From an uncultured Ruegeria sp. (GTDB lineage Bacteria; Pseudomonadota; Alphaproteobacteria; Rhodobacterales; Rhodobacteraceae), in NCBI RefSeq assembly GCF_947500045.1, contig NZ_CANMQQ010000001.1:62001-126000 (forward strand): a DNA stretch of 64,000 nt, written 5' to 3'. Positions 1 through 64,000 of this stretch are shown here, one piece after another. The notes under the pieces are model-generated. The model did no database searches. It was not told the origin of the DNA and worked only from the letters and a program-made list of their open reading frames with translations. Positions within the stretch are counted from its first letter, which is position 1. Each line of letters begins with the position of its first letter. A program made the translations under genes and the position numbers.

Positions 1-657
1 ATCTCCCAATCCGCCCGAGACCAACTGCAGTGCGCCAGCAGGTAAGATACCGCTGTCCAGCATGATCCGAACCGCCAACTCGGTGACATAGCAGCTGTTG
101 GTTGCTGGTTTCACGATGGCGGGGACGCCTGCCAGCAGTGTTGGGGCCAGCTTTTCCAGCATTCCCCAAACCGGAAAGTTGAATGCGTTAATATGGATCG
201 CCACGCCTAGCAAAGGGGTGCAGATGTGCTGCCCCAGAAACGTGCCGTTGCGCGAAAGTTGCTCGATTTCACCGTCCAGATAGACCTGCGCATCCGGCAT
301 CTCGCGCCTACCCTTAGAGGCGAAGACGAACATTGTGCCGATGCCACCGTCAATATCGATCAGATGGTCTTTTTGGGTGGCTCCAGTCTCGAAACTCAGA
401 TCGTAGAGTGCCTGTTTATGTGCCGAAAGCTCTTGTGAAAGGGCTTTGAGCATCCTCGCGCGGTCATGGAATGTGAGCTTGCGCAAGGCGGGACCGCCGG
501 TATTGCGTGCAAAATCAAGCATGGCCTGAACATCGAGCGCCGCGTTTCCAGCGGAGGCAAACGGCGCGCCGGTGATGGCGGATGCGATGGTACGTGCGCC
601 TTCGCCAGGCGCGACCCAAGTGCCAGCGGCAAAGCTGGAGATTTGATGCAGGGACAT
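1..657 (-). CDS. paaZ: PaaZ, N-terminal part (oxepin-CoA hydrolase / semialdehyde dehydrogenase)
   Basis: Reverse-strand reading from the ATG at 657 gives an open frame to the window edge (about 219 codons). It matches the aldehyde dehydrogenase half of PaaZ, with DIDGGIGTMFVFASKGRRE near residue 103 and HINAFNFPVWGMLEKLAPTL near 153. PaaZ opens the oxepin-CoA ring with a C-terminal MaoC-type hydratase and oxidises the resulting semialdehyde with this domain. The hydratase half lies outside the window, so completeness cannot be judged. The gene is 28 bases downstream of the TRAP large permease and probably co-transcribed with it. The ORF track shows only shadows here because the frame is cut by the edge. 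Confidence 0.9.
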   Translation of the reverse strand, partial: MSLHQISSFAAGTWVAPGEGARTIASAITGAPFASAGNAALDVQAMLDFARNTGGPALRKLTFHDRARMLKALSQELSAHKQALYDLSFETGATQKDHLIDIDGGIGTMFVFASKGRREMPDAQVYLDGEIEQLSRNGTFLGQHICTPLLGVAIHINAFNFPVWGMLEKLAPTLLAGVPAIVKPATNSCYVTELAVRIMLDSGILPAGALQLVSGGLGD

Positions 658-685
658 GGTGTTCTCCTGTTTGACTAGGTGGGGT

Positions 686-2038
686 CTAGTGCCCCAATGC
701 GCCCATTTGCTGCGGCAGGTACAGAACCACGATGGGTACCAGTACGATCAGCGCGAGGCGGAAGATATCGGCGATCCAGAATGGCGTGACGCCTCGGAAG
801 ATGGTGCCGGTCGAGACGTCGCCAACCACGCCTTTCAGGATGAAGACGTTCAGCCCTACGGGCGGGGTGATTAGCGAGATTTCGGTGACTACCACAACGA
901 CGATGCCGAACCAGATCGGGTCATAGCCGAGTGACGTAACCAACGGGAAAAAAATCGGGACTGTCAGCAACAGCATCGATAGGGATTCGAAGACGCAACC
1001 CAGAATGATATAGATCCCAAGGATCATCAGGATCACCACAAAGGGGGCGACGTCATACGCTGTGACCATCGCGATCAGCGCTTCTGGTAAACCGGCCAGA
1101 TTGATGAAGTTAGAAAAGATCTGCGCGCCGATAAGCACTGCGAACAAGGCGGATGCTGTGAAACAAGTCTCTTTCAAGACATCGAAGGTTGAGCCGATTG
1201 TCAGGCCACCACGAAACAGGGCGATCAGGAAGGCACCGGCAGCGCCCATGCCTGCGGCCTCGGTGGGTGAGAAAGTCAGGTTCAGGGGTTCAAAGTCGAA
1301 GGCTCCATAAAGCCCGCCGATCACCAGAAAGAACAGCAACAGCACGGCCCAAACTGAACCGAGCGCACGGATACGTTCGGGCCAGCTGGCGCGCTCCCCG
1401 GCCGGTCCGGCATCGGGGTTGCGCCAGACGGTCCAGCGCACTGCGAAGAGGTAGAAGAGGATGCCCAGGATGCCGGGAATAATCCCCGCCATGAACAGTT
1501 TTCCGATCGAGGTTTCCGTCAGCAGGCCGTAGATGACCAGAATGACCGATGGCGGGATCAGAATGCCAAGTGTGCCACCTGCAGCAATTGAAGCCGTCGA
1601 CAGCTCATCAGAATATCCATATCGGCGCATCTGCGGCATCGCGACCTTGGACATGGTTGCAGCGGTGGCCAGTGAAGATCCACAAATGGCCGAGAACCCG
1701 CCACAGGCTGCTACGGTCGCCATGGCGATGCCGCCGCGCATGTGGCCGAGAAAAGCGTTGGAAACCGCATAAAGCTCGCGTGCCATGCCGCCCTTGTTTA
1801 CGAACAGGCCCATTAGAATGAACAATGGCACGACCGACAGGCCATAATCCTGCGCGGTATCGGTGATCTGGCGGCCGACCATGGACATGGCAGCCTTCAA
1901 CCCGCGCTCGGACAGAATCGAGCCGCCGCGTTCGTAGGCAAAGCCCAATGTGCCGACCAGTCCCATGGCGAAAACAATGGGCAGGCGCACCAGCACCAAG
2001 ATCAAGACAATTGCAAATCCGATCAGCGCAGCGGTCAT
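686..2038 (-). CDS. TRAP transporter large permease, DctM family
   Basis: A 450-residue, strongly hydrophobic protein with about a dozen predicted membrane segments, typical of the DctM subunit that forms the ion-coupled channel of TRAP transporters. It starts with a helix rich in Ile/Val/Leu followed by GLVGTLGFAYERGG. Its ATG overlaps the stop of the small permease by four bases, indicating translational coupling. The set binding protein, small permease, large permease, paaZ reads as one operon facing the paaGIKR operon. A role in uptake of phenylacetate or a related aromatic acid is inferred only from this position. Confidence 0.92.
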   Translation of the reverse strand: MTAALIGFAIVLILVLVRLPIVFAMGLVGTLGFAYERGGSILSERGLKAAMSMVGRQITDTAQDYGLSVVPLFILMGLFVNKGGMARELYAVSNAFLGHMRGGIAMATVAACGGFSAICGSSLATAATMSKVAMPQMRRYGYSDELSTASIAAGGTLGILIPPSVILVIYGLLTETSIGKLFMAGIIPGILGILFYLFAVRWTVWRNPDAGPAGERASWPERIRALGSVWAVLLLFFLVIGGLYGAFDFEPLNLTFSPTEAAGMGAAGAFLIALFRGGLTIGSTFDVLKETCFTASALFAVLIGAQIFSNFINLAGLPEALIAMVTAYDVAPFVVILMILGIYIILGCVFESLSMLLLTVPIFFPLVTSLGYDPIWFGIVVVVVTEISLITPPVGLNVFILKGVVGDVSTGTIFRGVTPFWIADIFRLALIVLVPIVVLYLPQQMGALGH

Positions 2039-2541
2039 TGCAGGGGCTCCGACAGAATGTTGGGGGCAAAGGCTTTCAGCAATCCCGTGGCGATCATCAC
2101 CAGTGCGGTGATGGCAACGGACAGTGCGATGAACCAGCCGATCAGGTAGGTAGGGATCGAGAGATACTCGGTCACGTCCCCATAATCTCGTGCGCGTTCG
2201 GCCAGAACCCAGACGCGCTGTACCGGCCAGAACAGCATGATGCCGCTGACCACGTAAATTAAAACGTCGCGCGCGCGCGATAGATGAAAGCGACTAAAGA
2301 ACCCATCCGTCAGGTCGACCGCGATATGGCCATTGGTGGTAGAGACAATAGGGAGAACCGAGAACACCATTACGGCCATCAGAATGCGCGTCAGTTCGGT
2401 TGCAGCCTCAATGGGCGCGTTAAAGACCGAGCGCAGGATAACGTCGCAAAAAGTCATCACCATCAGGATGAACAAGGCAATACAGGCCACGATCACGGGG
2501 AGGGCGCTGGCACGGCGCACAAGCTGGATTATCGGGGTCAT
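2035..2541 (-). CDS. TRAP transporter small permease, DctQ family
   Basis: About 168 residues with four hydrophobic segments, as in DctQ proteins, which sit between the binding protein and the large permease. The longest frame begins at a TTG (2556), but the first ATG at 2541 gives the natural start MTPIIQLVRR; neither has a strong ribosome binding site. The 3' end overlaps the DctM-family start by four bases. Sequence conservation in this family is low, so the assignment rests on size, membrane pattern and being framed by DctP- and DctM-family genes. Confidence 0.88.
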   Translation of the reverse strand: MTPIIQLVRRASALPVIVACIALFILMVMTFCDVILRSVFNAPIEAATELTRILMAVMVFSVLPIVSTTNGHIAVDLTDGFFSRFHLSRARDVLIYVVSGIMLFWPVQRVWVLAERARDYGDVTEYLSIPTYLIGWFIALSVAITALVMIATGLLKAFAPNILSEPLQ

Positions 2542-2596
2542 GGGAAACTCGCGCAAGGTGGGGCAGGGCGGCGCAGATGGCCGCCCCGCAGTCGGA

Positions 2597-3616
2597 TCAG
2601 TTCGAGGACATTTCCGATTTGATCATGTCATAGGCGGCCTGGGCGTCGACGCCTGTTGCGTCAACCTCAGTGATAACCTTGCCACGGATGTCTTCGGCGA
2701 TGGCCGAGAATTTCTCCATATCCGCGTCACTGGCCGCGTTGATGGCATTGCCTTCAGTGGCTTCAGTCGCTTCACGACCGGTGGCGTCGATCTCATCCCA
2801 GATTTTACCGATCTCACGGCTGAGCGGTTCACCAAATACCTTTTCGTCCAGCGCCGCCTGCAAATCTGCTGGTAGATCAGCGAAAGTGTCTTCGTTCATG
2901 ATGAATGCAAATGAACCACGATAAAGGCCACCGGGCATCTCATAGACGTTCTGCGCAACTTCAGTCAGTTTGAAGCCCTTGCGAGATTCCAGCGGCATAA
3001 CAACACCGTCAGCAGCCTTCGACGCCAGCGTTTCATAGACTTTCGGGGCAGGCACCTGAATGCCAGTTGCACCCAGCGCCGCGCCAACGTCGCCGCCAAC
3101 ACCACCCGGAATACGTACCTTCAGGCCCGAAACTTCATCCAATGAAGTCACAGGCGTGCTGGAATGCAGCTGCGCGGGTCCGTGGGTGTGCAGGGCGATT
3201 ACCTTCACACCGCGATGTTCGTCAGCGGCTTTGAGGTGCTGATCATAGGCACGCCAATAGGCAACAGATGCATCCTCGGCCGAACCTTCATAGCCCGGAA
3301 GTTCGATCAACTTTGTGGTGACGAAGCGCCCTGGCTGGTAGCCATGGAAGATGATCGAGGCATCGGCTGCGCCGTCCATGATCAGGTCCATTTGTGCGGG
3401 CGGCGGAGCGATACCCAGTTTGAGTTCCGCGGTGACTTGTCCGTCGGTGGCCTCTTCTACCATCTCGACGAATTTGGGCCACATCTTTGCGTTTATGCCA
3501 TGGGTGGGCGGTGCCCAGCTGGAAATCGTCAGGGTGTAGTCCGCCGCAAAGGCGATGGTGCCTGATACCGCAAGTGTTGCGGACGCCAGCAGTGTTGTGA
3601 ACTTGGTGAATTTCAT
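2597..3616 (-). CDS. TRAP transporter substrate-binding protein, DctP family
   Basis: 339 residues with a clear signal peptide (cleavage expected after AFA, about residue 24). The periplasmic protein has the DctP-family fold; the conserved arginine that salt-bridges carboxylate ligands is the one in GLKVRIPGG (R168). The start is well supported by GAGGAG upstream. It is the first gene of the TRAP-paaZ operon and begins about 120 bases from the putative PaaR operator. The ligand is unknown. A carboxylate such as phenylacetate is likely from the arginine and from the context, but a related aromatic acid would fit equally. Confidence 0.92.
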   Translation of the reverse strand: MKFTKFTTLLASATLAVSGTIAFAADYTLTISSWAPPTHGINAKMWPKFVEMVEEATDGQVTAELKLGIAPPPAQMDLIMDGAADASIIFHGYQPGRFVTTKLIELPGYEGSAEDASVAYWRAYDQHLKAADEHRGVKVIALHTHGPAQLHSSTPVTSLDEVSGLKVRIPGGVGGDVGAALGATGIQVPAPKVYETLASKAADGVVMPLESRKGFKLTEVAQNVYEMPGGLYRGSFAFIMNEDTFADLPADLQAALDEKVFGEPLSREIGKIWDEIDATGREATEATEGNAINAASDADMEKFSAIAEDIRGKVITEVDATGVDAQAAYDMIKSEMSSN

Positions 3617-3737
3617 GACCGGGTCTCCTCCTCAAAAGCGCAAGTCGTGATTTGGTATTGGTTCGATTTGTAACTATCAACAGGGGCTAAACAAGTCTTA
3701 CCAGTCTGCCGAGTCACAAACGCTTGGAGAATTTATT

Positions 3738-3753
3738 GACCAACCGTTCGGTT
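3738..3753. promoter_or_regulatory. Candidate PaaR operator, paaG/TRAP divergent promoter
   Basis: GACCAACCGTTCGGTT contains AACCG-TT-CGGTT, a perfect 5-bp inverted repeat. The same site, with one difference in 16 bases, occurs in reverse orientation at 13799, and a 12/16 match lies at 12678. It is in the intergenic region shared by the TRAP-paaZ and paaGIKR operons. PaaR is a TetR-type regulator encoded in the latter, so this would be autoregulation. That PaaR is the binder is inference. Confidence 0.7.
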
Positions 3754-3795
3754 TATGCAAGAAGTTTGTTGTAACTTATGAAAAGCGAACCGGGT

Positions 3796-4581
3796 ATGTC
3801 CGACACGATTATTTCGCAGAATATGGGGCAATGGGTTGAAATCACACTTAATCGCCCAGATCGCCTAAACAGTTTCACCGATGAGATGCACTATGCCCTG
3901 CGCGCCGCACTTGAGGCTGCGCGCGACCAAGGGGCCCGGGCTGTGTTGCTAACCGGGGCCGGGCGCGGATTCTGTGCGGGACAAGATTTGGGGGATCGAA
4001 ACCCTGCAACGATGGATGGTCCGCCGGATTTGGGTAATACCGTGCGTACGTTTTATGCGCCTCTGGTACGCCTGATCCGTTCGCTTGAGTTTCCCGTTGT
4101 TTGTGCCGTCAATGGTGTCGCTGCTGGAGCTGGCGCGAATCTGGCCCTGGCCTGTGATGTGGTACTTGCTGCCGAATCTGCCAAGTTCATCCAGTCATTT
4201 TCCAAGGTCGGTCTGATCCCCGACACCGGAGGCAGTTGGCATCTGCCGCGCCTGTTGGGTGAGGCGCGGGCCAAGGGGCTGGCCCTGACCGGGCAGCCAT
4301 TGCCTGCGCAACAGGCCGCAGATTGGGGGTTGATCTGGAAAGCAATCCCAGACGCCGATTTGATGACCGAGGCTCGCACGCTGGCGGGACAGTTCGCCGA
4401 TGGCCCGACGCTGGGGCTGGGCTTGACGAAACAGACGATTCAGGCGGCTGTTACGAACACTTTGACTGATCATCTGGAAATTGAGGCTGACGCGATGAAA
4501 ACCTGTGGCGAAAGCGCAGACTATGCCGAGGGCGTTACCGCGTTTCTGGAAAAACGCGCGCCGAAGTTCCGGGGAGAATGA
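3796..4581 (+). CDS. paaG: PaaG, 1,2-epoxyphenylacetyl-CoA isomerase
   Basis: Crotonase-fold enzyme of about 261 residues, isomerising the ring-epoxide of phenylacetyl-CoA to oxepin-CoA. Visible hallmarks are the oxyanion-hole segments GFCAGQDLGDR and VNGVAAGAGAN and the LIPDTGG segment that carries the catalytic aspartate in PaaG proteins. The longest frame starts at 3778, but MSDTIISQN at 3796 matches the usual N-terminus; no strong Shine-Dalgarno distinguishes them. First gene of paaG-paaI-paaK-paaR, directly downstream of the putative PaaR site. It is separated from paaI by one base. Confidence 0.9.
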   Translation: MSDTIISQNMGQWVEITLNRPDRLNSFTDEMHYALRAALEAARDQGARAVLLTGAGRGFCAGQDLGDRNPATMDGPPDLGNTVRTFYAPLVRLIRSLEFPVVCAVNGVAAGAGANLALACDVVLAAESAKFIQSFSKVGLIPDTGGSWHLPRLLGEARAKGLALTGQPLPAQQAADWGLIWKAIPDADLMTEARTLAGQFADGPTLGLGLTKQTIQAAVTNTLTDHLEIEADAMKTCGESADYAEGVTAFLEKRAPKFRGE

Positions 4582-4582
4582 C

Positions 4583-5011
4583 ATGACGCCGAAGGAGCGC
4601 GCTCAGAAAGCAGCCGCGGCCATGTGGGGCCGGGACAATGCCTCGAAATGGGCAGGAATGGAACTGGCAGAGGTGGATGAAGGGACGGCTACTTTGACGT
4701 TGCAGGTTGCTGACCATCATTGCAATGGGCACGGTATCTGCCATGGCGGCGTGACTTTCATGCTGGCAGACAGCGCCTTTGCCTTTGCCTGTAACAGCCG
4801 CAACCAGTCCACGGTCGCGCAGCACAACGTGATCAGTTTCATCGCCCCGGCACAGTCCGGCGACCTACTGACGGCCCGCGCGACAGAACAAAGCCTGACC
4901 GGGCGCAGTGGCATTTATGACGTAACCGTAACCAACCAGACCGGCCAAAAGATCGCAGAGTTTCGGGGCTTTTCCCGCGCGGTCAAAGGGCCGGTGTTTG
5001 ACGAGACCTGA
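4583..5011 (+). CDS. paaI: PaaI, hotdog-fold acyl-CoA thioesterase
   Basis: 142 residues with the PaaI signature HGICHGGVTFMLADSAFAF; the histidine-glycine motif and D63 correspond to the catalytic site of hotdog thioesterases. PaaI releases CoA from dead-end ring-hydroxylated phenylacetyl-CoA products and so rescues the CoA pool. The ORF track begins at 4505 inside paaG, but the ATG at 4583 has GGGGAGAATGAC just upstream, partly formed by the end of paaG, and gives the normal length. Translationally linked to paaG. Confidence 0.9.
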   Translation: MTPKERAQKAAAAMWGRDNASKWAGMELAEVDEGTATLTLQVADHHCNGHGICHGGVTFMLADSAFAFACNSRNQSTVAQHNVISFIAPAQSGDLLTARATEQSLTGRSGIYDVTVTNQTGQKIAEFRGFSRAVKGPVFDET

Positions 5012-5026
5012 GACGAGAGGGATTGC

Positions 5027-6334
5027 ATGAAGGATCTTACCCCGAACAAGGCGGATCTTGATCCGATCGAGATCGCCTCGATTGATGAAATACGCACGCT
5101 ACAGCTGGATCGGCTCAAGTGGTCGCTCCGCCATGCCTATGACAACGTACCCATGTACAAGCAGCGGTTTGACGAGGCCGGGGTGCACCCGGATGACCTG
5201 CAATCTCTGAGCGATCTGGCGCGTTTCCCGTTCACCTACAAGAACGATTTGCGAGAAAACTACCCGTTTGGCCTGTTCGCCGTCCCGCGCGAGCAGATTA
5301 TCCGTGTCCATGCCTCGTCGGGAACCACCGGTAAGCCGACCGTTGTGGGCTATACTCAGGGCGATATCGACAATTGGGCGGATCTGGTAGCGCGCTCCTT
5401 GCGGGCTAGCGGCTTGCGCCGTGGTGACATGGTACACAACGCTTATGGCTATGGCCTGTTCACCGGCGGTTTGGGCGCGCATTACGGGATCGAGCGTCTG
5501 GGGGCCACGGTTGTCCCGATGAGCGGGGGGCAGACAGCCAAGCAGGTAGATCTGATCACCGATTTTAAGCCGGACGGGATCATGGTGACGCCGTCCTACA
5601 TGCTGAACATTCTTGAGCAGTATCATAAGATTGGCCTCGATCCACGCGAATGCTCGTTAGCCGTCGGCGTCTTTGGTGCTGAACCTTGGACTGATTCGAT
5701 GCGGGCCGAGGTTGAGCAGGCCTTCGACATGCATGCTGTCGATATCTACGGCCTGTCCGAGATCATGGGGCCGGGTGTTGCTAATGAGTGTGTTGAAACC
5801 AAAGACGGGCCGGTAATCTGGGAAGATCACTTCTATCCCGAGATCATCGACCCCGTGACCGGCGAAGTTCTACCAGATGGTGAGATTGGCGAACTGGTCT
5901 TCACTACGCTGACCAAAGAAGGCCTTCCGATGGTCCGCTATCGCACCCGTGACCTGACGCGGCTGCTGCCCGGCACGGCGCGGTCGATGCGACGGATGGA
6001 AAAGATCACCGGACGTTCGGACGACATGATCATTCTGCGCGGCGTCAACGTCTTCCCGAGCCAAATCGAAGAGCAGGTTCTAGCCACGGGCGGCCTTGCA
6101 CCCTATTACCAGATCGAGCTTTACAAAGCCGGTCGGATGGACGCGATGCGCGTACATGTCGAGGCGACACCGGACGCGACAGATGAACTGAGCAAAACCG
6201 CTGCTGCCCGGATGCTGTCACGACGGATCAAAGAGGTGGTTGGCATCTCGACCGAGATCGATATAGGCGAACCGGGCGAGGTCGAACGTAGCCAGGGCAA
6301 GGCCCGCCGCGTGATCGATAATCGGGACAGTTAA
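5027..6334 (+). CDS. paaK: PaaK, phenylacetate-CoA ligase
   Basis: 435 residues, the usual size. The AMP-binding loop SSGTTGKPT is at residues 97-105, the adenylate motif YGLSEIMGPG near 242, and YRTRDL near 305. It activates phenylacetate with ATP and CoA to phenylacetyl-CoA, the entry step of the aerobic hybrid pathway, in the cytoplasm. It lies 15 bases behind paaI with GAGAGGGATTGC before the ATG, and 22 bases before paaR. Confidence 0.95.
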   Translation: MKDLTPNKADLDPIEIASIDEIRTLQLDRLKWSLRHAYDNVPMYKQRFDEAGVHPDDLQSLSDLARFPFTYKNDLRENYPFGLFAVPREQIIRVHASSGTTGKPTVVGYTQGDIDNWADLVARSLRASGLRRGDMVHNAYGYGLFTGGLGAHYGIERLGATVVPMSGGQTAKQVDLITDFKPDGIMVTPSYMLNILEQYHKIGLDPRECSLAVGVFGAEPWTDSMRAEVEQAFDMHAVDIYGLSEIMGPGVANECVETKDGPVIWEDHFYPEIIDPVTGEVLPDGEIGELVFTTLTKEGLPMVRYRTRDLTRLLPGTARSMRRMEKITGRSDDMIILRGVNVFPSQIEEQVLATGGLAPYYQIELYKAGRMDAMRVHVEATPDATDELSKTAAARMLSRRIKEVVGISTEIDIGEPGEVERSQGKARRVIDNRDS

Positions 6335-6356
6335 CGCAGAGACGGAGTGTAGTGTT

Positions 6357-6953
6357 TTGGCGCGCACAATAGCAAAAGACCACGACCACAAACGGACCCG
6401 TATCCTGAAATCCGCTGCACGCGTTTTCGCGCAGGAAGGATTTGATCGGGCGTCGATGTCCCAACTGGCGCGGGAATGCGGGATATCCAAGGCCAATATC
6501 TATCACTACTACGACAGCAAGGACGCCATTCTGTTCGACATGCTCAACAGCTACTTGCTGCAGCTTCGTGACCAGGTTTGTGGTCTGTGCCTTGAAGGGC
6601 TGGAGCCTGCAGATCGCCTGAGGCGCGTGGTGCTGGAAATCCTGCTGGCTTATCAGGGTGTGGATGATGAGCACCGTGTGCAAACCAGCGGAATGACTGC
6701 GTTGCCCGAGGAACAGCAAAAACTGCTGCGCGGCTATCAGCGAGATATGGTTGTGTTCGTCAGCGACATCATCGCCAGCATTTCGCCCGCGACTTTCAAG
6801 AATGATGCGGCCAAGCTTCGGGCAACCACTATGTCCGTCTTCGGGATGCTGAACTGGTTTTATATGTGGAATGCTGGCGCGGATGCCAATGCACGCAGCG
6901 ACTACGCCGCGCTAGTCAGCGATCTGACACTGTCGGGTGTTAACGGTCTTTGA
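6357..6953 (+). CDS. paaR: PaaR, TetR-family regulator of phenylacetate catabolism
   Basis: 198 residues with an N-terminal TetR helix-turn-helix (MSQLARECGISKANIYHYY, about residues 34-52) and a ligand-binding C-terminal half. The start is a TTG preceded by GGAG at nine bases; no upstream in-frame ATG exists. PaaR proteins of this type repress paa genes and respond to phenylacetyl-CoA. It is last in paaGIKR, so it is probably autoregulated through the 16-bp site at 3738. The near-identical sites at 12678 and 13799 suggest it controls three promoters in this window. Confidence 0.85.
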   Translation: MARTIAKDHDHKRTRILKSAARVFAQEGFDRASMSQLARECGISKANIYHYYDSKDAILFDMLNSYLLQLRDQVCGLCLEGLEPADRLRRVVLEILLAYQGVDDEHRVQTSGMTALPEEQQKLLRGYQRDMVVFVSDIIASISPATFKNDAAKLRATTMSVFGMLNWFYMWNAGADANARSDYAALVSDLTLSGVNGL

Positions 6954-7032
6954 CGCAGGGTTTGGTTCAAAGTTAATTAGCCTCTGTCGTATGAATGGGT
7001 CGTTATACAGCAGTTCCCTCGCCGCAAGAGCC

Positions 7033-7045
7033 AGCCTCAGAGGCT
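7033..7045 (-). terminator. Small hairpin at the end of the paaJABCDE operon
   Basis: AGCCTC-A-GAGGCT is a perfect 6-bp inverted repeat that overlaps the stop codon of the last gene of the minus-strand operon. It lacks a following T-run, so termination by it alone is doubtful. Confidence 0.25.
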
Positions 7046-7802
7046 AGGGTGCTTTGAGCCCTAGTTTAGCGATTTGCTCGGTCGCTTTGCCAATCCAAAG
7101 ATCTTTCATCTCGACCCCGGTCAGCTGCCGTAGCCCCAGCTTGCGGAGGGCGCCGGTTCTATCCGTAGCCCCGGTGCCGAAACTGGCCGCCACGCGGGGC
7201 CACCAATAATCGACCGAGACCTGCATCGTAGCAGCCTTCCCCTGTTCGATCAGCTTGATCGCGCCTTCAACGGCAAGTTCCCCATGACGTGCCTCAATTG
7301 GGGCGATGTCGCGGAAGGCTTCGGCCAGAGGCTGATAGGATATCTGTGAGAATTCGGCGAGTTGAACATCAACAGCCTGACTCATCAGCAAGTTCATCAC
7401 CACAGCATCCTCCCATCCTTCAATGGGATAGTTGAACACCGCTAGGCGCATATCATGTTCGGACCGCGTCGCCCCGATATCCGCATCGCGATCCAGTCGT
7501 GTGGTCCAAGGGTGGTGATTGGCATAGCGGTCGGTATTGGCCCCGAACTCGCCCATGATTTTCAGAACACGATCCGCATTATCGGTCTTTTCCAACACGA
7601 TCTTTGCCGCAGCGATGCGTTCCTTGATGCCAGGCCCCTGATTGATGATATCGGCAAACCCCGCAGCCCCTGCCAGTTCGCTATCCACGAAGGTCGCCAT
7701 CAGCTTCATGAGCTCTGCGCGATAGCGTGGCGGAACATTGGTCGGGTTACTCAGTACGCCACCTGCTGCCAGATAACTCTCGATTGTCATGTCTTCAGCC
7801 AT
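7044..7802 (-). CDS. PaaA/PaaC-like ferritin-fold protein, seventh gene of the paa operon
   Basis: About 252 residues, related to the PaaA/PaaC catabolic family. It is a third such subunit next to genuine paaA and paaC. It keeps a second metal motif EARH (about residues 170-173) and a glutamate in SELAG (42), but where PaaA has EAGH it has EKTD (71-74), so the diiron site is altered. The start at 7802 has GGAG five bases upstream. The gene follows paaE by about a dozen bases. It may be an accessory or divergent oxygenase subunit, or assist assembly. I know no established function. Confidence 0.75.
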   Translation of the reverse strand: MAEDMTIESYLAAGGVLSNPTNVPPRYRAELMKLMATFVDSELAGAAGFADIINQGPGIKERIAAAKIVLEKTDNADRVLKIMGEFGANTDRYANHHPWTTRLDRDADIGATRSEHDMRLAVFNYPIEGWEDAVVMNLLMSQAVDVQLAEFSQISYQPLAEAFRDIAPIEARHGELAVEGAIKLIEQGKAATMQVSVDYWWPRVAASFGTGATDRTGALRKLGLRQLTGVEMKDLWIGKATEQIAKLGLKAP

Positions 7803-7814
7803 CATTCTCTCCGT

Positions 7815-8888
7815 CTACTGGTCGTAGTCCACGACCACAGTGTCTGTCAGCGGATAGGCCTGACAACTCAGGACATAACCTTTCTCGACCTCGTAGTCTT
7901 CCAGTGCATGATTTGCGATCATCTCAACATCGCCTTCCAGCACCCGGCAGCGACAGGTCGAGCAGACCCCGGCCTTGCAGGCGTAGGGCGCGTCCATCGC
8001 GTTCTCCAAGGCAGCTTCAAGGATCGATTGGTCCTTGGGCATGGTGATTGTCTGCGTTGCCCCGTCCATGGTGACCGAAGCTTTGGTCTGGTTCGCCTGA
8101 GACGCTGTGCCCGACCCGCTCACCTTGCGTTTGGCCCGACCGGGTTGCGCGCTTGCAAACAGTTCAAACTTGATCTGCCCATCTTCCAATCCATGCGCGC
8201 GCAACGCAGAGGCGATGCCCAGCATCATGGGCTCGGGTCCGCAGATAAAGGCCGTATCGACGTTCTGGATGTCGATCCAGTGCTCGAACAGTTCGGCGCA
8301 TTTCTCTTGCGTGACCAGCCCAGTGAAAAGCTCAATCTCTTGCGCGTCGGTTTCCAGAATGTGGATGACGTTTAGGCGCCCCATGTAGAGGTTTTTGAGG
8401 TCTTCAAGCTCTTCGCGAAACATGATCGTGTTCACGCCCTTGTTGGCATAAACCAATGTGAAACGGGAATGTGGCTCTTGCGCGAGTGTGGTTTTCAGGA
8501 TCGAAAGAACCGGGGTAATGCCTGACCCGCCTGCAAAGCCCAGATATTGCCTTTCGGCGGTCGGATCGATTGCGGTGTGAAAGCTGCCCATCGGAGGCAT
8601 CGCTTGCACCGTATCGCCGACCTGAAGATCGGTGTTGGCCCAAGTCGAGAACGCGCCACCATCCACGCGCTTGATACCCACCTGCAAAATGCCGTCATCC
8701 TTACCCGCACAGATCGAATAGGACCGGCGCAGCTCTTCCCCGTCGAATTTGCGGCGGAAGGTCAGGTACTGACCTTGAGTGAAGTCGAATTCTTCGGCTG
8801 AACCATTCACTGGCTTCAACGTCACTACCACCGCATCGCGGATGGTTTTTTGAACATCGGTGACTTCCAAATCATGAAAGCGTGCCAT
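7815..8888 (-). CDS. paaE: PaaE, NAD(P)H-dependent reductase of phenylacetyl-CoA epoxidase
   Basis: About 357 residues: an FAD-binding ferredoxin-reductase module (RRSYSICAG), a nucleotide-binding module (GFAGGSGITPVLSI) and a C-terminal plant-type 2Fe-2S domain with CKAGVCSTCRC and a fourth cysteine in LSCQAYP. It passes electrons from NADPH to the diiron centre of PaaA. The start at 8888 is preferred over the longer frame because GGGAGGATC precedes it. The upstream paaD stop is 14 bases away. Confidence 0.93.
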   Translation of the reverse strand: MARFHDLEVTDVQKTIRDAVVVTLKPVNGSAEEFDFTQGQYLTFRRKFDGEELRRSYSICAGKDDGILQVGIKRVDGGAFSTWANTDLQVGDTVQAMPPMGSFHTAIDPTAERQYLGFAGGSGITPVLSILKTTLAQEPHSRFTLVYANKGVNTIMFREELEDLKNLYMGRLNVIHILETDAQEIELFTGLVTQEKCAELFEHWIDIQNVDTAFICGPEPMMLGIASALRAHGLEDGQIKFELFASAQPGRAKRKVSGSGTASQANQTKASVTMDGATQTITMPKDQSILEAALENAMDAPYACKAGVCSTCRCRVLEGDVEMIANHALEDYEVEKGYVLSCQAYPLTDTVVVDYDQ

Positions 8889-8902
8889 CCGGTGATCCTC
8901 CC

Positions 8903-9361
8903 TCAGATGCACTTGAAATAGTCAAAAGGTTCCAGGCAATCGGTACAGCGCCAATGGGCCTTGCACGGGGTCGATCCGAACTGACTGACCTTCTCAACCG
9001 CCTTGCTGCCACAACGGGGGCAGCGTTCTGGACCGCCAGCAGGCTGAGGCGGAGCAATGCCGTACTCTTCCAGCTTGGCGCGACCCTTGTCGCTAAGCCA
9101 TTCGGTGGTCCAGGCAGGTGCGATGCTGGTTTCAATCCTCAGATCGTCGATCCCATTGTCACGCAGCGCAGTTTCGATATCCATGCTGATGATTGCGGTC
9201 GCCGGGCAGCCCGAATATGTCGGGGTAACAGTCACCTTCAGCGTGTCATCATCCCACCGTACATCACGCACGATACCCAGATCGACGACCGAGATCACGG
9301 GGATCTCGGGGTCGGGAACGGCACCCAGCCATTCCCACACCTGATCTGTTGAGACCTGCAT
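8903..9361 (-). CDS. paaD: PaaD, MIP18-type assembly factor
   Basis: 152 residues. The N-terminal MIP18/DUF59 domain has DPEIPVISVVDLGIVRDV and the conserved cysteine in YSGCPAT. The C-terminal zinc ribbon has CPRCGS and HWRCTDC. PaaD is needed for maturation of the PaaABCE monooxygenase, probably for metal or cluster insertion. It sits between paaC (six bases upstream) and paaE, the canonical order. Confidence 0.93.
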   Translation of the reverse strand: MQVSTDQVWEWLGAVPDPEIPVISVVDLGIVRDVRWDDDTLKVTVTPTYSGCPATAIISMDIETALRDNGIDDLRIETSIAPAWTTEWLSDKGRAKLEEYGIAPPQPAGGPERCPRCGSKAVEKVSQFGSTPCKAHWRCTDCLEPFDYFKCI

Positions 9362-9367
9362 TCGCCG

Positions 9368-10126
9368 TTACCACGTCGCGCCGGGGTAGGCGCGTTGCAG
9401 CCATTGCATCTGTGTCAGCAAGTGCCCCAGATGTTCGGTATGCATGCGACCGTCACGCCCGCCTTTGTGGGCAAAGCGGCTTTCAGGAATGGTCAAGGTT
9501 GCCGCTGTCAGCACTCGCCCGACCAACGCATCATACTCATCACGCAGGTCTGCCGGGTTTGGCGCGATCCCCGCCGCAACCATTTCGGCATCGACGTCGT
9601 CGCTGGAAAACATCTCGCCCACATAGGGCCAGAGATAATCCAAGGCCTGTTGCATCCGATCGTGGCTTTCGTCGGTCCCGTCGCCAAGCCCCACAACCGT
9701 GTCGCCCGAGCGTTCGAGGTGATAGGTGACCTCTTTACTGGCCTTGGCGGCAATCGCGGCAACACGTTCGTCAGAGGATTTCATCAGCCGCCCCAACATG
9801 ATCAAATGCCACGCATCGAACAGGAATTGGCGCATTAGTGTGCGACCGAAGTCACCATTCGGCACCTCGACCAGCAGTACATTGCGGAAATCCCAGGCAT
9901 CGCGCAGGAAGGCGATGTCATCCGCGCTCTTGCCGCCATCGATCTCTCCGGCAAGGCCCAGCCACATCTGGGTTTGGCCGATCATATCCAACGCTGTATT
10001 GGCCAAAGCGATATCTTCTTCGAGCACCGGCGCATGGCCACACCATTCACTGACGCAATGGCCGAGGATCAGGGTGTTGTCCCCCATCCGCAGCAGGAAT
10101 TGCAGGAATGCTTCATCCCGGTCCAT
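9368..10126 (-). CDS. paaC: PaaC, structural subunit of phenylacetyl-CoA epoxidase
   Basis: About 252 residues of all-helical ferritin-like sequence, including GHCVSEWCGHAPVLEEDIAL and FDAWHLIMLGRL. In characterised systems PaaC is the catalytically inactive partner that scaffolds PaaA. The ORF track gives a GTG at 10129, but the ATG at 10126 overlaps the paaB stop in a TGATG arrangement and is at least as likely. Confidence 0.92.
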   Translation of the reverse strand: MDRDEAFLQFLLRMGDNTLILGHCVSEWCGHAPVLEEDIALANTALDMIGQTQMWLGLAGEIDGGKSADDIAFLRDAWDFRNVLLVEVPNGDFGRTLMRQFLFDAWHLIMLGRLMKSSDERVAAIAAKASKEVTYHLERSGDTVVGLGDGTDESHDRMQQALDYLWPYVGEMFSSDDVDAEMVAAGIAPNPADLRDEYDALVGRVLTAATLTIPESRFAHKGGRDGRMHTEHLGHLLTQMQWLQRAYPGATW

Positions 10127-10410
10127 CACATTGCCCCCACTTCGTCGGGAATGTCGAAGAAGGTCGGGTGACGATAGACCTTGCTTTCGCTGGGCTCATA
10201 AAGCGGACCTTTGTCGCTGGGTGACGAAGCGGTGATGTTGTTGGCCTCTACCACCCAGATCGACACACCTTCATTGCGCCGTGTGTATACATCCCGCGCA
10301 TTTTTGATCGCCATTTCCGCGTCAGGCGCATGCAGCGAGCCGACGTGGCGGTGGCTCATACCATGCTGTCCGCGGATGAAGATTTCCCACAGGGGCCATT
10401 CGTTGTTCAT
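10126..10410 (-). CDS. paaB: PaaB, small subunit of phenylacetyl-CoA epoxidase
   Basis: 94 residues, the usual length, with the recognisable opening MNNEWPLWEIFIRGQHGMSH and LHAPDAEMAIKNARDVYTRR. PaaB bridges PaaAC heterodimers in the epoxidase complex. AAGGAGGACACC precedes the ATG. It overlaps paaC and follows paaA by 18 bases. Confidence 0.95.
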   Translation of the reverse strand: MNNEWPLWEIFIRGQHGMSHRHVGSLHAPDAEMAIKNARDVYTRRNEGVSIWVVEANNITASSPSDKGPLYEPSESKVYRHPTFFDIPDEVGAM

Positions 10411-10428
10411 AAGGTGTCCTCCTTGGGT

Positions 10429-11421
10429 TTACTCGGCCGCTAGATTGCGCGCGCGTTTCTTGCGGGCATGGGCCAGCAGCCCATCACGCACCCACGCGCC
10501 GTCGTCCCAGGCTTTGTTACGCGTGGCCAGTCGGTCGACGTTGCAGGGGCCGTTGCCTTTGATCACATCGAAGAATTCGGACCAGTCCGGGTCGGTGTAA
10601 TCGTAGTGTCCCCGCTCTTCGTTCCATTTCAGGTCCGGGTCGGGGATGCTAAGGCCCAGATACTCAGCTTGCGGCACGGTCTGATCGACAAATTTCTGGC
10701 GCAGCTCGTCGTTAGTGTTGATCTTGATCTTCCACGCCATGGATTGCGCCGAATGCACACTTTCCTTATCCGATGGGCCAAACATCATCAGTGACGGATA
10801 CCAAAGCCGGTTCAGCGCATCCTGTGCCATCTTTTTCTGTTCCGGAGTGCCCTCGGCCATCTTGCGGATCGCGTCATAGCCCTGACGCTGGTGAAAGCTT
10901 TCTTCTTTGCAAATTCGGATCATCGCGCGTGAGTATGGTCCGAAGGACGTCCGCTGCAGCGGAACTTGGTTCATGATAGCGGCCCCGTCGACCAGCCATC
11001 CGACCGCGCCGATGTCGGCCCAATTCAAAGTCGGGTAATTGAAGATTGACGAGTACTTCATGCGCCCGTCCAGCAGCATCTCGGTGATTTCATCCCGGCT
11101 GACGCCCAGCGTCTCGGCTGCACAATAAAGGTACAACCCATGCCCAGCTTCATCTTGCACCTTGGCCAGCAGGATCGCCTTGCGTTCCAACGTCGGCGCG
11201 CGGGTGATCCAATTGCCCTCGGGCAGTTGACCGACGATCTCGGAATGCGCGTGCTGACCGATCTGACGGATCAGGGTCGCGCGGTAGTCGTCGGGCATCC
11301 AGTCCTTGGGCTCGATCTTGATATCAGCGTCGATCTTGTCCTGAAAGACGCGTTCCTGCTCGGACATCTCCTCGCGGGATTTCACACCGGTTCCAGCTGA
11401 TTTTACCATCTGAGCATACAT
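10429..11421 (-). CDS. paaA: PaaA, catalytic diiron subunit of phenylacetyl-CoA epoxidase
   Basis: 330 residues with both diiron motifs: EAGH (91-94) and EESFH (E174, H177), plus the conserved glutamate in HAHSEIVG (61). It uses O2 to form the 1,2-epoxide of phenylacetyl-CoA. Second gene of the operon, 15 bases behind paaJ with GGAGGAGACCC before the ATG. Confidence 0.96.
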
Positions 11422-11436
11422 GTCGGGTCTCCTCCC

Positions 11437-12639
11437 TTACACGCGTTCGAGAATAAGTGCGGCCCCCTGGCCAACGCCGACACACATTGTACACAGCGCA
11501 TAGCGTCCGCCCGTTCGGCGTAGTTGATAGGCGGCGGTCATGACCAATCGCGCACCGCTCATCCCAAGTGGATGGCCTATCGCGATTGCGCCACCATTTG
11601 GGTTCACATGCGGCGCATCATCTGGCACTCCCAGTTCGCGCAGTGTGGCCAACCCTTGCGATGCAAAGGCTTCGTTCAATTCTATCACATCCATCTGTTC
11701 GATGCTCAGCCCTGCACGGGCCAATACTTTGCGGCAGGCCGGAACGGGACCGATCCCCATTATGCGCGGCTCAACGCCTGCGACGGACATTCCTACGACA
11801 CGCGCAATTGGCGTCAGACCGTTATTGGCAGCCGAGGCTTCATTGGCCAGCAAAAGTGCGGCTGCTCCGTCATTCACGCCCGAGGCATTCCCCGCAGTGA
11901 CAGTTTTTTCAGGGCCGTTGATCCCCTTCAAACCTGCAAGCTTTGCGGCAGTTGTTCCGGGGCGCGGATGCTCATCCGTGTCAACGACAATCGGATCGCC
12001 TTTACGCTGTGGTATGGTGACCGGGGTGATCTCCTCCTGAAACACCCCGGTCTGGTGCGCCGCGGCCCAGCGGGCCTGGCTGCGTTCGGCAAAGGCGTCT
12101 TGATCGGCGCGGCTGATACCGTAAGCTTCCGCTACGTTATCGGCAGTTTCGGGCATCGAGTCGATGCCGAATTCCTGCTTCATCTTCGGGTTTACAAACC
12201 GCCAGCCGATCGTGGTGTCATATACGGTGTTTGCGCGCGAAAACGCGGATGTTGCTTTGGGCATAACAAAAGGTGCGCGCGACATGCTTTCGACGCCCCC
12301 CGCAATCGCCATGTCAAAATCCCCCGCCTTGATGGCACGGGCAGCCATTCCCACCGCATCCATGCCAGAAGCGCAGAGCCGGTTGATCGTTGTACCCGGA
12401 ACCTCGACCGGCAGACCCGCCAGCAATGCCGCCATGCGTGCCACATTGCGATTGCTTTCACCGGCCTGATTTGCGTCACCATAAATCACATCATCGAGAC
12501 GCGCCCAGTCCACCTGAGGGTTTCTGGCGACCAAGGCGGCCAGCGGTAGCGCGGCCAGATCATCCGTGCGCACCTGGCTTAGACTGCCGCCATATCTTCC
12601 GATAGGCGTGCGCTGGGCGTCGCAGATAATGGCGTCCAT
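11437..12639 (-). CDS. paaJ: PaaJ/PcaF-type thiolase (3-oxoadipyl-CoA / 3-oxo-5,6-dehydrosuberyl-CoA)
   Basis: 400 residues with thiolase active-site cysteine C89 in [15 protein letters not shown], the catalytic histidine in [10 protein letters not shown] and the second cysteine in [12 protein letters not shown]. It cleaves acetyl-CoA from 3-oxoacyl-CoA intermediates, giving succinyl-CoA at the end of the pathway. It leads the paaJABCDE operon, and its promoter carries the second candidate PaaR site about 40 bases upstream. The family also acts in the beta-ketoadipate pathway, so it may serve both. Confidence 0.88.
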
Positions 12640-12677
12640 TTATCGAACTCTCCGAATTTGATGTCTCGTCAATAAGT

Positions 12678-12693
12678 GACCGATAGGTCGGTT
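12678..12693. promoter_or_regulatory. Candidate PaaR operator, paaJABCDE promoter
   Basis: GACCGATAGGTCGGTT lies 39 bases upstream of the paaJ start. It contains ACCGA-TAGG-TCGGT, a perfect 5-bp inverted repeat, and matches the 3738 site at 12 of 16 positions. Placed where a repressor would block the operon promoter. Confidence 0.65.
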
Positions 12694-12740
12694 AATAAGC
12701 GCTCCTGTGATTCGCGGCAAGAAAAATGTAACGTATTTTG

Positions 12741-12759
12741 CCGATTCCTCGAGAATCGG
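12741..12759. repeat. Perfect 7-bp inverted repeat, unassigned
   Basis: CCGATTC-CTCGA-GAATCGG, flanked by two copies of GTAAC (12728 and 12759). No T-run follows on either strand, so it looks more like a protein-binding site than a terminator. It lies upstream of paaJ and downstream of the cyclase gene. Confidence 0.45.
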
Positions 12760-12783
12760 TAACATATTGAGTTTGCGCCAACT

Positions 12784-12805
12784 AAAAGCCCGCACAGGTG
12801 CGGGC
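12784..12805 (-). terminator. Rho-independent terminator of the cyclase gene
   Basis: GCCCGCAC-AG-GTGCGGGC, an 8-bp GC-rich hairpin followed on the minus strand by TTTTAG. It sits 28 bases past the stop of the minus-strand cyclase gene and separates it from the paaJ operon. Confidence 0.8.
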
Positions 12806-12833
12806 CTTTGTTTGGCAAGAGGGGTGCAGAAAT

Positions 12834-13652
12834 TTAAACCATTGCAAATATGCGGGCCGGACCGCCGGAACCGCCACGATGGGCCGGCGCGCCGACAATC
12901 AGCGTGGCGCCGCTGGCAGGGACCTTGTCCAGGTTTGCAAGGTTCTCGATGCCGTACCGATTGGTGGGCAACCAGGCATAGTGGGTTGCAAAATCGGCGG
13001 ATGGCCCATGATCAAGAGACAGAGAATCTACGGCCAGCGCGACCGCACCTGTTTCATCCATCAGCATTTGTGCGGCTTCGACATGAAAACCGGGGAAGTG
13101 CATTTTGCCCTCGGCATCGGCGTTTCGGAAATCCGGTGTTGCGGTTTTTGCACCCCATCCGGAATGCATCGCGACGCAGGCACCATCAGGGATCGGACCA
13201 TTGGCTGCAATCCATGCGTTCAGATCATCCGGCGTGACCTGGGCGTCTGCGTCCTCGGCCGCCCGCGCCGCGATGTCAATCACACAGAGCGGGCATACCA
13301 GATTGGAAACAGGGATTTCATCAACCGACTGACCATCCGCCGAGAAATGTAGCGGGGCGTCAATATGCGTGCCCGTGTGCTCATTTACGGAGAGATTGAA
13401 AAGATTGAAACCGTGGTCCTTGATGTTGAAGGCCTGCGTGGCCTCAATTCCGGGCGCGTCAAAGTAAGTGGGAAACTCCGCATCATATATATGCGTCATG
13501 TCGACGACCTCGCCATGTCCCATGGCCATTGCCGGGGTCGTCGCAGAGGTGCCCAGTGCGGTTCCGGTGGCCATTGCTGCGCTTGCTTTGAAGAACGAAC
13601 GCCGTGACAACATCCGGTCCTTTACGGCAGCCATTACGCATACATCACACAT
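12834..13652 (-). CDS. Tat-exported cyclase-family (PF04199-like) hydrolase
   Basis: About 272 residues from the ATG at 13652, which has GGAG seven to eight bases upstream; the longer 294-residue frame adds no conserved sequence. SRRSFFKA followed by a hydrophobic stretch and AMAMG is a twin-arginine signal, so the enzyme should be periplasmic. The metal-binding motif of the cyclase/kynurenine-formamidase family is HTGTHIDAPLHF. Members hydrolyse amides, lactones or isatin-like compounds; the substrate here is unknown. It is divergent from the fused dehydrogenase gene and shares its promoter region with a candidate PaaR site. Confidence 0.82.
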   Translation of the reverse strand: MCDVCVMAAVKDRMLSRRSFFKASAAMATGTALGTSATTPAMAMGHGEVVDMTHIYDAEFPTYFDAPGIEATQAFNIKDHGFNLFNLSVNEHTGTHIDAPLHFSADGQSVDEIPVSNLVCPLCVIDIAARAAEDADAQVTPDDLNAWIAANGPIPDGACVAMHSGWGAKTATPDFRNADAEGKMHFPGFHVEAAQMLMDETGAVALAVDSLSLDHGPSADFATHYAWLPTNRYGIENLANLDKVPASGATLIVGAPAHRGGSGGPARIFAMV

Positions 13653-13798
13653 TTTGGTTCTCCATGATTTTTCGACACCGGAGCAGGATACTGGTCCGAC
13701 ATTCCGGATTAGGTCCAATTCAATACTTGCTGGTTCAGATTAGCCTGATGCTGATGACGTGGGATTCACATGTTTGTCACCGGCTGATTTAGAGGAAA

Positions 13799-13814
13799 AA
13801 CCGAACGATTGGTC
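13799..13814. promoter_or_regulatory. Candidate PaaR operator, fused dehydrogenase promoter
   Basis: The reverse complement, GACCAATCGTTCGGTT, equals the 3738 site at 15 of 16 positions. It lies about 110 bases upstream of the hydratase/dehydrogenase gene and about 150 bases upstream of the divergent cyclase gene. Confidence 0.7.
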
Positions 13815-13925
13815 GATTAAAGGGTTGAATACTCAGGCGGACCGGGTCAGTCTTTGTCCGGCATCATCTCGGGCATCTCGGGTTGTGCTGGCGGCAAAGC
13901 AATATTGTTCAGGAGGCAGGAACAT

Positions 13926-16019
13926 ATGTCCCAGGTTATTGGCTATGAGAAAGTGGGCGATATCGCAGTTTTGTCGGCGAATAATCCACCAGTAAACGCA
14001 TTGGGGGTGGATGTACGTCGGGGCCTCTTGGCTGGGATCGAGCGTGCGGAAACCGAAGGCGCGCTGGCAGTTCTGATCTATGGAGAGGGTCGGACTTACT
14101 TTGCCGGTGCCGACATCCGCGAATTTGGCAAACCGCCGCAGGAACCATGGCTACCCGCGCTCTGCGATCGGATAGAAGCGTCGCCGCTGCTGGTGGTCTC
14201 GGCTTTGCACGGCACGGCCCTTGGCGGTGGGCTTGAGGTTGCCCTATCCTGCCACTACCGCATAGCAACCCCGTCGACGAAAGTTGGGTTGCCGGAAGTC
14301 AACCTTGGTATCATCCCCGGCGCAGGTGGAACCCAGCGCTTGCCGCGTATCGCGGGGGTTGAGGCTGCATTGGATATGATCACCACCGGGCGGCATGTTC
14401 AGGCGCCTGAGGCGCTTAAAATGGGCGTTCTAGACAAGGTTCAGGACGGCGACCCGCGTGACATCGGTTTGGCCTATGTGCAAGACCTGCTTGAGGCAAA
14501 CGCGCCGCGTCGTCCGGTCTGCGAAATGGCCAGACCCGCCGCGATCGACTTTGATGCAGCCTATGATGCTGTGTTGAAGAAAGGCCGGGGTCAGCTATCG
14601 CCCGCGATAGCGGTGCGCGCGGTGCAAGCCAGTTGCGAGTCTGCGGATTTTGCCACAGGGCAGGCACGTGAACGAGAACTGTTCATGGAATTGATGGCTT
14701 CGGATCAGCGCAAGGGCTTAATCCATGCGTTCTTTGCAGAACGAGCGGTTTCGAAATTGCCGGAGTTGCAGGGCATTTCCCCCCGAGACCTTCACAAAAT
14801 TGGTGTGATCGGCGGCGGCACGATGGGCGCTGGTATTGCCACCTCGGCTTTACTCGCGGGACTTGCAGTTGTGTTGCTTGAGATGTCGCCAGAGGCGGCC
14901 CATGCCGCAAAAGACCGGATCGCAGCAAACCTGGCCGGTGCGGTGAAACGCGGAAAACTAAGCGCGGCTGAGCATGACGATATCCTGCAGAACAGGCTGA
15001 CATTGGCGACGGACTATGATGCGCTCGGCGACGTTGATCTGGCGATCGAGGCCGTCTTCGAAGATATGGAAGTAAAAAAACAGGTTTTTGCGCGGCTGGA
15101 TGCCGTCTGTAAGAAAGGGGCGGTGTTGGCGACCAACACCTCGTATCTCGACATAAACGAGATTGCGGGATCGGTTAGAAGGCCTGGCGACGTGATCGGT
15201 CTGCATTTTTTCTCACCCGCTCATGTGATGAAACTGCTCGAGATTGTCGTGGCGGATCAGACTGCGCCCGAGGTCGCGGCAACAGGGTTTGCGCTGGGCA
15301 AGCGGTTGGGAAAAGTATCGGTCCGGGCAGGTGTGTGTGACGGGTTCATCGGGAACCGAATTCTAAACACCTACCGGAGTTGTGCCGATCACATGGTCTT
15401 GGACGGCGCGAGCCCTTTCCAGATTGATACCGCACTGACCGAGTTTGGATTTGCAATGGGCCCCTATACGGTATCTGATCTGGCCGGGTTGGATATTGGT
15501 TGGGCCGCACGCAAGCGCAAACGAGCCGCGGGGCTGGACCCGCGCGCGCGTGACAGCTTCTACGCGGACAAACTGTGCGAAGCGGGGCATTTTGGTCAGA
15601 AAACCGGCAAAGGCTATTATGTCTACGAAAAGGGTAAACGCGGTGGAACGCCGAACCCCGATGTTATGCCTTTGATCGAAGCCGAGCGTGCAGAACAGGG
15701 TATTTCACCCCGCACGTTTACAGATAAGGAAATCGTGCGTCGTTACATGGTCGCAATGGTAAACGAAGCGGCAAAGGTTGTTGGCGACGGTATCGCTCGT
15801 AGGCCGTTGGATGTGGATGTCACACTGCTCTATGGCTACGGGTTTCCTCGGTATTGGGGTGGGCCAATGAAATGGGTCGATCTCCAGGGTTTGCCGACTG
15901 TGCTTGATGATATCCGAAAGTGGTCTGAGGAAGACGCCTTTTATTGGCAGCCTGCGCCACTGCTTGAGCAGCTGATCTCTGAAAATCGTAGCTTTGATGA
16001 CCTCAACAGGGAAACCTGA
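13926..16019 (+). CDS. Bifunctional enoyl-CoA hydratase / 3-hydroxyacyl-CoA dehydrogenase (FadJ/FadB type)
   Basis: About 697 residues. The N-terminal crotonase domain has FAGADIREFG and HGTALGGGLEVALSC. The NAD-binding domain begins about residue 293 with GVIGGGTMGAGIATSALLAG, and a duplicated C-terminal dehydrogenase helical domain has GFIGNRILNTYRS and YGYGFPRYWGG. AGGAGG nine bases before the ATG at 13926 fixes the start. It hydrates enoyl-CoA and oxidises 3-hydroxyacyl-CoA. As no separate paaF or paaH is present and a PaaR-like site precedes it, it probably performs those two steps for dehydroadipyl-CoA. A general fatty-acid role is also possible. Confidence 0.9.
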   Translation: MSQVIGYEKVGDIAVLSANNPPVNALGVDVRRGLLAGIERAETEGALAVLIYGEGRTYFAGADIREFGKPPQEPWLPALCDRIEASPLLVVSALHGTALGGGLEVALSCHYRIATPSTKVGLPEVNLGIIPGAGGTQRLPRIAGVEAALDMITTGRHVQAPEALKMGVLDKVQDGDPRDIGLAYVQDLLEANAPRRPVCEMARPAAIDFDAAYDAVLKKGRGQLSPAIAVRAVQASCESADFATGQARERELFMELMASDQRKGLIHAFFAERAVSKLPELQGISPRDLHKIGVIGGGTMGAGIATSALLAGLAVVLLEMSPEAAHAAKDRIAANLAGAVKRGKLSAAEHDDILQNRLTLATDYDALGDVDLAIEAVFEDMEVKKQVFARLDAVCKKGAVLATNTSYLDINEIAGSVRRPGDVIGLHFFSPAHVMKLLEIVVADQTAPEVAATGFALGKRLGKVSVRAGVCDGFIGNRILNTYRSCADHMVLDGASPFQIDTALTEFGFAMGPYTVSDLAGLDIGWAARKRKRAAGLDPRARDSFYADKLCEAGHFGQKTGKGYYVYEKGKRGGTPNPDVMPLIEAERAEQGISPRTFTDKEIVRRYMVAMVNEAAKVVGDGIARRPLDVDVTLLYGYGFPRYWGGPMKWVDLQGLPTVLDDIRKWSEEDAFYWQPAPLLEQLISENRSFDDLNRET

Positions 16020-16053
16020 GATCATATGGCGAAGGCTCCCGCACCCGCACAAC

Positions 16054-16118
16054 ATTGGCTATGCCAATATTGTTAGCGGCCTTGGGCCCGGCATCGCGCT
16101 TTGCGCGATGCCGGGCCC
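16054..16118. terminator. Two hairpins between convergent genes, one with a perfect 16-bp stem
   Basis: ATTGGC-TAT-GCCAAT (16054-16068) is followed by a perfect 16-bp inverted repeat with loop TTT (left arm 16084-16099, GGGCCCGGCATCGCGC; right arm 16103-16118). They fill the gap between the plus-strand dehydrogenase and minus-strand rpe. There is no T-run, so this is either an atypical bidirectional terminator or a repetitive extragenic palindrome. Confidence 0.5.
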
Positions 16119-16172
16119 AACAGGAGGAGGCGTTTCGACAGAAATGTCGACGACTGGCGGGAGGGCTTTGGG

Positions 16173-16862
16173 TTAGCTTTGCGCTGCTTCGGCAGCAGAT
16201 CGCACGGCGCGAATGTTGTCTCCGTAAACCGAAGGGTTCGAGACGGACCCGCCCTTGAAAACAGCCGATCCAGCAACCAACACGTCTGCACCCGCAGCAG
16301 CGACCAGAGGTGCGGTCTTGGGGTCGACACCACCGTCGATCTCGATATGCACCGCGCGGTCCCCGATCATCTGGCGCAGGCGTTGCACTTTTGATGTCAT
16401 ATCGATGAATTTCTGCCCGCCGAAGCCGGGGTTAACGGTCATGACGCACACTAGGTCAGCCAGGTCCAGAAGATGCTCGACCGCCTCGGCGGGCGTGCCT
16501 GGGTTCAGAGCAATGCCCGCTTTCATCCCGGCAGCGCGAATAGCCTGAAGCGTGCGGTGCGAGTGGGGTCCGGCCTCGACATGAGCCGTCAGAATATCGG
16601 CTCCGGCATCGGCATAGGCCTGTATATAGGGATCGACCGGAGTGATCATCAGATGCACGTCCATAACCGTTTTCACATGCGGACGGAACGCTTTGACCGC
16701 GGGAGGGCCGAACGTGAGGTTGGGTACAAAGTGTCCATCCATCACGTCCACATGAACCCAGTCCGCTCCTTGCGCTTCGATGGCCTGAATCTCCTGTCCG
16801 AAATTGGCAAAATCGGCAGACAGGATCGAGGGGGCGATCTTAATGGAACGGTCAAAGCTCAT
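16173..16862 (-). CDS. rpe: Ribulose-phosphate 3-epimerase
   Basis: About 229 residues with all TIM-barrel hallmarks: IAPSILSADFANFG, HVDVMDGHFVPNLTFG, MTVNPGFGGQKF and IEIDGGVDPKTA. The conserved histidines and aspartates bind the catalytic metal. It interconverts ribulose 5-phosphate and xylulose 5-phosphate. The ATG at 16862 is preferred to 16874 because GAGG precedes it by six bases. About 150 bases separate it from the upstream glycan operon on the same strand, so it may have its own promoter. Confidence 0.96.
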   Translation of the reverse strand: MSFDRSIKIAPSILSADFANFGQEIQAIEAQGADWVHVDVMDGHFVPNLTFGPPAVKAFRPHVKTVMDVHLMITPVDPYIQAYADAGADILTAHVEAGPHSHRTLQAIRAAGMKAGIALNPGTPAEAVEHLLDLADLVCVMTVNPGFGGQKFIDMTSKVQRLRQMIGDRAVHIEIDGGVDPKTAPLVAAAGADVLVAGSAVFKGGSVSNPSVYGDNIRAVRSAAEAAQS

Positions 16863-17011
16863 GACAGGCCTCATGTGGATGTGCGGTTGCGACGGCGTAT
16901 AACTCCGACTTGGGTCGAAGGATAGGCCTTACGGTGCTGATTTTGAGGGATGCGGTTGGCGTACATTCCTGATGCCCTCGGCAATTTGCGTAGAGGCAAA
17001 TCAATAACTGT

Positions 17012-17488
17012 TCAGGCACGATAAAACAGATACCGGCCCGGCGCGATCGTTTCAGGGCCCTGTATCTGAGAGAAGCATGTCAAAGGTTGCCCTGATATCA
17101 GCAACCCGCCAGGTCGCATAACCTGTGCGATCAGAGGGCTGAGGCGTGCCGCCTCTGCGACGTCTTCGGATTTGATCCCGCGACCGAAATCATAATGCGC
17201 CAGTGCAATTGTTCGCCCGGCTTCTGCCAATTTCCTCAGCATCGGTTCGGCCTCTCCCTGCAAGAAATCCTGAGCAGGGGGCCTGCTGTCCGGGTGGCAT
17301 TGCAATACCCGGTCCATTACCCAGATCCGACGTTGGGGCAGCATCTCGCGCAAATGGTCATAGGTGCGTCCGTTGCCCAGTCCTAGGTCCAGAACGTCTC
17401 CGTCCATGTTGTCGATCTGCGCGGCGGCCCAGTTCAGCCCGTCGCGTTGCGCGGTCAGGCGGCGCAGCATGGAATCCAGTCGACTCAT
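17012..17488 (-). CDS. Small class I SAM-dependent methyltransferase (Methyltransf_17-like)
   Basis: 158 residues. The SAM-binding loop is DLGLGNGRTYDHL (about 35-47), followed by WVMDR as the acidic ribose-binding strand. The gene at 33923 is a paralogue with the same LGLGNGRTY core and a similar ending. The start at 17488 has AAGGAGAGCCC upstream; the ORF track start adds unrelated codons. It is the last gene of the seven-gene glycan operon, 19 bases behind the deacetylase, so it may methylate the glycan or a precursor. The target is unknown. Confidence 0.75.
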   Translation of the reverse strand: MSRLDSMLRRLTAQRDGLNWAAAQIDNMDGDVLDLGLGNGRTYDHLREMLPQRRIWVMDRVLQCHPDSRPPAQDFLQGEAEPMLRKLAEAGRTIALAHYDFGRGIKSEDVAEAARLSPLIAQVMRPGGLLISGQPLTCFSQIQGPETIAPGRYLFYRA

Positions 17489-17507
17489 TCGGGCTCTCCT
17501 TGCGGGT

Positions 17508-18260
17508 TCAGTTGCGTGGCGCGGTCCAGGGCGTGCCCGGCCCTTCAAGCAGCCTGTGCAACAAGTCCTGTGTAAACGTCCAGATGTCCTGATCATGGAC
17601 CAGATGATGCGTCAACACCCCAAATGCTTCGGAATTGTCTGCCCGTCCGGTGCGTCGGTCTTGCAGCAGTGCAACTATTTGCGAAATCAGCTTTTCGGGG
17701 TCGACCAAACCGCGTGTTCCGCGCCAATCGATGGGGTCGAGATGCGTGTTTACCTGCTCGAGTCCGGGTGCCGCGAATACTGTTTTCCGGGGCGTTGCAG
17801 TCGACAGTATCCGATAGCCCAACCCGCTAAGTTTAGCTGCGACTTCAGGATCGATCCGGTTCCAAGGGGGCACGAATACCGGACGCAACCGATCACCAAA
17901 CAACCGCTGTAGCCCAGCCAGCCCCGCTGCGGCGTCGGAAACCACAGTTTCTATGGGCCTGTGCAGACGGAATTCAGCTTTCTTCTCGCCGGTTGGCGCG
18001 TGGTTTTGATGCGCCCAACCATGCACAACCGGGATTAGCGTTGGTTGATCTGACACATAATCCGCAAGTGACACCTCCGCCGCCTGGGGGATCACAGCCA
18101 GATGAACGGGCAAACCGAGCTCAACAGACATTGTGGTCAATTTTTCAAGCTGTGGTGTTACTGTGATCGCATCGTCGTCACGCCACCACAACGGCAACGT
18201 CAGCCCCGTGTCCTGCCAGCGCTGCAATTCGATCTGCAAGGGATACCAATTAAGGTTCAT
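17508..18260 (-). CDS. Polysaccharide deacetylase-like protein (NodB-fold)
   Basis: 250 residues. The likely metal and catalytic motifs are WWRDDDA (about 26), HGWAHQNH (about 80) and PPWNR (about 131), with LTHHLVHD near the C-terminus. These resemble the DD, HxxxH and RxPxxR-type motifs of carbohydrate esterase family 4. No signal peptide is visible, so it would act in the cytoplasm on an intracellular precursor. The ATG overlaps the stop of the upstream glycosyltransferase by four bases. Confidence 0.78.
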   Translation of the reverse strand: MNLNWYPLQIELQRWQDTGLTLPLWWRDDDAITVTPQLEKLTTMSVELGLPVHLAVIPQAAEVSLADYVSDQPTLIPVVHGWAHQNHAPTGEKKAEFRLHRPIETVVSDAAAGLAGLQRLFGDRLRPVFVPPWNRIDPEVAAKLSGLGYRILSTATPRKTVFAAPGLEQVNTHLDPIDWRGTRGLVDPEKLISQIVALLQDRRTGRADNSEAFGVLTHHLVHDQDIWTFTQDLLHRLLEGPGTPWTAPRN

Positions 18261-19399
18261 CGGCGGGCCTCGAACAATTCCGTTGCAATTTCTACCGAGC
18301 GGTGCGCGCCATTAAAACCTTCGGTCATAGGGGGCCGAACGGCACCCGACAGGGCACGGCCCAGCGCATTGGCCAATGTGGGTCCGGATAGGTCTGAACT
18401 GTTCAGCACCTCGATACCGTCCAAGTGCGAAAGCGCGCGCGCGCGCAATCCTTGCTCAACCTCCTGACCATCATCGAACGGGATCAGAACCGCCGGGGTA
18501 CCGCTTTGCAGCACATCCATGGCCGTGTTGTATCCGCACATACTGACCGAGGCTTCAACCAGTGGCAGCATCTGCCGAAAATCAGGCCGGACGGGTTCCA
18601 GAATGATTGATGCACCTTCGGCCAATTGCGAGAGCTTAGCAATCCGCGCTTTAGCATCCTGTCCACCCACCAACAGGCGCCAGCGCTTGTTGGGCATCTT
18701 GCGGGCGGCCTCGATGGCCGCCTGAAAGATCGGCTGGCCCACAGATCCGCCACCTGCGCTGACCACGATCTCACCTTGGCCAATACCGTCCGGATGATGT
18801 GGCGGCGCGGTTGGCGCGACGAAGCCGGTGTAGTGCAGGCGTGAAGCCAATTGAGGCGTGACAGGCCAGCTGACGCTTAGCGGCGTGATTTCAGGATCGG
18901 AATGGACCAGAACACCGTCATAATACTCTGCGATGATCTCATCTGCCTGAATTGCTTTTGCAGGTTTCGAGGGGGGTGCGAGAATATCACGGATCGAACT
19001 CAGGATGATCGATGGTTGAGGTAATTCTCGTGCGGCCTTCAGTGCAGCCCGAAACTCTGCGGCCAGAGAACGTCGCCCAAACGGATAGAGTTCGGTAATC
19101 AGAATCTGCGGCCCGAACCTGCGTATCGCCTGTGTCAGCCCGGTTGTGCGGGCGTCGAAATAGGCGGCGTCGGCAACTGCATCGTTCTGATCAAGCAGCC
19201 GGGTGAAATCAGTTCCATCCGACCGTAGCGGTGGCAAGCTCAGCAAAGTTAATCCGCTCGTGTCCAGCTGAGGGGCAGGCATACCGCCCGAGATCACAAG
19301 CACATCGTGGTTCTGCTCGGTGAACGCGCGTCCCAATATGAGAGCCCGGCTCAGATGACCGGTGCCCAACAGGTGGGTAACGACGATCATCACCTTCAT
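18257..19399 (-). CDS. GT-B glycosyltransferase, MurG/GT28-like
   Basis: 380 residues. The N-terminal Rossmann part opens VTHLLGTGHLSRALILGRAF, resembling the glycine-rich acceptor loop of MurG-like enzymes. The C-terminal part has VSAGGGSVGQPIFQ and CGYNTAMDVLQSGTPAVLIP, the donor-binding region of GT28_C domains. No membrane segment. It is the fifth gene of the operon and starts two bases after the phosphatase stop. It is distantly similar to the first gene of the operon. Confidence 0.78.
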   Translation of the reverse strand: MKVMIVVTHLLGTGHLSRALILGRAFTEQNHDVLVISGGMPAPQLDTSGLTLLSLPPLRSDGTDFTRLLDQNDAVADAAYFDARTTGLTQAIRRFGPQILITELYPFGRRSLAAEFRAALKAARELPQPSIILSSIRDILAPPSKPAKAIQADEIIAEYYDGVLVHSDPEITPLSVSWPVTPQLASRLHYTGFVAPTAPPHHPDGIGQGEIVVSAGGGSVGQPIFQAAIEAARKMPNKRWRLLVGGQDAKARIAKLSQLAEGASIILEPVRPDFRQMLPLVEASVSMCGYNTAMDVLQSGTPAVLIPFDDGQEVEQGLRARALSHLDGIEVLNSSDLSGPTLANALGRALSGAVRPPMTEGFNGAHRSVEIATELFEARR

Positions 19400-19401
19400 G
19401 A

Positions 19402-19980
19402 TCAGCCCTCACGCGCAACGAGGCGGATGGGTTCAGGTTCGGCCCGCATAGGGTCCAGTTCCAGAATAAATAACCTGTTGCGCTTGATCTTGAACGGGGC
19501 GGGGCCCGCAAAGTTCCATCCCCAGGCTTTGGCCAAAATCACGCGCATGATGCCGATATGGCAGACCGCCAGATTGTCGCCCTTCAGGTTGGTCAGCCAG
19601 GGCGCGAGTCTTGCCCAGATCTCGGCCGGGCTTTCGCCCTTAGGCGGCCGATAATCCCAACCCCATTCTTCGATATGACGATATCCACTGTCGGGGATTG
19701 CAATCAGATCTACGCCACGTTTGCCTTCCCATTCCCCCCAATTCATCTCGGTCAATGCATCAGACGTTTTGGGAGCTTGGCCAGACACCAGCTGGGCGGT
19801 TTCAGCGGCACGGCTCAGGGGGCTGGACCAGATTGATGCTGTGTCCCAAGGCGATGGCAGGCGATACCCCCCAAGCTCAGCGCGGGCTTCGGCATCCAAG
19901 GGTATGTCGCTGCGACCCTGAATGCGGCCTGCGCGGTTCCAATCTGTGTGTCCATGGCGCAAAAGGGCGAGGCGGCTCAT
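19402..19980 (-). CDS. Histidine phosphatase family protein
   Basis: 192 residues with the phosphohistidine motif LLRHGHTDWNRAGRIQGRSD at the N-terminus, the acid/base region EMNWGEWEG (about 79-87) and the second histidine in AVCHIGIMR. Such enzymes dephosphorylate small molecules, sugar phosphates or proteins. Lodged between glycosyltransferase genes with a four-base overlap on its 5' side, it probably acts on a glycan intermediate such as a sugar phosphate. The substrate cannot be deduced. Confidence 0.85.
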   Translation of the reverse strand: MSRLALLRHGHTDWNRAGRIQGRSDIPLDAEARAELGGYRLPSPWDTASIWSSPLSRAAETAQLVSGQAPKTSDALTEMNWGEWEGKRGVDLIAIPDSGYRHIEEWGWDYRPPKGESPAEIWARLAPWLTNLKGDNLAVCHIGIMRVILAKAWGWNFAGPAPFKIKRNRLFILELDPMRAEPEPIRLVAREG

Positions 19981-21053
19981 GATTTTTCCTCCAACAAGGG
20001 GCGAACGGCGGTCCAGAATTGTTCGGTAGCTGACGAGATTAAATGGCGTTGTGCGATGTATGCCCGGGCATGTTCGCCTTCAGACCGTCGCAGGGCAGGA
20101 TCGTCCAAATACATCTGTATGCGTGCAGCCAACGCTTTGGCACCCAACCCGACGCTTGGATGATCTGAGGGCATCAGCACGTCCCGCACGCCGGGGCGGT
20201 CTTGTGCTACGACCGGCACACCGCTGGCCTGAGCCTCAAGATAGACCATGCCATAGGCTTCGTTGACACCTGGCCAGACGAATATTGATGCTTGACGGTA
20301 GAGGGCCTGCAAAGCGCTTCGATCCAACTGGCCCAAAAACTGGACCCGGGCTCCGAACCGCGCCATCAGTTCTTCGACCTCTTGGCGGGCAGGGCCGTCG
20401 CCTGCTACGTCCAGCGCCCAATCCCCGGTCAGATGCTCTAACGTCTCGGCCAATATTGTGTACGAGGCCAGCTTGTCCCCCGGACGCATCATGCCCACGG
20501 TCAGCATCGCGCCATCGCGGGTCGAAACAGGGGGCAATTCGGCGACGGGCAGAAACGGAGGTAACTCCACCAATGACTGAGAGCTGAACCTTTCCCGCTC
20601 TAACGTGATCAGATCGTTGGCGGTGTGATAAAAAATCACCCGCGCTGTGTCGCAAGCGTGGTGAGCAGCATGGGCAAAGTCAGCCCATGGGCCCGAGAGC
20701 CGACTGGTGGCACGGGTGCTTTCCAGCTGGACATAGGGAATACCCCTTGCGCGGCTCACTTCGGGGCCCAACAGGTCAGGGGCCTTGTAGTAGTTGTGAT
20801 AGGTCACCCAAAGGTTGGTGTCCGGTGGCAGGTCCGAAATCAACCGCGCGGCCTCAACCTTTGCCTTTTGGCGCAACTCCTCCTGAAGGTCCTGGTCACC
20901 TGATTTGTCATAAATGCGCATTTGCGATGCGAGGTCGATACAATCACCCCGGGCACTGATCGCAGCGATCAGATTACGGGCCATTTCACGATCACCCGAA
21001 GGTTTTGAACTGTCGGGGGATTTCATCGGCGCGTAGAAAGCCACCCGGGTCAT
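19977..21053 (-). CDS. Glycosyltransferase family 4-like protein
   Basis: About 358 residues. The C-terminal donor domain has LTVGMMRPGDKLASY, VAGDGPARQEVEELM and the EX7E-type region YGMVYLEAQASGVPVVAQ (about 264-281). The N-terminal half starts VAFYAPMKSPDSSKPSGDRE, as in bacterial GT4 proteins. The ATG at 21053 overlaps the upstream stop; the ORF track start at 21071 lies inside the previous gene. Cytoplasmic, third gene of the operon. Confidence 0.85.
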   Translation of the reverse strand: MTRVAFYAPMKSPDSSKPSGDREMARNLIAAISARGDCIDLASQMRIYDKSGDQDLQEELRQKAKVEAARLISDLPPDTNLWVTYHNYYKAPDLLGPEVSRARGIPYVQLESTRATSRLSGPWADFAHAAHHACDTARVIFYHTANDLITLERERFSSQSLVELPPFLPVAELPPVSTRDGAMLTVGMMRPGDKLASYTILAETLEHLTGDWALDVAGDGPARQEVEELMARFGARVQFLGQLDRSALQALYRQASIFVWPGVNEAYGMVYLEAQASGVPVVAQDRPGVRDVLMPSDHPSVGLGAKALAARIQMYLDDPALRRSEGEHARAYIAQRHLISSATEQFWTAVRPLLEEKS

Positions 21054-22300
21054 CACAAGCCGTCCGCGCACAATGCGTTTAGCCGCTTGGACAGGCGGCG
21101 GATGCCGGGATCCATGCGAAAGTCAGCGATGAGCCGGTCAAATGCGGCCTCTGCCATCCCCGCGGTTCTGATCGGGTTCACGGCCATATCGGTAATTGCT
21201 GTGGCCAACGCGGACGGGTCGTCTGAGGCCAGAACTCCGTGGACGCTGGTTTCGATAAATTCCGGGATCGCCGATACAGGTGTTGACAGGATCGGAAGGC
21301 GCTGAGATGCCGCTTCCATCAAAACATTCGGCAAGCCGTCCCGGTCGCCATCTTCCGCAATCCGGCTTGGCAACACAAACAGATCGGCATTGCGCATTTC
21401 GGCAATGACTTCGGGCTGATCACACGCTCCCATCCATGTGATCCGCTCGGACAGACCTGCAGCGTCAGCTTGCGCACTCAACATTTTAGCCAAGTTTCCA
21501 CCGCCGATATGGGTCCAATGCCAGTTCAGGGTCTTGGGGAGACGTGCGAAAGCTTCAATAAGTCGGTCAAAGCCTTTCTTTTCAACCAAACGCCCGACCG
21601 AAAGCATGCGAAAGGGCGCATTTGTTGCACGTATGTTCCGTTCCGGCGGTGCAGGGAACCGGGACAGATCCAGCCCGTGATAGATCAACTCAACCCGCTC
21701 AGGATCGTCGGCCAAATCGCGTAGATGCGCGGCGCCAATGGCCGTGCAGGTTGCCCCGAAGGCAGCACCATGAGTGGCCAGTTGCAGTTTTTCCCGCTTT
21801 TCCCAATCTGGTGAGGTCCAGATATCCTTTGCGTGGGCCGAAAAGCTCCATGGCAGACCACGCATGATCGAGGCATAGCGCGCAACCGATGAGGGCGTGT
21901 GCATAAAGTGCGCATACAAGGCCTGAGTTTCCTGAGGCAGCTCTGCCGCCAGAACGCAGGCCTGACCAAACCGGCGGATGCGATTATGGCTTGGGTCTCG
22001 GCGAAGATCTTGCCGCCAGACGCGATAGGCGTCCCCGTACCCGGGCAAGCGAGATGCGATGGTGCGCGCGGCAGCAATCCGTTCAGGTTCTTCGAACAGG
22101 TATTCCGGCAGATAATGCACCTGCCCGTTAAAGCGATCGTGCAACGGATGTCGCTTTGTATCGGTCGGGTGGCGCAGTGACCAGATATCGAAGCTGTGCC
22201 CAGCCTCCTGCAAGGCCACTAATTCCTGCGCTATGAACGTCTCGGACAGGCGCGGCCAGCCTTTGACCAGCACCGCTAACTTGGGGGCTGCAGATGTCAT
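21053..22300 (-). CDS. Glycosyltransferase family 4 protein (WaaG/ExoL-like)
   Basis: 415 residues. The N-terminus GWPRLSETFIAQELVALQ is the SETF motif of GT4 enzymes such as colanic-acid-type glycosyltransferases. The donor half has LSVGRLVEKKGFDRLIEAF and DGLPNVLMEAASQRLPILST. Second gene of the operon, overlapping its upstream neighbour by four bases and its downstream neighbour by one. Confidence 0.88.
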   Translation of the reverse strand: MTSAAPKLAVLVKGWPRLSETFIAQELVALQEAGHSFDIWSLRHPTDTKRHPLHDRFNGQVHYLPEYLFEEPERIAAARTIASRLPGYGDAYRVWRQDLRRDPSHNRIRRFGQACVLAAELPQETQALYAHFMHTPSSVARYASIMRGLPWSFSAHAKDIWTSPDWEKREKLQLATHGAAFGATCTAIGAAHLRDLADDPERVELIYHGLDLSRFPAPPERNIRATNAPFRMLSVGRLVEKKGFDRLIEAFARLPKTLNWHWTHIGGGNLAKMLSAQADAAGLSERITWMGACDQPEVIAEMRNADLFVLPSRIAEDGDRDGLPNVLMEAASQRLPILSTPVSAIPEFIETSVHGVLASDDPSALATAITDMAVNPIRTAGMAEAAFDRLIADFRMDPGIRRLSKRLNALCADGL

Positions 22301-23511
22301 CCGGTGGCGCGCTCTTGTTCTGCGCCCAGCAGTGCATTGATGCGGTGGGTGACGTAGTTCAGCCCGTCCAGCAACCCGGCGCGAATCGCCTGTGAGGGCA
22401 ATGGCTGATGAGGAAGGTTACGGATCGCGCGGATCATAGAGTCTGCTGTCAGGCCGTCGCGGTTTTCATCCAGCATTTGCACCAGCCCCAGATCCTCGGC
22501 GCGTGAGGCGCGAATCCACTGTTCCAACCGCGGCGTCGTCCGCGGGACAATCACGGCGCGCTTATCAAAGGACAGAACCTCGCAAAAGGTGTTGTAGCCG
22601 CCCATGCAGACAACACCGGCCGCTCCGGCGAACAGAGTTTCAATCTGGGATTCAAAGCCAACGGCGGTAACCCGACCATTCAGCGCGGCAACCCGTGTCT
22701 CAAAATCTTCGCGCAGTTCTCCTGACAGGAAAGGCCCGTAGACCAGAACCGCACGCGGCGATAGGTCTGGGTCTTTCTCATAAGCAGACAACACAAGATT
22801 AACCATCGCTTTGCCATCACCACCGCCACCGGGGGTGATCAGGATATAGGGTTGTTCGGGCGGTTCGCCGATAGGCCCCAGATCTCGCCGCAGATACCCC
22901 GTCCAATGAATACGTTGCTGCGTCGCCGGGCTGAGCGGCAGGCCTTGCGTCGGGTCGTAGACGGACCGCAGCCCATACACCCATATCTCATCATAGAACC
23001 GCTCGGTCGCGGCGATGGCTTCTTTGCGTTTCCATTCGGCGGCCAGAACGTCGGGCTCATCCAGAACATCGCGCAAGCCCAGTATCAGCTTGGTGGAACA
23101 TGAGTTTTCAAGATATTCAAGCGTCGGCAGCAGTTCGCCACGAAATCCGGTTGGTTCTTTGTCGACGATCAGAACATCAGGGTCGAATTGCTCAACTGCT
23201 GTCTGAATTAGGCTTGAACGCAGCTCGGTCACGTCGTCGATTCCCATACCGATGGTCTGCGAGGCATATGAGCCATCTGCACGCTTGGTGACACCGGGCA
23301 GGCGAACGTGGTCGACCCGGTGCGGGAACGTGAACCGGCCTGCCACGGGCGAGCCGGTCAGAATCAAAGCCGAGGCACGCTGATCAGCTTGAGTAATGGC
23401 GGCAGCCAGAGCCCGAGACCGGCGCAAATGACCCAGACCGAACGTGTCGTGACTGTAGAGCAAGATGCGAGGCGCGCGGCCGTGATGTTCGTTTTTGTTA
23501 CCTAGGCTCAT
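22297..23511 (-). CDS. GT-B glycosyltransferase, GT28-like, first gene of glycan operon
   Basis: 404 residues. DTFGLGHLRRSRALAAAI forms the N-terminal glycine-rich loop, ITPGGGGDGKAM the interdomain loop, and CMGGYNTFCEVLSFDKRAVI the GT28-type donor site. A conserved helix region ILGLRDVLDEPDVLAAEWKR precedes it. It is soluble, with no signal or membrane segment. It heads a chain of seven genes in which most junctions overlap by one to four bases, which indicates a dedicated pathway. The donor and acceptor are unknown. Confidence 0.78.
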   Translation of the reverse strand: MSLGNKNEHHGRAPRILLYSHDTFGLGHLRRSRALAAAITQADQRASALILTGSPVAGRFTFPHRVDHVRLPGVTKRADGSYASQTIGMGIDDVTELRSSLIQTAVEQFDPDVLIVDKEPTGFRGELLPTLEYLENSCSTKLILGLRDVLDEPDVLAAEWKRKEAIAATERFYDEIWVYGLRSVYDPTQGLPLSPATQQRIHWTGYLRRDLGPIGEPPEQPYILITPGGGGDGKAMVNLVLSAYEKDPDLSPRAVLVYGPFLSGELREDFETRVAALNGRVTAVGFESQIETLFAGAAGVVCMGGYNTFCEVLSFDKRAVIVPRTTPRLEQWIRASRAEDLGLVQMLDENRDGLTADSMIRAIRNLPHQPLPSQAIRAGLLDGLNYVTHRINALLGAEQERATG

Positions 23512-23893
23512 GCCTTCGCCCGTTTTGGTTCCGATGCAACTCCGCGCGTTTGCACCTGATTATCCCATTTCTTTTGCGTCCGCTTGCCCAAGGCAGGGAA
23601 TTTGCCTTGCAAATGCGCCAAACATTGCGATTTGGCAACAGCATAATGGCCGATCAGCCACCAAAGTGCCGCGCAAACTAAAGTGGCGATTACTTAATCT
23701 GACCAAATAAGCGTGCACAATTATCGCATAGGCGGTGATATTCAATTTTTGAATGTTTGGAAACACTTTATCCAGTCGATTGCGCAGAAGTCACTGACCT
23801 TACACGAAGTCGTATACTTACGCGCGGAAAATTTGAACAGCCGAGCGAGGTTCTGTAGTCTTGCCTACAACTGTGAATTAGGTGCAACACACT
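23512..23893. promoter_or_regulatory. Gene-free divergent promoter region with two palindromes
   Basis: This 382-base stretch separates the glycan operon (minus) from the MscS-type gene (plus), and I find no coding sequence in it. It contains TTTGC-CTT-GCAAA (23601-23613) and, four bases on, GCCAAA-N8-TTTGGC (23617-23636). They are 100 to 120 bases upstream of the first glycosyltransferase, a plausible place for an operator. Base composition is lower in GC towards the MscS side. Confidence 0.45.
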
Positions 23894-26281
23894 ATGAAAA
23901 TGAATGTTCTGGCCGGGCTGGTTCTGGCGCTTTGGGCTGCGATGCTTGCGTGCGTCTCCGAAGCGACGGCACAAACCTCGCTGATACCGGGATATCCCAC
24001 AGGATCATCCGAAGAAACCAGCACAACCGCCTCGGATGAAGAGGGCGATCTAGCCGCTGCCATCCGTTCAGCCACCGAAGCAGGCGCAAGCGTTATTGTC
24101 ATTGATAGCGTCGGGCAATTGGTTTCGACGCCCGGAGGTACAGACGCTACGGCCGCGTCGGAAGATGCTGATCCGATGGCGGATGGTTCTCAGTTGATGA
24201 GGGCGCAGGAGCGGTTCTCGAAATTCCGGGACTCTGTCCGATCACGACTGGAGGCGTTGCCGTATTCCGTTTTTGAGGTGCAGTACGTCCTGAGGCAAAC
24301 AAGCCCGGATGGCCGTATTCAGACCTATGTCGAGGTTTTGGCCTGGAACATTGTTTTCCTTCTGTTGGGTCGTTGGCTATCGACCGAAATCTACGGCAAG
24401 CGGTTCGCCAAGCGGTGGGTCGTGGCCCGTATAAAGGAAAACCCCATAGGCTATCGCGAAAAGATGCCCTTTCTGGTTTATCGTTTCGTGATGGGTATCG
24501 GCGGTACGGTCTTTGCCATGCTGATGGCGCTGATCGTAGGATATCTGTTTTTCGGAGAAGCCGAGGATATATCCATTCAGTTCACAGTCACGGCGATCTT
24601 CACCGCGTTTTTCCTGTCGCGCACGGTTGCAGATCTATGGCGGATGATCCTGTCGCCGTTTCTCAGCCAATATCGCTTGCCTCCGTTCTCAGACCGAGAT
24701 GCGAAGCGGTTGTACAGGTGGGCCTCAGCTATCGCGACTTATGACATCTCGGTCGTTTTGTTTGCGACCTGGGTGGCGGATTTCGGATTAAACTACAATG
24801 TCTACGCTATGGTTTATGGTGGTCTGACACTGGTTGGGGCGCTGGGCAATGTCCTGATGATCTTGTTCAATGCACGTGCGATTTCGCATGCGATCCGAGG
24901 TGGACGCATGCCTGATCAGGTCTCTTGGATCTTGCGATTTATCTCGTTCGCTTGGGCTCCGGTTTTGATGCTGTACATCGTATTTAGCTGGTTCAAACTG
25001 GCGGTGGACCTGGTTCTTGAAGTCGAGGATTCGATCCCGATCGTCGCCAGCAGCTATGCAATCTTCATGTCGGTTGTTGTTGCCTATGGTGCGATGAATT
25101 ACCTGCTGGAGCGTTATTTCGACCGCAATCGTCAGATTGAGGAACTGAACGCCGATGCAGATGAAGCCGATGCCGGAGATATGGCTGAGGTCGCCACGCC
25201 CGAAGCTGAAAAGCGCAAATACGCTATTCTGACTTACGAAGACCTTGCCCGCAGAGTCGCTGGCATACTGGCTTTTGTCGTTGGGCTTTATGCGTTGGTT
25301 GTCATTTGGAACCCGCAAGCCAATTGGAGCGATGACCTACCAGTCGAGCGGGCGCTTGATATGATGGTGATCCTGTTCATCGGCTATATTCTGTTTCACT
25401 TCTTCCGTGTCTGGATCGACAGCAAAATCGCGGAAGAGGTTGTCGACGGTGCCGCTGATGCGGAGCTTGGTGACGAAGGTGGGGAAGGCGGGCAAAGCCG
25501 GCTGGCAACTCTGCTTCCTTTGTTCAGGGGAGCTATTCTTGCCGTTGTCGTAGTCACCATAGCCTTGATTGCTCTGATGGAACTTGGGATCAATGTCAGC
25601 CCGCTGTTTGCCGGTGCCGGCGTCGTTGGATTGGCTGTTGGATTCGGGTCTCAAACGCTGGTGCGTGATATCTTTTCAGGGGCGTTCTTCCTTATGGATG
25701 ACGCCTTCCGAAAGGGTGAGTATATCGACATCGGGGATGTGAAAGGGACTGTCGAGAAAATTTCGATCCGTTCATTTCAGTTGCGCCATCATTTGGGGGC
25801 GTTAAACACGATTCCCTTTGGTGAGATCAAAGTGCTGACGAACTATTCTCGTGACTGGGTGATCATGAAGTTACCGCTGCGGGTGACTTACGACACCGAT
25901 GTCGAGAAGGTGCGGAAACTGATCAAGAAGCTGGGCCAGGAATTGCTGAGCGATCCTGTGATCGGTGAAAACTTTATTCAGCCGTTGAAATCGCAGGGTG
26001 TGATTGAAATGCAGGACTCGGCAATGATCATCCGGGTCAAGTTCATGACCAAGCCGGGCGATCAATGGCTGGTGCGCAAAAAGGTCTATCAGGATATTCG
26101 AGAATTGTTCGCCCGCGAAGGTATCCGGTTCGCGCATCGCGAAGTCACTGTGCGATTGGCAGATGGTAAGGAGGCAGAAGATCTGACACCGAAACAGCGT
26201 GAGGCGGTGACAGGTGCTGTCCAAGCGGCGATTGACGACGATTATCTGGATGATATCGGCCCCGGCGGAGACGACCGCTAG
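23894..26281 (+). CDS. Large MscS-family mechanosensitive channel
   Basis: About 795 residues. A signal peptide (cleavage near ATA/QTS, about residue 27) and a periplasmic segment are followed by many membrane helices. The conserved MscS pore helix and beta domain, GLAVGFGSQTLVRDIFSGAF and INTI-like LNTIPFGEIKVLTNYSRDW, lie at about 580-665. A short acidic tail follows. Such channels release solutes on hypo-osmotic shock. The ATG at 23894 is favoured over the GTG at 23882 because AGGTG stands nine bases before it. Confidence 0.9.
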   Translation: MKMNVLAGLVLALWAAMLACVSEATAQTSLIPGYPTGSSEETSTTASDEEGDLAAAIRSATEAGASVIVIDSVGQLVSTPGGTDATAASEDADPMADGSQLMRAQERFSKFRDSVRSRLEALPYSVFEVQYVLRQTSPDGRIQTYVEVLAWNIVFLLLGRWLSTEIYGKRFAKRWVVARIKENPIGYREKMPFLVYRFVMGIGGTVFAMLMALIVGYLFFGEAEDISIQFTVTAIFTAFFLSRTVADLWRMILSPFLSQYRLPPFSDRDAKRLYRWASAIATYDISVVLFATWVADFGLNYNVYAMVYGGLTLVGALGNVLMILFNARAISHAIRGGRMPDQVSWILRFISFAWAPVLMLYIVFSWFKLAVDLVLEVEDSIPIVASSYAIFMSVVVAYGAMNYLLERYFDRNRQIEELNADADEADAGDMAEVATPEAEKRKYAILTYEDLARRVAGILAFVVGLYALVVIWNPQANWSDDLPVERALDMMVILFIGYILFHFFRVWIDSKIAEEVVDGAADAELGDEGGEGGQSRLATLLPLFRGAILAVVVVTIALIALMELGINVSPLFAGAGVVGLAVGFGSQTLVRDIFSGAFFLMDDAFRKGEYIDIGDVKGTVEKISIRSFQLRHHLGALNTIPFGEIKVLTNYSRDWVIMKLPLRVTYDTDVEKVRKLIKKLGQELLSDPVIGENFIQPLKSQGVIEMQDSAMIIRVKFMTKPGDQWLVRKKVYQDIRELFAREGIRFAHREVTVRLADGKEAEDLTPKQREAVTGAVQAAIDDDYLDDIGPGGDDR

Positions 26282-26304
26282 GAGGGCTCCCGCCGCTTTG
26301 GATA

Positions 26305-26368
26305 GCGTCTCTGACGAGACGCCAACCAAAGCGTTGGGCCGAGCCGCGCGTTCCGCGCGGCGGTTGGT
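26305..26368. terminator. Nested inverted repeats downstream of the MscS-type gene
   Basis: Three inverted repeats: GCGTCTC-TGAC-GAGACGC (26305-26322); CCAACC (26323) pairing with GGTTGG (26363-26368); and, inside the second, GCCGCGCG-TTC-CGCGCGGC (26343-26361). The first hairpin can end mscS transcription, although no run of T follows. The layered structure is more elaborate than a usual terminator. Confidence 0.5.
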
Positions 26369-26468
26369 CTTCGGTGCGTCCAGTTGTCCTTGAACTATGT
26401 ATACCGGTTTTTTCTTCCGATCGATGGGAGAGGTAGGAACCTGAAATCCAACGAAATCTATAAGTGCG

Positions 26469-27824
26469 TTAGGTGGACAACGACGGCCATACAGGCCTTG
26501 ACGTTCCCAGCTTTGAGGCGGGCAGCGGCCATTGCATCTTGGCAGGCCCGACGGTCAGAGCCGGTTTCAGCCGGTACCCTGTCCCCCAACCGGATTGTTC
26601 AGACGCATCCGAATAATCGGTGGGTATCGCCCCGGTGATATCTTCACCAGTATCGCGCTTGGCGAGGGTGGCTAGTAACTCGGCAGTCCGTGCCAGCGAG
26701 AGCCGGGCGTCCATGACAGCCTGTCCGGATGCGGCCTCAGCCAGGGCTGATAGGACGGCGGCGGCCATCAGGTATCCGGTCGCGTGATCCAAGGCCTGCA
26801 CGGGCAGCGGCGTCGGCTTGTCAGCCCCCGCCCATTCCATTCCAGCATGCGCGATCCCGGCGCTCATCTGCACCAGACTATCAAAGCCGCGTCGCGTCGC
26901 CCAAGGTCCTTGCCAACCATAGGCGTCAAGCGTGACTTCAACCCTGTTGGGCGCAAGCTGATCGCGCGTTGCCTTGTCCAGACCAAGCGCATCCAGCGCA
27001 CCGGGGCGGTATCCATGGACAAGTACATCCGCCTGCTTCAGCAGCTCTTGAAGTTGTTCTTTTCCGTCGGATGACTTCAGGTTCAGATAAGCGCAGTGTT
27101 TGCCCAATGAGATGTCGGGGATGACGCCGGGCTCGTCCCATTCGGGTGGATCGATCCTCAGGACTTCGGCGCCAAAACCTGCGAGTGTTCTTGTGGAAAC
27201 CGGTCCGGCCAGAATACGGGTCAGGTCAAGTACGCGCAGTCCAGCAAGAGGGCGCGCGGCGGTTGCCTGAGGCCGGTCGCGCAACTTGATATTGCGTGGG
27301 CCCTGCCACCCGATCAACGGTTCGCGCGCCAGTACGCGCCCTTGCGGATGGTCTTGCCATTCCGAGCGGCTGCGCATAGCGGCGGCGACGCCCCCTTCGG
27401 CGACAATCGCAGCTTCCAGACCAGCAATGGGCCAATCTCGGATGGCGCGTTCCACCAACGGCCTATCAGGTTTGACCTGCAACACCTTCAAGGCTGCAGC
27501 ACGATGATGAGGCAGGTTGGTGTGCAGCCTGATCCACCCATCGGAGGCCTGATAATCGCCTGCAATCGCGTCCCAAAGGCTGGGCATGTCCCACCCTTCA
27601 GGTTTGAACGAAAAGCCATACCATAGTGACGCCAATCGATGATCCACAGAAATTTCCGGCGATTCTGGCGACAGATTCAGGGCAATCACGAAGCGTGAAA
27701 GTTCCTTTCCGACCGCTGCAAAGCTGGCTGTTGCCAGTTCCGAGACCGCAAATGCGCTGGGTCGCGCACCCGCCCCGTTGACCAGATATGTGTCAGGTGA
27801 GGGGAGGGCGGACAGCAAGCTCAT
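26469..27824 (-). CDS. CaiB/BaiF (type III) CoA transferase with N-terminal extension
   Basis: 451 residues. The family core LAGLRVLDLTRILAGPVSTR, normally near the N-terminus, appears only at about residue 193. The candidate catalytic aspartate is in VQALDHATGYLM near 360. About 190 residues precede the core and have composition similar to part of the same fold, so the domain order looks rearranged. It moves CoA between carboxylic acids. The ATG overlaps the stop of the upstream ABC permease by four bases, which links the enzyme to the imported substrate. Confidence 0.82.
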   Translation of the reverse strand: MSLLSALPSPDTYLVNGAGARPSAFAVSELATASFAAVGKELSRFVIALNLSPESPEISVDHRLASLWYGFSFKPEGWDMPSLWDAIAGDYQASDGWIRLHTNLPHHRAAALKVLQVKPDRPLVERAIRDWPIAGLEAAIVAEGGVAAAMRSRSEWQDHPQGRVLAREPLIGWQGPRNIKLRDRPQATAARPLAGLRVLDLTRILAGPVSTRTLAGFGAEVLRIDPPEWDEPGVIPDISLGKHCAYLNLKSSDGKEQLQELLKQADVLVHGYRPGALDALGLDKATRDQLAPNRVEVTLDAYGWQGPWATRRGFDSLVQMSAGIAHAGMEWAGADKPTPLPVQALDHATGYLMAAAVLSALAEAASGQAVMDARLSLARTAELLATLAKRDTGEDITGAIPTDYSDASEQSGWGTGYRLKPALTVGPAKMQWPLPASKLGTSRPVWPSLST

Positions 27825-28975
27825 TGCTGGTAGGGGTCCAGACTGTCACGCAGCCCGTCGCCAAGGAAGTTGAAGGCCAGCACGATGACGATGATCGGCA
27901 ACATCGGGATAGCGGTCCAGGGATAGATTTCGATCGAGGCGAGGTTCTGCGCGTCATTCAGCATCACCCCCCAGCTGACGGCCGGGGCCCGCAGGCCGAG
28001 GCCAAGAAAACTGAGCGCTGTTTCACCGAGGATCATCGCGGGTATCGACAGCGAGGCCGAAGCAATCAAATGAGACATGAAGTTGGGTAGCAGGTGCTTG
28101 CGGATAACACGGCCCGAACTTGCGCCCATCATCTCTGCCGCACGAACGTATTCCTCTTCCCGTAGGGACAGGAACTTTGCGCGTACTGATCGGGCAAGAC
28201 CGGGCCAATCCAGAATGCCGAGGATGATTGAGATGATGAAGAACACCGCAACGGGGCTCCAATTCGACGGCACGGCTGCGGACAAAGCCAGCCAGAGAGG
28301 CAATTCCGGCAGAGAACGCAGAATTTCGATCACGCGGTTGATGACCCAGTCGATACGCCCTCCGAAATATCCGGCGATCGATCCGAAAAGGATACCAAGG
28401 AAGAATGATACCGAGATGCCGATCAGGCCCACCGTCAGCGATAGTTGTGCGCCATAGAGAATTCGGCTGAATACGTCACGGCCCAAACGGTCTGACCCCC
28501 AGAGGAAAAGGGTGGCGCCTTCGGGCGCGCAGAACAGATGGGTGTCTGACCTGATCAGGCCTGCCAGCTTGTATTCTGATCCTTCACAGAAGAACCGGAT
28601 CGGGCGCGGATCATCCGTGTCTGGCGCGAATTTCCATTGGAAGGTCTCAAGGTCCGCTTCCGCGACGATAGGATAGACATAGGGGCCGATGAATTCACCC
28701 TCATGGAACCAGTTGACCGACTGGGGCGGGGCATAAAGATGCTCTCCGTTCCGGTCATTTGGGCCATAGGGGGCGATGAAACCCGCAAAGGGTAGCATCA
28801 CATAGCAAAGCAGCAGGAAGATGCCCGAGATCAGGCCCAGCTTGTGTGTTCTGAACTTGCGCCAAACCAAGACCCAATTGGGGGCATCAAGATCTGCACG
28901 CTCAAGCTGTTGGATCGAGGCTTGCGGATCGAATGGGGCTTCGTCGACATAGCGACCATCGGGGCGTTTGCTCAT
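27821..28975 (-). CDS. ABC transporter permease, OppC/YejE type
   Basis: 384 residues. An N-terminal cytoplasmic stretch and first helix are followed by a periplasmic loop of about 100 residues, then five helices with the permease motif EYVRAAEMMGASSGRVIRKH (EAA loop, about 270). It pairs with the OppB-type permease, overlapping it by four bases. It imports peptides or other organic solutes, energised by the fused ATPase at the head of the operon. Confidence 0.9.
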   Translation of the reverse strand: MSKRPDGRYVDEAPFDPQASIQQLERADLDAPNWVLVWRKFRTHKLGLISGIFLLLCYVMLPFAGFIAPYGPNDRNGEHLYAPPQSVNWFHEGEFIGPYVYPIVAEADLETFQWKFAPDTDDPRPIRFFCEGSEYKLAGLIRSDTHLFCAPEGATLFLWGSDRLGRDVFSRILYGAQLSLTVGLIGISVSFFLGILFGSIAGYFGGRIDWVINRVIEILRSLPELPLWLALSAAVPSNWSPVAVFFIISIILGILDWPGLARSVRAKFLSLREEEYVRAAEMMGASSGRVIRKHLLPNFMSHLIASASLSIPAMILGETALSFLGLGLRAPAVSWGVMLNDAQNLASIEIYPWTAIPMLPIIVIVLAFNFLGDGLRDSLDPYQQ

Positions 28976-30000
28976 GCTTCTCGCCCCTCATAACGGATGC
29001 GCGGGTCGAGCATGACCAGCAAGATGTCGGAAATCATAGTGCCGATCAGGGTCAGCAAAGCCACGAACATAAGAATGAACGCCGAGAGGAATTGGTCTTG
29101 TGTTTTGAGCGCCGTCAACAGGGTTGGCCCAATGGTCTGCAGACCCAAAACGACTGAGACCAGAACCGATCCCGAAACCATGGAAGGCAGCAGGTTACCA
29201 ATGTCGGCAACAAAGGGGTTGAAGGCCACACGCAGCGGATATTTTGTCAGCATGCGCGAGGGGGCCATCCCTTTGGCGATGGCGGTTTCCACATAAGGTT
29301 TACCCAGCTCATCCAGCATATTGGCGCGCAGGCGTTGCATCATGGCAGATGCGCCTGAGGTGCCGATCACAAAGGTTGGTACGATCAGGTGAACAAGGAT
29401 GGATTTCAACTTGTCCCAGCTCATCGGTTCCCCTTCAAAAGAAGGGTCCATCAAGCCGCCGATGGGTAGATTGAAATAGCGATGGCCGTAGTAGAAAAGG
29501 ATCAGTGCCAGCAGGAAGTTTGGCGTAGCGAGCCCAAGATATCCGACAAAGGCTGACGTATAGTCGATCCAGGTCCGTGATTTTGCCGCTGCGAGGACGC
29601 CGAGTGGCAAAGCGACGGCATAGACGAACAGGATGGCTGCCAGATTGACGACCACCGTCAGCCAGAGTGTATCACCGACGATTTCCGCGACAGGACGGTC
29701 AAATTCGAAGGACCATCCGTAATTGCCCTGCAATAAGCCTTCGAACCCGTGTGGGCCGGGCCAGAAGCCTGCCCAGATCAGATATTGTTCCGGCAAAGAA
29801 CGGTCCAGAGAATACTCTTTGCGCAGAAACTCGGCTTTGGCGACACCTGCGGACTGACCCGAGGCCTGCAACTCGGCGATCTGGTTGCTAAGGTAATCAC
29901 CTGGGGGAAGGTTGATGATCACGAAAACCATGACCGACACCACCAATAGTGTCAGCAGCATCGTGAAAAAGCGATACACCGCATAGCGCAGCATTACCAT
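28972..30000 (-). CDS. ABC transporter permease, OppB/YejB type
   Basis: 342 residues with six hydrophobic segments. A periplasmic loop contains LPEQYLIWAGFWPGPHGFEG and the EAA-like loop is near PYVETAIAKGMAPSRML (about 226). AGGAG seven bases before the ATG supports the start. It is 14 bases downstream of the binding protein and overlaps the second permease. Confidence 0.9.
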   Translation of the reverse strand: MVMLRYAVYRFFTMLLTLLVVSVMVFVIINLPPGDYLSNQIAELQASGQSAGVAKAEFLRKEYSLDRSLPEQYLIWAGFWPGPHGFEGLLQGNYGWSFEFDRPVAEIVGDTLWLTVVVNLAAILFVYAVALPLGVLAAAKSRTWIDYTSAFVGYLGLATPNFLLALILFYYGHRYFNLPIGGLMDPSFEGEPMSWDKLKSILVHLIVPTFVIGTSGASAMMQRLRANMLDELGKPYVETAIAKGMAPSRMLTKYPLRVAFNPFVADIGNLLPSMVSGSVLVSVVLGLQTIGPTLLTALKTQDQFLSAFILMFVALLTLIGTMISDILLVMLDPRIRYEGREA

Positions 30001-30014
30001 TTAGCTGCTCCTGC

Positions 30015-31928
30015 TCAGTCGGCGAAGAAGAACTCGTCCGGACGGTGAATGCCGAAATGTGCGCCAGGCTCCCACGCCCACATCGCCTGCTCGGGTACGT
30101 TGCGCAGGCGGTTCGACACCACGATCGGTTGCGGTGCGCCGTTCAGAATACCTATGGCATACAGCTGATCCGCATGGATCTTCAGCATCTCGGTCCAGAC
30201 AGCAGCGCGTTCGTCATCCGTTGTGGCGACTTCCCAATCATGGGCCAGCTTCATGAGAAGTTCGGCCTCGGGCATGTCTGGCGGCTCACCCGAGCCTCCA
30301 TTGGTCTGATAATACTGGCCCCATTTCGGCCAAGACAAAAAGACCTGATCAGTGGGGGCAAGATAAGCAGGTGAAGTATGCATCTGCGGGATGCCGTCAT
30401 CCCAGCCGAACCAGACCGATGCCATGGTATTCCCCGAAAATACGCGGTTACGCAGAATGTCCCGGTCCAATGGTCGCATCACAAGGTCGACCCCGATTTC
30501 ACGCCAGGTATCAGTGACGATCTGAAGGGCGTTTTCTACCTCTTGCCGTTCGCCGGCGGTTTCGATGACCAATTCCATCGGGCGACCGTCGGGCAAAAGG
30601 CGAACGCCGTCTCGGTCGCGCTCGGTCAATCCGGCCTCGTCCAGAAGTGCATTAGCCATGTCGACATCATATTCCGCCCACGCTTTTGCATTTGCTTCGT
30701 CATAGAAAGGCGACGTCGGCAGAACTGACATCGCGCCGGGATGAGCAAGCTTGAAATAAAGCGCCTGATTGATCGTTTTGCGGTCAATCGCTAGCGAAAG
30801 AGCCCTGCGGACACGAACATCGCGCAGTATGTTGCGCCAAGCCTCATCTTCAAAATTCAGGTTGGGATAGATAGCGATTTGTGACGCGACACCGGTTTTC
30901 CACAAAAGCGTTTTGTAGCCGCCCTCAGCCTCACCTTTTTTCAGGATCGAAGCGTCGCGGAATGCCAGCCCGCGCCCCTGCAAATCGCTCTCGCCCGCGT
31001 TGGTCTTGGCCGCAACGAGGCCTGGGGCCACGATCTCCATCTCGACCACATCGATATAGGGCAATTGCACTCCGTTTGAATCGACCCTGTGGTAGTAAGG
31101 GTTACGGATGAAACCGTACCGGATTTTCTTACCCGAACTGGCATTGAACCAAGGCTGCAATGTGGGCAGTTCGTGATTGTCGTACTTATAAAGGTTATCC
31201 AGTTTGTTGTGCAGCGCCGCCCAGCTTTTGACTCGGGCATCTTCGACATGGAATGCTAATTCTTCAGGGTCGGCAAACTTCTCATGGTATTTTTTGAGGA
31301 ATTCGGACGGGCGGTAGATAAAGGGTGGGCGCGCCTGGGCGAGCGATTGCAGAAAGTCGGGGTTCGGATTTTCCCACTCAAACATAATCGTCGTTTCATC
31401 GGGGAAGGAAACCGTAGGCGGCTTGCCTTCAACCAGTAGAAAATCTGGTGGGCCTGAGGGGCTGAGCAATTCGTTATTTGCTACGTCCTCCCACCAATAG
31501 CGGAAATCCTCGGACGTAAATGGAGTGCCGTCCGACCATTTGTGGCCGGGACGCAGGTTCAGAGTGAACTTGCGATTGTCCTCATTTTCAAATGAGGCCA
31601 GCAAATCGGGTACGATGTCATAGTCGTGATCAAACCCCACAAGACGCGCGTAGCCATAGACCACCATCTGACGAATGTCCTTGGACCGGGTGACCATTGT
31701 GCGCAGTGTTCCACCGGGCGTCCCGAAATCGCGCCCCTTTGCCGCCAGATCAACGATCAGAGGCTCTTGCGGGATGCGTTCGGCGATTGGTGGCAAGCCG
31801 CCGCTCTCAACCTCAGCTTCCCAATAGGGGGTTTCCTGAAGATTGGCAGGGATTTCTGCCGTGGCGGGCAGCCCTGATATGGTGACCAGTGCGGCCGCCA
31901 GAAACATACGATGAGTGGTCTTAAACAT
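30015..31928 (-). CDS. ABC transporter substrate-binding protein, SBP family 5 (large)
   Basis: 637 residues, longer than most oligopeptide-binding proteins (about 530) and close to YejA/AgaA-type proteins. The signal peptide ends near ATA/EIP (about residue 25). Family 5 features include FTLNLRPGHKWSDGTPFTSE (about 130) and RALSLAIDRKTINQALYF (about 385). The ligand is not deducible. Its first eight bases overlap the end of the ATPase gene. Confidence 0.9.
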   Translation of the reverse strand: MFKTTHRMFLAAALVTISGLPATAEIPANLQETPYWEAEVESGGLPPIAERIPQEPLIVDLAAKGRDFGTPGGTLRTMVTRSKDIRQMVVYGYARLVGFDHDYDIVPDLLASFENEDNRKFTLNLRPGHKWSDGTPFTSEDFRYWWEDVANNELLSPSGPPDFLLVEGKPPTVSFPDETTIMFEWENPNPDFLQSLAQARPPFIYRPSEFLKKYHEKFADPEELAFHVEDARVKSWAALHNKLDNLYKYDNHELPTLQPWFNASSGKKIRYGFIRNPYYHRVDSNGVQLPYIDVVEMEIVAPGLVAAKTNAGESDLQGRGLAFRDASILKKGEAEGGYKTLLWKTGVASQIAIYPNLNFEDEAWRNILRDVRVRRALSLAIDRKTINQALYFKLAHPGAMSVLPTSPFYDEANAKAWAEYDVDMANALLDEAGLTERDRDGVRLLPDGRPMELVIETAGERQEVENALQIVTDTWREIGVDLVMRPLDRDILRNRVFSGNTMASVWFGWDDGIPQMHTSPAYLAPTDQVFLSWPKWGQYYQTNGGSGEPPDMPEAELLMKLAHDWEVATTDDERAAVWTEMLKIHADQLYAIGILNGAPQPIVVSNRLRNVPEQAMWAWEPGAHFGIHRPDEFFFAD

Positions 31929-33693
31929 GGCAACGTACCTTATGGCCGGGCTCCAATTCTACCAACGAGGGTATCACGGAGTCGGAAAATCGAAAGGCAT
32001 CATCCCAACTGTCGGGTGAACCAGCACCCAACGCAACCAGTTTCAGGTCAATCGGGCGATTGATATCCGGTTCCGGTTGGGCGGCGATCAATGCCTTGGT
32101 GTAGGGATGACGTGGATTGTAGAACAGGGTTTCGGGCGGGGCTTGTTCGACCACAAGGCCCCGGCGCATAACGGCAACTTCGTCGGCGATGCGCGCGACA
32201 ACTGCCAGATCGTGCGAGATGAACAGATAAGACAGGTTCAGACTGTCCTGCAGGTTTTCGAGCAGGGTCAGAATCTGCTCCTGAACGGATACATCCAAGG
32301 CCGAGGTTGGTTCGTCACAAACGATCAAGGCAGGGTCCAGCATCATTGCCCGCGCGATTGACAGGCGCTGCCGCTGCCCGCCTGAAAACGCATGTGGATA
32401 GCGTTTGAGCATATCCTCATTCAGTCCGACCCGCTGCAACATCTCGGCCGCTTTATCACGCTGCTCGGATACGTTGCCGAGGCGATGAATCTCCAACGGC
32501 TCGGTCATAGCATCCTGAATGCGCATTCGAGGGCTGAGAGAGCTATAGGGATCCTGAAACACCATCTGTGCTTTGCGCTGAAAAGCGGTGCGTTCAGCAC
32601 GTGTCATGTGGTGAACCGTTATCGGTTCGGAGTCTTTGGTCGTTCGGAACAGAACTTTACCGCCGGGGTCTGGAAGTTCAGCGCCCAGAGCGATCCGTGC
32701 CGCTGTGGTTTTGCCCGATCCGCTTTCACCTACAATCGCAAGAGTTTTACCGCGCGCAAGTTTCATATCAACGCCCCGGCAGGCGTGTATCAGTTTTTCC
32801 GCCTTCCAGCCTTTGCTGGACCGCATTGTATAGGTTTTAGACACATCGGTCATCTGCAGGATCAGGTCTTCGTCAGGCATAGGTATGCCGACCGAATCCT
32901 GATCGGGTATCTCGGGTGCCGCGTCGAATAGTTGCTGGGTATAAGGATGCGCCGGTTCATTCAGGATAAGCGCGGCCGGACCGGCTTCCATCACGCGGCC
33001 CTTGTGCATGACAACGACATGCTCGGCCATGTTGGCGACCACACCAAGATCATGGGTGACCAGGATCAGCGCCATGCCGGTTTCGCGCTGCAGTTCTTTG
33101 ATCAGCCCAAGAACCTGCGCTTGGGTAGTCACGTCCAGCGCCGTCGTGGGCTCGTCAGCAATCAGCAGTTCAGGTTTCGCAACCATCGCCATGGCGATCA
33201 TCGCGCGCTGGCGCATGCCGCCGGACAATTCGAACGGATAACTGTCATAGGCGCGGGCCGGGTCAGGGAAGCCGACCCTCTCGAACTGGGTCAGAACCTC
33301 TTTGCGTGCCTCTGAATCGGACGCACCGCGATGCAGCCACAGAACTTCGCTGACCTGATTTCCGATCTTGTGGAGCGGAGACAGAGACCGCATCGGCTCC
33401 TGAAAGATCATCGAGACACGATTGCCGCGAATGCTACGCATCTGGCGTTCGCTGAGCTTCATCAGATCAGCCGCGCCGTGGGAATCGTTCAATGTAATCG
33501 TACCGCTACGAATCTGAGCGGTGCGCGGCAGAATACGCAGTGCAGCCCGACATGATATCGTTTTGCCCGACCCGGATTCTCCGACCAATGCTAGTGTCTG
33601 CCCTGGTTCGACATCAAAGCTGACGTCACGGACAACAGATGGGCCCGAGCCGAAGCCGATGCTGAGATCCCGAACGGACAACAACGCACTCAT
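31921..33693 (-). CDS. Fused double ABC ATPase (OppD-OppF / YejF type)
   Basis: 590 residues with two complete ATPase domains. The first has Walker A GESGSGKT (38-45), LSGGMRQR and a DEPTTALD Walker B. The second has GESGSGKTT (about 325), [15 protein letters not shown] and CDEPTSALD. It energises the two permeases downstream. It is first in the operon, facing the methyltransferase gene at 33923 across a 229-base promoter region in which I saw no conclusive operator. Confidence 0.95.
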
Positions 33694-33922
33694 TCGGGTT
33701 TTCCACCCGTCTGGCCGCTAGATAACATCGGCTTTGTGAACTCCCTGTCTTTTTTCCGCAGTTTCGCGCGGTTCAGGCGAGGTAGTCAAACACCTTCTTC
33801 ACCTGAATCGTCGCGGAATCGTGAATTCTTTATCGCGCGCCTACACATTCCCTTGAGAATTTGCCACTACCAGATCAAAGGGCACAGTTTAGGTGTCGTT
33901 TCTATAAACAGGGGTTATAGCC

Positions 33923-34420
33923 GTGCCGGAAGCTCAAAGTCGTCTAGATTTGTTCATCGACCGCATGGTCTCGCAGCGCACCTGTCTGGATTATGCAATC
34001 GCGCAGACGACAGGACAGCCCGGTCCGGTTTTTGAGCTGGGGCTGGGCAATGGGCGCACGTATCATCACATGGTTCAGCATATTCAGGATCGCCCCGTAT
34101 ATGTTTTTGAACGTGCGGTAGCCTCGCATCCCGATTCAACCCCGCCCAATGATCTTGTGATTCTGGGCGATGTGCGCGAGACGCTGCCCGCATCGGTCGC
34201 GCGATTTGGCGCGTCGGCCAGCCTGATCCATGCTGATCTGGGTGGGCATAACCGGCAAAAGAACGATGCGTTTGCGCGCCTTGTCTCACCGTTGATCGAG
34301 CCGCTTTTGGCGCAAGGTGGGCTGATGGTTTCGAGCGATCGTATGTATTTCGAACAACTGACCGAGCTGCCGCTGCCAGAAAGCGCGGTTGAGGGGCGCT
34401 GTTTCATTTATCAACGCTGA
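33923..34420 (+). CDS. Small class I SAM-dependent methyltransferase, paralogue of the 17012 gene
   Basis: 165 residues from a GTG with AGGGG nine bases upstream. The SAM loop FELGLGNGRTYHHM (about 37-50) and VYVFERAVASHPDSTPP closely parallel the gene at 17012 (DLGLGNGRTYDHL, WVMDRVLQCHPDSRPP). The ends also match in pattern (GRCFIYQR versus GRYLFYRA). It stands alone between an ABC operon and a GST gene. Substrate unknown; the GTG start is reasonable but unproven. Confidence 0.72.
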   Translation: MPEAQSRLDLFIDRMVSQRTCLDYAIAQTTGQPGPVFELGLGNGRTYHHMVQHIQDRPVYVFERAVASHPDSTPPNDLVILGDVRETLPASVARFGASASLIHADLGGHNRQKNDAFARLVSPLIEPLLAQGGLMVSSDRMYFEQLTELPLPESAVEGRCFIYQR

Positions 34421-34512
34421 TCTGCCGTGGGGTCACATTGTGATCGGACTCGCGCTGCCGTGGTGGGGCGGTCTAACATCTGAGTCGTGAAGTTTCATAA
34501 GGGACCGTCAAT

Positions 34513-35142
34513 ATGCTGTTCTACGACTGCTCGACCGCTCCAAGCCCACGCCGTGCCCGGATGTTTATCGCGGAAAAAGGGTTGGAGTTTGAGAGCCGAG
34601 ACATCTCAATCGCCAAGGGCGAACAGCTCGGTGATGCGTTTCGGGCTGTGAACCCCGGTGCGACCATCCCCGTTCTGGTCACGGATGAAGGCACAACACT
34701 GACAGAGAACCTTGGCATCGCCGCCTATCTCGAGGCACTTTTTCCGGAACCGCCGCTAATGGGTCGAACCGCGGATGAAAAAGGCGAAGTTCTGATGTGG
34801 AACGCCATCGCCGAGCAGCAGTGCGGAGCGCCAATTGCAGAAACGCTGCGCAACACCCATCCCTCGTTCAAGGATCGCGCGATCACGGGGCCTGCAAACC
34901 ACGCCCAAATCCCTGAACTGGCGCAACGGGGTGCCGAGCGGGTGCGCACCTTCTTCGATCTTCTTGAAACCCGCCTGCGCGAAAGCGATTTCGTAGCGGC
35001 GGGTTCATTTACGCTGGCCGATATCACTACATTTGTTTTTGTCGATTTTGCACGCGTCATCAAGATGCACATTCCTGCCGAAAATGCAGCGACATTGGCT
35101 TGGTTTGACACCATCCAAGCGCGCGCCAGTGCGCAGCGATAA
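34513..35142 (+). CDS. Glutathione S-transferase family protein
   Basis: 209 residues. The N-terminal thioredoxin-fold domain has STAPSPRRARMFIAEKGLEF and NPGATIPVLVTDEGTTLTEN, where the cis-proline and the glutathione gamma-glutamyl binding segment are expected. The all-helical C-terminal domain has FVAAGSFTLADITTFVFVDF (about 156-175), the N-capping box of the GST fold. It lies 92 bases after the methyltransferase and converges on the oxidoreductase gene. The substrate is unknown. Confidence 0.88.
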   Translation: MLFYDCSTAPSPRRARMFIAEKGLEFESRDISIAKGEQLGDAFRAVNPGATIPVLVTDEGTTLTENLGIAAYLEALFPEPPLMGRTADEKGEVLMWNAIAEQQCGAPIAETLRNTHPSFKDRAITGPANHAQIPELAQRGAERVRTFFDLLETRLRESDFVAAGSFTLADITTFVFVDFARVIKMHIPAENAATLAWFDTIQARASAQR

Positions 35143-35276
35143 CTTCGCACGCGCAGAAGACCTGGAACTTTGCAAAGGTGCCCAGAAAGCGTTATCGGCA
35201 CCTCTGGCATCCGAGCGGGGTCGCTCGGCACAGGCCAGGCGGGGTTCACCATGGTCTGCCGTTTCTTAGTTCCCGG

Positions 35277-38200
35277 TTAGGTGGTCAGTGCGCGCGCTTT
35301 CTGAAAGCTTTCTGCGCGCACAGGTCCGTAACCTCGTATCTGGTCCGCAGTTGACAACGCTTCCAGCCATTCTGCCTCGGATCGATTTGCGGGGTTGGTT
35401 AGATACGTGTCCAACAGCGTCTCAAACCAACGCAGGATATCCCGGTGCAGCCGCGCTTCGGCGTGATACCCAAACGGGTTCAGGGCTGATCCGCGCAAAC
35501 CACGCAACCGCGACAGCCCAAGCAGAACCGGGCGCATCCATGAACCCAGTCCAAACTTTACGGGCCTTCCCCTCTCATCCTTGCGCCAACTCAGCATTGG
35601 CGGGGCGAAATGGTATTTGGTTTTGAAGTTTCCTTCGAATTGCTGCGCGAGTTCATCCGCGAAGGTAGAAGATGTTTGTAACCGCGCCACTTCGAATTCG
35701 TCTTTGTAAGCCATGAAACGGAACAGGTTACGGGCGAGGGTTTCAAGAATTGGGTCCGAGATGTCCGGCTTTGACGCCCGGATCGCCCCGATCCGCTGCG
35801 CATAGCGCTCAGCATAGACGGCATCCTGATAGTCGGTCAGATACGCAATCCGACGCGCGATCATCTGATCCAGCGTTTCTTCTGTTTCAGTCGGCTGCGC
35901 CAACCCCTGAACCCGACTGGGGTCAACCGCGAGGCACCGCCCAACCGCAAAGGCGAGCCGGTTCTTTTCAACTGCAACACCGTTCAGTAATATGGCCTGT
36001 GCCAGAGCGGTTTGCGACACAGGCACCAATGCCCTTTGCCACGCGTAGCCCAACATGATGACATTGGCGAAGACCGCATCCCCCAACAGGGCCTCGGCCG
36101 TAGCGTTTGCGTCAAGGCTGGCCAGATTGTCCGTACCCACCGCATCGGCAATCGCCTGTTCCCGTGCGTTGACCCTAAGTTGGGCATCACGATGCAGCAC
36201 GAGGTCTCCGGTGGGCATCTCGGCCCGGTTCAGCACGACACGTGTTCCTCGGGCATAATGTGCCGATGCTTTGGGGGCCGAACTGACCACCACATCGCAG
36301 CCGATCACAGCATCCGCCGCGCCCTGATCAATGCGCACCTGATTAAGCACATCGGGAGCGGCACCAAGTCGGATATAGCTCAGCACAGTTCCAAACTTCT
36401 GCGCAAACCCGGTGAAATCCAGAACCGAGGCGCCTTTGCCTTCCAGATGCGCCGCCATGGTGATCAAGGCCCCAACAGTGACCACCCCAGTGCCGCCAAC
36501 ACCAGTCACCAGAAGGTCAAAGGGTTCCCCCAAAGATGGAAGCGAGGGAGTTGGTAGTCCGGCTTCAAGCGCATCAAGGTCCAGCTTTATAGTCCTCTTT
36601 CGCCGGGTTGCGCCCTCGATCGTCACGAAGCTTGGGCAGAACCCGTTCAGGCACGAGAAATCCTTGTTGCAGGAGCTCAGATTGATTTTGCGCTTGCGGC
36701 CTAGCGGGGTTTCGCGCGGTTCAACGCTCAGGCAATTCGAGGCGACCGAACAATCGCCGCAGCCTTCGCACACCAAATCGTTGATCCAGACAAATTTTTG
36801 AGGGTCCTTCATCGTGCCGCGCTTGCGGCGGCGACGTTTCTCGGTGGCGCAGGTTTGTTCGTAAATCAGGGCCGTGACACCGGGGATATCGCGCAATTCG
36901 CGTTGTAGGCCATCCATCTCTGCCCGGTCGTGAAACGTGGTCCCCGTCGGGAAATCGGCGCGGTGGAACTTGGTGATGTCGTCCGAGACCAGCGCGATCC
37001 GCTTTACCCCTTCGGCGCGGCAGGTTTGCGCGATGCCAGCAACACTGATGGGTCCATCCACCGGTTGCCCACCGGTCATTGCGACCGCATCATTGTAGAG
37101 GATTTTGTAGGTGATATTCGTCCCTGCAGCGACCGCCTGACGGATGGCGAGAGAGCCCGAATGGTACCACGTCCCCTCGCCAAGGTTCTGAAAGATATGT
37201 TTGCCACCGTTGAATTGTGAAGCGACCACATGGGGCACGCCCTCACCCCCCATCTGGGCATAGCCCACCGTATCGCGATCCATCCACGAGGCCATGACGT
37301 GGCAACCAATTCCGCTGGCGGCCGTGGAACCTTCGGGAACCTTGGTTGAGGTATTGTGCGGGCAACCTGAGCAGAAATAGGGCGTCCGCACAGCGCCCGC
37401 GACATTTATGATCGGTGGTGGCGTCTCGGTCAAAGCCTGCGCCTTTGCGGGCAGATTTTCTTCTGGGAAGAATGTATCCAGACGGGCGGCCACAATGGGG
37501 GCGAGCATCAACGGGCTGAGTTCCCCGGTCCATGGGATCAGCGGCTCACCATGGCTGTCATATTTTCCGACCATCTTGTGAGGTTTGTCGCCGGGCCAGT
37601 CATAGAAATACTCCTTGAACTGGCTTTCGATGATGCCGCGTTTTTCCTCGACGACGAGAACTTCGGCCTTGCCCTTTACAAAGCGCAACGCGTTACGGCG
37701 CGCCAGTGGCCAAACCATGCCGACCTTGTAGATGTCGATCCCCAGACGGCGGCAGGCCGCTTCATCCAGACCCAACAGGCGCAAGGCTTCCATCAGGTCC
37801 AGGTGGCCTTTCCCGGTGGTCACAAAGCCGAATTTGGCGTTGTCGATGTCATAGATGCGCCGGTCGATGGGGTTTTCTTCGGCAAAGGCTCGAACGGCGC
37901 GCAGCTTGTGCTGGATGCGAGTTTCAATCTCGGGCGAAGGCAAGTCTGCGGTCCGCACATGCAAACCCAGTTCGGGCAGGTCAATCTGTGGCAGGGTAAA
38001 GCTGCGATCCGGGGGCAGATTAACCGAACGCGCGCTTTCAACCGTTTCCGAGATGGCCTTGAACCCAACCCATGTGCCCGAGAATCGCGAGAGGGCGAAG
38101 CCGTATTCGCCAAACTCAAGGTATTCCTCGACCGAGGCCGGGTTCAGTGTCGGCATGAACCAGGCCATGAAGGCCACATCCGATTGGTGCGGCATGGATG

Positions 38201-38672
38201 AGCTGACGCAGCCATGGTCGTCGCCTGCAACAACTAATACACCACCTTTGGGCGAGCTCCCGTAGGCATTCCCGTGTTTCAGCGCATCACCCGACCGATC
38301 AACGCCGGGGCCCTTGCCGTACCACATCGAAAAGATGCCCTCGACCTCGCAATGGGGATCCAGGGTTGCCTGTTGTGCACCCAAAACCGCCGTCGCGCCG
38401 AGGTCTTCATTCACCGCGGGCATGAATGTGATACGGTTGGTTTTCAGCCGCTCATTCGCGCGCCATAGCTCAAGGTCCAAACCACCCAGTGGTGATCCGC
38501 GATAACCCGAGACAAATCCCGCCGTTTTCAGCCCTGCTTGCCGGTCACGCCGTGCCTGATCCATCATGATTCGGGCCAGTGCCTGCGTGCCAGTCAGAAA
38601 AACGCGGCCCTCTGCCACGTTATAGCGATCTTCAAGCTGATAGGTGCGGTAGTCAGCGTCGTGGTGACTCAT
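35277..38672 (-). CDS. Fused indolepyruvate:ferredoxin oxidoreductase-type enzyme
   Basis: 1131 residues combining what are separate IorA and IorB subunits elsewhere. The order is an N-terminal pyruvate-ferredoxin-type domain (FVSGYRGSPLGGLDLELW), a thiamine-diphosphate domain (FCSGCPHNTSTKVPEG, GGEGVPHVVASQFNGGKH), a cysteine-rich iron-sulfur part (CEGCGDCSVASNC then CNKDFSCLNGFCPSF), and a C-terminal gamma domain (VTGVGGTGVVTVGALI). It decarboxylates aromatic or branched 2-oxo acids to acyl-CoA. Divergent from an Lrp-type gene, which probably regulates it. It could feed phenylpyruvate-derived phenylacetyl-CoA into the paa pathway. Confidence 0.9.
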   Translation of the reverse strand: MSHHDADYRTYQLEDRYNVAEGRVFLTGTQALARIMMDQARRDRQAGLKTAGFVSGYRGSPLGGLDLELWRANERLKTNRITFMPAVNEDLGATAVLGAQQATLDPHCEVEGIFSMWYGKGPGVDRSGDALKHGNAYGSSPKGGVLVVAGDDHGCVSSSMPHQSDVAFMAWFMPTLNPASVEEYLEFGEYGFALSRFSGTWVGFKAISETVESARSVNLPPDRSFTLPQIDLPELGLHVRTADLPSPEIETRIQHKLRAVRAFAEENPIDRRIYDIDNAKFGFVTTGKGHLDLMEALRLLGLDEAACRRLGIDIYKVGMVWPLARRNALRFVKGKAEVLVVEEKRGIIESQFKEYFYDWPGDKPHKMVGKYDSHGEPLIPWTGELSPLMLAPIVAARLDTFFPEENLPAKAQALTETPPPIINVAGAVRTPYFCSGCPHNTSTKVPEGSTAASGIGCHVMASWMDRDTVGYAQMGGEGVPHVVASQFNGGKHIFQNLGEGTWYHSGSLAIRQAVAAGTNITYKILYNDAVAMTGGQPVDGPISVAGIAQTCRAEGVKRIALVSDDITKFHRADFPTGTTFHDRAEMDGLQRELRDIPGVTALIYEQTCATEKRRRRKRGTMKDPQKFVWINDLVCEGCGDCSVASNCLSVEPRETPLGRKRKINLSSCNKDFSCLNGFCPSFVTIEGATRRKRTIKLDLDALEAGLPTPSLPSLGEPFDLLVTGVGGTGVVTVGALITMAAHLEGKGASVLDFTGFAQKFGTVLSYIRLGAAPDVLNQVRIDQGAADAVIGCDVVVSSAPKASAHYARGTRVVLNRAEMPTGDLVLHRDAQLRVNAREQAIADAVGTDNLASLDANATAEALLGDAVFANVIMLGYAWQRALVPVSQTALAQAILLNGVAVEKNRLAFAVGRCLAVDPSRVQGLAQPTETEETLDQMIARRIAYLTDYQDAVYAERYAQRIGAIRASKPDISDPILETLARNLFRFMAYKDEFEVARLQTSSTFADELAQQFEGNFKTKYHFAPPMLSWRKDERGRPVKFGLGSWMRPVLLGLSRLRGLRGSALNPFGYHAEARLHRDILRWFETLLDTYLTNPANRSEAEWLEALSTADQIRGYGPVRAESFQKARALTT

Positions 38673-38815
38673 TGCTTTGATTCCATGAGTTTATGCCGTT
38701 GGTGCGGTGATTTTAACCTGCGGAAATCGGTTATCCGTTCCAAACTGTGTGTAGATTCCGGAAATAGTGAAAAAAATCCCCACAAATTTCAGAAAATATG
38801 GTTAAAGTAGCCACC

Positions 38816-39277
38816 ATGACAACGTTTGATGACAGGGACCGCCGTATTCTGACGCTACTGCAGAATGACAGCCGAATTTCAAATGCCGAGTTGGCTGATG
38901 CGGTGGGGATGTCGGCTTCGGCGCTTTGGCGCAGGGTGCGTGCGCTTGAAGAGGCGGGTGTAATAGAACGCTACGGCGCTTTGGTGAATCCGCCAGCGAT
39001 GGGTCTGACCTTCGAAGCGATCGTGCATGTGCATCTGACGCGGCATGACCCGGACAAAATCGTCGATTTCATTCGGGCGGTGGGGATAAGCCCTGAAGTG
39101 CAGGAATGCTATGCCACTACAGGCCAGGCGGATTATCACCTGCGTGTCCTGTGTCGCGATCTTGCGGCCTACAATACGTTTCTGGAAGATTTCCTGTTTC
39201 GGTTGCCGGCGGTCGCCAGCGCGCAGACCAATGTTGTGCTGCGCACGATCAAGCGGAACCGACCTGTCGTGCCCTGA
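38816..39277 (+). CDS. Lrp/AsnC-family transcriptional regulator
   Basis: About 153 residues. An N-terminal helix-turn-helix (DRRILTLLQNDSRISNAELA then VGMSASALWRRVRALEEAG) is followed by the RAM ligand-binding domain with CYATTGQADYHLRVLCRDL. The ATG at 38816 gives the usual N-terminus; the track start at 38798 adds six residues, and neither has a clear ribosome binding site. The 143-base divergent region to the oxidoreductase holds CGGA-N9-TCCG (38721-38737) and the palindrome TTCCGGAA (38756-38763). Amino-acid-responsive control of the oxidoreductase is inferred. Confidence 0.9.
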   Translation: MTTFDDRDRRILTLLQNDSRISNAELADAVGMSASALWRRVRALEEAGVIERYGALVNPPAMGLTFEAIVHVHLTRHDPDKIVDFIRAVGISPEVQECYATTGQADYHLRVLCRDLAAYNTFLEDFLFRLPAVASAQTNVVLRTIKRNRPVVP

Positions 39278-39280
39278 TGC

Positions 39281-39670
39281 TCAGGCTGCGAACGCAACCC
39301 AGGCCCAGGCCATGCCAATATAGGTCAGATTGTGAAACAACTGATCCAGACCAGCGGCACGCCAAAACGCGGCCTGATTGGGCTGCAATTGTTTGCGGTC
39401 GGAATAGTTGGCTTTCGCAAAATCGATGTGGAAATGCACAATCCATTCCAATGCAGCGATGATCAGGATGAACTCGGCTGGCGCACGAAAAACAGCAAAT
39501 ATGATGACCGAACCCACAACATGCACAGCTGCATGTTGCGCGCGTCCCATATGGAAATACGTGCCCCGCCCAGAAAGCATTTTGGGCGTCTGTAAGTAAT
39601 AGTCGGCGAACATATGTTTGATCTGAAGCAGACAGAGCAACAGAAACACAGCGCCATAACTGGCAGGCAA
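39281..39670 (-). CDS. DUF3307-like small membrane protein
   Basis: About 129 residues with four hydrophobic segments. The DUF3307 pattern is visible: LLLCLLQIKHMFADYYLQTP near the N-terminus, LEWIVHFHIDFAK in the middle and GLDQLFHNLTYI near the end. The ORF track begins at a TTG (39748) without a ribosome binding site. A TTG at 39670 has GGGAGGG six bases upstream and starts right before the first helix, so I prefer it. Function unknown. It converges with the Lrp gene three bases away. Confidence 0.75.
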   Translation of the reverse strand: MPASYGAVFLLLCLLQIKHMFADYYLQTPKMLSGRGTYFHMGRAQHAAVHVVGSVIIFAVFRAPAEFILIIAALEWIVHFHIDFAKANYSDRKQLQPNQAAFWRAAGLDQLFHNLTYIGMAWAWVAFAA

Positions 39671-39781
39671 ATGAACCCTCCCGATATCGTCCTGAATCAG
39701 AAGATTAGGGGGTAATTGTCTGCCACGCAAATGAACTTGTTCACACAACGCAATTTAGGCGCAAATCGGAATTTCATTTGC
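39667..39781. repeat. Repeated GCAAATGAA motifs upstream of DUF3307 and the ABC-like gene
   Basis: GCAAATGAAC occurs at 39667-39676 and again exactly 60 bases on at 39727-39736. A reverse copy, TTTCATTTGC (39772-39781), forms GCAAAT-N9-ATTTGC with 39761. The same word makes up the palindrome in the irr promoter at 53005. Confidence 0.5.
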
Positions 39782-39923
39782 GTCGAGGGATACGATCGCG
39801 GTAAATTCGTCCCGTTGTATTCACGCCAAAATCAGTAAACTGAGTGGCGGATCACTAGTAGGGGCGGGTTCAATCGAGCGCACTATATTTCGGTTTATCT
39901 GGAAATACTCAAAACGCGACCAG

Positions 39924-42881
39924 TTGATTCTTCTGGCCGTGACGGCAACGCTTTTTCCGTTGCTCTATCTGACGCTGGAACTGCCCAAGCGCATAATCAA
40001 TGATGCGATCGGCGCCACCAGCCAGATAGTCGATGTCTGGGGATACAGCCTGCCGCAGACCACATTCCTGATGATCCTGTGTTTTGCCTTTTTGGTTGCG
40101 GTGCTGGCGCATGGCTTGATGAAGATGCGCATCAATACCATGAAAGGCGTTCTGAGCGAACGAATGCTGCGCCGCCTCCGCTATCTGTTGATCAACCGCG
40201 CGCTTAGATTTCCGCAGCCTTATTTTGAGCGGGTGAGTCAGGGCGAAATGGTGTCGATGATCACCGCCGAAAGTGAGCCCATGGGCGGGCTGATGGGGGA
40301 CGCGATCAGTCAGCCTGTGCTGCAAGCCGGGCAGATGATCACGATCCTGTCCTTCCTGTTCCTGCAAAGTGTGTGGTTTGGATTGGCTGCCGTTGCGTTG
40401 ATCCCGTTGCAGGCATGGCTGATCCCGCGCCTGCAGCGTCAGATCAATCTTTTGAATAAGCAGCGCATCCAAGAGGTGCGCGTGCTGGCCGCGCAGATTG
40501 GCGAGAATGCAGCCGGGGCCTCAACCCTACGTGCCAACGGTGGTTGGCGGTATCGTCGGGCGATGATTTCGGATCAGTTGGGGCGGCTGTTCGCAATTCG
40601 GTTCGATATTTACCAGAAGAAGTTCTTTATGAAGTTCATCAACAACTTCATATCGCAACTTACGCCGTTCATGTTCTACTTGGTGGGCGGACTTCTGGTG
40701 CTGCAAGGCTCAGTTTCACTTGGGGCACTCGTGGCTGCGCTGGCGGCTTATAAAGACCTGAGTTCGCCCTGGAAGGAATTGCTGACCTACTACAATCAGA
40801 CGCAGGACATGTCGCTGAGATGGGACGTTGTGATCGAGCGTTTCGCGCCGGATGGCATGATTGATGAAAAACTGTTCGAGGGAGAGCCAGCAGAGCGCCC
40901 CCAACTGAACGGGGACATTGTCCTGGATAGGGTTTCGGTTCGCGATATCGACGGCAATCAGGTGTTGGACGATCTGAACCTGACGTTCCCTGCGGGTCGG
41001 ACCATCGGTATCTCTGCTACCAGCGAAGAAGACCGCAACGCGTTGACTGAATTGCTGACCCGAGAGATCGTGCCAACCTCGGGCCGGATTGAAGTTGGCG
41101 GCATCAACATGGCCGACCTGCATCAAGGCGTTGTTGCCGCGCGAATAGGTTTGGCAACCTCTCGCCCGGTGATGTTTCAGGGTACTTTGGGCGAAAACGT
41201 GATGATGCCGATGCGGTCTCGACCCTTGTCAGCGTCAACAGAAGACCCGGATTTTCCGGAAACTATACGTGCTGGTAACAGCGCCGATCCTTTCGACGTC
41301 GAATGGGTTGATCCCGGACTGGCCGGTTTTGATGATACGGCCCGATTGCGCGACTGGTGGCTGCAATTGATCGACGGCATGGGCTCGGGTGCGGCGCTGT
41401 TTCAGCGCGGGGCTGAACAGGCCTTTGATCCGAATGAACACCCAGACCTGGCAGCCAAACTGATCGAGCTGCGACCGTTGGTACAAAAGGAAGTACAAAA
41501 GGCTGGCCTGACCGAGCAGGCGTTGGTTTTTGATCGTTTAGCTTACAATCCGGCACTCCCGGTTGCTGAAAACCTCTTGTTTGCGACGCCCTGTGTGCCG
41601 GTCACGCGGCAATTTCTGGCACAGCAGACTGTTTTTCTTGGCCAGTTGCGAGAATTGGGGTTGGATGAAACGTTGGTCAGCCTGACACGCGACGTGATTG
41701 AATTGCTGCGCCAGATCTTTGGGCTGGATGGGACCGATCACCCCCTATTTCGCAAACTTGGGTTAGAGGCCCAAACCTACGAGGCGGCGGTTGAACTGGT
41801 CGAGCAAACCCGCAAGGAAGGCGCGCGCGGACTTGATGACGAGCAATTGGCCAGCTTGTTGTCGGTACCGTTTGTGATCTCTGCAGAACAAATTGGCCCA
41901 GCGTTTTCAGATGAGCTTAAGAACCGTATTCTTGAGCTGCGCCACAGCCATTCCGACAAACTGCTGGAACCTTTGCACGATGTTTTTGTGCCCTTGGACG
42001 AGAACGCGTTTGCACCCGGTCTGACGGTCATGGAAAACGCGTTGTTCGGCAAGGTCAGCCAGATTGGCGGTGCGCGGACCGATGAAGCGCGCAAGAAGAT
42101 CGTCGATGTGCTGGCCGAAAATGGCGCGCGCCCGATGGTGGTCGAGCTGATCTATGATGTACCAGTCTCGCTTGGTGGTCAGAATCTTCCAGCCGTATTT
42201 GCGGAACCGTTGGCCTTTACCCGCGCGACGATCAAGAAGCCCGATATTCTGATCCTGGAAACCGCACTTGCCAGCTATGACATGGAGACACAGGTCGCCG
42301 TGTACAAGAATTTGCGTGAATTGCTGCCCGAAACCACGGTAATCTACCTGAATGACACGTTCGAGAATCCAGATGTTTTCGACATGTATGTTGAAATCCG
42401 TCAGGGCCGGGTGGTGACAGGCGAAGGTCCAACCGACGTCGAAGGTGACGGCGCGGCGTCTGCCGATCTTGTGCGCAAATTACGTGCGCTGGAGCAAACA
42501 CCGTTGTTCTCTGGTCTGGACCGCCGCCAGCTTCGCCTGCTGGCTTTCGGTGCACGCTGGTTCGAGGCCAAACCGGGCCAGGTCGTATTTCTCAAGGACG
42601 ATCAGCCGACCGATGGGGCCTATGTCGTTCTCGAGGGAGAAGCAGGCCTTTACTTGCCGCGTTCGGGTGAGGCCGACCAACTTATTGCAACCGTTGGTGC
42701 CGGTGCGCTGGTGGGCGAGCTGGGGTTGATCCGTAAAGAACCCCGGGCGTTGAGCATGGTTGCGGAAACCGAGTTGTCTTGCCTGCGTATCGGTGAAGAA
42801 GAATTTCTGGCGGTGGTCGAGAATGACGCTGCCACGGCCTTCAAACTGCTGCAGGTGATCGCGGGCTACGTCTCGAACTGA
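39924..42881 (+). CDS. ABC-exporter-like protein with dead ATPase domain and C-terminal cNMP-binding domain
   Basis: 985 residues from the first canonical start (TTG). An exporter-type membrane domain (1-300) is followed by an NBD-like domain from about 330. The Walker A site reads ISATSEEDRNAL with no GK(S/T). The Q-loop region is ATSRPVMFQG without its glutamine. About 330 extra residues come before a signature-like SLGGQNLPAVF (about 747). Walker B ends ILILETA instead of LDE, and the H-loop has no histidine (IYLNDT). A cyclic-nucleotide-binding-like domain (852-985, VVLEGEAGLYL, GALVGELGLIRKEPRAL) closes it. Coding-like sequence continues upstream of the TTG without ATG or GTG. Confidence 0.82.
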   Translation: MILLAVTATLFPLLYLTLELPKRIINDAIGATSQIVDVWGYSLPQTTFLMILCFAFLVAVLAHGLMKMRINTMKGVLSERMLRRLRYLLINRALRFPQPYFERVSQGEMVSMITAESEPMGGLMGDAISQPVLQAGQMITILSFLFLQSVWFGLAAVALIPLQAWLIPRLQRQINLLNKQRIQEVRVLAAQIGENAAGASTLRANGGWRYRRAMISDQLGRLFAIRFDIYQKKFFMKFINNFISQLTPFMFYLVGGLLVLQGSVSLGALVAALAAYKDLSSPWKELLTYYNQTQDMSLRWDVVIERFAPDGMIDEKLFEGEPAERPQLNGDIVLDRVSVRDIDGNQVLDDLNLTFPAGRTIGISATSEEDRNALTELLTREIVPTSGRIEVGGINMADLHQGVVAARIGLATSRPVMFQGTLGENVMMPMRSRPLSASTEDPDFPETIRAGNSADPFDVEWVDPGLAGFDDTARLRDWWLQLIDGMGSGAALFQRGAEQAFDPNEHPDLAAKLIELRPLVQKEVQKAGLTEQALVFDRLAYNPALPVAENLLFATPCVPVTRQFLAQQTVFLGQLRELGLDETLVSLTRDVIELLRQIFGLDGTDHPLFRKLGLEAQTYEAAVELVEQTRKEGARGLDDEQLASLLSVPFVISAEQIGPAFSDELKNRILELRHSHSDKLLEPLHDVFVPLDENAFAPGLTVMENALFGKVSQIGGARTDEARKKIVDVLAENGARPMVVELIYDVPVSLGGQNLPAVFAEPLAFTRATIKKPDILILETALASYDMETQVAVYKNLRELLPETTVIYLNDTFENPDVFDMYVEIRQGRVVTGEGPTDVEGDGAASADLVRKLRALEQTPLFSGLDRRQLRLLAFGARWFEAKPGQVVFLKDDQPTDGAYVVLEGEAGLYLPRSGEADQLIATVGAGALVGELGLIRKEPRALSMVAETELSCLRIGEEEFLAVVENDAATAFKLLQVIAGYVSN

Positions 42882-42905
42882 TTGTCTTAGTTTATTTGCC
42901 AAATG

Positions 42906-44138
42906 TTACGACTCGGTCGCGGGTGCGCCGCCCTGAAACGCGTTTCCGTTTACATAGTCGCACGGTGCTTCTTGCATTTGCAGGTGCAGCCCGTCGTCAG
43001 AGTAAGGATGGGCGCGGGCGAGGCTTTCATCAATCTCGATACCGAGACCAGGCGCGGTCGGAGGTGTGACGAACCCGCCCTCGACGCGGATGCTTCCTTT
43101 GATCAGCTGATCGTGGAACGGGGTCTCGATGCTTTCCAGAAGCAGCAGGTTTGGAATTGATGCGGCCAAATGAATGTTGGCGGCCCACTCGATCGGACCT
43201 GCATATAAATGGGGTGCCATCTGCGCGTTGAACACCTCGGCCATGGCAGCCACTTTCTTCATCTCCCAAATGCCCCCGGCGCGGCCAAGTGCGGGCTGCA
43301 GGATTTCAGCGGCGCCTGCGCGCAGGACCGCACCAAATTCGGCCTTGGTCGTCATCCGTTCACCTGTCGCAACAGGGATGCGGACATTTCGCGCGACGCG
43401 GGCCATGTCCTCGATCATGTCCGGAGGGGTAGGTTCTTCGAACCAGAGCGGCGAATAGGGTTCCAACGCTTGGCCCAGACGAATGGCCCCGGCTGTATTG
43501 AACTGACCGTGGGTGCCAAACAGAAGATCGGCCTTATCCCCGACCGCCTCGCGGATGGCTTTACAGAATGCAACCGAGAGAGAGATGTCAGACATCGCAG
43601 GCATATGCCCGCCGCGGATGGTATATGGCCCTGCCGGATCAAATTTCACTGCCGTATAGCCGCGCCGCACCATTTCCGCAGCGCTTTCACCAGCCTGTTC
43701 CGGTGAAGTCCAGAAGTCTGTCAGATTGTGCTGGGGAAGCGGATATAGGTAAGTATATGCCCGGATACGATCATTCATCAGCCCGCCCAACAGCGCGTAG
43801 ACCGGGCGATCACGATCTTTGCCGAGGATATCCCAGCAGGCGATCTCAAGCCCTGAAAACGCACCCATGACGGTTAGGTCCGGGCGTTGAGTGAACCCGC
43901 TGGAATAGGCACGCCGGAACATCAATTCGATATTCTCCGGGTTCTCACCCAACATGTGCCGTTCGAACACGTCGCGGATGACATGGGCCATCGCGCCCGG
44001 TCCGACTGACGAAGCATAACATTCGCCCCAGCCAGTGACGCCTGTGTCAGTGGTGACCTTTACTAGTATCCAATAGCGCCCTCCCCAACCCGGTGCCGGA
44101 GGGGCGGTGACGATGACATCGAGATCTTGCAGTTTCAT
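42906..44138 (-). CDS. Mandelate racemase/muconate lactonizing enzyme family protein
   Basis: 410 residues with the enolase-superfamily capping domain (1-125) and barrel. The second and third metal ligands are visible in WFEEPTPPD and ATGERM, and a catalytic-type histidine in APHLYAGP. Where the first ligand aspartate of mannonate- and galactonate-dehydratase-like enzymes is expected, the sequence reads FGTHGQF, so the aspartate seems replaced by glycine. Probably a sugar-acid dehydratase or a relative. It is 20 bases downstream of the alcohol dehydrogenase and probably co-transcribed with it. Confidence 0.85.
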   Translation of the reverse strand: MKLQDLDVIVTAPPAPGWGGRYWILVKVTTDTGVTGWGECYASSVGPGAMAHVIRDVFERHMLGENPENIELMFRRAYSSGFTQRPDLTVMGAFSGLEIACWDILGKDRDRPVYALLGGLMNDRIRAYTYLYPLPQHNLTDFWTSPEQAGESAAEMVRRGYTAVKFDPAGPYTIRGGHMPAMSDISLSVAFCKAIREAVGDKADLLFGTHGQFNTAGAIRLGQALEPYSPLWFEEPTPPDMIEDMARVARNVRIPVATGERMTTKAEFGAVLRAGAAEILQPALGRAGGIWEMKKVAAMAEVFNAQMAPHLYAGPIEWAANIHLAASIPNLLLLESIETPFHDQLIKGSIRVEGGFVTPPTAPGLGIEIDESLARAHPYSDDGLHLQMQEAPCDYVNGNAFQGGAPATES

Positions 44139-44158
44139 CGGGCGCTCCTTTCAGGGGA

Positions 44159-45253
44159 TCAATCGTTGTCGAACAGGATCACGTTACGCTTTGCGGCACC
44201 GGATTTGGTATCCTCAATGGCCTCGTTGATCTGAGCAAGTGACCAGCGCCCTGAGATCAGTTCATCCAGTTTCAAACGCCCTTGTTCATAAAGATCAATC
44301 ATCCACGGGATGTCGCGCTGGATTACCACATCCCCCATTTTCGATCCGACCATGCCTTGGCCAAGCGCGGCCAGAACGACGGGTTCATAGCTGGACATAT
44401 CACCCGAATGCGGCATCCCGATCATGATCGCTTTGCCGCCCCGGCCCAGATAGCGCGGGGCTTGGTCGTAGGCGGGAATTGCGCCGACGGTGATCAGGAC
44501 CGCATCCGCGCCGCGCCCGCCGAGCGCTTTGTAAGCGGCCTTCCACGGCTCTTTCAGGCTGCCCAGAACGCCATGGGTCGCGCCGAATTCCATTGCGATG
44601 TCCAGCTTATCCTCAGTCATGTCGACGGCAACGATACGGCGCGCGCCTGCGATGCGTGCGCCTTGTATGGCGTTCAGGCCAACCCCGCCCGCACCGATCA
44701 CGACGACATCCTGTCCGGGACGCAATTCTGCTGCGTTGACCGCTGCGCCAACTCCGGTGATCACTCCGCAGGACAGCAGGCTGGCGAGATCTTTGGGGAG
44801 GGTTTCGGGGATCTTGACGATTTGCCGATGACTGACCACCACTTTCTCGGCAAAGGCCCCGCAGGCCATGGCCTGTTCCAGCGCGCTACCATCCGCAGTG
44901 CGCAATGGGCCTTTGACCGTGTCATACGGGGTTTCGCAAATGGTGGGTTTGCCGCCAGCACATGACGGGCAGGACCCGCAAGCGCGGATCAGGGTCACGA
45001 CAACCGGGTCGCCGACCCGGAAGTCTCCGGCAGCGTCGCCGATGGCCGAGATTATCCCGGCTGCCTCATGCCCGTAGACTGCGGGTAGATGTCCGCCCCA
45101 TGCCCCGCTGGCGAATGAGATGTCCGAGTGGCAGATTGCCACCGCGTCCAGTGTGACCTCGACCTCGCCCATTCCGGGTGGTGCGATCAAGATGTCTTCG
45201 ATGACCAGCGGCTCGCCGAAAGCCCGGCACACGGCTGCTTTGATGGATTGCAT
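44159..45253 (-). CDS. Zinc-dependent alcohol dehydrogenase (MDR superfamily)
   Basis: About 364 residues. The catalytic zinc region is AICHSDISFASG and YGHEAAG, the structural zinc site RACGSCPSCAGGKPTICE with four cysteines, and the NAD-binding site VVIGAGGVGLNAIQG. The ATG at 45253 is chosen over the TTG at 45271 because GGGGA precedes it. Substrate unknown. Pairing with the enolase-superfamily gene suggests oxidation of a sugar- or polyol-like compound. About 180 gene-free bases upstream contain its promoter. Confidence 0.9.
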   Translation of the reverse strand: MQSIKAAVCRAFGEPLVIEDILIAPPGMGEVEVTLDAVAICHSDISFASGAWGGHLPAVYGHEAAGIISAIGDAAGDFRVGDPVVVTLIRACGSCPSCAGGKPTICETPYDTVKGPLRTADGSALEQAMACGAFAEKVVVSHRQIVKIPETLPKDLASLLSCGVITGVGAAVNAAELRPGQDVVVIGAGGVGLNAIQGARIAGARRIVAVDMTEDKLDIAMEFGATHGVLGSLKEPWKAAYKALGGRGADAVLITVGAIPAYDQAPRYLGRGGKAIMIGMPHSGDMSSYEPVVLAALGQGMVGSKMGDVVIQRDIPWMIDLYEQGRLKLDELISGRWSLAQINEAIEDTKSGAAKRNVILFDND

Positions 45254-45436
45254 GCGTTTCCCCGTTCCCAATTGGAATCACGGTGACCCGTAGCAAACTT
45301 ATCTGCAAGGTGGATTCCGCCACAGATATGTCGTTGTTATGCCAACGTGAAGCGCATGCGCAGAAAAGCAACAGCCCGTTGTCCATCTCGCTGCTCACCC
45401 CGACCGTCCGAACCCGCAGATGGAACAAGAGCCTCG

Positions 45437-46150
45437 CTACATCCGAGTTGCGATCTGGTGAATCAAACCTGCCAGATGCTCGGGGTGCGAAAAGAACGGC
45501 GAATGAGAGCTATCAATGGTCAGGCTTGTATCTGGGGCTGCACAGCCCGCCATTTCGGCCTGATATTCGGTTGGAACGGTCCGGTCATCGGTGGTTCTGA
45601 TGTACCCTTTGGGCACGCGCGCGAAGTTTTCGCTTGTATCCAAGGGGGTTGCCTGCGGCGCGATCGCTTGCGGGCACAGGCGACCGAACGCGTAGGCCAC
45701 AACCTCGCGCGGGCAGTCATGATAAAACAGTTCATGCACCCGATCCGGCACGACAGTGTACGACAATCCGTCAGCAGACTTCTCGACCGCGTCACCGATC
45801 AATTGGCGTGGGGCGCGTTTACGCATATCGATCATTGAAAGCCCCGATTGCGGGACATATGCGCTAAGATAAATCACACCTCGCATAGCATCCGGGTTGG
45901 CCTCGGCAGCCGCGCTGACGGGATAACCACCCCACGAGTGCCCCACGAGAATCGTTTGTGGCGTCGATGCTTGCAAAATTGCATCCCGGCACGAGCTGAG
46001 TGTTACATCCCGAATTGGCGTCGGGTCTGAACCATGACTTGGCATGTCGATGGCGCGGGCGGTATGCCCGAATGTGGTCAGTTCCGGGATCAGGTCACGC
46101 CAGCACCAGGCACCGTGGCATGACCCATGAACAAGCAAAAAGTCCGCCAA
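45437..46150 (-). CDS. Alpha/beta hydrolase (esterase/hydroxynitrile-lyase-like)
   Basis: About 237 residues. The oxyanion region LVHGSCHGAWCWRDLIPEL at the N-terminus, the nucleophile serine in GHSWGG (about 72) and the histidine in SSHSPFFSHPEHL near the end place it with plant SABP2-like and bacterial esterase-like proteins. Two TTG codons stand in tandem (46153, 46150) after AAGGAGAGAT; the second has better spacing. It follows pcaD by about a dozen bases. Substrate unknown. Confidence 0.85.
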   Translation of the reverse strand: MADFLLVHGSCHGAWCWRDLIPELTTFGHTARAIDMPSHGSDPTPIRDVTLSSCRDAILQASTPQTILVGHSWGGYPVSAAAEANPDAMRGVIYLSAYVPQSGLSMIDMRKRAPRQLIGDAVEKSADGLSYTVVPDRVHELFYHDCPREVVAYAFGRLCPQAIAPQATPLDTSENFARVPKGYIRTTDDRTVPTEYQAEMAGCAAPDTSLTIDSSHSPFFSHPEHLAGLIHQIATRM

Positions 46151-46162
46151 CAAATCTCTCCT

Positions 46163-46951
46163 TCAGATATGTCCGATCTCGGACAGGAAACCGCCTAGCA
46201 GTTCGGCATATTCCTCCGGACGTTCGACGCAGGGCAGGTGGCCCGCGCCTCGGATCAACGCAAAACGCGATCCCGGGATCAGATCAATCGTTTCGCGCAC
46301 TAGATCGGGCGGGGTCGAGCCATCCTCGCTGCCCGCAATCCCCAGGGTCGGCAGACGCAAGCCACTGGTGGGGGTGTAGAAATCCGTGCCCGAGATTGCA
46401 GCGCAACACCCCAGGTAACCATCAACCGGTTGTCGAACCATCATGGTACGCCACAAATTCATCTCAGTGCTGGCGTGGAACGATTTTGAGAACCACCTTT
46501 CCATTGTCGCATCTGTCAGTGCCTCGATCCCGCCGGCGCGGACGGCGTCAATGCGATCCTGCCAGACTTTGGGTGTACCAATCTTGGCCGCGGTATTTGA
46601 CAGCACCAGCCCGCGGATTTGGTCTATACGCTTCACCGCCAATCCTTGTGCAATCATGCCTCCGACAGACAAGCCAACAAATACACAGTCTTTGACCTTC
46701 AAGTGATCAAGAAGACGTTCCGCATCGCGCACCAGATTGCCCATCGAATAGGGAGCCGTGGGTGCGGATGACAAGCCGTGCCCGCGTTTGTCATACCTTA
46801 CGATGCGCAAACCTTTGGGTAGCAGCGGTAAAATCGGGTCCCAAAGGCGCATGTCGGTACCCAGCGAGTTGGCAAACACAATGGGGGCACCATTAGGGTC
46901 ACCGTCAATTCGGTAATGTATCCTGACGTCTTTCAGGTCAGCGATGTGCAT
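46163..46951 (-). CDS. pcaD: 3-oxoadipate enol-lactonase (PcaD-like alpha/beta hydrolase)
   Basis: About 262 residues. The nucleophile elbow GLSVGGMIAQG (serine about 100) and GAGHLPCVERP with the catalytic histidine match PcaD, as does FANSLGTDMRLWDPILPLL near the N-terminus. PcaD opens 3-oxoadipate enol-lactone in the beta-ketoadipate pathway. The ATG at 46951 is preferred over 46966. No other pca gene is nearby, so the assignment rests on sequence pattern alone; a related lactonase or esterase is possible. Confidence 0.75.
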   Translation of the reverse strand: MHIADLKDVRIHYRIDGDPNGAPIVFANSLGTDMRLWDPILPLLPKGLRIVRYDKRGHGLSSAPTAPYSMGNLVRDAERLLDHLKVKDCVFVGLSVGGMIAQGLAVKRIDQIRGLVLSNTAAKIGTPKVWQDRIDAVRAGGIEALTDATMERWFSKSFHASTEMNLWRTMMVRQPVDGYLGCCAAISGTDFYTPTSGLRLPTLGIAGSEDGSTPPDLVRETIDLIPGSRFALIRGAGHLPCVERPEEYAELLGGFLSEIGHI

Positions 46952-47026
46952 AGGTATGGTCCCCATCCGCTCAGGGTGCCGGAATAATAGGTTACCATCG
47001 GAGTTTGCATTGGTTACTACCGATTG

Positions 47027-48001
47027 TCAGGTAAGGAATTCCAACGCTTGTCCAAATATTTGTGGATCTACGTTGCCGCCTGAGGCCACGACGATCACGG
47101 CATCCCCTTCAATTTGGTCACTGTGAAATAGTGCAGAAGCCAGTGAGACAGCGCCCCCCGGTTCCAACACGATCTTGAGACGCAGAAACGCGAGGGCCAT
47201 GGCGTGCAAGGCTTCCTGTTCAGACACCGAAAAACCGGGGCCGCAAAGCCGTTTCAAAATCGGAAAGGTGATCTTCCCCGGCTGCGGCGTCAGAATCGCG
47301 TCGCAGATATTCCCAGAAGTGGCATTATTGATTTGGATCGCGCCAGTCGCCAAAGAGCGTTTCACATCTTCAAACCCTTCAGGCTCGCACGGGCGGGCGC
47401 GCAAGCCGGGCGCGTGGTGTTCCAAGGCCAGCGCGATGCCTGATGTCAGTCCGCCACCGCCGCAACAAATCAGGACATCACCGTCAGTTACGCCAAGCTC
47501 GCGTGCCTGCCGGGCCAATTCCAACCCTGTTGTCCCTTGGCCCGCGATCACCTGTGGCTCATCGTAGGGCCGGATCAAAGTCAAGCCACGCTCGGCGGCC
47601 AGCGCTTCGCCGATATCTTCTCGGCTTTCACTTGCACGGTCATAAAGGACGACCTCGCCACCCAAGGCTCGGGTGTTCTCAATTTTCAGCTGTGGTGCAT
47701 CAGACGGCATGATGATGACCGAAGATATTCCATGTTTCGTCGCCGCGTAGGCAACGCCTTGCGCGTGATTGCCCGAGGAATAAGCGATAACGCCCCGGTT
47801 TCGCGCTGTGTCATCCAGCGCCGAGATCGCTGACCAAGCGCCGCGAAACTTGAAGCTGCCGGTGTGTTGCAGGCATTCAGGCTTTACCAGCACGCGGCGA
47901 CCCGCGATTTCATCCAGGAATGGCGATGACAAAAGCGGCGTCTCGCGCGCATGACCTTTCAGTCGCTTTGCTGCGGCTTCGATCAATTCAATGCTGCTCA
48001 T
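47027..48001 (-). CDS. Threonine/serine dehydratase family PLP enzyme
   Basis: 324 residues. The PLP-binding lysine is in TGSFKFRGAW (about 50), the phosphate-binding loop is CCGGGGLTSG (about 182), and SSGNHAQGVAYAA (about 76) is diagnostic of the threonine ammonia-lyase/serine racemase group. It lacks the C-terminal ACT domain of biosynthetic IlvA, so it is a catabolic-type enzyme. It overlaps the alpha/beta hydrolase gene by four bases, in an operon with a haloacid dehalogenase. A hydroxy-amino acid substrate is likely. Confidence 0.85.
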   Translation of the reverse strand: MSSIELIEAAAKRLKGHARETPLLSSPFLDEIAGRRVLVKPECLQHTGSFKFRGAWSAISALDDTARNRGVIAYSSGNHAQGVAYAATKHGISSVIIMPSDAPQLKIENTRALGGEVVLYDRASESREDIGEALAAERGLTLIRPYDEPQVIAGQGTTGLELARQARELGVTDGDVLICCGGGGLTSGIALALEHHAPGLRARPCEPEGFEDVKRSLATGAIQINNATSGNICDAILTPQPGKITFPILKRLCGPGFSVSEQEALHAMALAFLRLKIVLEPGGAVSLASALFHSDQIEGDAVIVVASGGNVDPQIFGQALEFLT

Positions 48002-48825
48002 GTGGCGTCCAGTATTTTGCGGATCAGGTCTAGGGATTGCGGTTCATTCAGGAAAGGAACGTGGCCTCGGTCCGGCACTTCGCAGGAAATCAGCCCCGGG
48101 CGGCGTGCGTGCATGTCTTGCAGAGTGGTCGCGCTGAGCAGATCAGAATTTGCACCCCGGATTACTCCGGTCGGGAGGTCGCGCAGCGCGTCGAACAGCG
48201 GCCACAGGTCGGGGGCCGGGGTAACGGCAGCCTGCTCGATCAGTGCCTGACGAAGGGCGGGATCGTAGCGCAGTTCTAGTCCTGTATCAGTCTGAATGTA
48301 CTGATGCTCAACCTGCAGTCTCCAGATGTTCAGGGGGACGTCTGGGAATTGTGGTTCCAACATCGCGTGCAGGGCGCGCGCCGCCTCGTCATAGGTTTGC
48401 GAGGTCGGCCGATTGCCAACATAACCCATGATCTTGGCAATACCGCTGGGTTCGATCACCGGTCCAACGTCATTCAGGATGACCCCGGACAGTCGGTCAG
48501 GATGGCTCATGGCCAGCACCATCGCGATCAGCCCCCCGCGCGACGTGCCCAGCAGCGTTACCTGATCCAAGCCCAGATGATCGAGCAGCTCGATCGCATC
48601 CTGCCCTTCGCGCAGGATGTTGTAGTTCAAATATTCCGCATCGAAATCGGATTTCCCGCGCCCGCGATAGTCCATCGCGATCATGCGAAGGTCTGCCATA
48701 TGGGGTGCAAGGAAGGAAAAATCGCAACTATTGCGGGTCAGACCCGCCAAGCAAAGCAACGGCTGGCCTGTGCCTGTATCTTTGTAATAAAGGCGCTTGC
48801 CATCCGAGGTGGTGAAGAACGCCAT
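47998..48825 (-). CDS. Alpha/beta hydrolase
   Basis: About 275 residues. The nucleophile motif is LLGTSRGGLIAMVLA (about 98), the oxyanion region CLAGLTRNSCDFSFLAPHM, and the histidine lies in PDRGHVPFLNEPQ. The ATG at 48825 is in a TAATG overlap with the dehalogenase stop; the longer ORF track frame runs back into that gene. Substrate unknown. It is the middle gene of a three-gene operon. Confidence 0.85.
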   Translation of the reverse strand: MAFFTTSDGKRLYYKDTGTGQPLLCLAGLTRNSCDFSFLAPHMADLRMIAMDYRGRGKSDFDAEYLNYNILREGQDAIELLDHLGLDQVTLLGTSRGGLIAMVLAMSHPDRLSGVILNDVGPVIEPSGIAKIMGYVGNRPTSQTYDEAARALHAMLEPQFPDVPLNIWRLQVEHQYIQTDTGLELRYDPALRQALIEQAAVTPAPDLWPLFDALRDLPTGVIRGANSDLLSATTLQDMHARRPGLISCEVPDRGHVPFLNEPQSLDLIRKILDAT

Positions 48826-49511
48826 TAAAGCCCTGCCAGTTTGGGGATCGTGGTCAGGTCCAACAGGACATGTGCTGGTTTCCACGGCAGGCGATCCATC
48901 GGCTCTCCCGCGCGGTTCACCCAGGCGGTGACAAACCCATAGCCGCTTGCCCCGGCTGTATCCCAACCATTTGAGCTGACAAATAGCACTTCATCCCGTG
49001 CGCAGCCGAACCGGTTCTGTACCAGATCATAAACGCTTGAATGAGGTTTGAAGACGCCGACGCTTTCGACAGACAACACATCATCAAGCGCGTCTCCGAT
49101 TCCGGCCGATTGTACCGCCCCGTCCAGCATCGGCGGCGAGCCGTTGGACAAGATGGCGGTCTGCATCCCGCCAGATTTTAGTGCCTTCAGCATCTGGGGA
49201 ACTTCGGGGTAGGCCTGCAATTCCCAATAAAGGTCCAGCAGGCGCTGCCGCAGGGTGGCATCCCCTTGCAGCCCAACCGCTTCCAGAGCCCAATCCAACC
49301 CGTCTTGCGTCACATCCCAAAAATCGCAATGCGCATCAGCAACCGCCCGCAGCCAAGTATATTGCAGCTGCTTCAGACGCCAGTGGCTGGCCAATTCCGG
49401 CCATTTGTCTGCCAACGCTTCGAACCCCGGCTCTGCTGCGGCCTGCCGCGCGGCAGCGGCCACGTCAAAGAGCGTGCCGTAAGCGTCGAATACACAAGTG
49501 GTGATTGCCAT
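48825..49511 (-). CDS. (S)-2-haloacid dehalogenase-type HAD hydrolase
   Basis: About 228 residues. The nucleophile aspartate is in FDAYGTLFD (about 8), AILSNGSPPML carries motif II, the lysine is in VGVFKPHSSVYD, and VSSNGWDTAGASGYGF matches the haloacid dehalogenase type II motif. It hydrolyses the carbon-halogen bond of short 2-haloacids, giving 2-hydroxyacids. GGGAGGATC before the ATG at 49511 marks the start. First gene of the operon. Marine halogenated acids are a reasonable natural substrate, but that is inference. Confidence 0.87.
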   Translation of the reverse strand: MAITTCVFDAYGTLFDVAAAARQAAAEPGFEALADKWPELASHWRLKQLQYTWLRAVADAHCDFWDVTQDGLDWALEAVGLQGDATLRQRLLDLYWELQAYPEVPQMLKALKSGGMQTAILSNGSPPMLDGAVQSAGIGDALDDVLSVESVGVFKPHSSVYDLVQNRFGCARDEVLFVSSNGWDTAGASGYGFVTAWVNRAGEPMDRLPWKPAHVLLDLTTIPKLAGL

Positions 49512-49635
49512 CTGATCCTCCCATGATCGCGCGCAGGTAAGCACAACGATCCCGGGGGTTAAAGAGGGCAGGGTTTACAATGCCGTGTCAGCCTCTAATC
49601 TGCGCCGTTTATTTCTTTTCAGGCCGGAGGCCACA

Positions 49636-50064
49636 ATGACCGCGATCAAACAGGGCGACACCGTTCGCATCCACTACACTGGAACCCTGCTGGACGGCAA
49701 AGTCTTTGACAGTTCCGAGGGGCGCGATCCGCTTGAGTTTGCGGTTGGCTCAGGTCAGATCATTGCCGGTTTGGATGCAGCACTGCCAGGAATGGAGACT
49801 GGAGAGAAAAAGCGCGTCGAGATTGCTTGTGTCGACGCCTATGGACCGGTCAACCCCGGGATGCGGCAGCAAATCCCGCGTGAAGGCATTCCGGATGATA
49901 TCCCACTAGAGCCGGGTACGCAGTTGCAGATGCAAACTCCTGACGGCCAGGCAATACCAGTGACGGTGGTTGAGGTCGATGAGGCGACGGTGACGATGGA
50001 CGCAAATCATCCGCTGGCGGGACAGGATCTGATTTTCGATATCGAGATCGTTTCGATCAACTGA
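49636..50064 (+). CDS. FKBP-type peptidyl-prolyl isomerase, SlyD-like
   Basis: 142 residues. The N-terminal half DTVRIHYTGTLLDGKVFDSS and FAVGSGQIIAGLDAALPGM is the FKBP domain. An insert (about 70-125) resembling the SlyD IF chaperone domain is followed by NHPLAGQDLIFDIEI. The C-terminal histidine-rich metal tail of E. coli SlyD is absent. GGAGG five bases before the ATG at 49636 sets the start. Cytoplasmic folding helper. Confidence 0.92.
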   Translation: MTAIKQGDTVRIHYTGTLLDGKVFDSSEGRDPLEFAVGSGQIIAGLDAALPGMETGEKKRVEIACVDAYGPVNPGMRQQIPREGIPDDIPLEPGTQLQMQTPDGQAIPVTVVEVDEATVTMDANHPLAGQDLIFDIEIVSIN

Positions 50065-50075
50065 CCCCGTTTGAA

Positions 50076-50264
50076 TCACTGGCCCGATAGCTGCGTTAAT
50101 AACGGCTCAACTGCGTTTCGCACAGGTGGTTGAGTCTGAAACACAAAGGCAATCAGCAACAATGTGAGGACCAGCAACAATAGAGTTGCGCGCCTGCTTC
50201 CTGACTTGCGTTTGAAAGCTGGTGAGCGTGTGTTGCTCGCGAGGATCTGTTCAAGCTTACTCAT
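50076..50264 (-). CDS. Small single-pass membrane protein, unknown
   Basis: 62 residues. A basic N-terminal part (FKRKSGSRRA) comes before one hydrophobic helix, LLLLVLTLLLIAFVF (about 28-42), and a short outer tail, PPVRNAVEPLLTQLSGQ. AGGGA seven bases before the ATG at 50264 supports translation. It converges with the FKBP gene 11 bases away and lies downstream of fabI on the same strand. No family recognised. Confidence 0.55.
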   Translation of the reverse strand: MSKLEQILASNTRSPAFKRKSGSRRATLLLLVLTLLLIAFVFQTQPPVRNAVEPLLTQLSGQ

Positions 50265-50323
50265 ATCGCAATCCCTGCAGGGCAAAGATGGTCAAATCTT
50301 GGCGTCCGCAGGGAAAGATATGG

Positions 50324-51115
50324 TCACATCGCCTCGGGTTGGGGCATGCCCAGAATATGATATCCGCCATCGACGCGGATGATCTCGCCCGAGGTGTAGC
50401 TGCCAGCGTCGGACGCCAGATAAACAGCCGTGCCGCCAACGGCCTCCAGGGTAGCATTCGAACGCATGGGCGCGTTCTGGTCGCAGAACTTGTAAGTCTT
50501 GCGCGCGCCGCCGATTGCGGCCCCGGCCAGTGTTTTCATCGGGCCGGGCGAGATGGCGTTCACGCGAATGCCTTCCGGGCCCAGATCATTGGCCAGATAG
50601 CGTGTCGCAGATTCCAGCGCTGCCTTGGCGACACCCATGACATTGTAGTTGGGCACAACCTTGTTCGATCCCTGATAGGTCAGGGTCAACAGCGTTCCGC
50701 CATTGTCTTTCATCATCGGATAGGCGCGCCGCGCAACCTCGATGAACGAATAGGCCGACACGTCCAGTGAATGTTTGAAGTTTGCGCGCGTGGTGTTCAG
50801 GAACCGGCCTGTCAGTTCGGACTTGTCCGAATAGGCGATGGCATGAACGACAAAATCAATCGTCGGCCAGCGTGCCGCCAACTCGTCAAAAGCACGATCC
50901 AGCGAGGCGTCGTCGGTGACATCTGCATCGACCATGAAATCGCTGCCAAGGCTTTGCGCCAGTGGTTCAAGCCGTTTGCCAAATGCCTCGCCCTGATAGG
51001 TGAATGCCAGTTCCGCGCCCGCCTCGTGCATGGCCTTGGCGATGCCCCATGCGATCGAACGGTCATTTGCCACGCCCATGATCAGGCCGCGTTTACCCTT
51101 GAGATTATCCGACAT
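50324..51115 (-). CDS. fabI: Enoyl-ACP reductase FabI
   Basis: About 263 residues. The N-terminal GKRGLIMGVANDRSIAWGIA is the NADH-binding loop of FabI. The active-site tyrosine and lysine are in the TYQGSNKVVPNYNVMGVAKAAL region (about 148-169). It reduces the last double bond in each fatty-acid elongation cycle. The ATG at 51115 is preferred; a GTG at 51124 overlaps the fabB stop. Third gene of fabA-fabB-fabI. Confidence 0.95.
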   Translation of the reverse strand: MSDNLKGKRGLIMGVANDRSIAWGIAKAMHEAGAELAFTYQGEAFGKRLEPLAQSLGSDFMVDADVTDDASLDRAFDELAARWPTIDFVVHAIAYSDKSELTGRFLNTTRANFKHSLDVSAYSFIEVARRAYPMMKDNGGTLLTLTYQGSNKVVPNYNVMGVAKAALESATRYLANDLGPEGIRVNAISPGPMKTLAGAAIGGARKTYKFCDQNAPMRSNATLEAVGGTAVYLASDAGSYTSGEIIRVDGGYHILGMPQPEAM

Positions 51116-51120
51116 CTTAT

Positions 51121-52350
51121 TCACCCGTTATACTTCGACAGGATCATGGACCCATTCGTGCCGCCAAAGCCGAAGCTATTGGTCATCACGCTGTCCAAGC
51201 CTGCGTTTTCAACTACTTGAGTTGCAATTTCACCGGGCAGGATGCCTTCGGCAAGTGTGTCGACATTGATCGACGGAGTAATGAAATCATGTTCCAGCAT
51301 CAGCAGGCAGAAGATCGCCTCGAGCGCGCCTGCCGCACCTTGTGCATGGCCGGTCATCGACTTGGTCGATGAAATCGGTGGGACCTGACCTTCACCGAAG
51401 ATACGGCGCACTGCTTCGACTTCACCGACATCGCCAACCGGGGTCGAGGTGCCATGGGCGTTGATATAGCCGACGTTGCGATCTTCGGGCAGGGTGGACA
51501 GCGCCAGACGCATCGCGCGTTCGCCGCCTTCGCCTGACGGCGCCACCATGTCATGCCCGTCCGATGTCGCGGCATAGCCGGTAACCTCGGCATAGATTTT
51601 GGCGCCACGCGCAAGTGCATGTTCCAGATCTTCGAGAACCACGATGCCACCGCCGCCAGAAATCACGAACCCATCGCGGTTCTGATCGAATGCGCGCGAG
51701 GCTTTGTCGGGCGTGTCATTGTACTTGGACGACATCGCGCCCATTGCGTCAAACAGGCAAGACAGCGTCCAGTCCAGCTCTTCCCCGCCGCCTGCGAACA
51801 TCACGTCCTGTTTGCCCAGCATGATCTGTTCGGCTGCGTTGCCGATGCAGTGCAGCGAGGTCGAGCAGGCAGAGGTGATCGAATAGTTGATGCCCTTGAT
51901 CTTGAACGCAGTCGCCAAGTTCGCTGAGATCGTCGAACACATGCATTTTGGCACCGCAAACGGGCCGATCCGCTTGGTTGCGCCAGTTTTCAGCACGGTC
52001 TGGTGTGCGGTTAACATGGCGCTGGTCGAAGGTCCGCCCGATCCGGCCACCAGACCGGTGCGAGGGTTGACCACTTGGTCTTCAGACAGTCCGGAATCCG
52101 CGATGGCCTGGTTCATCGCGATATGCGCATAGGCAGCACCCGGCCCCATGAAGCGCAGCGAACGCTTGTCTACATGTTCGGCCACATCGATTTTCAGCGA
52201 TCCGGCGATCTGGCTGCGAAAGCCGTGTTCGACCATCTGGTCATTGGCCACAATGCCGGATTTGCCTGTTTTGAGAGAGGCAAGCACCTCTTCGGCGTTG
52301 TTCCCGATCGAGGACACAACCCCCAGACCGGTGACGACTACTCGACGCAT
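51121..52350 (-). CDS. fabB: 3-oxoacyl-ACP synthase I FabB
   Basis: 409 residues. The nucleophile cysteine is in ITSACSTSLHCIG (about 165) and the two histidines in NAHGTSTPVGDVG and MTGHAQGAAG. It begins MRRVVVTGLGVVSSIG as usual. It elongates unsaturated intermediates made by FabA. It lies 30 bases downstream of fabA; the stop meets the start region of fabI. Confidence 0.95.
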   Translation of the reverse strand: MRRVVVTGLGVVSSIGNNAEEVLASLKTGKSGIVANDQMVEHGFRSQIAGSLKIDVAEHVDKRSLRFMGPGAAYAHIAMNQAIADSGLSEDQVVNPRTGLVAGSGGPSTSAMLTAHQTVLKTGATKRIGPFAVPKCMCSTISANLATAFKIKGINYSITSACSTSLHCIGNAAEQIMLGKQDVMFAGGGEELDWTLSCLFDAMGAMSSKYNDTPDKASRAFDQNRDGFVISGGGGIVVLEDLEHALARGAKIYAEVTGYAATSDGHDMVAPSGEGGERAMRLALSTLPEDRNVGYINAHGTSTPVGDVGEVEAVRRIFGEGQVPPISSTKSMTGHAQGAAGALEAIFCLLMLEHDFITPSINVDTLAEGILPGEIATQVVENAGLDSVMTNSFGFGGTNGSMILSKYNG

Positions 52351-52380
52351 GTGCGTTCTCCTTTTTGCGGCCGGTCAGGC

Positions 52381-52890
52381 TCAGGCGTCTGACAGAACGA
52401 CCTTCATGTCCTTGACGTCGTATATCAACTCGCCATCGGCTTCGACGATGCCATCTGCCACACCCATGGTCAGGCGACGTGTCTGGATCGCTTTTTTGAA
52501 ATCGATCTTATAAGTCAGCACTTTCCGGTCTGGGCGCACCATTCCGGTCAGCTTGACCTCTCCGACGCCGACGGCCATGCCGCGCCCTTGCCAGCCGCGC
52601 CAGCCGAGGTTGAAGCCGGTCAGTTGCCACAAACCATCCAGGCCAAGGCAGCCGGGCATTATGGGATTGCCGGGGAAATGGCAGTCAAAGAACCAAAGAT
52701 CGGGCGTGATATCAAATTCAGCCAGCACATGACCCTTGCCATGTTCACCGCCATCGCCCGAGATGTCGGTGATCCGGTCCATCATCAGCATCGGCGGAGC
52801 GGGCAACTGCGCATTTCCGGGGCCGAATAGCTCGCCACGGGCGCATTTCAGCAGATCGTCTTTGTCAAAACTGCTCGGGAATTGGGCCAT
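52381..52890 (-). CDS. fabA: 3-hydroxydecanoyl-ACP dehydratase/isomerase FabA
   Basis: 169 residues with the active-site region [20 protein letters not shown] (histidine about 71 and aspartate about 85). It makes the branch-point cis double bond for anaerobic-type unsaturated fatty acid synthesis. It begins [20 protein letters not shown]. First of fabA-fabB-fabI and divergent from irr, so the two share a 187-base promoter region. Confidence 0.97.
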
Positions 52891-53004
52891 TCTGCCGCCT
52901 CTCCTGCCTGGGTCCGTTTATTGCATCTGGCCTCGTCTAGCACCCGTTTGCAAGGTCCTGCAAGACCGGCAGGCCATATCATGTTGTTACAGCGATACTT
53001 CTTG

Positions 53005-53021
53005 CAAATGAAATTCATTTG
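53005..53021. promoter_or_regulatory. Palindrome in the irr/fabA divergent promoter, Fur-family-like operator
   Basis: CAAATGAA-A-TTCATTTG is a perfect 8-bp inverted repeat. Its right end overlaps the putative irr -35 box. The size, symmetry and AT-richness resemble operators of Fur-superfamily regulators. Confidence 0.6.
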
Positions 53022-53048
53022 AAATTGCAGGGCGGGCACACTTATATT
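53019..53048 (+). promoter_or_regulatory. Putative sigma70 promoter of irr
   Basis: TTGAAA (53019-53024), an 18-base spacer and TATATT (53043-53048), about 30 bases before the irr start. The overlap with the adjacent palindrome means a bound regulator would block RNA polymerase. Confidence 0.55.
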
Positions 53049-53077
53049 AAGGGCAGCTAAACGCAGGTATCGGATTC

Positions 53078-53494
53078 ATGACACCCCAGAGCCGGGACAT
53101 CGCTACAAATTGGTTGGTTAACGCAGACTTGCGACCAACGCGTCAAAGGGTTGCTTTGGCCGAGCTGCTTGTCGGCGACGGTTTGCATCGCCATGTGACG
53201 GCGGAAAGCTTGTTTGAATCTGCCAAAGCCAACGGTGATGCAGTGTCTCTGGCCACCGTTTACAACACCTTGCGCGCGTTCTGTGATGCCGGGGTGTTGC
53301 AAGAAATCACGGTCGACGGCTCCAAAAGCTATTTCGACACCAATACGCATGATCACCCGCATTTCTACTGGGAAGATGAAAGCCGCCTGAGCGATGCGCC
53401 ATCCGATCAATTGGTGATCCAACAATTGCCCGAAGCGCCCGAAGGTGTCGAGATTGCCTCGGTCGATGTGGTGATCCGCCTGCGCAAGAAGTAG
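53078..53494 (+). CDS. irr: Irr, Fur-superfamily iron response regulator
   Basis: 138 residues. A winged helix (LRPTRQRVALAELLV then SLATVYNTLRAFCDAGVLQE, about 18-75) is followed by THDHPHFYWEDE (about 88), the histidine-rich HDHPHF segment of Irr proteins. The N-terminal cysteine-proline heme motif of Bradyrhizobium Irr is absent, as in Rhodobacterales. It represses iron-dependent genes when heme is scarce. Location next to fabA is characteristic of the order. Confidence 0.92.
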   Translation: MTPQSRDIATNWLVNADLRPTRQRVALAELLVGDGLHRHVTAESLFESAKANGDAVSLATVYNTLRAFCDAGVLQEITVDGSKSYFDTNTHDHPHFYWEDESRLSDAPSDQLVIQQLPEAPEGVEIASVDVVIRLRKK

Positions 53495-53497
53495 TCG

Positions 53498-54394
53498 CTA
53501 GTCTCTTTGTAGTAGCTCAACCAACGCACGTTCGGCTGTCGTTATCATTGGGTCGGTCGGTCCGGTGCCATGACGCGCCAGCACGACGGCTTCGGTCGCT
53601 TCCGGGTCGGAAACCGGCAGGCTGACAAGATGTTTCCGATCGTAGCTGTAGCCACTTTCCGGGCTTGCATAGCTAATCCCAACACCTTCACCATGAGCGG
53701 CCAGACTGCGCTGAATCTCCAGCGACTCCGCCCGGTGTGAGATCGTGGGATTCAGCGCTTTGCGCCTGAACAGCCCAAGCACATGCTGTGCGGACAGACC
53801 CTCTTTGGATAGAATAAGGGGGTATTTCGCAAGCTCTGCCAGGCTCAACTGATCAGCCCTTGCCAGGGGGTGATCAGCAGACAGCAGCGCACGCGGGGTG
53901 CTGTCGAACAGCTTTCTACATGAAAAACCGGCGTCCATGCCCAAGTCGTATGTCAGCGCAAAGTCATATTTGCCGTCGATCAGACCGGAAATCAGGCCTT
54001 CAAAGGTCTCAACCCCGTGCGTCAGAACAATATCGGGCAGGGCTTCTCGCAAATGATGCAGAGATTGCGCCAGAAGAAATGGTGCCAGATCGATAAAGCA
54101 TCCAAGCCGTAACCGGCTTTCTCCGGCAACCGGCTGTTTTGAGTCTTCAAGCAGGGCCGCTCGGTTCAACAAAGCTTCGGCCTCTTCGATGAATTTGCGA
54201 CCTTGAGGGGTCAGCGCCATCGGTGCACCCCGCCTTCGGGAAAAAAGCGGATACCCCAGATGTGATTCGACCCGGGTCAACGCGTTGGACAAAGCCGGTT
54301 GCGAGACATTGAGGCGCAGCGCTGCCGCAGACAGGCTGCCATGCCGACCAATGGCACACACATATTCGTATTGCCGCAGTGTAAGGTATAACAT
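53498..54394 (-). CDS. LysR-family transcriptional regulator
   Basis: About 298 residues. The helix-turn-helix LSAAALRLNVSQPALSNALT (about 22-41) opens it and a substrate-binding-protein-type effector domain follows. The ATG at 54394 (MLYLTLRQYEYV) gives the standard LysR N-terminus; the longer frame in the track invades the promoter region. Divergent from the PhyH-family dioxygenase, which it probably regulates. A T-N11-A site (54389-54401) overlaps its start, so autoregulation is possible. Confidence 0.88.
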   Translation of the reverse strand: MLYLTLRQYEYVCAIGRHGSLSAAALRLNVSQPALSNALTRVESHLGYPLFSRRRGAPMALTPQGRKFIEEAEALLNRAALLEDSKQPVAGESRLRLGCFIDLAPFLLAQSLHHLREALPDIVLTHGVETFEGLISGLIDGKYDFALTYDLGMDAGFSCRKLFDSTPRALLSADHPLARADQLSLAELAKYPLILSKEGLSAQHVLGLFRRKALNPTISHRAESLEIQRSLAAHGEGVGISYASPESGYSYDRKHLVSLPVSDPEATEAVVLARHGTGPTDPMITTAERALVELLQRD

Positions 54395-54401
54395 GAAGTT
54401 A
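54389..54401. promoter_or_regulatory. T-N11-A element at the LysR gene start
   Basis: TAAC-ATGAA-GTTA, a 13-base inverted repeat of the T-N11-A kind bound by LysR-type regulators. It spans the ATG of the regulator gene, so it would fit autorepression. A single short site, hence low confidence. Confidence 0.35.
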
Positions 54402-54479
54402 ACACTTAGATCGAAAGATATGATTTGAACAGAGGCTTCATTCATGTGCAGATCGGTTGACCAATTCAAGGAGACCAAC

Positions 54480-55277
54480 ATGACCCACCCTCTTGTTACA
54501 CAGGCAATGATCGATGACTATCAAAGAGACGGCGTTGTTCTGGTCAAAGGTTTGTTCGCTGACCACGTCGAAACCCTACGGGCAGGGGTCGCTGCGAACA
54601 TGGCAGAGCCGGGGCCTTATGCCTCGGAGAACAAGAAAGAGGGTGAAACTGGTCGGTTCTTTGACGACTATTGCAACTGGTCGCGTATCCCGCAATTTCG
54701 TGCAGTTGTTGAGGCGTCTCCTGCTGCCGAGGTTGCTGCGGACCTCATGCAGTCGCAATCCGTGCAGATGTTTCACGATCATGTTCTGGTGAAAGAGCCC
54801 GGTACATCGATGGCGACGCCATGGCACCAGGACGGACCTTACTACTTTGTCGAGGGTCAGCAGAATATCAGCTTCTGGTCACCGCTGGATTCCGTGAAAC
54901 AAGCCACGTTGCGTTGCGTCGCCGGCTCGCATCGCTGGGAAAAAGAGGTGTTGCCAACCCGCTGGGTATCAGAAAAGGGGTTTTTTGCGGATGAGGGCCA
55001 GTACATGCCGATCCCCGATCCGGATGCCGAAGGAATGACGGTTGTTGAGTTTGAGATGGAGCCGGGTGATGCGGTGGCCTTTAACTATCGCACGCTGCAC
55101 GGCGCACGCGGTAATACCTCGGACAGCCGACGCCGGGCCTTTTCGCTACGGCTGGTCGGTGACGATGCGCGCTATGTCGAACGTCCGGGCCGCACTTCAC
55201 CTCCTTTTCCGGGGCATGACATGAAACCGGGGCAGCGCCTGCGCAAAGATTGGTTCCCCGTTCTGTTGCAGCGGTAG
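54480..55277 (+). CDS. Phytanoyl-CoA dioxygenase (PhyH)-family Fe(II)/2-oxoglutarate oxygenase
   Basis: About 265 residues. The iron ligands are in TPWHQDGPYYF (HxD, about 118) and RTLHGARGNTS (distal histidine, about 204), with a following arginine for 2-oxoglutarate in the RRRAFSLRL strand. The start at 54480 has AAGGAGACCAAC before it. Cytoplasmic. PhyH-family members hydroxylate diverse small molecules, so the substrate is open. It is the likely target of the divergent LysR regulator. Confidence 0.9.
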   Translation: MTHPLVTQAMIDDYQRDGVVLVKGLFADHVETLRAGVAANMAEPGPYASENKKEGETGRFFDDYCNWSRIPQFRAVVEASPAAEVAADLMQSQSVQMFHDHVLVKEPGTSMATPWHQDGPYYFVEGQQNISFWSPLDSVKQATLRCVAGSHRWEKEVLPTRWVSEKGFFADEGQYMPIPDPDAEGMTVVEFEMEPGDAVAFNYRTLHGARGNTSDSRRRAFSLRLVGDDARYVERPGRTSPPFPGHDMKPGQRLRKDWFPVLLQR

Positions 55278-55280
55278 GGC

Positions 55281-56144
55281 CTAGAACCACTGACCCGGTT
55301 CGATCAACCCCAGATCCAGCAGTTGGCGCGAATCCCATTCGAATGGCACTGAACGGCTCCAGCAAAAGTCGGAGATATCGAAGGTTGATCCGGCGTTGGA
55401 CTTCAACGCCTTGGCTGCCCGGAATGAGCAGATCGCAGCGGTCAGGTTATTGTGCCACGGGCAGGCATGAGTGTTGTATTCCGCCTCGTTGAACGTGTGA
55501 TCCGGCAATAGCATGAGATCGGGTTTTGCTTTGAACAGCGAAATCCGGTCGATGCGGCGGCGTTCATACGGAATGTGATCCTCAAACCGCCAGCGCAGGC
55601 CACCGGACATGTCGAGTTGCCGTTCCAGCGGCTTGCCAGACGCATCATGGCGTGTATGGGCGTAATATCCGGTTCTATCCAGCATCGCGTGATCGGGGGC
55701 CACGCCATTCGGAAAGGTGGCCAGATCGTTTGCATACAGATCGATCACATGGGTCAGCATTGCCTGACGCCGCTCTTCTGAATGGAAGGCGAGCAGTTCC
55801 CCGACCGAGCGTGTCTCGCAGAACGGATAGAACAAATATTCAGCGTTGTAGCAGTAGTAGATCCAAATGCCCTGAGCGGCCTGCATGATCCGGTTGACGG
55901 TGTCAAAAACGACGGTTCTGGGCGCACATGTCAGCGTGACCTGATGAACTCTGGCGCTAAGGGCGTCGTCCAATGTGAATTCGGATGGCAGGAACGCGAT
56001 AACCGATTTGAAGCCTAGTTTCAGATGGTGGTGCAGCGTACCTTCTAATTCGATGTCATCCTCGGCGAAGATCAGCGCCACGGGACCCTTGCTCAGGATC
56101 GCTCCTCCGGTTTTCAAGAAGTGGTCGAGGGTTTCGTATTGCAT
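55281..56144 (-). CDS. Conserved hypothetical protein, glycosyltransferase-2-like
   Basis: About 287 residues from the ATG at 56144; the 591-residue track frame is false, since its first half lies antisense to miaB. The N-terminus [20 protein letters not shown] with a following VIAFLP strand recalls GT-A glycosyltransferases that sense a fall-back acceptor. [20 protein letters not shown] and a histidine-containing ACPWHNN follow. No signal or membrane helix. It converges with the PhyH-family gene and diverges from miaB. Function not recognised with confidence. Confidence 0.6.
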
Positions 56145-56264
56145 CGTTGGCTTCGTTTCCGCCTTGCTGGAAATTTCCGTCAAATTCGGGTAATTGCGCC
56201 AGCATTGCAAGCAGCGTTCGTTCCGTATAGACGACGCCGACCCAGCGACTGCAAAGGCCAACTC

Positions 56265-57584
56265 ATGTCTGAACCAAAAAAGCTGTTTATCAAGACCTAT
56301 GGCTGTCAGATGAACGTTTATGACAGTGAACGCATGGCTGAGGCGCTGGGCGGGCAGGGCTATGTCGAAACTAAATCGCCTGATGAAGCGGATATGATCC
56401 TGCTCAATACCTGCCATATCCGCGAGAAAGCGGCTGAAAAGGTCTATTCCGAACTGGGTCGCTTCAAGGGTCTGAAAGCAGACAAGCCAGATCTGAAAAT
56501 TGGTGTAGCGGGTTGTGTGGCTCAGGCCGAGGGCGAAGAGATCATGCGCCGCCAGCCGCTGGTTGATCTGGTGGTCGGTCCACAAAGCTATCATCGGTTG
56601 CCCGAGATGGAGGCGAAGACGCGCACGGGTGAAAAAGCGCTGGATACCGATTTCCCCGAAGAAGATAAATTCGAGAAGCTCAAGAACCGCCCAAAGGCAA
56701 AGCGTGGGCCGACTGCGTTCCTGACCGTGCAGGAAGGGTGTGACAAATTCTGTGCCTTCTGCGTGGTGCCTTATACCCGTGGGGCCGAGGTGAGCCGCCC
56801 GGCGGACCGCATTATTCGCGAGGCGCAGGATCTGGTCGAGCGCGGTGTGCGCGAAATCACGCTGCTGGGGCAGAACGTCAACGCCTATCATGGGGCCGGA
56901 CCAAATGGGGACATGACCCTTGCCGGTCTGATCTGGGAATTGAACAAGGTCGACGGGCTGGAACGCATCCGCTTTACCACGTCGCATCCCAATGACATGG
57001 ACGATGCGCTGATCGAAGCACATGGCACTTGTGAAAAGCTGATGCCCTATCTGCATCTGCCGGTGCAGTCAGGATCGGACAAAATCCTGAAGCGGATGAA
57101 CCGCAGCCATACCGCCGAAAGCTATTTGCGTTTGATCGAGCGTATCCGTGCGGCGCGGCCCGATATTCTGATGTCAGGCGATTTCATCGTGGGCTTCCCG
57201 GAAGAGACGGAAGAGGATTTTCAGGCCACATTGGATTTGGTGGAAGAGGTTAAGTACGGCTACGCGTACTCCTTTAAGTACTCGACGCGTCCCGGTACGC
57301 CTGCGGCAGAACGGCCACAGGTCGAGGCCGAAGTGGCCGATGAGCGTCTGCAGCGCCTACAAGCCATGATCACACGCCATCAGCGAGTGATCCAGGATGC
57401 CATGGTTGGTCAAACTGTGAGTGTTTTGTTTGAAAAACCGGGGCGGCAACCAGGCCAGATGGTCGGAAAATCCGAGTATCTTCACGCGGTTCACGTTACT
57501 GACGCAGATGTGGCAAGTGGAGATTTACGTAAGGTAAGGGTCAAATCCTCTGGCGCGAACTCGCTGGGTGGGGAATTGATCTGA
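56265..57584 (+). CDS. miaB: MiaB, tRNA-i6A37 methylthiotransferase
   Basis: 439 residues. The N-terminal MTTase domain has its three cysteines in [20 protein letters not shown] and GVAGCVAQ. The radical-SAM cluster motif is CDKFCAFC (about 160), and a C-terminal TRAM domain binds tRNA. It adds a methylthio group to i6A37. The start at 56265 ([13 protein letters not shown]) has AAAGG upstream; the track frame starting at 56121 includes non-coding sequence. Confidence 0.97.
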
Positions 57585-57747
57585 TCCATCGCGCTTGCGC
57601 TGTAAGGGTCTATTGCGACTAAATTTAACCCTTGATTTATGACTTGGAACTATGCTCCGACGGAGGCCAGTTGTCTCGGGGCGGGTCTTTGGTATTGCAA
57701 GTTTATCGACCCGGAAAGGCAGGCCACTGTGGTGGAGGGTACGAGTA

Positions 57748-58512
57748 ATGAGCAGGATACATTTGCCAAGATCAATGATTTGTCGCGCTTTGACGGCACT
57801 GGCATTGTTGTTGTCCTGCGTTACGCCCACTCTGGCTGGGGATGTGACCGGGGATTTCAGCGACCCAGAAGTGATCTCGGCGGACCGTGATGCCAGTGAT
57901 GTTCGGGCTTTTTATCTGGGTGTAAGCGCTGGTCATGCCTCGGGCGGTTCTGACGAGTTCGGTCTACGTGTCAATGGCGGTACCTTGTTCGGGGCCGGAG
58001 AGGTCAGCACCGATGGAAACTTCGCCGGATTCCGGGGGGGCTGGCGTGGTATACTGCCTGCCCGAGGCGGGCGGGACTATGTTTACGGTCTAGAGGTTGG
58101 CTATGACTTTGGTACACTCGACGGCAGCACGTCGTCACAGATCGGTGGAACGCTTGTAAGCGGCAGATCTGCAATTTCCGACGTGTTTTCGATACGTCTT
58201 CGAAACGGCCTGACCAACCGTAGTCGCAGCGTTTTATACTTCGTGACTGTGGGATACGTGCGCGGGGATATTACGACCTCGGCGTCCTTGACCGATATTG
58301 GTGGGACTTCGCGGTTTGAAGAGGTGGATCGACGGCAGGGCTTCTCGGCCAGCTTGGGTGCAGAGCACAAACTGAACGACAATTGGTCGATCACCGGTGA
58401 GATCGAATACCTCCAGTTCGAATCAGAAACTGTAGAATTGGGCCCGACATTCAGCACCAAATCGACGCCAAGTTATCGCGGATTGCGGATCGGGTTGAAT
58501 TATACCTTCTGA
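57748..58512 (+). CDS. Outer-membrane beta-barrel protein
   Basis: About 254 residues. The signal peptide (ALTALALLLSC then LAGDVTGD, cleavage about residue 31) precedes alternating aromatic beta strands such as YVYGLEVGYDFG and VLYFVTVGYVRGDI. The last residue is phenylalanine (LRIGLNYTF), the hallmark recognised by the BAM complex. It resembles the small OmpA/OmpW-like opacity family. GGAGG nine bases before the ATG at 57748 sets the start. Role unknown; stands alone with about 160 bases on the 5' side. Confidence 0.8.
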   Translation: MSRIHLPRSMICRALTALALLLSCVTPTLAGDVTGDFSDPEVISADRDASDVRAFYLGVSAGHASGGSDEFGLRVNGGTLFGAGEVSTDGNFAGFRGGWRGILPARGGRDYVYGLEVGYDFGTLDGSTSSQIGGTLVSGRSAISDVFSIRLRNGLTNRSRSVLYFVTVGYVRGDITTSASLTDIGGTSRFEEVDRRQGFSASLGAEHKLNDNWSITGEIEYLQFESETVELGPTFSTKSTPSYRGLRIGLNYTF

Positions 58513-58659
58513 AGAAACGGCATCAGATGCCCCATAAACCACACCGACAAGGCCAATCGGCGCTTTTGTCATCCAGTTTGTAAAAAATGAAACTGCGGCT
58601 TGCGTCCACCTCGGGATGTTGTCTACGCTCAGGGTGAAACGCCAAGACAGGAGAACGGA

Positions 58660-59682
58660 TTGGCCATCGGTGCCCTGACCCCACCGCAAGATGACATGCC
58701 CCAGCGTGAGGTGCTTGTTGAATTTCCAGACAATAGACTGTTGATCGATTTATGTGGCGAATATGACCGCAACCTGACTGACATCGAACAAAAGCTCTCG
58801 GTGCAGATCGTGCGCCGCGGCAATCAGCTGGTCGTGCTGGGTGATGATGAATCGCAAAAGCAGGCGATCGAGGTTCTGCAGGCCCTTTACACAAGGCTCG
58901 AAGGCGGGCGCGACGTTGAAGCGGCGGATGTTGATCGTGAGCTTCGCATGGGCAATTCCGAAGCCGGAACCGGTACGCGGGAAGGCGACCAACTTGAGAT
59001 GTTCAGGGGGGGTACGGTCGAAATCAAGACCCGCAAAAAGCTGGTCGAGCCACGCACGGACGCGCAAAAAGCCTATGTTCAGTCGTTGTTCAACAATGAA
59101 CTGGCCTTTGGTATCGGCCCGGCGGGTACGGGAAAAACCTATCTGGCCGTCGCTGCGGGCGTTTCGATGTTTATTGGCGGTCATGTGGACCGGATCATTC
59201 TTAGTCGACCAGCAGTCGAAGCGGGTGAAAAGCTGGGTTATCTGCCTGGCGACATGAAGGATAAGGTCGATCCTTATATGCAGCCGCTTTATGACGCGCT
59301 GAATGATTTCTTGCCGGGCAAGCAGCTGGCCAAGCTGATTGAAGAAAAGCGGATCGAGATCGCACCGCTCGCTTTCATGCGCGGTCGCACGCTGGCAAAT
59401 GCGTTTGTGGTGCTGGATGAGGCGCAGAACGCCACGACCATGCAGATGAAAATGTTCCTGACGCGTCTGGGTGAGGGCAGCCGGATGGTGATCACCGGCG
59501 ACCGTTCGCAGGTTGACCTGCCGCGTGGTGTGCAATCTGGCCTCAAAGATGCCGAACGGCTGCTGAAGACGATCCCGAATATCAGCTTCAACTACTTCAC
59601 TTCAAAAGACGTCGTGCGCCATCCGCTTGTCGCCGCCATCATCGAGGCGTATGAGGCCGATGTGGGCCGCGAAACGGGGTGA
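58660..59682 (+). CDS. ybeZ: PhoH-family ATPase (YbeZ)
   Basis: About 340 residues. An N-terminal KH-like region comes first. The ATPase domain has Walker A GPAGTGKTYLAVA (about 155) and Walker B FVVLDEAQNATTMQ (about 247). The start is chosen at a TTG (58660) because AGGAG stands six bases before it; the track frame begins at an unsupported TTG upstream. PhoH-YbeY-CorC-Lnt is a widely conserved order tied to RNA processing, ribosome maturation and envelope functions. Confidence 0.92.
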   Translation: MAIGALTPPQDDMPQREVLVEFPDNRLLIDLCGEYDRNLTDIEQKLSVQIVRRGNQLVVLGDDESQKQAIEVLQALYTRLEGGRDVEAADVDRELRMGNSEAGTGTREGDQLEMFRGGTVEIKTRKKLVEPRTDAQKAYVQSLFNNELAFGIGPAGTGKTYLAVAAGVSMFIGGHVDRIILSRPAVEAGEKLGYLPGDMKDKVDPYMQPLYDALNDFLPGKQLAKLIEEKRIEIAPLAFMRGRTLANAFVVLDEAQNATTMQMKMFLTRLGEGSRMVITGDRSQVDLPRGVQSGLKDAERLLKTIPNISFNYFTSKDVVRHPLVAAIIEAYEADVGRETG

Positions 59683-59716
59683 ACCCCCAGGGCTCCGACG
59701 GGTATTGGCGCCTTGG

Positions 59717-60220
59717 ATGACCGGCATGAATCTGGAAATAACAATCGAAGATGAACGCTGGCAGGGGCTTGAACCTCTGGCAGGACGCGCGCTTAGCGAA
59801 GTTCTGGCCTTCTGCGGCCTGGAGTCCGATCTCTGCGAAATCAGTATATTGGGGTGCGACGATGAGCGGATCGCGGTTTTGAATGCCGAATTCCGCGAGA
59901 AACCTTCCCCTACCAACGTACTAAGCTGGCCTGCCGAAGACCTTGCCCCCAATAATCCCGGAGGTAAACCAACGGTGCCCAAGCCTGATTTTACCGGCGA
60001 GATCACATTGGGCGACATTGCAATTTCTTATGATACCTGCGCGCGTGAGGCGACCGAGACGGGTAAATCCATAGAGGATCATGTGACCCATTTGATCGTT
60101 CATGGTACGTTGCATTTGCTGGGTTACGATCACATTCGTGACCTCGACGCCACTTTGATGGAGCGGGTCGAGATAGAGATACTTGGCAAACTGGGTATAG
60201 ATGACCCATATAATGTATGA
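59717..60220 (+). CDS. ybeY: YbeY endoribonuclease
   Basis: About 167 residues with the zinc motif HLIVHGTLHLLGYDH (about 118-132) and NVLSWPAED at 60-70. It is a single-strand RNase needed for 16S rRNA 3' maturation and ribosome quality control. The start could be 59717 or 59726; neither has a strong Shine-Dalgarno. It follows ybeZ by 34 bases and precedes the CorC gene. Confidence 0.92.
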   Translation: MTGMNLEITIEDERWQGLEPLAGRALSEVLAFCGLESDLCEISILGCDDERIAVLNAEFREKPSPTNVLSWPAEDLAPNNPGGKPTVPKPDFTGEITLGDIAISYDTCAREATETGKSIEDHVTHLIVHGTLHLLGYDHIRDLDATLMERVEIEILGKLGIDDPYNV

Positions 60221-60256
60221 CATGGGCACAATTGCCCGATCATTTGGAACAGGATA

Positions 60257-61141
60257 ATGGGCGAAACAGACGGCAGTTCTAGGGCGGCGCATGGCGCGCA
60301 TTCTCAGAACAGCAGCAATGGCAGCGACGATAGGGGCGGGCTTTTTTCCCGACTTCTCGACGCATTTTCTTCTCAGAGTGATGAGACCGGTCCGTTGAAC
60401 GGGGCTGAAGTCATGGACACACAGCCAAGGGGCATGATCAATCTGCGCAGAATGCGGGTTGAAGATGTGGCGATACCGACGGCCGAGATCATCTCGGTCC
60501 CTTCGATAACACCTAAGGACGAGTTGGCGCAGATTTTCCGCGAGAGTGGTTTGTCGCGAATCCCTGTTTATGAAGGTACCCTCGATACGCCGCTGGGCTT
60601 TGTCCATCTCAAGGATTTCGCACTGACCCATGGGTTCAATGGCAACGCGTCTGAGTTCGATTTGAAATCGATGCTAAGGACATTGCTGTTTGTCCCGCCG
60701 TCTATGCCGATTGGTGTGCTGCTAACCAAAATGCAGACCGAGCGTCGCCATATGGCATTGGTCATTGACGAATACGGCGGCGTTGACGGGTTGTTGACCA
60801 TCGAAGACCTGATCGAACAGGTTGTTGGGGAAATCGCCGACGAACATGATGCCGACGAGGATCAACTGTGGATACAGGAAAAACCCGGCTGCTACGTCGT
60901 TCAGGCGCGCGTACCGCTTGAGGATTTCGAAGCTGAGATCGGCCGCTCTCTGACCAGCCACGAGGACGTGGATGAAGAAGAGATCGACACTTTGGGCGGT
61001 CTGGTTTTCATGCTGTCTGGACGTGTACCGGCACGCGGCGAAGTGGTGTGCCACCCCGAAGGCCCCGAATTCGAAGTCATTGATGCTGACCCACGCCGTA
61101 TTAAGCGATTGCGCGTGATGTTGCCGGATATCGCTGCATGA
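60257..61141 (+). CDS. corC: CorC/hemolysin C-type protein with two CBS domains
   Basis: 294 residues. After a polar 45-residue N-terminus come two CBS domains (VEDVAIPTAEIISVP about 73; MALVIDEYGGVDGLLTIEDL about 170-189) and a CorC_HlyC C-terminal domain (LGGLVFMLSGRVPARGE). It lacks membrane helices, as in YbeX. It is associated with divalent-cation transport and ribosome homeostasis. The stop overlaps the lnt start by four bases. Confidence 0.88.
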   Translation: MGETDGSSRAAHGAHSQNSSNGSDDRGGLFSRLLDAFSSQSDETGPLNGAEVMDTQPRGMINLRRMRVEDVAIPTAEIISVPSITPKDELAQIFRESGLSRIPVYEGTLDTPLGFVHLKDFALTHGFNGNASEFDLKSMLRTLLFVPPSMPIGVLLTKMQTERRHMALVIDEYGGVDGLLTIEDLIEQVVGEIADEHDADEDQLWIQEKPGCYVVQARVPLEDFEAEIGRSLTSHEDVDEEEIDTLGGLVFMLSGRVPARGEVVCHPEGPEFEVIDADPRRIKRLRVMLPDIAA

Positions 61142-62643
61142 ATCTTGCCCGAGGGTGGCCCGGTTGGCTGCGGTTCGTATTGGCGGCATTCTTGGGTGTC
61201 GTGGCGGCTTGCGGCCTTGCTCCACTTGGGTATTGGCCGGCGACGTTGGTCGCTCTGGTACTGCTGGCTCCGCTGTATTTGTCCTCGGAAACAAGTCGCC
61301 GGGCGGCTTTGCTGGGCTGGATGTTTGCCACGGGATATTTCGCTCATGCGTTGAGCTGGATAATTGAGCCTTTCCAGGTCGACGCAGACCGCCACGCATG
61401 GATGGCGCCGTTTGCGTTGATCTTCTTATCAGGCGGTTTGGCATTGTTCTGGGCGCTGGCCTTTGGAGTTGCAAAACGCATCGGTGGTTCACCGGTCGTA
61501 CAGACCGCCCTACTGGCCGTGACGTTGTCTCTGGCCGAATTTGCGAGAGGGTATGTACTGACGGGATTCCCGTGGGCGGGCATCGCGCAGATTTGGGTGG
61601 AGACACCATTTGCTCAACTGCTCGCGCTCCTTGGTCCCTTTGGTTTGGGGGCACTGACTCTGGTTTCTACGTTGCCGCTGGGCGCTGCTTTGTTCGACAA
61701 CCGGGGGGCTCGTGGGCTGGCGGTACCAGTTGCAGTGACTGTGGGGTGTGCCGCATTCGCGCTGATATTTGCTGTCACCCGCCCACCAGTTGAACATACG
61801 GGTCATATAGTTCGTCTGACTCAGCCCAATGCCCCGCAGCATCAGAAATGGGACCCTGACTTTGCACCTCTGTTTTTTGCACGTCAACTTGCGTACACAG
61901 CAGCCGAGCCTAAACCGGACCTAATAATATGGCCTGAAACCTCCGTGCCAGCGTGGCTAGACAGCGCACAGCCCTATCTTGCGGCGATCGACGGGGCGGC
62001 GCAGGGCACACCGGTGTTTCTCGGCATCCAGCGTGCCGCAGGTCAGCAGATTTATAACTCGATGATCTACCTGAATGAGAAAGGCGAGCAGGAGGGCCTG
62101 TATGACAAGCACCACCTGGCCCCGTTTGGAGAATATGTGCCATTGGGCGAAGTGATGGCCCGTTTCGGGATCTACGGGATGGCAGCAACAACTGGGAATG
62201 GTTTTAGTGCCGGGCCGGGTGCCGCGTTGATGGACGCAGGGCCGCTTGGCAAGGCATTGCCGTTGATCTGTTACGAGGCAGTATTCACGCAGGATGTTCT
62301 GGCTGCGCCAGAACGTGCGGATTTTCTTTTGCAGATTACCAATGATGCCTGGTTCGGAACACGGTCCGGCCCGTATCAGCATCTAGCTCAGGCGCAGATG
62401 CGCGCAATCGAACAAGGCCTGCCTATGCTGCGTTCGGCCAATACCGGGGTGTCAGCGATGATCGACCCTGTGGGGCGTATCACCGAGTCTCTGGCTTTGG
62501 GGCAGGCCGGGTTTATCGATGCTGAATTGCCACTTCCTCAGGCGCCAACGATTTATTCCCGGATCGGGGACAAGCCGGTGCTTTTCTTTCTTTTGACGCT
62601 TTTCGCGCTGCTATGGCGCTACACTTGGCAGAGGCAGGCCTAA
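61138..62643 (+). CDS. lnt: Apolipoprotein N-acyltransferase
   Basis: 501 residues with about seven membrane helices and a periplasmic nitrilase domain. The catalytic triad is visible: E in IIWPETSVPAW (about 264), K in YDKHHLAPFGEY (about 324) and C in PLICYEAVF (about 378). It adds the third acyl chain to lipoproteins in the inner membrane. The ATG overlaps the upstream stop in ATGA. Confidence 0.95.
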   Translation: MNLARGWPGWLRFVLAAFLGVVAACGLAPLGYWPATLVALVLLAPLYLSSETSRRAALLGWMFATGYFAHALSWIIEPFQVDADRHAWMAPFALIFLSGGLALFWALAFGVAKRIGGSPVVQTALLAVTLSLAEFARGYVLTGFPWAGIAQIWVETPFAQLLALLGPFGLGALTLVSTLPLGAALFDNRGARGLAVPVAVTVGCAAFALIFAVTRPPVEHTGHIVRLTQPNAPQHQKWDPDFAPLFFARQLAYTAAEPKPDLIIWPETSVPAWLDSAQPYLAAIDGAAQGTPVFLGIQRAAGQQIYNSMIYLNEKGEQEGLYDKHHLAPFGEYVPLGEVMARFGIYGMAATTGNGFSAGPGAALMDAGPLGKALPLICYEAVFTQDVLAAPERADFLLQITNDAWFGTRSGPYQHLAQAQMRAIEQGLPMLRSANTGVSAMIDPVGRITESLALGQAGFIDAELPLPQAPTIYSRIGDKPVLFFLLTLFALLWRYTWQRQA

Positions 62644-62650
62644 TTTCTGA

Positions 62651-62679
62651 TTGACCCTGCAAATTTGTGGGCGTATTCG
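62651..62679 (+). promoter_or_regulatory. Putative sigma70 promoter of metK
   Basis: TTGACC (62651-62656), exactly 17 bases, then TATTCG (62674-62679). A transcript starting near 62686 would carry the full riboswitch that begins at about 62691. Confidence 0.6.
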
Positions 62680-62690
62680 GTCGAACGCCC

Positions 62691-62735
62691 GTCACAACGG
62701 CTTCCTGGCGTGATGGGGAAATCTCAATGGAGCAT
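62691..62735 (+). ncRNA. SAM/SAH-type riboswitch upstream of metK
   Basis: GTCACAACGGCTTCCTGGCG followed by TGA, then after a short linker CAATGGAGCA. The two core blocks match the SAM/SAH (RF01727) consensus as I recall it, known from Rhodobacterales metK leaders. TCAC (62692-62695) pairs with GTGA (62710-62713) in P1. GCTTC (62700-62704) can pair with GGAGC (62729-62733), so a pseudoknot would cover the metK ribosome binding site and reduce translation when SAM or SAH is bound. Confidence 0.9.
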
Positions 62736-62739
62736 TTTC

Positions 62740-63921
62740 ATGTCCCGACAGAACTACATTTTTACTTCGGAATCCGTTTCCGAAGGGCACCCGGATAAGG
62801 TTTGCGACCGAATTTCAGACGCCGTACTTGACGCTTTACTGCGCGAAGAACCCGAGGCACGCGTAGCGTGTGAAACTTTTGCAACGACGGACCGTGTGGT
62901 CATTGGCGGCGAAGTGGGGCTATCGGATCAGGAAAAGCTCCACGATTACATGGCCCATATCGATGATATCGCACGGGCCTGCATCAAGGATATCGGGTAC
63001 GAGCAGGACAAGTTTCACCACGAAACTGTCGAAGTGACCAACCTGCTGCACGAACAGTCGGCCCATATCGCGCAGGGCGTGGATGCGGCTGGTGATAAGG
63101 ATGAAGGTGCAGGCGATCAGGGCATCATGTTTGGCTATGCCACAACTGAAACACCAGCGCTTATGCCCGCGCCGATCCAGTACTCCCACGCAATTCTTCG
63201 GCGACTGGCCGAGGTTCGCAAAAATGGCACCGAACCCGCTTTGGGCCCGGATGCGAAGTCTCAGCTGTCGGTCGTCTATCGTGATGGCAAGCCCGTCGGC
63301 GTCAGCTCGATCGTGCTGTCGACCCAGCATCTGGATGAGACGCTGACGTCGGATGATATCCGCGCCATCGTCGAGCCCTACATCCGCGAAACCCTGCCCG
63401 ACGGTTGGCTGAATGCCGAGACAGACTGGCATGTGAACCCTACTGGCAAGTTCGTCATTGGCGGGCCGGACGGCGATGCGGGTTTGACCGGGCGCAAGAT
63501 CATCGTGGATACCTACGGGGGTGCGGCGCCACATGGCGGCGGTGCATTCTCGGGGAAAGATCCGACCAAAGTGGACCGTTCGGCTGCTTATGCCGCGCGT
63601 TATCTGGCCAAGAATGTCGTTGCTGCAGGTATGGCAGAGCGGTGCACCATTCAGTTGAGCTATGCAATCGGGGTGTCCAAACCGCTGTCGATCTATGCCG
63701 ACACACACGGTACTGGCCAGATCGCAGATGCGATAATCGAAAAAGCGGTCGGTCAAGTGATGGACCTGACCCCACGCGGCATTCGAGAGCACCTGCAACT
63801 GAACAAGCCCATCTATCAGCGCACAGCAGCTTATGGCCATTTTGGACGTGAACCTGATGCGGATGGCGGTTTCAGCTGGGAACGCACAGACTTGATCGAT
63901 GCTCTGAAACGGGCGGTCTGA
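62740..63921 (+). CDS. metK: S-adenosylmethionine synthetase
   Basis: 393 residues. It opens [20 protein letters not shown], the ATP/methionine binding motif. [12 protein letters not shown] (about 119-130) and the P-loop-like [19 protein letters not shown] (about 259-278) are the other signatures. It makes SAM from methionine and ATP. The ATG at 62740 has GGAG seven bases upstream, inside the riboswitch. The track frame starting at 62665 is an artefact of the leader. Confidence 0.97.
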
Positions 63922-63929
63922 GCGTTATT

Positions 63930-63957
63930 GAAGCAACCCCCTGATCGGGGGTGCTTC
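63930..63957 (+). terminator. Hairpin after metK
   Basis: GAAGC-A-ACCCCC loop TGATC GGGGGT-GCTTC, an 11-bp stem with one bulged A, nine bases after the metK stop. No T-run follows (ATCTGG), so it is only a possible terminator. Confidence 0.55.
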
Positions 63958-63982
63958 ATCTGGCACGAATAACTCTAAGGGT

Positions 63983-64000
63983 GTGGGGGATGGCCCCCAC
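63983..64000. repeat. Perfect hairpin at the window end
   Basis: GTGGGGG-ATGG-CCCCCAC, 7-bp arms, ending exactly at base 64000. Together with the preceding stem it forms a double hairpin behind metK. The downstream context is not visible. Confidence 0.5.

Follow-up and report, generated by a model that had tools for sequence, protein, structure and literature searches.

An ABC-exporter-like protein family with a dead ATPase domain, an insert and a cyclic-nucleotide-binding domain, linked to a glycosyltransferase and peptide-importer module in Alphaproteobacteria

Introduction

What can an ABC-exporter-like protein do when its nucleotide-binding domain (NBD) has lost the residues of catalysis? 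This question is raised by a gene in a 64,000-nucleotide stretch of DNA from an uncultured Ruegeria sp., which is called the window here. The original prediction, made from the letters of the window, described an intact membrane domain, a catalytically dead ATPase domain, a large insertion and a C-terminal cyclic-nucleotide-binding-like domain, and suggested that the loss of catalytic residues was selected. We call this protein, encoded at 39873..42881 (+), ABC*; it is ABC-exporter-like and combines a dead NBD with an insert and a cyclic-nucleotide-binding domain (CNBD).

Results

Domain layout and ATPase motifs of ABC*

The ABC* gene consists of 1002 codons plus stop. Residues 1-330 make up an exporter-type transmembrane domain (TMD; 39873..40862, +), residues 345-447 and 746-850 the N-terminal (40905..41213, +) and C-terminal (42108..42422, +) halves of the NBD, residues 448-745 the insert and residues 870-1002 the CNBD. 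In Pfam, ABC_membrane (PF00664) scored 63.6 bits against a cut-off of 28 and cNMP_binding (PF00027) 58.4 bits against 27.5, which bears out both the intact membrane domain and the C-terminal domain of the original prediction; ABC_tran (PF00005) reached 13 bits, below its cut-off of 25. AlphaFold2 modelled the full chain with a mean pLDDT of 74.5, and the best fold matches of this model were type I (ABCB-like) bacterial ABC exporters. Since parts of the TMD are weak in this model, it supports the domain order, not a mechanism.

Each of the catalytic positions described as lost is indeed changed. In the N-terminal half of the NBD, the Walker A equivalent (41010-41045) reads ISATSEEDRNAL and lacks GxxGxGK[ST], and the Q-loop position, within 41154-41213, is S. 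In the C-terminal half, the expected signature-like motif is present as GGQNLPAVF, Walker B reads ILILET (D to E; catalytic E to T) and the H-loop position is D. In group A, the window gene's own branch in Rhodobacteraceae, some of these altered positions are conserved in turn, D387 and R388 in the former P-loop being invariant, for example; the site in the NBD was thus reshaped and not simply lost.

Translation probably starts at a conserved isoleucine codon

The reading frame had been described as intact over 985 codons from TTG at 39924. The frame is open and intact; its extent is larger. TTG 39924 was rejected as the start, because both the open frame and the conserved protein sequence extend upstream as far as ATC at 39873..39875 (+). 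Homologues have IER[ST][IL]FxFIWKYSKRDQ in common, the first residue of which is encoded at window position 39873. At this codon, 100 group-A genes have ATA (76), ATC (22) or ATG (2), so that 98 of them have ATA or ATC, and 60 contain no ATG, GTG or TTG from the upstream stop to the Ile codon. In 80 group-A genes, the share of ATA was 79% at codon 1 versus 3.5% over later Ile codons, an enrichment of more than 20-fold, and it was at most 8% in each of the other conserved Ile columns. Among 50 non-redundant group-A genes, G was found at -11 in 50 and at -10 in 49, which makes a Shine-Dalgarno site suitably spaced from the Ile codon, and CC was preferred at -2/-1. Apart from this GG and CC, nucleotide conservation drops upstream of the Ile codon in these 50 genes, and no protein conservation was found there. 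In the window, the Shine-Dalgarno core (39862..39864, +; -11 to -9 from the start) lies inside a GGGGCGGG stretch.

From the ATA enrichment, the conserved GG, the frequent absence of a canonical start and the loss of conservation upstream, the start is most likely AUC in the window gene and AUA in most relatives, which would give ABC* 1002 residues. The possibility that this Ile codon is internal to a gene starting farther upstream was rejected for the family, because most genes offer no canonical codon there, ATA is strongly enriched and the upstream conservation consists only of the Shine-Dalgarno site and two bases. The conserved AUA/AUC start of group A, seen in the window and in loci L001-L080, was missed by gene callers; the RefSeq start of the Ruegeria sp. 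TM1040 orthologue is codon 18, that is, 17 codons late.

The ABC* gene is under purifying selection

Orthologues in many genera are 66-94% identical and have invariant residues over the whole length of ABC*, a degree of conservation well above chance. Median pairwise dN/dS, calculated from 30 close genes (the window gene and 29 relatives), was 0.035 for the TMD, 0.088 for the N half of the NBD, 0.078 for the insert, 0.050 for the C half of the NBD and 0.036 for the CNBD; the TMD and the CNBD are thus the most constrained parts. Because dN/dS is 0.035-0.09 in all domains, the ABC* gene is functional and under purifying selection. The missing catalytic motifs and the lack of a canonical start codon are what a decaying pseudogene might display. 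However, the frames of close orthologues are intact, dN/dS is below 0.1 in each domain and the Ile start is conserved together with its GG, so the pseudogene reading has practically no probability left, and decay or a sequencing error was rejected by this comparison.

A dead NBD characterizes the family

Members of the ABC* family, which carry generic names in annotated records, were present in 59 of 190 genomes in the class sample (Alphaproteobacteria). In the phylum sample the family was found in 24 of 349 genomes, all but one of the same class; the single exception is a TMD-only protein. One member is carried by pSymB of S. meliloti.

Six catalytic residues were scored by alignment: Walker A K and S/T, Q-loop Q, Walker B D, catalytic E and H-loop H. 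None of 86 members keeps all six, and the best (L099, L110, L133 and L179) keep four. The comparison of Walker A and H-loop among homologues, which had been proposed with the original prediction, gave a Walker A lysine in 33, the following Ser/Thr in 4 and the H-loop His in 18 of the 67 outgroup members, which are those outside Rhodobacteraceae; the Walker B Asp is kept by 11, the catalytic Glu by 31 and the signature Gln by most of them. Group A keeps none or one of the six, so the complete residue set of a functional ABC ATPase is not found there; group A and the Rhodobacteraceae paralogues have lost the glycines of the P-loop, its lysine and the whole signature motif. In the tree, 19 Rhodobacteraceae rows fall on one side of a branch with support of 100. 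The uneven survival of these residues, together with the tree, indicates that erosion of the NBD is old, uneven across lineages and most complete in Rhodobacteraceae. By the same alignment, the dead NBD is a trait of the family and not a lesion of the window copy. Homologues with an intact Walker A, with only the window copy degenerate, had been named as the sign of a decaying gene, and this pattern was not found. Selection for the catalytic loss, as originally suggested, is supported by a loss common to all sampled homologues, low dN/dS and intact frames.

Some outgroup members (L110 and L099) have kept the lysine of Walker A, the Glu of Walker B and the His of the H-loop, so that ATP binding or slow turnover is possible in them. 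It may be asked whether the NBDs of ABC* in general still bind ATP with no or very slow hydrolysis, and whether ATP binding, jointly with a cyclic nucleotide, is what drives or gates ABC*, in the manner of the degenerate sites of asymmetric ABC exporters. Half of the outgroup keeps the Walker A lysine, most keep the signature Gln, and degenerate sites elsewhere bind nucleotide and have a structural role (PMC7756269). However, the P-loop glycines, lysine and signature motif are missing altogether from group A and the Rhodobacteraceae paralogues, and we consider this reading unlikely.

A second copy (group B, about 52% identity) was found in each of the 19 Ruegeria genomes searched. It is equally dead, and its start codon is ATG in those read. 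One canonical site per dimer is therefore not found in Ruegeria, where both family paralogues are dead, and an active partner within the family was rejected; the original suggestion of a partner of an active half-transporter found no support there. ABC* could instead pair with an unrelated, active half-exporter whose gene lies elsewhere, in the way of exporters that have one canonical site; other ABC exporters are present in the genome. This is very improbable, since no active half-exporter is recurrently linked in the mapped loci and the sole close paralogue is also dead.

The group-B paralogue L089:8184-11276 (52% identity, ATG start, dead NBD) precedes CPBP-protease-like, accD and folC genes, an arrangement that recurs in Ruegeria. 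One Rhodobacteraceae genome (G172) has a third, divergent copy (L154) of 44% identity. TMD-only relatives with an extra N-terminal stretch were seen at L096 (6601-7818), L155/L228 and L180, the one at L096 being among genes that look copper-resistance-like by eye. TMD-only relatives were rejected as a widespread clade, for they are rare (1 of 190 class genomes).

The insert

The original prediction placed about 330 extra residues within the NBD. The insert is real; its length is about 300 residues (41214..42107, +). Structure prediction, which had been recommended for this protein, modelled the insert alone with confidence (AlphaFold2 pLDDT 86, pTM 0.76), and Foldseek found no solved PDB structure with E below 0.6, the best E being 0.63. 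Two copies of a unit of about 50 residues, r2 (41442..41591, +) and r3 (41910..42059, +), were recognized by profile comparison. In outgroup members the two units, which end in ENLLFG, matched each other with E 1e-19 and a probability of 99, and the unit resembled the segment after the Q-loop with a probability of 92-93 over 18-23 columns. From these profiles we infer that a duplicated Q-loop/helical segment of the NBD itself probably gave rise to the insert.

The CNBD and cyclic nucleotides

The CNBD (42480..42878, +) aligns with PKA regulatory subunits. In known CNBDs, a conserved Glu and a conserved Arg contact the cyclic nucleotide. ABC* keeps both in its phosphate-binding cassette, as E949 and R958, which are invariant in group A.

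A stand-alone CNBD gene, overlooked in the original prediction, lies directly downstream of ABC* in 57 of 67 outgroup loci, usually less than 200 nt away, and in 6 of the 67 it overlaps or is fused to ABC*. In Rhodobacteraceae, the fused CNBD is the counterpart of this separate gene. In 7 of 19 group-A loci, ABC* is preceded by genes for a giant PKD-repeat protein and a HAMP-type class III nucleotide cyclase, as at L079:681-7355. Class III cyclase genes also occur at the Rhizobium leguminosarum locus and, in L127 and L129, in the vicinity of ABC*. Cyclases adjoin ABC* at a minority of loci only, and none was found within the window. The adjacency of cyclase, CNBD and ABC* in separate lineages suggests that the ligand of the CNBD is a cyclic nucleotide (cNMP).

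A glycosyltransferase and peptide-importer module linked to ABC*

The window also contains a module that was overlooked when it was first read. A compact cluster at 17015-23511, all on the reverse strand, encodes four glycosyltransferases, a histidine phosphatase, a methyltransferase and an unclassified protein. These are a GT28-like glycosyltransferase (22300..23511), two GT4 glycosyltransferases (21056..22300 and 19980..21071), the histidine phosphatase (19405..19980), a second GT28-like glycosyltransferase (18260..19399), a conserved protein that is deacetylase-like by eye and has no Pfam or NCBIfam match (17511..18260) and a Methyltransf_17 SAM methyltransferase (17015..17596). They are followed by a Yej/Opp-like peptide importer (27824..33693, -) with two permeases, a binding protein (30018-31928) and an ATPase (31924-33693), by a second Methyltransf_17 protein (33923..34420, +) and by ABC* at 39873. 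The same order was found on the megaplasmid of TM1040. An MscS-type mechanosensitive channel of 799 residues (23882-26278) is encoded divergently from the glycan cluster, and it occupies the same place in TM1040.

In the window, 16 kb and several unrelated genes separate ABC* from the glycosyltransferase. At many outgroup loci, ABC* adjoins genes for GT28-like and GT4 glycosyltransferases, the histidine phosphatase, the deacetylase-like protein, Methyltransf_17 and the peptide importer. On R. leguminosarum pRle248d, cyclase, importer, three glycosyltransferases, ABC* and CNBD are consecutive on one strand, and the Azospirillum lipoferum locus has methyltransferase, ABC*, importer, glycosyltransferases and phosphatase.

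Co-occurrence was counted in the 190 class genomes. ABC* and the GT28-like glycosyltransferase occurred together in 56 genomes, ABC* alone in 3, the glycosyltransferase alone in 1 and neither in 130; thus 56 of the 60 genomes with either had both (Fisher 2.7e-43, with phylogeny ignored and genomes from many families). For ABC* and the importer binding protein the corresponding counts were 55, 4, 3 and 128 (Fisher 4.5e-39, phylogeny ignored), and all three genes were present in 54 of the 62 genomes with any of them. Counted within the family, 31 genomes had both ABC* and the glycosyltransferase, 0 ABC* only, 8 the glycosyltransferase only and 111 neither. Of the 56 ABC*-glycosyltransferase pairs, 39 are within 5 kb, 7 are farther apart on one contig and 10 are on different contigs. 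The immediate neighbour gene of ABC* (42909-44138), used as a control, overlapped with ABC* in 15 of 64 genomes, a Jaccard index of 0.23 versus 0.93 for the glycosyltransferase. Inspection of neighbours in other genomes, as the original prediction had advised, revealed a module that recurs and co-occurs with ABC*.

Because glycosyltransferase linkage is strict, and because the motor was lost while a CNBD and an insert were gained, ABC* might be a cNMP-sensing membrane receptor or scaffold that holds or switches the glycosyltransferases and transports nothing. The membrane domain, however, is the most conserved part of the protein and TMD-only relatives exist, which suggests that a membrane pathway matters; we regard a mere scaffold as rather improbable.

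Discussion

The reading that we prefer, with a probability of roughly 0.57, is that ABC* would be a selected, non-hydrolytic, cNMP-controlled derivative of an ABC exporter and a core part of an alphaproteobacterial module for surface glycans and peptide uptake, made up of glycosyltransferases, a phosphatase, methyltransferases and a peptide importer. The original idea of a nucleotide-gated or ATP-independent membrane protein would be compatible with the observations. Two ABC* chains are assumed to form an exporter-like dimer, in which the NBDs and the insert would form a platform for structure and regulation and would no longer work as a motor. On binding cAMP or cGMP, the CNBD would switch the membrane domain from one state to another and thereby control whether a glycan or glycolipid made by the neighbouring enzymes passes or is flipped. 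The cargo would most likely be a product or intermediate of the linked glycan enzymes, and a membrane gradient or synthesis itself may provide the driving force. A fuller picture is tentative: ABC* may be an ATP-independent, cNMP-gated transporter or flippase, in which an exporter fold has lost its motor and gained a new regulatory fold within the NBD, which stands at the core of a second-messenger-controlled glycan/peptide module and whose translation is set by an AUA start.

ABC* resembles the type I (ABCB-like) exporters MsbA, TmrAB and PCAT1 in its PF00664 membrane domain and in the order of TMD and NBD. Among these, only ABC* has no functional catalytic site, and only ABC* has a 300-residue insert, a CNBD and a link to glycosyltransferases and an importer. 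Selected loss of catalytic residues is also known from TM287/288, TmrAB, ABCB11 and CFTR, which have one degenerate site (PMC7756269). These proteins keep one canonical site, whereas no sampled member of the ABC* family has one. Cyclic-nucleotide-gated channels and PKA regulatory subunits share with ABC* a CNBD whose phosphate-binding cassette has the conserved Glu and Arg, whereas the membrane part of ABC* is an ABC exporter domain and not a channel or a kinase partner.

The peptide/H+ symporters SbmA/BacA (SLiPT) have the exporter-type membrane-domain fold and are a precedent for an exporter-type domain without an ATPase. Their transport uses the proton gradient (PMC10128002). However, SbmA/BacA have no NBD and belong to a different sequence family, whereas ABC* has a CNBD and still carries its dead NBD; the Pfam family of SbmA/BacA was absent from the Pfam matches of ABC* up to E 1.

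Rare start codons are evolutionarily kept in infC (AUU/AUC) and in Streptomyces sigR (GTC), both of which are controlled by IF3; the non-canonical start in sigR is repressed by IF3 (PMC5472188). The start of ABC* is likewise a rare codon kept over evolution, whereas here AUA dominates and the gene encodes a Rhodobacteraceae membrane protein. By analogy, the start of ABC* may be under IF3 control, and the AUA/AUC start of the Rhodobacteraceae group-A copy, presumably disfavoured by IF3, would keep the protein level low.

A literature search, largely confined to papers outside subscription journals, found no description of the ABC* family or its module and no account of conserved AUA starts. That ABC* belongs to a hitherto undescribed system, as first proposed, is therefore likely as far as the literature searched is concerned. 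New in ABC* are the family-wide dead motor, the insert without a known fold, the CNBD and the linked module, while its base is a derivative of an ABC exporter.

In conclusion, a whole exporter family without a working ATPase would directly test transport or signalling without ATP hydrolysis. The module ties cyclic-nucleotide signalling to a conserved, undescribed set of genes in many families of Alphaproteobacteria, among them those of rhizobia and marine roseobacters, which makes it accessible in laboratory strains. The conserved AUA/AUC start is a rare natural case for the study of start-codon selection, and it exposes the misplacement of starts by gene callers.
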